The position numbers were made by a program, and so were the translations under genes. Below, in pieces: positions 1 through 27,862 of a DNA stretch of 27,862 nt; within the stretch, counting starts at the first letter, position 1, and every line of letters starts with the position of its first letter. This DNA is from a virus: positions 1-27,862 of IMG/VR virus record IMGVR_UViG_3300037360_000071. The stretch is one strand, 5' to 3'. The notes beneath the pieces were generated by a model, which was not told the DNA's origin, made no database searches, and worked only from the letters and a program-made list of their open reading frames with translations.

Positions 1-3000
1 CTGCTGCCTCGACGTCTGAAAGCCACCGAGCAGGCCCTCGACCTGAGTCTGGAGCTCCGCGGCGGCACTGGTGTACTTGCCAGGGACCTTGCGGTCCTCC
101 CCCTTGCCAGAGCCGTACCGCGCCGTGACATACTGCCCCGCGGCCAGCTTTCTCGCGGCAGATATCTTCTCCTCTTCACCGAGTCCCAGCCCCGCGGTCG
201 AGGCGCGAAACTGAGCGATGGCGGCCTTCATGCCGGGCAAAGCCGTCATCCGCCCAGCGACGTCGGCAATCATCTCTCCGCGCTCTATCGAGCTGCTCGG
301 CATGACGCCGGCAACCTTACCAGTCTTTGACTTCTTGGCAAACTTTAGCGCTCGCTCCTGTGCGAACTCCAAGGAGGTCTGGGCCTCTAGGGCGCCAAAC
401 CCCAGCGCACTCTCGGTGGCCTTTTGAGCTTCGTTTATGCCCTCGACGCGGCGCGAAGCTAGCTCAGACACGTGTCCTCGACGCGCTGCGACGTCGGCCA
501 GCTTCTGTGGCGCGATCACCTCGTTGAGGTGCTTGAATGAGCTCTCCGTCGCGCCTATCGCGTCAGAGAGCTTCTTGAGCTTCTCGTAGGTTGCATCATA
601 CCGCATCTCGGCACGATAGTCCCTGGGTGGCTGCTGTTCCTTGCCCTTCTTGCTAAACGGATTCAAGAAGTCGAGGAAGTCGGCCGTGATGAAGCCCCTC
701 TGGCTAGCTCTCCTCTTTGCCTCGTACTCGAAGCCCTTCCGCTTGGCTTCGCTCATGGGCTGCTGTGCAGACGCTCGCTCACTACCAATGACGCTGGGCG
801 CGGCCAGCAACTTGGTGTAGGCGTCACGCGACGCGGTCGCCGCGGCAGCGTTCCTGGCGGTGCGTCCAGCAAGCTGACCAGCGCCCGCTATATCAGCAAG
901 GTCCAAGAATTTTGCGTGGCCCGGACCAAGCTGCCTGGCCATTTGCATAGCAGTCTGTATGTTGGAGATGTTGCTCTTGCCGCGATTCATGGCTATGAAG
1001 CGCTCGATTTCCTCCGTCTTGAAAGGAGGAAGCTCTCCACCAGGACCAACAGACATAACACTGATACCAGCCTGATCAGCTACACCCTGAGCCTTATCCC
1101 AGTACTTTTGCCAGCTCTTTGCCACGCCTGCATATTTCTCTGGCAATTGTGCGTGTACAACCCTGGACACTCCAGCATTAGCCAACTTCGCCATGCAGGC
1201 GTCACACGGCATGAAATTGACGTAGGCGGTACCACCCTTCGCACCAGCCCCTGCCATTGTGAGCGCCTCGTGCTCGGCGTGGCGCACTATGCCTAACTTC
1301 TCACCCCGATTTTCCTTAAGGTTTAACCTAGCAATCTCTGTAGAAGAAGTTCCTCTAGGAAATCTATTTGCCCCGGCACCAACTACCTTCCCGCTAGCAT
1401 CAGTGATGACAGCGCCAACTTGTAAAGAAGTGTCTTGACTGCGTAGGATGGCTTCCTGATTAGCGAAGTCCAAAAGCTGCTTCGCTCTAGCGTCCTTCCT
1501 CACAGTATAAGACTGAGTGAGCTGCGCCTCAATGGGAGATTCCCTACCACTGATGACTCCAGGCAACAGAGGCATCATGCCTAGACGAAATCTCGACGAC
1601 ACTGGACGCTGCATGTCCATCTCATCATTTACGCGACGCAAGGTAGCGAGAGCAATGTCCGGACCCATCTCCCTGTTACCAGAACCACGATCAAGTCCAA
1701 GCGTCGGTTCAGCAGCTTGCGCAGCCAATATTTCAGCATGCTTAGTATACACCTGCGCGATCTCACGTGCAGGGACTATCAAAGCATTTCTAAGAAACTC
1801 TTCAAGGCTCCTCTTCTCAGCGTCCAATGCTAAGGCTCCCATGCCCATAGTAGGCGGCAAGGACTCCTGCGCCGGATCATGCTTGCCCTTGGCAGTGACT
1901 CTGCCCTCATCCTCTGGGAGAACTGCATCCAGAGTCTCGACGTAGTGGCTTCTTCCAGACTTAAGTTTCCTATCTATGTGCTCCAACCTATTCCGTGCAT
2001 CCTCAACCGGCAAAGAGACGAATTGCTCCATTACCGAGCTCGGCCCAATGATGTTGCCAAGCATCATCTTCATGTAGGTCCGGCCACCACCCACGCTCTG
2101 TGGGTGCCGAGACGAAAGCAGAGCAGCTTCAGAGCCAACATCAGCCTCCGACCTATGTGCGGTTCCAGGAGTAGAGAGCCCGTGAAATCCCAATAATTTT
2201 TGCAAGCCCGCAGCAGGGAATCCAAGCGGACGTTTCCAGGGGATCTGGGTGGAGGAATCTGCCCAGGGAACTGCAGACTCAATTCCAGGAACTACTTTGC
2301 GAAGTCTCTGTAGGTCGGCTGCAGGCCAATGGGCCACTGCGAGGTCAGCCTTGGAGGCCATGTACCGGAGACGGGTTTGAGAGATTCCAGGCGAGTCATT
2401 CAATTCTGCAAGGTTTAACCCCTTATTGCCAAGCCACCTGAGATCGCTTGGCATCGGGTAGTGCTTTCCTCCTCTGGATACTATGCCAGCACCAGATATC
2501 CTAGCCTCGTCAAGGCGTTTCGCCGTGCCAAGTCGCATCCTGCCATACCGCATAGTTGCAGTGTACGAGTCGATAGCCCTGCCCAGTTCTCCAGTTTCCT
2601 TGTCATACTCGTACAGGCTAGCGGTAAGTTCTACCGTGTGAAGGTTAGTAGCCTCGATGTCAGTGATCAGCACCTTGCCGCTTCGTGCAGTCTCTACGAG
2701 ACCTTTTCTAAGTGCAGGAATGCTGCTCTTCAGCACCTCCTCAATTTTTCCCTGTATCTCCTCGCGCTCATCATGCGCCCTTGATTGCCTTCTGATGAAA
2801 GCTTCTCTACGAAGATCTCTATTTGCTTGCGACAGTCCTGGCTGAGATTCTAGGAGCCTTTGCCCTGAGTCCATGCGCAGCCTGCGGGGCCTTGCCAGAC
2901 GAGGCTCCTGCTCAGATTCAATTGAAGATCTTAGGCCAGTAGCAGCAATGGCACTGGCTAAGGAGGTGGTGCCAGAAATCTTTTGGCGTTCATAAGCCTG

Positions 3001-3546
3001 CTGCGACTCACGCGCCTCGGCCTTGCGCTCCAGGAACTCTAACCTAGCCTGCTGCTTTTGAGCCCTGACTCTGGCGATCCTGTCATTTTCCCTGTCTACA
3101 GCGTACTGCCTAACCTCCTCACGTCCCCTATTGGGGTCGATTATGCCGCGTTGCTTCAGAGAAGGTGAGGCATTCTGCTTGATAAGTTCCCTGCGAAACT
3201 GTGCGATCTCATTGGTCAATGGCTCCAGTATCCGGCCAAAGGCTTTAATAAGCAAAGATGATTGGTCAATGGTGTGAGTCGGAAGGTTGCTAGTAAGACG
3301 AGGTCCTGCAGACGAGCTGAGCTGTGCCTTTACCCAGTCTTTGGTAACTGTGGTACCAGAGATGTGGCTAAATACCTTTGCAAAAGCTTGATGCATGTCG
3401 CCCAAGAGATTTTGCAAAGTCCTCGCATTCTTTTCAGTGCCGGCCACGATTTCGCCGAACTTAGATACCAACGTATCCAGAGGGACAGCAGACTTTCCCA
3501 CTAGAGCATCTGAAATAGAGTTAAGAAAACTATCGTTTAGCGCCAT
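1..3546 (-). CDS. Tape-measure-position giant virion protein with DEDDh exonuclease and cytidine deaminase domains (3' end outside window)
   Basis: The frame is open for 1182 codons and runs off the left edge, so the protein is incomplete. The ATG at 3546 has AGGAG seven bases upstream. It follows the frameshifted tail assembly chaperone, which is the tape measure position. Residues ~1-290 are helical and rich in Gln, Arg and Glu. Residues ~290-490 carry the exonuclease set of the DnaQ/RNase T family: DIEATNL (D296, E298), AHWPAAD (D411) and HRSEAD (H464, D469), with the usual His-to-Asp spacing of five. Residues ~683-800 carry a deaminase fold: LQVGAVITDASGKVVGAG, then HAE (H756, E758) and PCDAC (C781, C784), the zinc ligands and proton shuttle of CMP/dCMP deaminases. 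From ~800 on the sequence is Ala/Glu/Lys-rich and tape-measure-like. The domains and open frame are seen; the virion role is inferred from position. A cytoplasmic enzyme, or a polyvalent-type protein injected with DNA, are alternatives. Confidence 0.88.
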   Translation of the reverse strand, partial: MALNDSFLNSISDALVGKSAVPLDTLVSKFGEIVAGTEKNARTLQNLLGDMHQAFAKVFSHISGTTVTKDWVKAQLSSSAGPRLTSNLPTHTIDQSSLLIKAFGRILEPLTNEIAQFRRELIKQNASPSLKQRGIIDPNRGREEVRQYAVDRENDRIARVRAQKQQARLEFLERKAEARESQQAYERQKISGTTSLASAIAATGLRSSIESEQEPRLARPRRLRMDSGQRLLESQPGLSQANRDLRREAFIRRQSRAHDEREEIQGKIEEVLKSSIPALRKGLVETARSGKVLITDIEATNLHTVELTASLYEYDKETGELGRAIDSYTATMRYGRMRLGTAKRLDEARISGAGIVSRGGKHYPMPSDLRWLGNKGLNLAELNDSPGISQTRLRYMASKADLAVAHWPAADLQRLRKVVPGIESAVPWADSSTQIPWKRPLGFPAAGLQKLLGFHGLSTPGTAHRSEADVGSEAALLSSRHPQSVGGGRTYMKMMLGNIIGPSSVMEQFVSLPVEDARNRLEHIDRKLKSGRSHYVETLDAVLPEDEGRVTAKGKHDPAQESLPPTMGMGALALDAEKRSLEEFLRNALIVPAREIAQVYTKHAEILAAQAAEPTLGLDRGSGNREMGPDIALATLRRVNDEMDMQRPVSSRFRLGMMPLLPGVISGRESPIEAQLTQSYTVRKDARAKQLLDFANQEAILRSQDTSLQVGAVITDASGKVVGAGANRFPRGTSSTEIARLNLKENRGEKLGIVRHAEHEALTMAGAGAKGGTAYVNFMPCDACMAKLANAGVSRVVHAQLPEKYAGVAKSWQKYWDKAQGVADQAGISVMSVGPGGELPPFKTEEIERFIAMNRGKSNISNIQTAMQMARQLGPGHAKFLDLADIAGAGQLAGRTARNAAAATASRDAYTKLLAAPSVIGSERASAQQPMSEAKRKGFEYEAKRRASQRGFITADFLDFLNPFSKKGKEQQPPRDYRAEMRYDATYEKLKKLSDAIGATESSFKHLNEVIAPQKLADVAARRGHVSELASRRVEGINEAQKATESALGFGALEAQTSLEFAQERALKFAKKSKTGKVAGVMPSSSIERGEMIADVAGRMTALPGMKAAIAQFRASTAGLGLGEEEKISAARKLAAGQYVTARYGSGKGEDRKVPGKYTSAAAELQTQVEGLLGGFQTSRQQ

Positions 3547-3549
3547 CTG

Positions 3550-4445
3550 CTATCTCCTGGTTCTCCGCTGCGTGGGGGCTTGCTGCTGGGGTCGAGGCTG
3601 CTGCGCATACCGCATGCTCTCCACGCGGTTGTGCTCTTCTGCGAGGATGACGAACGCGTCCACGATGCGAGCGGGAAATTTATTGAGGTCGCCCCCGTGA
3701 GGCGAAGCTCCGAGACTTTCCTTGAGGATCCTCACCCTTGACCAGTAGGCGACGAGCTCAAGCGACGTCTGAGCATTTCGCGACCCCCTGGACTCGGTCA
3801 CGAAGAGAGAGGTAGGACACTCCGATGTTTGAGTGTCGAAAAGCACGAACGGCTTACCGCCCGTGTCTTTGTACGTAGCTTCCCAGCAGACTGCCCTGTT
3901 CGGGTCTATCCTGCTTGGGAAATGGAGACGACAGTTTCGCTCGCGCCACCATCCGCGCTTCTTGCACTGTCCGCAGTCGAAGGACTCGGACTCACTGGCG
4001 CCGGTTCTCCACCAGTGGTACGCGACTCGGAGTTTTTTCTTTCTGTCCCGTTTAACTCAGCCTCGCCCTTGACTAGGGAGAGGACCTCGCCGAACATCTC
4101 CGACGGCCAATCCATCAGATCTTCGACGCCCAGCGACTTGCCGTCGACCTCCAGACCCGAGATCTGCTTTACGCCCCAGCGAACCCAGGCCACGTTGATG
4201 CTCTCCAGCATGATGCCGTCGAACTCGTCCTGAAGCTCGAGCCACTTCGACATGTCTCGAGTCTCTTCAGGCTGCTGCTCGATGGCCGCCTGCTCACGGA
4301 GAATCTCCCGAATCCTACGGTTTGGCTCACCGATCGCCTTGCGAAGTTCCAGCCTGCGACCTTCAGTCATCTTGCGGAGCACCACTTCCACCCCAGGAAA
4401 GGTCTCAAGTGGAATGCTTCGAGTCGTATGGTATGCATGTTTCAT
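3550..4445 (-). CDS. Tail assembly chaperone, -1 frameshift fusion product (gpGT-like)
   Basis: Long form of the tail assembly chaperone, about 298 residues. It is made if ribosomes slip one base back at the A-AAA-AAC heptamer at 4038-4032, after codon 138 of the short form. The new frame is open for 160 codons to the stop at 3550. It has no ATG, GTG or TTG between the slip site and a GTG at 3846, and an in-frame stop lies about ten codons upstream of the slip. The frame therefore has no independent entry for its first ~98 codons. The extension looks like real protein: a CX2CX10CX2H zinc-type motif (starting FDCGQC) precedes a mixed alpha/beta stretch and a Gln/Arg-rich tail. In lambda, gpG and gpGT bind the tape measure during tail assembly, and this gene also lies directly before the tape measure candidate. 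Slippage is inferred; efficiency is unknown. Confidence 0.85.
3906..4445 (-). CDS. Tail assembly chaperone, unshifted form (gpG-like)
   Basis: A 179-residue protein directly downstream of the tail tube gene. The ATG at 4445 is preceded by AGGGAG at a rather long spacing. The first ~125 residues are charged and largely helical, with segments such as FPGVEVVLRKMTEGRRLEL and FDGIMLESINVAWVRWGVK, which is the look of siphovirus chaperones that coat the tape measure during tube assembly. After the slippery codons the zero-frame tail turns into a low-complexity Ser/Pro/Ala/Gly stretch ending at 3906. That fits a form whose last ~40 residues are under little constraint because the functional alternative lies in the -1 frame. 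Assignment rests on gene order and the frameshift architecture more than on sequence recognition. Confidence 0.82.
   Translation of the reverse strand: MKHAYHTTRSIPLETFPGVEVVLRKMTEGRRLELRKAIGEPNRRIREILREQAAIEQQPEETRDMSKWLELQDEFDGIMLESINVAWVRWGVKQISGLEVDGKSLGVEDLMDWPSEMFGEVLSLVKGEAELNGTERKNSESRTTGGEPAPVSPSPSTADSARSADGGASETVVSISQAG
4032..4038 (-). promoter_or_regulatory. -1 programmed ribosomal frameshift slippery site A-AAA-AAC
   Basis: On the minus strand the heptamer AAAAAAC is phased as AGA AAA AAC in the zero frame, the X XXY YYZ arrangement needed for simultaneous -1 slippage. The downstream -1 frame is open for 160 codons. A CCACTGGTGG inverted repeat begins about 13 bases downstream and could help stall ribosomes. 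Confidence 0.88.
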
Positions 4446-4475
4446 TGTGTGCGGTTTTCTCCCTAAACAAATTCA

Positions 4476-4497
4476 CGGGCCCCTGCCAAGGGGCCCG
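4476..4497 (-). terminator. Hairpin after the tail tube gene (terminator or attenuator)
   Basis: CGGGCCCC and GGGGCCCG form a perfect 8-bp GC stem with a six-base loop, in the 84-base gap between tail tube and chaperone genes. The bases after it on the minus strand (GTGAATTTGTTT) are only partly T-rich. It may be a partial terminator that lets tail tube protein be made in excess. Confidence 0.6.
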
Positions 4498-4530
4498 CTC
4501 TCTTCAATCGCTCAAGCTCGACTCATCAGC

Positions 4531-5814
4531 CTACGCGATGATGAGCGAGTATTCATCCTTGACCCCGAGATTCGAGGTAGTGGCCCGACTATCGGCATAG
4601 CTCGCATCAAAGCGAAGCTGACCGTCCGAGAGCTGATGCGAGGCCAGGTACACATTCTTCATGTAGTGCACCCACACATTCCCCGCCACAGTCCCAAGGT
4701 TCAAGACGAAGTCGACCGGCGCCTTGCTGTCGCCCCACGTCTTCAGCAGGTTTACTGCCGCGCTGTCATCGTCATAGATGTTGAACGAGAGAGTCACGTT
4801 CCGCACGTCGCCCTCGGTGAGCGTTGCGTAGTAGCTGCCGAACGTGTCACGCACCAGCATGTTGTTCGTCTGGACCCTGATGGTGGCGTTCCTGATGGTG
4901 GGGAACGCGACGGCCGCGGTAGCGTACACGGAAGCCGTCGTAGAGCTAGCCCCCGCCACGAACCGACCGGTGAATCCCGGAATGATGCTCCCGCTGGTCA
5001 CCGGAGTCGTGGGCTCCGGGGTGAATGTCGTCAAGCCACCCGCCTGATAGACGTCAGCCGTGGCAAAGTCCTTGCTGCGCAGCACCCACAAGCAGTCACC
5101 GTTCGCCTGCCAAGTCGCGACGTCTTGATTGAGGTTGAACGTCGCCTCCGCAACCACGCACGTGTGGCCGACGCGTTGGTCGAGAGTTGCAGCTGTGCGG
5201 AAAGACCACAGGGTGAACTGGGTGATGTCATCGACGAAGGTGTACGTCAGCTTCACCCTGCTGACCGTGCCAGTCGCACCTCCAATAGTGGACGCGGAAC
5301 CATCCGACCCAACGAGCGTCAACGCAGTCGTGCTGCCGGCGTAGGCCAGCCACGTTCCATTGGCAGCCGTGTTGACCGTGTGGCCGGCGATCGTCACGAC
5401 CTCGAACGTTCCAGACGTGATGCCGTGCGCCGCGCAAGTGACGACGATGGGCAGCGCCGCCGTCGAGCTGGCGATGGCGTACGTTCCAGCGCCTACGGCC
5501 GCCGTCTGCCCAAACATGGCAACGAGGATGGGGTCGCAATCCGGCGCCGTGCCAGACGTCCCGTTGGCCGCGAGCGACATCTCGATGCTCCATCGACCAG
5601 CCTTGCGTCCACCGACCATTCCCTCTTGAGATCGGGTGCCGGTCTTGTCCTGACGTTCCAGGAGGGCAACTTCATTCTGCAACTCCATCCGAATGAAGCG
5701 GCAAGCGTTGGAGTTCCCGACCGATGCCGTCCCTGAGGCGTTCGGGATCGTGCCGAAAGTAGGCTGCTTTTGCAAGTACGCACGCTCAAGGCGTGAAAAT
5801 GAGTAATTAGCCAT
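4531..5814 (-). CDS. Major tail (tube) protein
   Basis: A 427-residue protein whose position before the chaperone/tape-measure pair marks it as the tail tube subunit. The N-terminus (MANYSFSRLERAYLQKQ) and the beta-rich C-terminal half, with VRNVTLSFNIYDDDSAAVN and a final strand region ending EYSLIIA, fit the tail tube fold. Residues ~107-188 look like an inserted Thr/Gly/Ser-rich beta domain (AIASSTAALPIVVTCAAHG, then GSTTALTLVGSDGS) of the kind often decorating tube proteins. The start ATG at 5814 has AGGAGAG about 12 bases upstream, a long spacing. It is followed by a strong GC hairpin. Confidence 0.85.
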   Translation of the reverse strand: MANYSFSRLERAYLQKQPTFGTIPNASGTASVGNSNACRFIRMELQNEVALLERQDKTGTRSQEGMVGGRKAGRWSIEMSLAANGTSGTAPDCDPILVAMFGQTAAVGAGTYAIASSTAALPIVVTCAAHGITSGTFEVVTIAGHTVNTAANGTWLAYAGSTTALTLVGSDGSASTIGGATGTVSRVKLTYTFVDDITQFTLWSFRTAATLDQRVGHTCVVAEATFNLNQDVATWQANGDCLWVLRSKDFATADVYQAGGLTTFTPEPTTPVTSGSIIPGFTGRFVAGASSTTASVYATAAVAFPTIRNATIRVQTNNMLVRDTFGSYYATLTEGDVRNVTLSFNIYDDDSAAVNLLKTWGDSKAPVDFVLNLGTVAGNVWVHYMKNVYLASHQLSDGQLRFDASYADSRATTSNLGVKDEYSLIIA

Positions 5815-5842
5815 TGCCTATCAACTCTCCTATTCTTCTAAG

Positions 5843-6202
5843 CTAGAGACTGACTGCAGGCTCCGGCTCTCGAACGTCCACGTTGTCGGAGGCTTCAGCC
5901 AGCACGCTGCTGGCCTCGCTCTCCATCCTTGCCCGCACCTCGCGAAACATCTGCTGCGCCATGGTCAATTTGTCGTTGAACGACTGTGGCGGGTCCATGC
6001 GGGCTCCCGACTGCCCATGCATCGAGAGCTCATCAGCTGTGAAGTCAACCTTGCTAAAGTCCTCCTCCACGATGAACGGGGCATTTCCGAGAACTGCCTC
6101 ACGAAAGCCCTGCTCGCTGAAGACGGCTCGCTGCCCCACCGCGTCAAACTCGCGGTCTCCAATCTGTGAGCAGTCACCACCGACGTATCTGCAAGCAATC
6201 AT
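5843..6202 (-). CDS. Conserved-looking small phage protein between tail completion and tail tube genes
   Basis: 119 residues from the ATG at 6202, which has GGAG seven bases upstream. An in-frame ATG at 6226 lacks such a site and is disfavoured. The N-terminus (MIACRYVGGDCSQIGDREF) and a middle FSKVDFTADELSMHG segment resemble small accessory proteins seen beside tail tube genes; I do not know a function. The C-terminal third is Glu/Ala/Arg-rich and probably helical. No membrane segment or catalytic motif is evident. Confidence 0.75.
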   Translation of the reverse strand: MIACRYVGGDCSQIGDREFDAVGQRAVFSEQGFREAVLGNAPFIVEEDFSKVDFTADELSMHGQSGARMDPPQSFNDKLTMAQQMFREVRARMESEASSVLAEASDNVDVREPEPAVSL

Positions 6203-6274
6203 GCAAGGACTCCAATCCAATTTCAATTGTACAACATAGAGACCGACAAGGACACAACATTGTTGCCGAACCTG

Positions 6275-6802
6275 TCACTGATGAAGCTGAAAGAGCATGA
6301 TAAAGCTGATTCTCTTCTTATAGTTTTGCGCGCCAAAGACTGTCGGTCCTCTCCTGCACTGAATCTGCCCATTGTACACGAGCGGCTTCCCCCAATTCTG
6401 ATTGTCGACCCTGTTGATGACGTCCACCACCACGTCCTCGACGCAGCTGGAGTAGATCTCCCTGTTCTGGGTCCCTCTGACAGGAACCCAGGAGAGGTTC
6501 ACGTCAAATATGCAGCGAATGGCGCCAGAGAATTGCACGAACTTTTGATCGTTCGTCTGAATAGAGTCGAGTATGTACAGTGAGGCGAACGGATACCTGA
6601 TGGTGCCAGACTTCTCGAGCATCTCCGAGTCAATCTGATCAAAGTAAAAGTTCTGGCTGCTTGAGGAAAAGTCCAGTGACATGAGCGAAGCTTGAAGGCC
6701 ATACAGGGGGGCTTGCGTCAGCAGGCCAGCATTGTACCCGTTGGCGGCCGACAGGCGCGCGTAGACTGCGTCCAGGACCTGCTGCGAGACTTTAGCTAGC
6801 AC
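6275..6802 (-). CDS. Tail completion / tail terminator-like protein
   Basis: 175 residues. The start is a GTG at 6802 with GGAGG at a good distance, and it overlaps the end of the minor head gene, suggesting coupled translation. It begins with a helix (LAKVSQQVLDAVYARLSAANGYN) and continues with beta-rich sequence, the general plan of tail terminator (gpU-type) and closure proteins. Its place after head-joining genes and two genes before the tail tube fits that role. There is no diagnostic motif, so the assignment is by context and overall shape. Confidence 0.7.
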   Translation of the reverse strand: MLAKVSQQVLDAVYARLSAANGYNAGLLTQAPLYGLQASLMSLDFSSSSQNFYFDQIDSEMLEKSGTIRYPFASLYILDSIQTNDQKFVQFSGAIRCIFDVNLSWVPVRGTQNREIYSSCVEDVVVDVINRVDNQNWGKPLVYNGQIQCRRGPTVFGAQNYKKRISFIMLFQLHQ

Positions 6803-7592
6803 GACCTACCTCCAAAGCTTCGCCAAACCAAAAGTGGCTGCAGCCGAACCCACCACCATTTAGAAAAGCATCTTGAGTTTGGCCGTTGTCGAGCGCGGCG
6901 ACCTCGCCAAGCGTCAGAGAGTTGCCGGACAAGAGCCTGGAGCAAAAGCCCCTGGTAGAGTTGGTCCTCGGACCTGCATAAGTGTAGGCGAGCTTCGTCC
7001 CCTGCTCCTCGACTCTACGATACGCCAGTGAACATAACAAACGATGCCATAGGTTTGCTTGGTCTTTTCCAATCGGCCCAACGTGCGACATCTTCCGAAC
7101 GATGGCATTGATCTCTTGGGCCAACTCAGACAGTCTCAAGACACTGCCGAGTGACCGTGCCAGGAGCTGACGAAGCTCGTTGAGGACTCCCTGGGTCGAG
7201 TGGCCCTCGAGAATCGCGACAGCCACGGATGCCTGGCTCGAGAGCACGCCCCGATCTCCTGACGTGAGGACGCACGACGACGGTGGTGTGCCCTCGTGCA
7301 TGGAGTCAAAGTCGCTGACTTGGTCTGCGAAGCTCTCAACAAAGGCAAGAACCGTGGGGTAGTAGTCGGACACGTCCAAGGACTCTTGAAAGACGTCCTC
7401 AATCGCCAGCACGCCTTGCGCATTCTCTGGAGACCGCACGACGACCCCTCGATGCACGCTCAACGTCTTGAGAACGTACTCAGAGACGTCTGCAGCCACG
7501 CGGTCAACTTCACGCGAGACTTGAGTCTCGAAGCTGAGTGTCAGTCTCTCGACTCTGTTCACGTGGGCGTCGACTTTTTCTTGAGAGATCAT
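6792..7592 (-). CDS. Minor head protein, Mu F-like C-terminus
   Basis: 266 residues, ATG at 7592 with GGAA nearby. The N-terminal two thirds are helical. The C-terminal region has the pattern typical of phage minor head/morphogenesis proteins: an aromatic YTYAGPRTNSTRGFC segment, then ALDNGQ, then a Gly-rich GGGFGCSHFW ending. In relatives the equivalent Cys and His residues cluster near the end. Such proteins ride inside or near the portal. Here the gene sits after the connector gene rather than next to the portal, and overlaps the following tail completion gene by 11 bases. Confidence 0.7.
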   Translation of the reverse strand: MISQEKVDAHVNRVERLTLSFETQVSREVDRVAADVSEYVLKTLSVHRGVVVRSPENAQGVLAIEDVFQESLDVSDYYPTVLAFVESFADQVSDFDSMHEGTPPSSCVLTSGDRGVLSSQASVAVAILEGHSTQGVLNELRQLLARSLGSVLRLSELAQEINAIVRKMSHVGPIGKDQANLWHRLLCSLAYRRVEEQGTKLAYTYAGPRTNSTRGFCSRLLSGNSLTLGEVAALDNGQTQDAFLNGGGFGCSHFWFGEALEVGRAS

Positions 7593-7617
7593 CAGTTCCT
7601 AAGCTGTGAAAAAGTGC

Positions 7618-8595
7618 CTACGCACGCTGCCTCATTGGCGCGATCGACAACCGCCTGTCTGGATACTGCCCATTGGATGACTCGTAGCCACTCATCACTG
7701 GATCACTCGCCAACGTGTACGTCTTCGTCGTGATGGGTATCGGTGCAGCATTCTGCAAATACAGCACGCCTCCTTGGTTGCCGATGTACACGTTCCAGTG
7801 GGTCGCCCGCAGTGGCGACACCACGACTACAAGAATCTGTGAAGGATGCTGTGCTCCAGAGGGAGGATTCAGCGAGGTGATGTCGACCTCAATGACCTGC
7901 GCGCCGCCAGGCGTCACGGTGACGACGTCCGACAGCTCAGACTCGCAGTTGTTCGGCATGGCGGCACTCGCGTAGAAATTCGACTGACTCATGTCACAGT
8001 ACGTGACCACCACGTCGAACGGCGTCGTGGCAATCCCCGACCCCGTGACTAAGTTCACGTTGCTCGAGTCCCAAGTGCCCGTGTTCCGCTCGAACTTTGC
8101 CGCAGGCCTGACCAAGGGCCTGATGACCACTGGAATGCCAAGCGTGTACAGGTTAGAGGTGATGCGGCGCTGCATCTCCTCCCTGTAGAAGTCCATCTTC
8201 ACTTTGTAGCGATCGCCGCCGACTCTGGCAAAAGCATCACGGTAGAAATTTCTCAACGCCCAGTACACGACCCACTGCTTAACCCAGTTCCACTGTCCAG
8301 GCACGTCGCCAGAGACCACTATCTGCTGTAGGCCAACCTTCTGTCGAACTGAGTTGCCAATGCCTACGTTGAGCACAGCCGCGAGATGATTGGCCGTCAA
8401 GTCACCAGCATTGAGGTAGCCGCCAAAAGAGATGACGAGCTTCATCATCTCATTTGCAGCCTCCTCAACAGCACCTCGCAGCATCCCGTTGTCTCCAGTC
8501 AACGTGATACTCTCCGAGGTGGCGACTGTCTGCACTTCAGAGTCTATCCGTGCCAAGTCTCCCGGCGCAAGAAATATGCTGTCCGTCCAAAGCAA
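7618..8595 (-). CDS. Head-tail connector / adaptor-type structural protein
   Basis: About 325 residues. I prefer the TTG at 8595, since GGGGAGG lies six bases upstream and the product then begins MLWTDSIFLAPGDLARIDSEV. A GTG at 8610 would overlap that ribosome site and add five residues. Residues ~1-150 are mainly helical, with aromatic-rich WNWVKQWVVYWALRNFYRDAF, in the manner of connector proteins. The C-terminal half is a beta-rich domain with WNVYIGNQGGVLYLQN. The place between capsid and tail genes supports a neck role; I cannot assign it to a precise family. Confidence 0.72.
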   Translation of the reverse strand: MLWTDSIFLAPGDLARIDSEVQTVATSESITLTGDNGMLRGAVEEAANEMMKLVISFGGYLNAGDLTANHLAAVLNVGIGNSVRQKVGLQQIVVSGDVPGQWNWVKQWVVYWALRNFYRDAFARVGGDRYKVKMDFYREEMQRRITSNLYTLGIPVVIRPLVRPAAKFERNTGTWDSSNVNLVTGSGIATTPFDVVVTYCDMSQSNFYASAAMPNNCESELSDVVTVTPGGAQVIEVDITSLNPPSGAQHPSQILVVVVSPLRATHWNVYIGNQGGVLYLQNAAPIPITTKTYTLASDPVMSGYESSNGQYPDRRLSIAPMRQRA

Positions 8596-8627
8596 AGCAG
8601 ACCTCCCCACTCACGCACAATGCTAAA

Positions 8628-8660
8628 GCGGGGCTCAGCGGAATCTCCGCCAAGCCCCGC
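8628..8660 (-). terminator. Nested GC hairpin before the connector gene
   Basis: GCGGGGCT pairs with AGCCCCGC, and inside it GCGGA pairs with TCCGC around a three-base loop, in the gap between the 137-residue structural gene and the connector gene. The minus strand continues TTTAGC, too short a T run for a strong intrinsic terminator. It may attenuate or stabilise messenger RNA. Confidence 0.5.
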
Positions 8661-8684
8661 CACGCTCTTCGTGAAAACCTTCGC

Positions 8685-9098
8685 CTAGGACTCGACCCAA
8701 GCCCGATAGGTGCAGGTGCCCGTGGTCGTGGTCGTCGGAATGACAGCGCCACTCGCATACGCCGAGAGCTCCAGGAGCTTCAGCCGGAGGATGCCGCTCG
8801 CGACGCCGATGCGCAGACCGGGAAAGTCCTGCTTCTTGAAGGACTTCACCTTGTCGTACGACTTAGCGAGCGTCCCCTTGAAGTCGATGGTCGGGCCCAT
8901 GAGAGCGCCGGTAAAGTCCGGGAGCACGGCGTCCTCGAAGCCGAAGCGAACGGTCGGGACGTTGCCGGCAGTCGAGTCCGACAAGGCCTCGACCTGCAGC
9001 TTGAGCGTCCAGTCACCGGTCATGCCTGAGACGTCGATGCTGGAGCCTACGAAAGACGCGGTCTTGATGACGCGCGATTGAACTTCTGTCAAAGTCAT
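8685..9098 (-). CDS. Structural protein of unknown role (head decoration or neck candidate)
   Basis: 137 residues, ATG at 9098 with GGAG in the preceding bases. The sequence is beta-rich with little charge clustering and ends in a Thr-rich strand (IPTTTTTGTCTYRAWVES). The segment DVSGMTGDWTLKLQVEALS reads like a beta sandwich. It lies two genes after the major capsid gene and before the connector gene, a usual place for decoration or head-completion proteins. No family is recognised. Confidence 0.65.
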   Translation of the reverse strand: MTLTEVQSRVIKTASFVGSSIDVSGMTGDWTLKLQVEALSDSTAGNVPTVRFGFEDAVLPDFTGALMGPTIDFKGTLAKSYDKVKSFKKQDFPGLRIGVASGILRLKLLELSAYASGAVIPTTTTTGTCTYRAWVES

Positions 9099-9224
9099 GG
9101 ATCTCTCCTAGGAGCGTCGTCTTCCGTTAGCTCCTTGTTCTTGAAGCATTGCCGAAACTTAGTGGGCGTCGATGATTGCGTTCATTTAAGCTGCGCGCCT
9201 TGGACTCGCCAAGCAGCCCCACCG

Positions 9225-9611
9225 CTACTTGTTGCTGACTTGTTTTCCACGGCCAATCGCCGGAGCAGCCTCAGCCCCGCCGGCGAAGACGGCCTCGGGA
9301 GACTCGCCATCTTTCTGGTTGACCACCACGATGTATTGCTTCTTGTTGGCTTGCTCAGCCGCCGCATTCTTCCTCAACTGAGTCTGCTGGTGTTTCAAGA
9401 AGCCGTCGATCTCTTCCTGAGTCGACACCCTGTGCGTGCCGTCTGTGATGACGCGCGCGGCATTGCGGCACGTGGCGCTCAAGGTGCTGCCTGGCGTCGA
9501 GCCCCTCTCACGATGAAAGAGCGACGTCACGTGGACGACGCCCTCTGGATACTCTTTCTCCAGCCTAGCTTCCTCAGCGTGCGCGTCCTTAAAATACTCT
9601 TTGAGGTCCAT
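9225..9611 (-). CDS. Small protein downstream of the major capsid gene
   Basis: 128 residues, ATG at 9611 with TAGGAG upstream. The N-terminal part is Glu/Lys-rich and helical. The middle (SATCRNAARVITDGTHRVST followed by QEEIDGFLKHQQ) resembles short accessory proteins that often follow capsid genes. The C-terminal third is Ala/Gly-rich and probably flexible. Function unknown. A long hairpin separates it from the capsid gene. Confidence 0.65.
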   Translation of the reverse strand: MDLKEYFKDAHAEEARLEKEYPEGVVHVTSLFHRERGSTPGSTLSATCRNAARVITDGTHRVSTQEEIDGFLKHQQTQLRKNAAAEQANKKQYIVVVNQKDGESPEAVFAGGAEAAPAIGRGKQVSNK

Positions 9612-9628
9612 CTCACTCTCCTAATCTT

Positions 9629-9664
9629 GGGGCCAGGCCATTAAACAGAGGCCAGCCTAGCCCC
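9629..9664 (-). terminator. Ten-base-pair hairpin after the major capsid gene
   Basis: GGGGCTAGGC and GCCTGGCCCC pair over ten positions, one being a G-U pair, around a 16-base loop. It lies between the capsid stop codon and the next ribosome binding site. There is no T run, so it is either a weak terminator or a structure that protects the highly expressed capsid message. Confidence 0.5.
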
Positions 9665-9684
9665 TCGATCTGTCTTCACTGAAA

Positions 9685-10846
9685 CTAGCTCAGCACCGCG
9701 ACGCCGTACACGTTGCGAAGCACAGTCACGCCATAGAGGGTGTCCACGGTGAACTGCTGCGCCAGGGTATTGGGCGCGTAGCTGAGCACCACGCGCATGC
9801 CGAAGTTGCCAAGGGAAGCATACTCCGCGACCGCGCCAGTGTTCGGGAGCGGCTTGGGAAGCATGCGCATGACCAGGGCGAAGGCGTCGCGCGCGAAGGC
9901 CAAGTTGTAGGTCGTCGAGCTCGGCTTCTGAACGTACTGGCTGCGCATGACGTAGAAGTTCTTCAGGCGCCCGACGATGCCGGTCGGAATGACGCCCGCG
10001 AACTCCGGCGACACCTTGTCTTCCGAGAAGCGCTGAATCTGACGGGCGTCCGAGTACGTCGAGCCGCTGAGAATCAGGAACTTGGGCAGTGAATCTGGGA
10101 CCTTGGCCGTGAACAGGGTCGTTTCTGCGCTGTCGATCACCGACTCCGTGATGGTCGTGTTCGACGTCCCGACGGCCGTGTTGGCCGTGAGGTTCAAGTA
10201 GAGCTGTGTCAGGTCCTGCTCAATGCGCTCCGCGAGCGAGATGATCGCCGGCATCATGTACATGTTGAGCAAGTCAGGATGTGCCAGGACGCGCGTCACG
10301 TCTGGAATCTGGAACGACGATTCCGCGTGCGTGTTGATCACGACCTGCGCGTTGCCGAGCGAGGGACTTTGCGTACTCACCGAGCCACCTTCTGCGATGT
10401 TGTTGGCGGCCATAGTGGGCGGGATTGGGATGTTCACCGTGTCCCCCTGATTGGCCAGATCGGCTTCATAGGACCGATTGACGAGGTTGCCCATAACAAG
10501 ATTGCCGACCAGCGCAGGCAGCGCGTCGGCTGCGACCAACTTCACGATGGCTTCCAGAAGTGTTGCGACCGGGATCGCTATTCCCGACCTTCTGCTACTT
10601 TCGTTAGCAGCTCAGACTATATCATCATCCAGAATTTCTCCTGGAGCCTCGCGCTTCGGACCGCTTGGTCCTACGAGCTTGCGCTCTAGTCGTTGAACCT
10701 TCCCTGTCACCAGGGCTTGGCTGCTGATTGCCGTGCCTCTTCAGAGGTTTAGGTTTTCCAGCAATTCACGAGGTATTTTCTTTGCCCAATTACTCGGGCA
10801 ACGGCCTAGACCATTAAGCCACGTTTGCCGAGGTAATAGCGGCCAT
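9685..10846 (-). CDS. Major capsid protein, coding sequence split by a group I intron
   Basis: Exon 1 is 10846-10817: ATG with AAGGAG nine bases upstream, ten codons reading MAAITSANVA. Exon 2 runs from about 10584 to 9685. Spliced product about 309 residues. Exon 2 has no usable ATG at its head, and its open frame extends upstream of the first possible start (GTG at 10545) with capsid-like sequence (IPVATLLEAIVKLVAADAL), which shows the N-terminus lies elsewhere. The body (ALVGNLVMGNLVNRSYEADL, VNIPIPPTMAANNIAEGGSV, FQIPDVTRVLAHPDLLNMY) is typical of HK97-fold coat proteins of the P22-coat-like group. It follows the scaffold gene. Unspliced message stops at a TAA immediately after codon 10. 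The exact 3' splice base is uncertain by a few bases. Confidence 0.9.
10585..10816 (-). ncRNA. Group I self-splicing intron in the major capsid gene
   Basis: About 232 bases with the conserved core in order on the minus strand: P element AATTGCTGGAAAACC (10766-10752), Q AATCAGCAGCCAAGCCC (10729-10713), R GTTCAACGACTAGA (10698-10685) and S GATATAGTCT (10623-10614). TGCTG/CAGCA form P4, GACTA/TAGTC form P7, and CCCTG-GTGA-CAGGG is a hairpin with a GNRA loop (10702-10715). TGCCC/GGGCA form P2, and CTGCTA/TAGCAG form a P9 hairpin. The exon end GTGGCT pairs with internal guide GGCCGT, placing the U-G pair at the 5' splice site after codon 10. No endonuclease ORF fits inside. The 3' splice site is best placed after 10585; 10588 and 10576 also keep the frame. 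Confidence 0.9.
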
Positions 10847-10855
10847 ACTTTTCTT

Positions 10856-10861
10856 CTCCTT
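10856..10861 (-). promoter_or_regulatory. Ribosome binding site for exon 1 of the capsid gene
   Basis: AAGGAG nine bases before the ATG at 10846. This site fixes the true start of the capsid protein in exon 1, upstream of the intron. Confidence 0.75.
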
Positions 10862-10969
10862 TTAGTGAACTAAGTCCGCGCTGATTGCAACTACCGACCC
10901 ACCCGCCACTCTGCGCACGTACTTATGGCGAACAGGCTGTGCGAAAATCTCACCAACTCTTGATCTCTT

Positions 10970-11731
10970 CTACGCCGCGTTGCTCTGCAGCGCCGCCGCG
11001 ATCGCCTCAACGGCAGCTTGCCGATCTTCCTGCTTCATGCCGACCTTGATGGAGCCAATGTCGGCCTTGGCCCCCATGCGCACGCCGCTGCCAGCCGCTG
11101 GAGCACCGGAGCCGGTCGCGCCGGTCGTCCTGAACAGGTACCCATGATCCTTCTGCAAGTAGTCCTTCGTGAAGGCATCCACGGGAAAGTTGTCACCATT
11201 GATCCCTGCAACGAGGGACCCGTCATCGAGCCGACGGACGTGCGGCGAAACGATGGAGAAGGCGGTCTCCGCCGCCTTATCGTTGACGAATGGCAGACCG
11301 TTGAGCGCGGTTCGAATGGTCGAGAAGCGCTCCGTCTCTTCGGCGCGCCGCTCAGCCTGCTCCTTGGCCGTCTTCAAGGTTGAGATCTCAGTGCCATAGG
11401 ACTTGAGCTGATCCGTGAGCTCCTTGAAGCGCGCGTTGGCTTCCGGAGGAAGCTGCTGTCGGCCGGTGCCTGTGCCAGCAGCCTCACCAGCACCGCCCGA
11501 TCCGCCCTGGCCAGCGACCAACTTCGCCAGAGCGTCGTTGATTGTCGCCAGTTGAGAGTTCACGGGCTCCACCTGAGCCTTGATGGCATCACCGAGCCCG
11601 GACTTCTTGAAGTCGTCAAACTTCGCCCCGACCTTGGCATCTATGAGCTTCGTCACTTCGGCCAGCACGCCCTCGAGCGTGACTGGAGGCGGGGTGCCGT
11701 CTCCACCGGGCTTGTTACCTAGCATCGACAT
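10970..11731 (-). CDS. Capsid scaffold protein
   Basis: 253 residues, placed directly before the capsid gene. It is highly charged and helical, with a Gly-rich hinge (AGQGGSGGAGEAAGTGTG), then a coiled-coil-like stretch (ELTDQLKSYGTEISTLKTAK) and a C-terminal Ala/Gln-rich helix (RQAAVEAIAAALQ). These are standard features of phage scaffolds. The ATG at 11731 is preferred because GGAGTGAGG lies just upstream. The alternative GTG at 11746 lies within that site, and would fall only a few bases from the predicted transcription start. Confidence 0.8.
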   Translation of the reverse strand: MSMLGNKPGGDGTPPPVTLEGVLAEVTKLIDAKVGAKFDDFKKSGLGDAIKAQVEPVNSQLATINDALAKLVAGQGGSGGAGEAAGTGTGRQQLPPEANARFKELTDQLKSYGTEISTLKTAKEQAERRAEETERFSTIRTALNGLPFVNDKAAETAFSIVSPHVRRLDDGSLVAGINGDNFPVDAFTKDYLQKDHGYLFRTTGATGSGAPAAGSGVRMGAKADIGSIKVGMKQEDRQAAVEAIAAALQSNAA

Positions 11732-11757
11732 GTTGAAAGGCCTCACTCCAAGTCTTC

Positions 11758-11786
11758 ATTATACACCGCTCCTCGTCTCCTGTAAA
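11758..11786 (-). promoter_or_regulatory. Sigma70-type promoter for scaffold and capsid genes
   Basis: On the minus strand, TTTACA (11786-11781) is followed after exactly 17 bases by TATAAT (11763-11758), a perfect -10 with a near-perfect -35. It lies in the short gap before the scaffold gene and would start transcription about 20 bases before its ATG. Confidence 0.75.
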
Positions 11787-11819
11787 TGGTTATTTTGCCG
11801 ACGTTTGCAGGAGGGTTGC

Positions 11820-12044
11820 TTACGGATTGTTGGTCCCGATCATCGTGATGATCTGAGTGATCGTGGGCTGTGCACCGACGTCGGAATTGGACCCCTCGCC
11901 GGCCACGCTGTTGGCGTTGCCCCAATTGACCCGGTTGAGAAATTCTTCCACTTGAAAGATCTGGTACGGACACAGGGCCCCCAGCGTCGTCGACGCTAGA
12001 GAGGTGAGAGCTGACGTAGTCAGCCTCGTGTATGGTGTAGGCAT
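11820..12044 (-). CDS. Small protein between portal and scaffold genes
   Basis: 74 residues, ATG at 12044 with AAGGAG upstream. It is Thr/Ser/Asn-rich with one probable helix (YQIFQVEEFLNRVNWGNANS) and a hydrophobic C-terminus (ITQIITMIGTNNP). It has no recognised family. A good ribosome site and tight packing between two morphogenesis genes support that it is real. A head-assembly accessory role is only a guess from position. Confidence 0.6.
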   Translation of the reverse strand: MPTPYTRLTTSALTSLASTTLGALCPYQIFQVEEFLNRVNWGNANSVAGEGSNSDVGAQPTITQIITMIGTNNP

Positions 12045-12082
12045 CTGCTATTGCTCCTTTTCTATGAACTTACACAACGGGA

Positions 12083-13765
12083 CTACTTCTCCTGTCCCTT
12101 GCCTTCTGAAGAACCATCCTTGACGGATGGCCCAGCACCGCCGCGCCCAGGAGGCATGGCACTTCCGCTGCTCCTGTCGTCCAGGGATGCCTGCATGCTG
12201 TCCTTCGCGAGCTTCACGCGGTCCTTCATGTCCTTGCGCTCGCGCTCTTCAATGGTCGGTCCAGCGTCGATCTCCTCGTACACCTTGACGAGCTCGTCGC
12301 GGTTCGCGTCGATCAGCCACGCCTTCGCGACCTTCTTCATCACGGACTTCTCCAATAAGCGCGAGGGAATCCTTAATTTCAAGAAGGAGGAAACCGCAAA
12401 CACCTCCTCCGTCGACATGTCCTCCTGGAACGTGAGTCCTCGAACGTCTGGCTCGACGTCAGGCTCATGCCGCGCGTCGCGCACGTCTGTCAGCACATCC
12501 TGCATGTGACCGCGAACGTCGTCCCCCATGCCAGAGAGTATTTGCTTAGCTGGCGCCATCTCCAAGATCTTGCTGCGACCAGACTGCATGGCCGGCGTGG
12601 CCCGCATGCTGCGTCCCTGAGCCTGCAAGTTCATCGAGCGGAAGCACTCTTCCCTAAGCGACTCCACGCGCTTCGCAGAGTGAACGAGGCTCTTCCCCTC
12701 TGGCTCAGACCACTGGTACAGCGTGCCGGAAGGAAAGTGCAAGAAACCAATTTCACTATAAGTCATGCCGCTCGGATCTATGTCGCCGATCACCACGGGC
12801 ATTGCCAAGTTCGACATGAACAGCATCCACGCGAGCGTGTTGTCCTGGTTGAAGTGATCCACGAGGAGCAAGTACGCACGATTCGCGAGCCACAGCCCCT
12901 CGCTCAACGTCACGCGACGCAAAGGCAAGCGGTTCACGTGCGCCAATGCGTGTCTGCCTTGGCGAATCAGCTTTGCCATCCTCCCACTGTCATCAGTCGC
13001 GATGCGCGTCTGCTCCTCAGGACTGCGGCGATCCTCGTAGACTCGAAAATTTTCGCGGTCGTAGTAATAGAACGTGGTGACGATCTCGGCCTTCTCCAAA
13101 AACTCCTGCTGCTGCACCTCAGTCTTCACGACCGCCCACTTCAACTTTCCCATCTCGTCCGTCTGCCAGTTGATGATGTTGAGCGGAGAGTAGCAGGCCA
13201 AGTGCGGGTCGAGCAACCCGCGCTGCCTCTCCTCCTCAAGTGAAGCAGGTGGCGCCTCACCTGAGTCAAGCGCCTGCAAGTCCGTGAGCACCCACCCGGC
13301 GCCATACGTTAGCATCACCTGAAAGACTCTCTTAAAAAAGTCCACGTACGTCGTTCCAATGCCGTCGCAATCTTGCAGGAACTTCGTGTACGCCTCACTG
13401 CCACTCTTGCCGTTGAAGAAAATCTCGGGCATCGTCTCGAATAGGGCCGCGCCATACCACCCAAGACCAGTGCCAAGGATATTCTGGTACGTAGATCTGT
13501 CCATGCGAGCCGCGTAGACTTCCTCATCCTCGCGGGGCCTCTTCTTCAAGAGGCGCTCACACCGAGCTTTGAGTGCAGCACCGCCCTCGTACAGCAGTGA
13601 CAGGTCGAGCCATGTTTCGAATCGCGCCTCATACTCAGGGTGCTTGAGGTCGAGCAAATTCACCGGCTGCTCGCCTTCATCAGGATCGATCGGGGGCTCC
13701 TTCGACTCGCTCTGACGAGTTGGAAAAGTCATTATCGGATTCACGACTATCGCGCGACTGCTCAT
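12083..13765 (-). CDS. Portal protein
   Basis: 560 residues. Its ATG overlaps the stop of the ATP-grasp gene as ATGA, so the two are translationally coupled. It is recognised as a siphovirus portal by the N-terminal helical block (YEARFETWLDLSLLYEGG, then LLKKRPREDEEVYAARMDR), the stem-like middle (DYFKR-type helices, ACYSPLNIINWQ), a long C-terminal helix region and the Gly/Ser/Lys-rich tail. Position downstream of terminase and upstream of scaffold and capsid agrees. Twelve copies would form the DNA channel and the docking site for the terminase. Confidence 0.88.
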   Translation of the reverse strand: MSSRAIVVNPIMTFPTRQSESKEPPIDPDEGEQPVNLLDLKHPEYEARFETWLDLSLLYEGGAALKARCERLLKKRPREDEEVYAARMDRSTYQNILGTGLGWYGAALFETMPEIFFNGKSGSEAYTKFLQDCDGIGTTYVDFFKRVFQVMLTYGAGWVLTDLQALDSGEAPPASLEEERQRGLLDPHLACYSPLNIINWQTDEMGKLKWAVVKTEVQQQEFLEKAEIVTTFYYYDRENFRVYEDRRSPEEQTRIATDDSGRMAKLIRQGRHALAHVNRLPLRRVTLSEGLWLANRAYLLLVDHFNQDNTLAWMLFMSNLAMPVVIGDIDPSGMTYSEIGFLHFPSGTLYQWSEPEGKSLVHSAKRVESLREECFRSMNLQAQGRSMRATPAMQSGRSKILEMAPAKQILSGMGDDVRGHMQDVLTDVRDARHEPDVEPDVRGLTFQEDMSTEEVFAVSSFLKLRIPSRLLEKSVMKKVAKAWLIDANRDELVKVYEEIDAGPTIEERERKDMKDRVKLAKDSMQASLDDRSSGSAMPPGRGGAGPSVKDGSSEGKGQEK

Positions 13766-15105
13766 TGCCCGGACACCTCCTCGCCCAGAGTCTCCTCCAA
13801 CTCAATCTCTGGAATGGCCCCGATCGACACGCCGTCCTGCGCCTCGACCTTGTGGTACAGGCAACCAATCTTATCAGACAAGTCCGTGCGATACTGCAGC
13901 TCTGGCACCTTCAAATCCCCCAGCGCGCCGTATGCCAGCTCCCACGCCTCCCAAGGCTTGCAGCACACGCCCACGGCAACTCCAAGTATCCCGGTGCCAG
14001 GACAATGGACCAACTTGCCGTCATCCTCCATCACCTCATAAAAGAAGAACGACCCCGCGTTCTTGTCTGTAAGTCCCCTAATAGGGATGCCACCATTCGG
14101 ACGAACTTTCTGCGCATCTCCAACAGCGGGGGGTTCCAAGGGATATGGCGGTATGGAGAATCTCACGCCAGCTCCAAACTCATCCTTCAACGGCATGTCG
14201 TAGTCGAGCTGCTTGCGCGCGATGTCGGAAAAGAACTTGCCCACCTCCTTGTTGAACATGAACATCTGAACTGGTGTAGAGTCGTAGCCAAAGCGCGGAG
14301 TCCACTCCAAGCCCCACACGCCGTCGTCGTTGACGATCGCATTGAGGTCCATGGGACCGACGTGTCCGGACGCAACCACCTGACTCTCGACCCTGGCCAG
14401 TCCACTGGAGGATATGCGGCAACTGCCGCTCTCCGTCCAGAGGAGATTCCCTGCACAGCCGGTGGCAGGACCCAAGCACCCGTCCATGAATGCCTTCAGC
14501 TCCAAGTCGTGGATGGCCGGCCTGATGAACTTCTCGCCATCGCACCAGAGCTCCGTGGACACTGCCACACCCTCGACGAACTCTTGAAGCACGAATGACT
14601 CCACATCCTTGCCATAGTTCTTCTCGACATATGCCACGTACTCCAGCAAGTCATCGTTGTCGCACGAGACGTAAGTCAAAAAGCTAGGCAAGTTCTTTCC
14701 CGATGGCTTGAACACGAACCTGCCCTCATCATGCGATGCCAAGAACTCCTCGATGCCGTCGAACTTGTCAAACTCCTGCGAGAACGGAACCTTGATGCCG
14801 GCCTCCACCATCAGGTCCAAGCCGAACTGTCGATCTTCCTCGAGGCGATCGGCAAAGGCAGAGCCTCCCACCACGGGAATGCCGGCTCGTGCGAGCTTGT
14901 CCGCAAGCTTCCCGAATCCACTGGTATCGAAGATCACCACCGTGTCCTTCGTCGGATTGACCTTCTTCACCTTGGGCAAGAGCCCATCCCACATGTCGCG
15001 GCAGTCAGGACGCTTGATGTATAGAGAGACCTCGTTCCCCTCATTCTCGATCATCTTGAGAACGTGCGCGCCGATGCCGTCTTCAGACACCATGAGAAAC
15101 TTCAT
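13762..15105 (-). CDS. PurD/GARS-like ATP-grasp ligase in the head-gene cluster
   Basis: 447 residues, ATG at 15105 with GAGGTG upstream. The domain order follows phosphoribosylamine-glycine ligase. An N-terminal Rossmann-like part (MKFLMVSEDGIGAHVLKMI) is followed by ATP-grasp: FVFKPSG (K133), VLQEFVEGVAVS (E175), CLGPATGCAG (210-219, matching the PurD GPNTGG region) and LEWTPRFGYD (266-275, matching the metal-binding EFNVRFGDPE). The PurD substrate motif GGREHA is absent from the N-terminus, and Asn of the metal motif is replaced by Thr. It may therefore ligate a different carboxylate and amine, such as a nucleotide, base or protein group. It is coupled to the portal gene by ATGA overlap. 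Family clear, substrate unknown. Confidence 0.85.
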   Translation of the reverse strand: MKFLMVSEDGIGAHVLKMIENEGNEVSLYIKRPDCRDMWDGLLPKVKKVNPTKDTVVIFDTSGFGKLADKLARAGIPVVGGSAFADRLEEDRQFGLDLMVEAGIKVPFSQEFDKFDGIEEFLASHDEGRFVFKPSGKNLPSFLTYVSCDNDDLLEYVAYVEKNYGKDVESFVLQEFVEGVAVSTELWCDGEKFIRPAIHDLELKAFMDGCLGPATGCAGNLLWTESGSCRISSSGLARVESQVVASGHVGPMDLNAIVNDDGVWGLEWTPRFGYDSTPVQMFMFNKEVGKFFSDIARKQLDYDMPLKDEFGAGVRFSIPPYPLEPPAVGDAQKVRPNGGIPIRGLTDKNAGSFFFYEVMEDDGKLVHCPGTGILGVAVGVCCKPWEAWELAYGALGDLKVPELQYRTDLSDKIGCLYHKVEAQDGVSIGAIPEIELEETLGEEVSGQ

Positions 15106-15119
15106 GCTTCACCTCGCCA

Positions 15120-15581
15120 CTACCGCCTCTGAAACATTGTTGGATCTTCCACAGGCCTCTCGACTGTGTCGCCGCTCACAGGGACCTGGCCCACGAACAA
15201 GGCGTCCTCCCTCGCATCATGCTCGCACCATGGAACGCCCATGGAAACTGCTAGCAGCCTCTCCACCACGTCCGCCACGGCGTGCTCCTTGAAGTATGGC
15301 GCCTTGGGATCTGCCCCTGGCTCCGCGTCCTCCAGCCCGTGCTCGAGTGCATGGGCTATGTCAAACGCGCACACGTCCATCTCGAGGACGCCATGCGCAC
15401 GACATAGAATGGCCTCCACCGCCTCATGCACACCAGTCAAGAGCGCGGTCTCAACGCTACCGGTGTCTGAGACCAACACCCTGATCGAGCCATTGGAGTC
15501 GATAGTCCAGTCTCCACTCATTGGGTAGCATTGATCCGCGTGCGGGATGATCTCGATCTTCAGCAGCAACTTAGCCGTCAT
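15120..15581 (-). CDS. Phage protein of unknown function with an HExxE motif
   Basis: 153 residues from the ATG at 15581, with GGGAG upstream and overlapping the end of the DUF4177-like gene. The centre has GVHEAVEAILCRAHGV, an HExxE helix (H52, E53, E56), followed later by FDIAHALE and APYFKEHAVADVVERLL. The mix of conserved-looking His, Glu and Asp residues suggests metal binding, possibly a zincin-like fold, but this is inference. Short proteins with similar wording occur in many siphoviruses without known function. Confidence 0.72.
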   Translation of the reverse strand: MTAKLLLKIEIIPHADQCYPMSGDWTIDSNGSIRVLVSDTGSVETALLTGVHEAVEAILCRAHGVLEMDVCAFDIAHALEHGLEDAEPGADPKAPYFKEHAVADVVERLLAVSMGVPWCEHDAREDALFVGQVPVSGDTVERPVEDPTMFQRR

Positions 15582-15753
15582 GCATCGTCTCCCGCTCAAG
15601 CAGTATCACTTGCCTGTTGGACCCCATGGGCTGATCGGACTTGTGCTTCCACCCGTCGGTGCCCTCTCGATTCAACATCTCCAGAAACTCCGGGTCGTTG
15701 AGAAAGCCCCTGTCCTCGATCACCACGGCCTTGTACTCATACGTCTTTCGCAT
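15571..15753 (-). CDS. DUF4177-like small protein
   Basis: 60 residues from the ATG at 15753, four bases after the stop of the preceding gene. The pattern is that of DUF4177: an opening YEYKAVVI strand, then a helix (FLEMLNREGTDGWKHK) with the hallmark Gly-Trp, and a final strand VILLERE. These small alpha/beta proteins occur widely in bacteria and phages; the role is unknown. Its end overlaps the next gene by 11 bases. A longer start at 15795 would run into the preceding coding sequence and is rejected. Confidence 0.72.
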   Translation of the reverse strand: MRKTYEYKAVVIEDRGFLNDPEFLEMLNREGTDGWKHKSDQPMGSNRQVILLERETMHDG

Positions 15754-15757
15754 CTTG

Positions 15758-16309
15758 CTATCTCTGCCAGAATGTGATGTGCATGCCCTCACCACTGACA
15801 GCCACGTCCAGCGCGAAATCGGTCATGCTCAGGGGGTTGCTCTCGCTCGGCGCGAACTGCAGCTGATCCGCGGTCACCTGCACCGCGCCAGATGGGTTTG
15901 GCCAAAACTCCTTGATCACCCCGGCGCGCGTGCTAACGTTGATGTTCCTAGTGCCGAAGTAGGTCTTGCCAGTCTGACCAGTCACGACGCCGACGTCGTA
16001 CCCAGCGAATGGAAACTTGGCCATGGCCACGGCACCAGTACCATGTGACGCGGGCGCGGTGCTGTCGATTCCCCTCACCACAGAGAACGTCGATCCACTG
16101 ATGGCCGTGACCGAGACTCTCTCGAAGCTAGCATTGCCCGGATCGACGTCCATCTTGAACGGGATCATGTCCTGGGCGAATGCCGCCGCGCTGTTGACGG
16201 TGAACGTCGCATCAGCGGCGGTGGCTGCAGCCGACAGGAAGCTCTGGCCGAACACTATCGGAGTACCGGCATTCTGAACAGCAACCTTGCCAAATGATAT
16301 TGCTCGCAT
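15758..16309 (-). CDS. Structural-type protein downstream of the large terminase
   Basis: 183 residues, ATG at 16309 with AGGAG eight bases upstream. It is beta-rich and Ala/Thr/Val-rich, and has a segment typical of virion beta domains: FERVSVTAISGSTFSVVRGI followed by DSTAPASHGTGA. That segment is common in small phage structural proteins. No membrane segment or enzyme motif. Gene position between terminase and portal is a little unusual for a decoration or fibre protein. Function not assigned. Confidence 0.7.
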   Translation of the reverse strand: MRAISFGKVAVQNAGTPIVFGQSFLSAAATAADATFTVNSAAAFAQDMIPFKMDVDPGNASFERVSVTAISGSTFSVVRGIDSTAPASHGTGAVAMAKFPFAGYDVGVVTGQTGKTYFGTRNINVSTRAGVIKEFWPNPSGAVQVTADQLQFAPSESNPLSMTDFALDVAVSGEGMHITFWQR

Positions 16310-16385
16310 CGTCTTCTCCTAATCTACCACTCTTGCAGAGAGGGCCCAACCGCCGCACTACGGCCAGACCCCGCCCGCCTTGACC

Positions 16386-16400
16386 TGGCCTCTTAGGCCA
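16386..16400 (-). terminator. Short hairpin after the large terminase gene
   Basis: TGGCCT and AGGCCA form a perfect 6-bp stem with a three-base loop, five bases after the terminase stop codon on the minus strand. It has no T run, so it is a weak candidate terminator. Confidence 0.35.
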
Positions 16401-16404
16401 AGCT

Positions 16405-19284
16405 CTATTGAAGAATTCCCTTGCACCCTCCGGAGTGCCCTCTCAGCGCAAAGAGGTACTCAACCGCGTATCCCGCAGCGTCACTGATGTGTGTCCTCTT
16501 GGCGTCGGACTTGTCCAACAGCCCGGTGCTGACGCCCGACGAGTCGGTCTGCCACTTCACTTTCTTAAGGTCCTTGAGCAGCTCTGGACACTTGGCGTCG
16601 TCCACGTACAGGCGAACCGTCCCGTCCGCCGACCGCAGCATCGTGTTCACCGCGTTCACCCTGTCGACGATCATCGGATTGGCCTTCTTGCGAAGGAACC
16701 TGTAGTGGATCGACGTGTCCATGGCGAAGTACTCCGCCACGATCTGCCAATTGCTCTTCTGACTTTGCGAGGATCGCTGGGTGCCTGCGGCGTCGCCATA
16801 CACCTCAACCTCGAGCGTGTAGCCCCACTGGTACTTCTTCAACTCCATCAGCAGCCGCCCCATCATGTCCATGGTGTTGCTGTTTGGAAGCACGATCTCC
16901 TCGAGAATCTCGCAACGATCGAGCAAGCGCTGCGCCGTGCTGCGATCGTACTGGCCAATTATCACCGACATGGGGTTGACGTTGAAGTCCATGGACACGA
17001 ACAGCTGCATGCTCTCATCATGATGCAGGGACTTGCAGTGCGTGCGCTCGTCAAAGCGGTAGTACACGTTGCCATCGTCGGCCTCATTGCCGGGAGTTTG
17101 CTGAAAGAGAGCGTACCAGTCGCGCAGGCTGGTGCTCTTGAACAGGGCAAAGTCCCTCTCATTGTAGCGCTCAGGGCAGAGTGCCTCACCTCGCTTGCGC
17201 CCGAGAATGTCCCTCCACTCGGGATTGTCGCCCTCGGCGAACTGCTCCCGCAGAGACTTGACCATGGCCGCTCCAGCAGAACCAGACATGGATCCCGCGC
17301 GAAGGTCGTTGACCTTCACCCCAAACTGTCTATAGTAGCGCTCCACGTCTGGATCAGCGCAAGCTGGAAAGACGAAGACCTCGTACTCGTCGCGCTCTCC
17401 GGTGTCGTTGGAAAACTGCTTATTGATAAGCCTACCGATGAGGTCGTCCTCATGCCAGCGCGTGGCAATCACGATCACGCCAGGCTGGACTCTTTGTCCA
17501 GTCTTAGAGTCCATGAACGGCTCGATCCTGGTGCGCGCGGTGGACGTCCACCAGTCCCAGGTCTTCTGCCGCATGGTCAAGGAGTTGGCCTCTTCAGAGT
17601 TGTGCACGACTAGGCCGTTGGCCAAGAATGAGTGGTCTTCTTCTACCGTGATGCACCTGCAATCTTCCACGCACGACTCAATTGAAACTATCCTGTCATA
17701 GACGTAGTCGTTGCCGATCGGTGAATAGCGGTCACCAGAGGACAATCCGCGCCACAAATTATCCAGCGCGTTTATAGAAACCCCTGTAGGCGTTTGTCCT
17801 TCCGCGATATCCCGCAGCACTTCAACGGATGTCGTCTTAGGACGCGTACCAAGGTACTCCAGCCACCCACGAAGCTTGACCCGCTTCATTGAGTGGTGCA
17901 CTGGAATCTTTTCAGCGAACAGTTTCACTGATGCACTGTCAGTGATGTACAGCGTCCAAAAACTAATCCACTCGCCTCGATACCTCGTTCTGCTTGGTCT
18001 CAATCTTGAATAGATCGTGAACCTCGACAACAGAGACTGCACTCCCAAGAGCAGCTCCTTGCTAACGCTGTCGAATCTGATAGTCGCCGCACAAACTTTT
18101 TTTCCGCCTCTCGCGTGGGCCAACAACCCGTCAAGATATGCTACTGGAGAAGCTACACAGCCATCGGTAGCAAAGTATGCTCCAATAAAGTTTGCCACGT
18201 GCTCATCGGGAGATGTAAAGACCCAGGGGGGAACTACCTTCGTGGCTGCAACTTTTCCATGCATCCCAGCTGCTTGAGCCCAGGCTATACCGCCAGGGAC
18301 GTGCAGCGCACCAGCATTGCGAGATTTTCCCGGCCGCGTCGTCTTCAATCCAGCAGCCAAAGCGCACCGCTCAAAGTCTTCTCTCTCTTCTAGATCAGTC
18401 ACGGCCATCGCGACTTGCTTGTTGCAGCAACCATCGCCGATGATATAGCCTGCGAGACGAAACTCCTCAACTTTTCTATATGTAGAAGTCTCAAGTGAGT
18501 AGGTCTTGGGAATGCACAGCCTGTCGCCAACTTCCAAGTCGCCACCACGCTCCCAACCAAGCAGCGTCAAACAGGGGTGTGTCAGGGCGACAGTCAGCAC
18601 CCTTCCAGAAAACGTAGTGATCCTGACACATTCGAGCATCCCACGCTCAAAGATTTCCGCAACTCTCTTCGGGCGTCCGACGTGCGTCACCACGAGATCG
18701 CCGATTTCCAGTGAGCCGAGAGTCTTCGACGAGCCATCCGAAGTCATGACCAAGTCGCACTTGGCGCTCGGATTCTTGCAGTAGTCATCCACAATCAGGA
18801 CATTGCAGCCCTTGCCCGTGATTGCGCCGCCGACGCCGGCGCAGCTCATGCTGCCGCCCTCTGTGGTCTCAAAGTGGTGCATGGCAGGGTTCTTGGAGCT
18901 AAACCTCACCGACAAGACGTCTTGATTCTCGATGATGGCGTCCCTGACGCGCTGACCCCACTTCGCGGCAAAGTCGGCCTCGTAGCTGGCGAGGATCACC
19001 TTCCTGCTGGGAAAGTTCTCCATCATCCAAACGTTGAACCACTGAGACACTAGCACGCTTTTTCCAGAGCGAGGCGGCATGCAGATGATCAAGCGAGGAC
19101 AGCGACCCATCACCACGTCAACTAGCTTGCGCGACAGGAGCTGGACGAAGTGCCACGGCTGAAATCTTCCCTTGGTAAGCCTCATGGCCAGGGAGACTGG
19201 AGTCATCTTCCAGAGTATCTCTGAAAAGATCGGGTCCTCCAGTTGCATCTGCGCCATCGCTCCGAGATCCGTCGAGAGGCCCAC
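16405..19284 (-). CDS. terL: Terminase large subunit, intein-containing precursor
   Basis: 959-residue precursor; removal of the intein leaves 572 residues, normal for a large terminase. ATPase part: Walker A PPRSGKS (70-76) and Walker B NVLIVDD (161-167). The Walker B loop is cut after NPSAK by the intein (176-562) and resumes SEEANS, the expected continuation. The coupling motif follows (VIVIATRWHEDDLIGRL). The nuclease part shows the RNase H-like acidic residues D766 (VSMDFNVNP), D831 (YGDA) and D935 (ISDAAGY). Its start is a GTG at 19284 with GGAAGG upstream, just after the small subunit gene. It would cut and pump phage DNA through the portal. Confidence 0.95.
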   Translation of the reverse strand: MGLSTDLGAMAQMQLEDPIFSEILWKMTPVSLAMRLTKGRFQPWHFVQLLSRKLVDVVMGRCPRLIICMPPRSGKSVLVSQWFNVWMMENFPSRKVILASYEADFAAKWGQRVRDAIIENQDVLSVRFSSKNPAMHHFETTEGGSMSCAGVGGAITGKGCNVLIVDDYCKNPSAKCDLVMTSDGSSKTLGSLEIGDLVVTHVGRPKRVAEIFERGMLECVRITTFSGRVLTVALTHPCLTLLGWERGGDLEVGDRLCIPKTYSLETSTYRKVEEFRLAGYIIGDGCCNKQVAMAVTDLEEREDFERCALAAGLKTTRPGKSRNAGALHVPGGIAWAQAAGMHGKVAATKVVPPWVFTSPDEHVANFIGAYFATDGCVASPVAYLDGLLAHARGGKKVCAATIRFDSVSKELLLGVQSLLSRFTIYSRLRPSRTRYRGEWISFWTLYITDSASVKLFAEKIPVHHSMKRVKLRGWLEYLGTRPKTTSVEVLRDIAEGQTPTGVSINALDNLWRGLSSGDRYSPIGNDYVYDRIVSIESCVEDCRCITVEEDHSFLANGLVVHNSEEANSLTMRQKTWDWWTSTARTRIEPFMDSKTGQRVQPGVIVIATRWHEDDLIGRLINKQFSNDTGERDEYEVFVFPACADPDVERYYRQFGVKVNDLRAGSMSGSAGAAMVKSLREQFAEGDNPEWRDILGRKRGEALCPERYNERDFALFKSTSLRDWYALFQQTPGNEADDGNVYYRFDERTHCKSLHHDESMQLFVSMDFNVNPMSVIIGQYDRSTAQRLLDRCEILEEIVLPNSNTMDMMGRLLMELKKYQWGYTLEVEVYGDAAGTQRSSQSQKSNWQIVAEYFAMDTSIHYRFLRKKANPMIVDRVNAVNTMLRSADGTVRLYVDDAKCPELLKDLKKVKWQTDSSGVSTGLLDKSDAKRTHISDAAGYAVEYLFALRGHSGGCKGILQ
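17599..18759 (-). mobile_element. Intein with LAGLIDADG homing endonuclease in the large terminase
   Basis: 387 residues, C176 to N562 of the precursor. N-terminal splicing block starts with Cys (CDLVMTSDGSSKTLGSLE); block B has ALTHPCL (T235, H236). The C-terminal blocks are YDRIVSIE, DCRCITVEEDHSFLANG and LVVHN, with Ser as the +1 extein residue. Two endonuclease motifs are intact: LAGYIIGDG (277-285) and IGAYFATDG (367-375), with catalytic-type Asp in each. All splicing residues are present, so the element is probably active in both splicing and homing. Insertion is at the conserved ATPase active-site loop, where inteins commonly reside. Confidence 0.95.
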
Positions 19285-19299
19285 CGCTCAAACCTTCCT

Positions 19300-19644
19300 C
19301 TACTGTATGCTCGCGCCCACTTCACCGATGTCCGATTCAAGCGCGGCCTCGGCCGCCGCAAGGCTTAAACGCTGCGCGGCGTCCGCAAGTTCCGGATTCT
19401 CCAGCACGCGACGCAGAAGGCTGGCCTGAGCTTCCACCGTGACCGTGCTCACCACCTCGCCCTCCATCGTGACGTTGGACAGCTTGGGATACAAGTACGG
19501 CAGCAGCACCTCTGCAATGTGCAGCTTCGTGTCGTTGTTGGTGTTGCTATCCTGCGCGAACAAGACCAGAGTTTGCAGAGGGTCGTATGCGAACTTCTGC
19601 ATCGCCTCACGCGCCGAGGACCGCACACCCTTTTTGAAGGTCAT
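19300..19644 (-). CDS. Probable terminase small subunit
   Basis: 114 residues, ATG at 19644 with GGGAG upstream, ending 15 bases before the large subunit. It is almost wholly helical: a basic N-terminus (MTFKKGVRSSAREAM), a segment KLHIAEVLLPYLYPKLSNV that is typical of short phage small terminases, and an Ala-rich acidic C-terminus that would mediate oligomerisation. Small terminases bind the packaging site and regulate the ATPase. The assignment comes from position and this core segment; no classical helix-turn-helix is obvious. Confidence 0.7.
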   Translation of the reverse strand: MTFKKGVRSSAREAMQKFAYDPLQTLVLFAQDSNTNNDTKLHIAEVLLPYLYPKLSNVTMEGEVVSTVTVEAQASLLRRVLENPELADAAQRLSLAAAEAALESDIGEVGASIQ

Positions 19645-19738
19645 CGAGTCGAACTCCCACGACTATCGTACCACGTCAAGGACATAGTGTACAATGCGAT
19701 GTTGCAGGAGAAGACAAAACCACGACTCACCGCCAAGT

Positions 19739-19999
19739 CTAGACTATGGGGCGATCGCCCTCTTCCTTGAAACCCATCAACTTCATGGCCATCATGAAGT
19801 AGGAAGCGGCTACCGCGTACTTGTTCTCGACGCGACTAGAGCGCGTGTAGACCTTGCCCTCAGCATCCTCCGCGACGATGGCGATGGACACCCACTTGTA
19901 CTTCTTGGAGTCCTCCAGCAAAGTGTCAACGGTGGATTGAACTTCCTCTGGCGTCGCCCACTGCTTTGGTTCCAAGACTCTCATTACCCGCTTCGGCAT
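19739..19999 (-). CDS. Small protein of unknown function before the terminase genes
   Basis: 86 residues from the ATG at 19999; a second in-frame ATG lies five codons in, and neither has a strong ribosome site. The sequence reads as one small alpha/beta domain: a helix (TPEEVQSTVDTLLEDSKKY), a strand pair (WVSIAIVAEDAEGKVYTRSS) and a C-terminal helix with Met-rich MMAMKLMGF. It sits between the holin-like gene and the small terminase. Function not recognised. Confidence 0.6.
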   Translation of the reverse strand: MPKRVMRVLEPKQWATPEEVQSTVDTLLEDSKKYKWVSIAIVAEDAEGKVYTRSSRVENKYAVAASYFMMAMKLMGFKEEGDRPIV

Positions 20000-20012
20000 A
20001 AGTCAAGCCGCC

Positions 20013-20228
20013 CTACTGCATTGAACTGGGCAACTGATTCTTCGGGACGGAGACAGTGCCCGGAGCTGCACGAAAATGCTGCACTAGCCCCGTCAAGGCG
20101 CCGATGGCCGCCGTGGTTCCCACCAGGCGCCAGTTGATCGGTTGCACTAGCGTCAGCGTACCGATGGCCGTCACGGCGCCCATGAAGGCCGCAGAAAATA
20201 CCGCGTTGAAAGCTGCTCTCCAGTTCAT
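20013..20228 (-). CDS. Holin-like small membrane protein
   Basis: 71 residues from the ATG at 20228, which has AAAGGAG at good spacing. A longer reading from a GTG at 20339 overlaps the preceding gene and is rejected. Two hydrophobic segments, about residues 7-28 (FNAVFSAAFMGAVTAIGTL) and 35-51 (LVGTTAAIGALTGLVQ), are separated by a short turn, and the C-terminus is short and polar. This is the class II holin plan. Neighbouring exported protein and peptidase genes suggest a lysis cassette. Confidence 0.65.
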   Translation of the reverse strand: MNWRAAFNAVFSAAFMGAVTAIGTLTLVQPINWRLVGTTAAIGALTGLVQHFRAAPGTVSVPKNQLPSSMQ

Positions 20229-20290
20229 GACTTCTCCTTTTCTACGCGCGAAAGTGTCTTGCGGTGCCCGGCTTTCACTAGAGCACCACG

Positions 20291-20629
20291 TTACCTGCAC
20301 CGTTTCCACACCTGCCAGAAGTGCCGCGAGCGGCGGCAAACCACGAGGGAGTTCAGTGCCACCGTCGCCCTATCAAGCTCCTCTGTGAGCATCTGGAGGG
20401 GAACGTCATTCTTCCGTAGCTCAGCCGACATCAAAGAATAGAGCAATGATCGAGTGCTTGCATAGGCCGCACTCTCTTCCGCACACTCACCACCAGCTCT
20501 ATAGCAAGATTGAAATGCAGCAAACGCCACATCGTCAGCAATCACGGCCTCGTTGACGGTCTGCGGAGTTGCGGGCGCGGTCTGGCCTTGGAGTGCCAGC
20601 GCGCAAACGAGCATGATTAGGAACTTCAT
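20291..20629 (-). CDS. Small exported protein in the lysis region (spanin-like candidate)
   Basis: 112 residues, ATG at 20629 with AGGA upstream, nine bases after the peptidase gene. It opens with a short signal peptide (MKFLIMLVCALALQGQTA), so it probably acts in the periplasm. The mature part is helical, with LLYSLMSAELRKNDVPLQML, four cysteines and a strongly basic end (CRRSRHFWQVWKRCR). There is no clear lipobox. Place before a holin-like gene would suit a spanin component, but this is context only. Confidence 0.6.
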   Translation of the reverse strand: MKFLIMLVCALALQGQTAPATPQTVNEAVIADDVAFAAFQSCYRAGGECAEESAAYASTRSLLYSLMSAELRKNDVPLQMLTEELDRATVALNSLVVCRRSRHFWQVWKRCR

Positions 20630-20637
20630 ACTGTGTC

Positions 20638-21408
20638 CTACGAAACCGCCGTCACCGTCCAGAGATCCCGCGCCAGGCCGGGGTTAGTAACATACTCATA
20701 GGGAATCGCGAAGTAGCCCTTCATCCCCCACTCCATACCCCAGGAGTTCGCCCCAATGAAGTGCTTGGCCAGAATGCCGTTGATACCGTTGTCGGTATAC
20801 CCGACCAGGCGCACGCAGTGGCCACCGAGAACGCTCTCGCTCTGCGCGGGCATCGGCACGATTCCAGTCTTCGCGACCGCGTCCGATTCGAATGAGTCGT
20901 AGATCGAGATACCAAACACGATTCCCCGGCCTGTCGCAAGCGCGGCCTTGATCAAGGCGAGGTCCTGAGGCACGCTCGCATATTTCACGGCGCGGAACTT
21001 GAGCGCATCGGCATAGGCCGTCTTCGGCGGCTTCAGCGCGAACTTCCGAATATCGTAGGGCCACTCGGTTTCGGGGCACACGCCCTGCTTGGCGACGGAC
21101 TTGATGCCATCGCGGATTGAGGCGCCGGCATCCTCGGTCACGGTGTGTTCCACGGCGCGTTCGTTGTAATAGATAAATAGCCGCGAGAGCACGTTCAACG
21201 TTTCGCCTTCCGCGAGCGACTGCGCTTCCAGCTCGCCGGCGATTCCGTTTCCTGTGCAGGAGCCGAGCGAGCCCTGGTCGAAAATCGGCGGCTGCTCACT
21301 GCGTGTATCTAGGTTGAGCGGGACCGGAACTGTAGTGCGTGCAAGGAACAGTCGGTCACGTTGATCGGGCGCGTCTGGTTTCCATCCATAAAAACGTTTG
21401 ACTTTCAT
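20638..21408 (-). CDS. Papain-like (C1A) cysteine peptidase
   Basis: 256 residues, ATG at 21408 with AAGGAG upstream and ATGA overlap with the preceding 37-codon ORF. The C1A catalytic set is complete: oxyanion Gln45 and nucleophile Cys51 in FDQGSLGSCTGNGIAGELE, His197 in LGGHCVRLVGY, and Asn221 in GANSWGMEWGMKGYFAIP, the papain NSWG signature. There is no signal peptide and no long prodomain. It sits directly before an exported protein and a holin-like gene, where a phage endolysin usually is. It may cut peptide crosslinks of the wall, process proteins, or act on host proteins. Family clear, substrate unknown. Confidence 0.88.
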   Translation of the reverse strand: MKVKRFYGWKPDAPDQRDRLFLARTTVPVPLNLDTRSEQPPIFDQGSLGSCTGNGIAGELEAQSLAEGETLNVLSRLFIYYNERAVEHTVTEDAGASIRDGIKSVAKQGVCPETEWPYDIRKFALKPPKTAYADALKFRAVKYASVPQDLALIKAALATGRGIVFGISIYDSFESDAVAKTGIVPMPAQSESVLGGHCVRLVGYTDNGINGILAKHFIGANSWGMEWGMKGYFAIPYEYVTNPGLARDLWTVTAVS

Positions 21409-21518
21409 TGCGACTCCTTCACAATTCTGGCGAGCGCTTCTTCGGGCGTCTCGCGTCTGATCTTGTCCGCGTCGGCTTGCGGCGGCAATCCCTTCACTGC
21501 CACTGGCACGACGGCCAT
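21405..21518 (-). CDS. 37-codon ORF coupled to the C1A peptidase
   Basis: The ATG at 21518 opens a 37-residue frame (beginning MAVVPVAVKGLPPQADADK) whose TGA overlaps the peptidase ATG as ATGA. GGGAGG lies 13 bases upstream and GGAG only two. The C-terminal half is charged and helical (RRETPEEALARIVKESQ). It may be a leader that couples translation or a tiny protein. It fills the gap between the two neighbouring genes. Confidence 0.5.
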   Translation of the reverse strand: MAVVPVAVKGLPPQADADKIRRETPEEALARIVKESQ

Positions 21519-21561
21519 GTCTCCGGGGGAACCTCCCGCGCTAGGAAGAGCCTCGAATCCG

Positions 21562-21828
21562 CTAGGAATGGGTGCTGTTGGCACTGGCGATTGCGGCCTC
21601 TACCGCCGCACGAATCTTGGAAATGACCTGTCCCTCAAGGAACGGCGGGTGCTTTTGAATGGAAAACGTCAACTCTTCGCCCGCGTACGTTACTATAACT
21701 TCACACCCGTGGCCTTGCACATCAATCGAGGAACCTTGCGGCGTCTCGCTGAATCCTTCGGCGCCAAGCTGATCCTCTAGCGCCTTAACCGCCGCAGCCG
21801 GTACGTTTGGGATCGTGAATGTGGTCAT
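21562..21828 (-). CDS. Small protein coupled to the exported barrel-like gene
   Basis: 88 residues from the ATG at 21828, which shares its A with the TGA of the previous gene (TGATG), so translation is probably coupled; a start four codons upstream is less likely. The sequence looks like one alpha/beta domain: a helix (VPAAAVKALEDQLGAEGF), two strands (SSIDVQGHGCEVIVTYAG and ELTFSIQKHP) and a C-terminal Ala-rich helix (ISKIRAAVEAAIASAN). Unknown function. Confidence 0.65.
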   Translation of the reverse strand: MTTFTIPNVPAAAVKALEDQLGAEGFSETPQGSSIDVQGHGCEVIVTYAGEELTFSIQKHPPFLEGQVISKIRAAVEAAIASANSTHS

Positions 21829-22340
21829 CACCACCCCCACCCGAACGCCACCCCCATGATGACCTGATATCCAGACCCGCTACTCACGCTCGACTTGACG
21901 AATCGGACAGACGGCAGAATGCGCGCGTGCGAACCTGCTTTGGGCGTGATCGACAGCATCCCACCGCCGCTCCAATTCCATCCAGCATTCTTTCCCGACC
22001 ACGTGAAGCCAGCCGCGACCGGAGAATAGACAACGCCCCAAGTTCCGACCGTGAACAGCTCTTGCGCCACACCCGCCGCGAGGTTGGTGTCCACCACAAA
22101 GGGGCTGTACGTCTGCGGTACCGCGTCAATGACGGTAAAGGCGTAGGTTGATGTGCTTGGACTCACCAGCCGCGCGTAGAGGCCGGTGCCAGAAAATGCC
22201 GATGCGACCGGCTGGCCGCCGACAAGGTAGCTGACACCGCCCGCCGCGAAGTTGGTGTCTTGCGCGTGGAGCACACCAGTCAGAATCATAGCGCCGAGCC
22301 AAATCGTCAGCAGCGAAAGGCCAAATCCAAATCGTCTCAT
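21828..22340 (-). CDS. Exported small beta-barrel-like protein
   Basis: 170 residues from the ATG at 22340, with GGAGAAAG just upstream; a start 11 codons earlier lacks a site. A signal peptide (to about residue 26, ending GVLHAQ) is followed by alternating Gly/aromatic strands (TWGVVYSPVAAGFTWSGKNA, then YQVIMGVAFGWGW). The very last residue is Trp, like the aromatic C-terminus recognised by the outer-membrane barrel assembly machinery. Phages carry outer-membrane proteins that alter host surfaces or block superinfection (lambda Lom is one such type). Here the role is inferred only from shape. Confidence 0.65.
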   Translation of the reverse strand: MRRFGFGLSLLTIWLGAMILTGVLHAQDTNFAAGGVSYLVGGQPVASAFSGTGLYARLVSPSTSTYAFTVIDAVPQTYSPFVVDTNLAAGVAQELFTVGTWGVVYSPVAAGFTWSGKNAGWNWSGGGMLSITPKAGSHARILPSVRFVKSSVSSGSGYQVIMGVAFGWGW

Positions 22341-22452
22341 GTCTTTCTCCTCAACACACCAGACGTAAAGCAACGCGTCAAACGACTACATTGTACCATG
22401 AGATGTCTCGTCGAAAACGAAAACCTTGCAAAGATCAGCAACTATTTCGTGC

Positions 22453-22481
22453 AATAGACGTAAATTTTACAATCTCGTCAA
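22453..22481 (-). promoter_or_regulatory. Possible promoter before the exported barrel-like gene
   Basis: On the minus strand TTGACG (22481-22476) is followed after 17 bases by TCTATT (22458-22453). The -35 is good but the -10 matches only four of six. A TACAAT lies further down near 22395. It is a weak but plausible promoter for the exported-protein gene. Confidence 0.3.
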
Positions 22482-22508
22482 ACCCACGCCTCTCCACGCA
22501 CTCGCTGC

Positions 22509-22549
22509 AAGGGGGTCTTGTCTCGCGACAAGTGGACGCCCCCTTTTTT
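22509..22549 (+). terminator. Rho-independent terminator facing the plus direction
   Basis: AAGGGGG pairs with CCCCCTT across an inner TTGTC-TCGC-GACAA hairpin and is followed by a run of six T on the plus strand. On the minus strand the T run is absent. It therefore stops plus-strand transcription, although both flanking genes are on the minus strand. Confidence 0.75.
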
Positions 22550-22621
22550 CCAGGGGGTTGTCGAAGATGAAATTCCGTACTAGGGTCCTCTTCGGGCGGT
22601 TGATCTAGTCCCAAGCCGCTT

Positions 22622-22954
22622 TTACCCCGCTGACACTTTTGGGGGTCTGAAATCTGGCACTATAAAGAATTTACGCATGTATTCTTCAAGTGCGGGCCAT
22701 GATGATGGCAGCAGTGAACGAGGTTCGGGAGGCACAATCTCTAATGGGTGCTCATCATCCCACTTCTCATTCCCTATCAAAGAACCTACCTGGTCACGGA
22801 TTTTTGAAATCTTCTTATAGCATGCTGAATACCTAGCACACTCCTCGCACCACAAACGACCGGGACGAGGTGACCGCCTGTAGCAGCGAGGACATCTACC
22901 AGAATCTATGGCCTCTTGCCTTCTTTTTGCTTGATACTTGGCTGTTCGACGCAT
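22622..22954 (-). CDS. Small zinc-knuckle protein
   Basis: 110 residues from the ATG at 22954; a GTG at 22975 (six bases after the previous stop) would add seven residues, and neither has a strong ribosome site. The N-terminus is basic (RRTAKYQAKRRQ) and leads into a four-cysteine zinc knuckle: C21 and C24 in GRCPRC, C36 and C39 in LWCEEC. The layout is common in short phage proteins, likely nucleic-acid binding. The C-terminal half is Pro-rich and holds no known domain. Confidence 0.65.
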   Translation of the reverse strand: MRRTAKYQAKRRQEAIDSGRCPRCYRRSPRPGRLWCEECARYSACYKKISKIRDQVGSLIGNEKWDDEHPLEIVPPEPRSLLPSSWPALEEYMRKFFIVPDFRPPKVSAG

Positions 22955-22981
22955 ATCAGTGATGCACGACACCAACTAATA

Positions 22982-23647
22982 CTACCCGGTAACAGGCAAA
23001 GCGGCTGTCGTACCAATCTCCACAATCAGCTGCCCCATGAACTTATTCACGATCTGATATAGGTCAGCAGCCGGAGCAACGCCACTCGGATTCTCTAACA
23101 GGGCCTGCGGACCACCATCAAAGAATGTATCACCCGCATTGTAGGTTGTGCCATTGAAAGCGCTCCATGCATTGCGCTTCACTCCATCCGAGAACGTTAC
23201 CTTCCCGTAGTACTGACCGAACACGGCTACCAACGCGGCAGGGAGCGGAGCCACAACCGGAACAGCACTCGCACCGTTCCGCTGCTGGAGAACGAACAAC
23301 GTGCCCACCGGCCACGAAATGGAGTTGCCGTTCGGTGTCATGGGCGTAGCCAAAGTGGTGGGCGCGGCGAACACTTGCAGCGTGTACAATAACGACCCCG
23401 GAGCAGCTTCCCTGATCAACGCCTCGTTCTCATCCGTAATAGCAATCGCCAGAGATCCCAGTGCAGAGCCCCCGACCGCGGTCGAACCGTCGACGTTAGT
23501 GCTAACAGTCACGAACCCAGCGCTCACACCGCCCATTGGCGCGGCAGCGGGAACGAACCCTCCCAAGTTGTCCACAGAAAAAGGAACCGGCGGCTTTGCC
23601 TGAATTGGCGTCACCACTGGGTCTGGTGTATACGTTTGAAGTCCCAT
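22982..23647 (-). CDS. Structural-type protein downstream of the fibre gene
   Basis: 221 residues from the ATG at 23647, which has GAGGAG upstream. Pro-rich N-terminus (PDPVVTPIQAKPPVPFSV), then Gly/Ala/Val-rich beta sequence (GSTAVGGSALGSLAIAITDE, FVLQQRNGASAVPVVAPLP) and a closing hydrophobic helix region. It has no signal peptide and no catalytic motif. The composition and place after a long fibre-like gene suggest a tail-fibre partner or assembly protein. Function not recognised. Confidence 0.65.
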   Translation of the reverse strand: MGLQTYTPDPVVTPIQAKPPVPFSVDNLGGFVPAAAPMGGVSAGFVTVSTNVDGSTAVGGSALGSLAIAITDENEALIREAAPGSLLYTLQVFAAPTTLATPMTPNGNSISWPVGTLFVLQQRNGASAVPVVAPLPAALVAVFGQYYGKVTFSDGVKRNAWSAFNGTTYNAGDTFFDGGPQALLENPSGVAPAADLYQIVNKFMGQLIVEIGTTAALPVTG

Positions 23648-23766
23648 CTTGCATCTCCTCACTTAGTTGTTCGTCATCGTCATTCTTACTGTCTACGATA
23701 CCGCCAGAATTGCAACAACGGGCAGGCCCACAGATAAAGAAGAATCTGTCCAGACCTGATTGCCCC

Positions 23767-26667
23767 TTAGTGGTGCACGCTCGCACTATAGAGCACCAAC
23801 TGCGCCTCTTGACTCCCACCTATGCTGCATCCAACTCCCCAATATCCGGGTAGGTGCGGAGTGTTGTCCGCAGCATCCGACTGCTGGAACACTTGAAAGT
23901 ATCCGGCTCCATTGTTCAGGTAGAAGGTGCGATTCATTCCATCATCCACTAGCTTTTCGCGGATAACTGGCATGACTATCTGCCCGCGATAGCTGAACAT
24001 ATTGTCGCCCCACTGATCGAAGAACGATAGGTTTGAGGCCGGGAGGAAAGCGCCCTGATCCGCCGACGAACCTATGAACCAGGCCCACCAAGTCTGCCCC
24101 GAAATAGTAGGCGGTGCGCTCGAAAACAGAACCAGCCCGCAGCCGCCCTGCATCGCCGAAAAGGTAAAAGCGATCTCTATCGTGTAGGGAGTACTGAGGC
24201 TGATCGGCGTAGCTGCAACTTGAAGACCTCCACTCACTGAAGCAGTCACGACGGTCGCCCCAGCCACCGAAACTACAGTCGGCACCGTGCTGTATCCAGA
24301 AGGTGTCCAGGATAGTGTCGTGGGTTCGATCACCTGCATGTCGAACGCCACCGGCTGCCAAGTGCTGCCATCGCAGATCCACCGCTTATTGCTGACCTCT
24401 GCCGCGAAGAACATCTGCCCCACGTTGCCACTCGTGCACGCTCCCCGACTCGCATACGCCGCGAACACTGGCGCTGATCCGCCACCACCACCGCTCGATG
24501 GAAGAGGCCCCACGAAACAGAATAGCGAACCGTTGTAAGCCACTTGCCGCATTGTCCCAGCCACGATGTCGGTGGCGCTCGGGTCAGTCGAGCAATCAGC
24601 CTGCTTGACACTCTTTGCCCCCAGCGTGTCCACATTCAATGTAGTGGCGCCACCGGCTCCAGTCAAATCAGGAACCCAGTCAAGTACCATGCCCTCCTGA
24701 TAAACCCCCGACAATGTCGGACTAAGCAAGCAAGTATACACAGTTGTAGATCCACTGGCCGACTTACAATAGATTGGAGCACCTGACTGGGCCATGCCAG
24801 GAGTCAGCACCTGCGCAGTATCTACCGCAGTAATCACGGTCACTTTCGTGCCCGTGTCAGACACAGTCTGTAGGATTCCACTACCAGCCCAAAAGTCGAG
24901 AACGGGACGCGTGCCAACTGAAGCACCCGTTGCGTAAATAGCAAGTTGGGATCCACCGCTTTGCTGAGTCCACGTGCTTGTTGCTGAACACTCATAGATC
25001 TGCTGCCCCGCGGTAGCATCTGTAGCGAAGTATAGCTCACCAACTGTGCAAGTGCTAGGAATTGCCCCCACAGCACCAACTTTAGCTGGTATAGAATGAG
25101 CCACAGCAGCAGAGGATTGTGTAGTACCGGCTGCATAGGTGTTGCTCTGGTCCGTCGCCGCCATCGTAGACGGCAGATCTCCCTTACCTTCCGACCAAAA
25201 TTTCCACCACTGAATCAAAGGCAAAGTGCTCGACGCGCTGGCCACAGAGCTATCCGGCAAGTCCACCACGCCAGAGATGGCCACGACCTGACCGACCGTG
25301 AACCCTTGGCCCATCCCACAGGGGGTGGCTCCGCCACTGTCCGTGACCTTCGGTGATGCAGCGCCCAAACAAACGGTGTGCCCCACCGTGGCCGCGTTGC
25401 TCGAAAACGCAAGACTGGTGGAGCCCGGCAGCATGGCCACGACATCGCCGGCCACCTGATCGTCGTTTACCCCAAGAACAGACGCAGGCGACGCGCTACA
25501 CTGACTGGCTGTGCGTGAGCCTGTCAAGCAAAGCATCTGATACTGGTTGGGACTTCCAGAAGTCATAAAGTCTTGCCCAAAATCCAACAATCCAGGCACG
25601 CCGCTAAGTCCCAGATTAGCTCCGCTCTCTAGCATGAGGTTGCCGCCGCGTGACGCTATATTATTAGTGGCTTCGTTACCTCCCTGAATCAACACTAACC
25701 CGCCAGCGGCTAAGTGTGAGTCTGTTCCGTTACCCACAAGTCCCGGGGAAAAAACCCAAGGAGCAACACCAGAGTATGGCCCGGCACCAGTTTGCGCAGG
25801 ACTAGAGAGGCTGTTTCCGAGAAGCATGAGTGAGTATAAGGACAGCGCCCCAGTGGCGTCAGTCTTTAAGAGAGAATTTTGGGCCCCCGTCGTAGTGACT
25901 GGAAGGACGGAGCTCCAGGCTCCGCTTCCACTATAGAAAGGCACTCCCGCCGTTGAACCGGAGGGCCAAGGAGCGTACGCCAGGGAGGGAATATCAGAAG
26001 CCTGGAGTGCGCAGGGGGCGAAGCTGGTAGCTGCGCCGCAAGTTCCTATGACTTGGTGTGAGGTCTGCCCGATCGCCGCGCCCAAGACCAAGGCAGGCGT
26101 AGTCGTCGGGTTTGCACCAAACGAGCACGTCAGCCATGAGACTCCAAACGTCCCGCAAGCTACGCTGGTCACCGTCCCACTCCCAGAAAGGGTGGTGGGC
26201 GCGTAGCTAGTGCCGTTCCAAACCAAGCCTTGCCCTGCCGTTCCACCACCAGAGGTGAGCTGCGCTGGGCTCACCGCCATGGACGGCGACGCCGGCACCG
26301 ACGCTCTCACGGCCGAGATGGTCAGGGGGGTCGCGCTGGTTGGAACGACCCAAACTTCCGTCCAAGACTCACCAGTGTCGCACTGGCCAAACGTGGCTGA
26401 GTAGTACGTGCCCGACGGGGTGATGACATCGTTGGGGACTAGCTGAAAGCTGTAAGATCCGCCGGTCAGCATGCTCGAGTACTTGGTCGGAGCTAACTCA
26501 CTTCCTCCAGCGACGACCACTGAAGTGGTGACTCCAGAAAGAGTTACCGCCACTGCACATGAGATTCTCAGGCCAGTCCCTGGACTGTTGAGCACGCCCT
26601 TGAGAGTCGTCCTGGTCTGAGCCGACAGCAGGAATGCCGACAGCATCAACGTCGTCAACAGCCTCAT
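23767..26667 (-). CDS. Large fibre-like protein with an N-terminal signal peptide
   Basis: 966 residues. The start chosen is the ATG at 26667, since GGAGGA sits six bases upstream and the predicted transcription start lies just before it. It begins with a signal peptide (MRLLTTLMLSAFLLSAQT), unusual for a virion protein. The body is Ser/Thr/Gly-rich and beta-repetitive: an N-terminal sandwich (~20-130), then fibre-type segments such as GSGTVTSVACGTFGVSWLTC and GGTAGQGLVWNGTSY. A glycine run (~760) is followed by a C-terminal domain (~800-966; TPYTIEIAFTFSAMQGGCGL, TFYLNNGAGYFQVFQQ) resembling a concanavalin-like carbohydrate-binding fold. It could be a receptor-binding fibre or an exported surface adhesin. 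Confidence 0.75.
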   Translation of the reverse strand: MRLLTTLMLSAFLLSAQTRTTLKGVLNSPGTGLRISCAVAVTLSGVTTSVVVAGGSELAPTKYSSMLTGGSYSFQLVPNDVITPSGTYYSATFGQCDTGESWTEVWVVPTSATPLTISAVRASVPASPSMAVSPAQLTSGGGTAGQGLVWNGTSYAPTTLSGSGTVTSVACGTFGVSWLTCSFGANPTTTPALVLGAAIGQTSHQVIGTCGAATSFAPCALQASDIPSLAYAPWPSGSTAGVPFYSGSGAWSSVLPVTTTGAQNSLLKTDATGALSLYSLMLLGNSLSSPAQTGAGPYSGVAPWVFSPGLVGNGTDSHLAAGGLVLIQGGNEATNNIASRGGNLMLESGANLGLSGVPGLLDFGQDFMTSGSPNQYQMLCLTGSRTASQCSASPASVLGVNDDQVAGDVVAMLPGSTSLAFSSNAATVGHTVCLGAASPKVTDSGGATPCGMGQGFTVGQVVAISGVVDLPDSSVASASSTLPLIQWWKFWSEGKGDLPSTMAATDQSNTYAAGTTQSSAAVAHSIPAKVGAVGAIPSTCTVGELYFATDATAGQQIYECSATSTWTQQSGGSQLAIYATGASVGTRPVLDFWAGSGILQTVSDTGTKVTVITAVDTAQVLTPGMAQSGAPIYCKSASGSTTVYTCLLSPTLSGVYQEGMVLDWVPDLTGAGGATTLNVDTLGAKSVKQADCSTDPSATDIVAGTMRQVAYNGSLFCFVGPLPSSGGGGGSAPVFAAYASRGACTSGNVGQMFFAAEVSNKRWICDGSTWQPVAFDMQVIEPTTLSWTPSGYSTVPTVVSVAGATVVTASVSGGLQVAATPISLSTPYTIEIAFTFSAMQGGCGLVLFSSAPPTISGQTWWAWFIGSSADQGAFLPASNLSFFDQWGDNMFSYRGQIVMPVIREKLVDDGMNRTFYLNNGAGYFQVFQQSDAADNTPHLPGYWGVGCSIGGSQEAQLVLYSASVHH

Positions 26668-26684
26668 GAAGTCCTCCATTTTCT

Positions 26685-26693
26685 ATTATAACA
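26685..26693 (-). promoter_or_regulatory. Extended -10 promoter for the fibre-like gene
   Basis: TGTTATAAT on the minus strand is a perfect extended -10. The -35 is poor. Transcription would begin around 26678, leaving a leader of only about ten bases before the ATG at 26667. A TGCGC-TTGG-GCGCA inverted repeat lies at 26694-26707, in the spacer, a place for a repressor to bind. Confidence 0.65.
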
Positions 26694-26982
26694 TGCGCTT
26701 GGGCGCAATGAACTTACGACGTTGCTTGCGGAGTGCAAGTCATTTGCCGCGTGGGAACTTTGCAATGTACTTTCAGGAAATTCTGGTGGTATAGTCAAAT
26801 TGTCCATGCCAAGATCAAGCGGATCCACTGGCAATTCGAATTCCTCAAGGTGCGGGCAAACAGCCGCACACCTCCCAAAACTCGCCCCAAAAACCTTCCA
26901 GGAAGTGCGCCAGAATCTGGAGTCTGGGGTCGAGCAGCAAGTCAGAAACACCCCCAAAACCAACGAGCTGAGTGGATAAAAT

Positions 26983-27221
26983 ATTGGCGATATTGGCCAA
27001 AATTGGACAGTTATTGGGTATCCAATGCCACTTAAGTCCTTTAGAATCAATCAGTTATGAGTCAGTTTTTGCCCCCCCTATATATAGGGCCTTTTGAAAA
27101 AATATTTTTTTCAAATGAAAAGTGCCAATAGTTCAATCTCCCAATAACTCACCACCTAACCTGTTGAAAACAAAGACAAACTGATGCATTGGGAGAAAAT
27201 AATCTCTCAACTTGAGCCAAT
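26983..27221. repeat. Cluster of ATTGG/CCAAT pentamers
   Basis: ATTGG at 26983, 26992, 27002, 27013 and 27188; CCAAT at 27022, 27125, 27141 and 27217. The first four are direct and spaced 9, 10 and 11 bases, about one helix turn. CCAATGCCA occurs twice (27022 and 27217), and TTATTGGG (27011) is matched by CCCAATAA (27140). Confidence 0.6.
27076..27089. repeat. TA-rich perfect palindrome 1
   Basis: CCCTATATATAGGG is a 14-base perfect palindrome in the divergent control region. Such sites are often bound by dimeric regulators. Confidence 0.55.
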
Positions 27222-27309
27222 GCCAGCTAACGCTGGATAACTTCTTCACTTGCACAGGGGGTGGCCTAGCTCCTCGCGTGCCGAAGAAATCATCGACAAT
27301 CCAAAACGT

Positions 27310-27323
27310 CCTATATATATAGG
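27310..27323. repeat. TA-rich perfect palindrome 2
   Basis: CCTATATATATAGG is a second 14-base perfect palindrome, 234 bases from the first, with the same core TATATATA. It is followed by AGGAG-like sequence that does not lead to a convincing gene. Confidence 0.55.
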
Positions 27324-27519
27324 AGGAGAGTTTACCTATTGAGTAGACATTCTTCCACCCACTCCCACCACAATCTTGCAAAGCAGATTTGCCCGGAACT
27401 GCTCAGCCAGGAACCGGAGGGCGTAGGTGAAGTATAGAAAAATCTTATTGTTGTGACCCCCTGTAAGGTATGAGATTTTCTATGGACTTTCACGCATAAA
27501 CTTTTGAGGAGAAACAAAG

Positions 27520-27738
27520 ATGAAGATCATTAGAAACATAGACGCAGAACTTAAGGTCCTGTACAAGGCCAACTGGTCGATTGGGGTCAACCCGACGTTG
27601 ACAGACGAAGAGAGGAAAGGACTCCAGATTCTGGGTCGTGTCAGAGAGTACCTGGAGATGAGGAGAAGTTACGGAGATGAGTTGTTTGAGCGCGAGAAGT
27701 TGACGGCAGGAAAGAGTACGAAGGAGTATCACTCCTAG
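27520..27738 (+). CDS. First rightward gene, small protein of unknown function
   Basis: 72 residues, ATG at 27520 with AGGAG eight bases upstream. The protein is charged and helical (MKIIRNIDAELKVLYKANW, then TDEERKGLQILGRVREYLEM) with no membrane segment or motif I recognise. It is the first clear gene on the plus strand and marks the switch from the leftward morphogenesis block to a rightward block. Early phage genes are often small proteins of this kind, but that is only context. Confidence 0.75.
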   Translation: MKIIRNIDAELKVLYKANWSIGVNPTLTDEERKGLQILGRVREYLEMRRSYGDELFEREKLTAGKSTKEYHS

Positions 27739-27749
27739 CTAGTGACCCA

Positions 27750-27834
27750 GGGGCGCTAACGAGGTGCTACTAGCGTCCCTGCACCGCAGCATGGCCTACT
27801 GCGGCAAGCATTCGGCTGGCGACAACCATGCTTG
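27750..27834 (+). promoter_or_regulatory. Three consecutive hairpins between two rightward genes
   Basis: GGGGCGCTA with TAGCGTCCC (27750-27779), CCGCAG with CTGCGG (27784-27804) and CAAGCAT with ATGCTTG (27805-27834) form three adjacent stems of 9, 6 and 7 base pairs. No T run follows. They could be a leader or processing structure for the next gene. Confidence 0.5.
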
Positions 27835-27857
27835 ATCTTGGGCCGAGGAGAATGAAG

Positions 27858-27862
27858 ATGCT
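27858..27862 (+). CDS. Start of the next rightward gene (cut by the window edge)
   Basis: An ATG at 27858 has GAGGAG (27845-27850) seven bases upstream. An ATG at 27852 is too close to that site. Only two bases of the second codon are visible, so nothing can be said about the product. Confidence 0.4.

Follow-up and report, generated by a model that had tools for sequence, protein, structure and literature searches.

Why should the tape measure protein (TMP) of a phage carry an exonuclease domain together with a deaminase domain? The question is raised by the gene at the start of the window, by which we mean the whole stretch of 27,862 nucleotides analysed here. Its minus-strand frame (1-3546) is open across 1182 codons as originally predicted, with codon n beginning at window base 3546-3(n-1), and it reaches the contig end without a stop, so that the 3' end of the gene and the C-terminus of the protein are lost. 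The surrounding cluster is of the phage head/tail type, with capsid, portal and terminase. An assembly chimera can be rejected as the source of the exonuclease-deaminase fusion, because a contig from a different metagenome (L002) is 99.98% identical to window 401-11546.

Judged from its sequence and its neighbourhood, the gene is the TMP gene of a large uncultured siphophage lineage, since it adjoins a frameshifted tail assembly chaperone, and since it shares its C-terminus with a protein that itself matches a tape measure family. The chaperone (179 aa; 3906-4445, minus strand) has no PHROG match of its own and is recognised by position; it is conserved in the related phages L003, L009, L010 and L011. 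A slippery heptamer A AAA AAC (4032-4038, minus strand) leads by a -1 frameshift into an extension (3550-4038, minus strand), an open frame which overlaps the 0-frame end by 151 nt, adds 117 aa beyond the 0-frame stop, and ends just short of the TMP start directly downstream. The frame of this extension is conserved in the relatives, and AAAAAAC lies in register in the window, L003, L009 and L010, with an A-rich run instead in L011. Upstream of the chaperone lies a tail protein (4531-5814, minus strand), which is taken as the major tail protein and served as the anchor for finding relatives; it has no match in Pfam or PHROG and is 73-76% identical in L009-L011. As for the C-terminus, the last 286 residues of the window TMP (897-1182; 1-858, minus strand; native GC3 0.766) form a backbone common to P0002, the TMP of L003, with 98% nucleotide identity at window 355-856, 88% at 1-249 and a small variable stretch between. 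P0002 runs on into the TMP core and weakly matches phrog_28, tail length tape measure protein (1.2e-5). The predicted placement of a TMP after a frameshifted chaperone is thus borne out. The opposite view, that the true tape measure lies elsewhere or that the frame is an assembly product, could appeal to the truncation and to the absence of a TMP model match in Pfam for the window TMP and in NCBIfam for its relatives; it is scarcely credible, being already contradicted by L002, by P0002 and by complete homologues of 2460-2666 aa that follow the same frameshifted chaperone. Genes 3' of these complete homologues gave weak matches only. No relative of the TMP core or of the tail protein was found among isolated phages, nor any relative among the plasmids searched.

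The N-terminal segment of the protein (residues 1-115; 3202-3546, minus strand) is weakly conserved in sister TMPs (blastp to P0002 residues 1-93, 2e-8, and to P0005 residues 1-206, 1e-6), and by analogy with phage 80alpha it would lie nearest the head and bind the tail completion protein (PMC11661146). Further on, a DEDDh 3'-5' exonuclease domain with predicted activity is confirmed by profile and structure model at about residues 286-500 (2047-2691, minus strand). Its DxE/D/H...D catalytic residues are intact and stand where they had been predicted: D296 (2659-2661), E298 (2653-2655), D411 (2314-2316), H464 (2155-2157) and D469 (2140-2142), all on the minus strand. Single-sequence searches (Pfam, PHROGs, and PDB by sequence) missed the domain, which was detected via its relatives. 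A held-out profile, built from stand-alone exonucleases only, with the window sequence and all TMPs left out, scored 55.8 bits (2e-16) against the window protein, where the best of 1000 shuffles reached 12 bits. The AF2 model (pLDDT 83, pTM 0.77) matched DEDDh exonucleases of the TREX1/TREX2/3'hExo type in Foldseek (TREX1 6.6e-5, probability 1.00), in agreement with the fold originally proposed. The HN motif of the domain has Trp in place of the usual Asn. A spacer between the two enzymes (residues 501-650; 1597-2046, minus strand) can be aligned with other TMPs (blastp to P0003 5e-33, to P0004 2e-24).

A dCMP-type zinc deaminase domain, also with predicted activity, is likewise confirmed by profiles and model at about residues 669-830 (1057-1542, minus strand), with the HxE and CxxC motifs intact at the expected H756 (1279-1281), E758 (1273-1275), C781 (1204-1206) and C784 (1195-1197), again on the minus strand. 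It matches Pfam PF00383 over the family cut-off (4.3e-13) and phrog_174, dCMP deaminase (4.1e-22), while a held-out deaminase profile gave 92 bits against the window protein. The predicted fold held here as well, the AF2 model matching human, PBCV-1 and T4 dCMP deaminases in Foldseek at about 5e-11 to 6e-11 (2w4l 4.6e-11). We call the domain dCMP-type rather than a dCMP deaminase because at 7 of the 11 positions that hardly vary among its relatives it departs from them (Q, T, L, A, R, loss of D, E for N), so that substrate-site motifs of phage dCMP deaminases such as HAExN, GYNG and SKDPST are not kept; its substrate may be other than dCMP, or the domain may be decaying. The sister genomes carry a separate dCMP deaminase next to a DNA polymerase. 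The phage's own stand-alone gene was considered as the nearest source of the domain and rejected, being 22-24% identical vs 31-36% for enzymes of other phages.

Our comparison of relatives revealed that these enzymes vary across the lineage, a feature which the original prediction had missed. The same exonuclease is present in L009, L010 and L011, phages of about 117-132 kb whose TMPs (P0003-P0005) are the complete homologues mentioned above; it matches phrog_192 (1.4e-18, 1.2e-15 and 5.9e-8) and NCBIfam PRK09182 (5.7e-36 to 1.9e-19). The window exonuclease and those of the three other TMPs form one clade with support 100/99, and all five catalytic residues are invariant in the four TMPs of alignment A1 at 33-61% identity. 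By sequence, an ancestor of the lineage is shown to have fused a DnaQ-type DEDDh exonuclease into its TMP. A second slot, about 100-250 residues past the exonuclease, holds the deaminase in the window and a DUF4406/nucleoside-deoxyribosyltransferase domain in L010 (P0004 residues 556-657; DUF4406 2.3e-15, phrog_355 5.5e-21), and is empty in L009 and L011. In the phage L067 the exonuclease fold is kept with all five catalytic residues lost, while L003 is enzyme-free, its P0002 aligning to P0005 on either side of the exonuclease. The block therefore occurs as an active exonuclease (that is, with catalytic residues intact), exonuclease plus deaminase, exonuclease plus DUF4406, a dead exonuclease, or none; and since the fold is dead in L067 and missing in L003, exonuclease activity is dispensable in the lineage. 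Across it the capsid is 87-91% identical vs 25-58% for the N-terminal region of the TMP. A capsid search returned mostly about 65%-related phages on small contigs, with a large TMP in one of six loci inspected (L070, from the L067 phage itself). None of the 44 best exonuclease relatives in bacterial and archaeal genomes lies in a TMP, and among the best 80 of at least 497 viral deaminase relatives only the window phage has the domain in a TMP, the other 79 being stand-alone or outside TMPs. In the collections searched, the claim that no exonuclease-plus-deaminase TMP is established thus holds.

The comparison with L003 catches one such change at its edges. Nucleotide identity between the two phages is 98.4% up to the first codons of the gene, where it stops (3541), and restarts at 98.0% at position 856; the block (856-3546, minus strand), which begins at the start codon and extends to residue ~897, is replaced in L003 by one of about 470 residues with unrelated DNA, and the adjacent tail genes are 96-98% identical. 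Ahead of the TMP core, sister proteins thereby count 855 or ~1270 residues. GC3 is 0.48-0.56 within the block vs 0.74-0.77 for resident genes, a foreign composition by which the window's block is recognised as the imported one. Taken together, these genome comparisons show that the enzyme block can disappear (L003), be stripped of its active site (L067), or be exchanged as a unit among closely related phages. In a large survey of shuffling among phage proteins, no genuine recent case could be confirmed for TMPs (PMC10684548); here, with a block of about 900 codons exchanged between phages of such closeness, TMP mosaicism is both clear and recent.

What, then, might the block do? We consider it somewhat more probable than its denial, at roughly 0.55, that the N-terminal third of the TMP is an exchangeable enzymatic payload, packaged and ejected with the TMP and acting at DNA entry. 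In 80alpha, from which orientation and ejection are taken, the TMP N-termini adjoin the DNA terminus via the tail completion protein (PMC11661146). By the same arrangement, each virion would hold about three TMP copies inside its tail tube, their C-termini at the tip and their N-termini headward beside the DNA. At infection the TMP would exit first, with the N-terminal enzymes as its last part, just before the genome, and these would refold in the cell and work as catalysts there, with nucleic acid or nucleotides at the point of entry as their substrates. The most likely role would be counter-defence or early take-over: the block might trim ends, oligonucleotides or signal nucleotides, or alter a nucleotide pool or signal, and its turnover would mirror differing hosts or defences. 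Counting against the payload are the dispensability of the exonuclease activity and the departures of the deaminase from its relatives; in addition, a 3'-5' exonuclease beside the entering genome could harm the phage unless selective or blocked, and a globular domain must either fit the narrow tail tube or unfold in it.

The position of the 80alpha N-termini next to the DNA terminus would equally suit an exonuclease fold which stays in the virion or neck and binds or trims the 3' end of the packaged genome, catalysis being optional. The nearest solved folds are TREX-type 3'-end enzymes and L067 retains the fold without any catalytic residue, both in favour of such a role; this reading is nevertheless unlikely, as it leaves unexplained both the second slot with its deaminase or deoxyribosyltransferase and the total loss in L003 despite nearly identical neighbouring tail genes, and the full catalytic set is kept in the four diverged TMPs. 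The same conservation, together with the intact zinc and catalytic residues of the deaminase and the all-or-none loss in L067, makes it very unlikely that the domains are functionless debris of recombination, tolerated because the N-terminal part is not the ruler, although dead and absent versions occur and the substrate-site residues of the deaminase have drifted. Relatives of all three domains (phrog_192, phrog_174, phrog_355) are ordinary phage metabolism proteins, and the enzymes could instead work late in the producing cell, in phage nucleotide or DNA metabolism, their fusion to the TMP being incidental. The separate dCMP deaminase of the sister genomes cuts both ways here, lying beside a DNA polymerase on the one hand and already being present on the other; moreover, nucleotide supply would be mistimed if expressed late, and independent enzymes share one slot of a structural protein, so this too seems quite improbable.

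Enzymes on tape measures are not new as such, as TMP-borne peptidoglycan hydrolase domains are known which act on the cell wall; those of the window are of the nucleic-acid/nucleotide type, and no wall hydrolase domain was found in its TMP. The DnaQ-type exonucleases of phages and bacteria (phrog_192, PRK09182), like the dCMP deaminases of phages (phrog_174), share fold and catalytic residues with the window domains, but they are stand-alone where these are fused into a TMP. A further likeness is Tme of the Streptomyces davawensis contractile injection system (CIS), a TMP-related effector with an active EndA-like nuclease (PMC11126660): it too joins a nucleic-acid enzyme to a TMP-related protein, and is ejected cargo, as the window block would be, but it belongs to a contractile bacterial system and has a C-terminal enzyme and an N-terminal DUF4157, whereas the window has an N-terminal DEDDh/deaminase block in a phage cluster. 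Similarly, the TMP-like CIS effector Sle1 has a reconfigurable variable module, and a fusion with a deaminase-like domain has been described (PMC13277306); there, however, the system is bacterial, the variable end is C-terminal and no exonuclease is present. In the window we found no DUF4157 match and no CIS cluster, and the enzymes are N-terminal, not C-terminal. A nuclease effector on a TMP-related protein thus has a forerunner in Tme, and a link between a deaminase-like domain and a TMP-like protein has one in Sle1. Polyvalent proteins, proposed as the closest known idea, turn out to be a loose match: they also combine unrelated enzymatic domains in one DNA-delivered protein, as would hold here if the TMP is ejected, but they are described in head/MuF and conjugation settings, with tape measures absent from the main text (PMC5512222), and none of their hallmark domains (ART, MPTase, ArdC, MuF, PBECR, methylase-helicase) was detected in the TMPs with Pfam, PHROG or NCBIfam. 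Virion-delivered enzymes are already known as a kind; granted delivery, the TMP-borne nuclease/nucleotide variant would be new.

More broadly, we tentatively suggest, at somewhat less than even odds, that TMPs of tailed phages can carry a set of injected enzymes for nucleic acids and nucleotides, rapidly exchanged and directed against host defences in the earliest phase of DNA entry, and, as a part of this suggestion held no more firmly, that such cargo is the phage counterpart of modular injection-system effectors. The natural series of active exonuclease, exonuclease plus deaminase, exonuclease plus DUF4406, dead exonuclease and none lets the part of TMP cargo in host range, as well as the ruler role of the N-terminal part, be tested. 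If the payload reading is true, the tail ruler would deliver effectors to the cytoplasm ahead of any phage gene expression, which would bear on the means by which phages counter rapid defences upon entry.

The window is a fragment: its IMG/VR virus record has 27,862 bases and the class linear. The reading frame studied here (1-3546, minus strand) reaches past the contig end, so that it covers residues 1-1182 and lacks the C-terminus. As judged from sequence and gene context, its product is a tape measure protein (TMP), as the original prediction had it. Directly upstream lies the gene of a chaperone (179 aa) in which an in-register AAAAAAC is conserved, and the chaperone's conserved -1 extension stops just short of the TMP start; moreover, the C-terminal residues 897-1182 are common to P0002, the TMP of the sister phage contig L003, at 98% nucleotide identity over most of their length, and P0002 runs on into a TMP core (phrog_28, 1.2e-5). 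About 1000 of its residues can be aligned with each of three complete TMPs (e.g. 4e-91), which come from large relatives located with the major tail protein as anchor, namely L009 (131.8 kb; P0003, 2501 aa), L010 (116.8 kb; P0004, 2666 aa) and L011 (120.0 kb; P0005, 2460 aa). Since neither TMP core nor tail protein has a match among 50,697 phage records, the lineage is, so far as the searched collections show, uncultured.

Every catalytic residue that had been listed for the two enzymes of this TMP is found at its given number, and structure prediction bears out both proposed folds. The DEDDh 3'-5' exonuclease was missed by single-sequence searches and is detectable only through relatives: phrog_192 (DNA polymerase exonuclease subunit) matches all three complete TMPs (1.4e-18, 1.2e-15 and 5.9e-8), as does the NCBIfam 3'-5' exonuclease PRK09182 (5.7e-36 to 1.9e-19), and the DEDDh residues are invariant (5/5) in their alignment with the window TMP. 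A profile built from 24 stand-alone exonucleases only gives the window domain 55.8 bits, against 12 for the best shuffle; that of the exonuclease alignment finds PolC exonuclease (2.6e-21) and also DnaQ in the PDB, and the AlphaFold2 model (pLDDT 83, pTM 0.77) matches TREX1, TREX2 and 3'hExo.

The deaminase is recognised by Pfam dCMP_cyt_deam_1 above its cut-off (residues 691-798, 4.3e-13) and by PHROG_174 dCMP deaminase (4.1e-22). Human dCMP deaminase is its closest PDB sequence (3.9e-10), and its AlphaFold2 model (pLDDT 77) matches the human and T4 dCMP deaminases and the PBCV-1 dCMP/dCTP deaminase (4.6e-11 to 6.2e-11); by this ranking of folds an APOBEC-type or toxin-type DNA/RNA editor is the less likely identity. 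A match to a dCTP-deaminase defence model in PADLOC (1e-12) is superfamily kinship and no proof of more. Compared with 18 viral relatives, the zinc and catalytic residues are kept and 7 of 11 other near-invariant positions are altered, including the N of HAExN (to E) and the Y and G of GYNG; thus the domain appears to be a nucleotide deaminase, possibly with a shifted substrate.

The enzymes lie in an exchanged N-terminal block. Between the window and L003, identity is 96.4% for the tail genes at 4529-9774 and 98.4% for 3541-4462, ends at the first TMP codons, and returns at 98.0% from window 856, i.e. at residue ~897 (P0002 residue ~470). GC3 is 0.48-0.56 within the window block, against 0.77 beyond it and 0.77 and 0.74 in the tail and portal genes; the corresponding L003 block has 0.63-0.79. 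The window block therefore looks like an import from a donor whose GC3 was lower, for instance one of the L009/L010 type (0.43-0.66); the enzyme-free L003 allele looks native. The imported form is also present in a second metagenome at 99.98% identity. Another small in-frame variable stretch, of about 35-45 residues, is seen within the otherwise common TMP backbone (window 250-354, L003 8817-8951). Free-standing homing-endonuclease-like ORFs (GIY-YIG/NUMOD3, LAGLIDADG) occur among the virion genes of L003 (5279-6013) and of the viral contig L071 (1-678 and 4786-5514); as the ORF in L003, ~0.9 kb upstream of the swapped block, is missing in the window, homing might drive the exchange.

Among relatives the block varies further. 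The exonuclease recurs in all three complete TMPs. In P0004 the inter-domain region that harbours the deaminase in the window contains a DUF4406 domain (residues 556-657, 2.3e-15; phrog_355 nucleoside 2-deoxyribosyltransferase, 5.5e-21), and P0003 and P0005 carry the exonuclease only. P0002 aligns with P0005 before (1-166) and after (246-1167) the exonuclease and not across it, so this domain is missing from P0002. In a fourth relative, L067 (TMP 2576 aa), the region is collinear with its counterparts (3e-8 to 3e-10 in pairwise alignments), but 5 of 5 catalytic residues have been substituted and it is no longer recognised by profiles of the active domains. Being drawn from six phages, these three exonuclease states and three second-slot states yield no frequencies. 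Across the lineage, identity is 87-91% in the capsid protein, against 25-58% for the TMP N-terminal region.

The four active TMP exonucleases form a single clade (support 100/99), which suggests one capture in an ancestor of the lineage. Sister genomes encode a separate 180-191-aa deaminase adjoining a DNA polymerase; its identity to the TMP-borne enzyme is just 22-24%, and stand-alone deaminases of other phages are nearer (31-36%). The sister records, which are possibly incomplete, yielded neither a phrog_192 exonuclease nor a DUF4406 protein in stand-alone form.

Elsewhere on the minus strand of the window are an intein-interrupted terminase large subunit gene (16405-19284; Intein_splicing 1.2e-9, LAGLIDADG_3 6.6e-14), whose 560-aa relative in L070, from the same phage as L067, seemingly has no intein; an ATP-grasp protein gene (13762-15105; Pfam GARS_A) just before the portal gene, with likely homologues, judged by sequence start and position, in L010, L011, L067 and L071; and a papain-family cysteine protease (20638-21408; Peptidase_C1, 1.4e-14). 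A related capsid protein is found on >500 viral contigs; among the best 80, most show about 65% identity. Four that were inspected (L087, L089, L133, L139) have only 214-334-aa ORFs at the expected tape measure position and are possibly very short-tailed relatives.

We found no report of nucleic-acid enzymes in true phage TMPs in the open-access literature. Contractile injection systems do have effectors related to TMPs that bear a nuclease or deaminase-like module, and there, unlike here, the variable domain is C-terminal; DUF4157 lies within Tme itself, and the Sle1 gene adjoins that of a DUF4157 protein (PMC11126660; PMC13277306). Polyvalent proteins, multi-enzyme proteins injected along with DNA, are the wider concept (PMC5512222). 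In phage 80alpha, the tail completion protein links the DNA terminus to three TMP N-termini at the head end, with the C-termini at the tip (PMC11661146). If this arrangement holds, the enzyme block would exit after the rest of the TMP, immediately ahead of the DNA, and so few copies per virion would favour catalytic cargo. The exonuclease, dCMP-type deaminase and deoxyribosyltransferase-like domain are all predicted to handle nucleic acids or nucleotides, and the second enzyme might act on the products of the first.

To sum up, the anatomy and modularity of the block are near certain, and delivery of the enzymes into the cell is likely from general TMP biology. The existence of dead and absent exonucleases shows that activity is dispensable. 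Turnover of the block between near-identical phages is expected for host- or defence-specific cargo and equally fits neutral recombination; a counter-defence purpose is a guess, though the best on offer. A previous study could confirm no genuine recent TMP mosaicism (PMC10684548), of which the TMP locus of the window and L003 is a candidate example.
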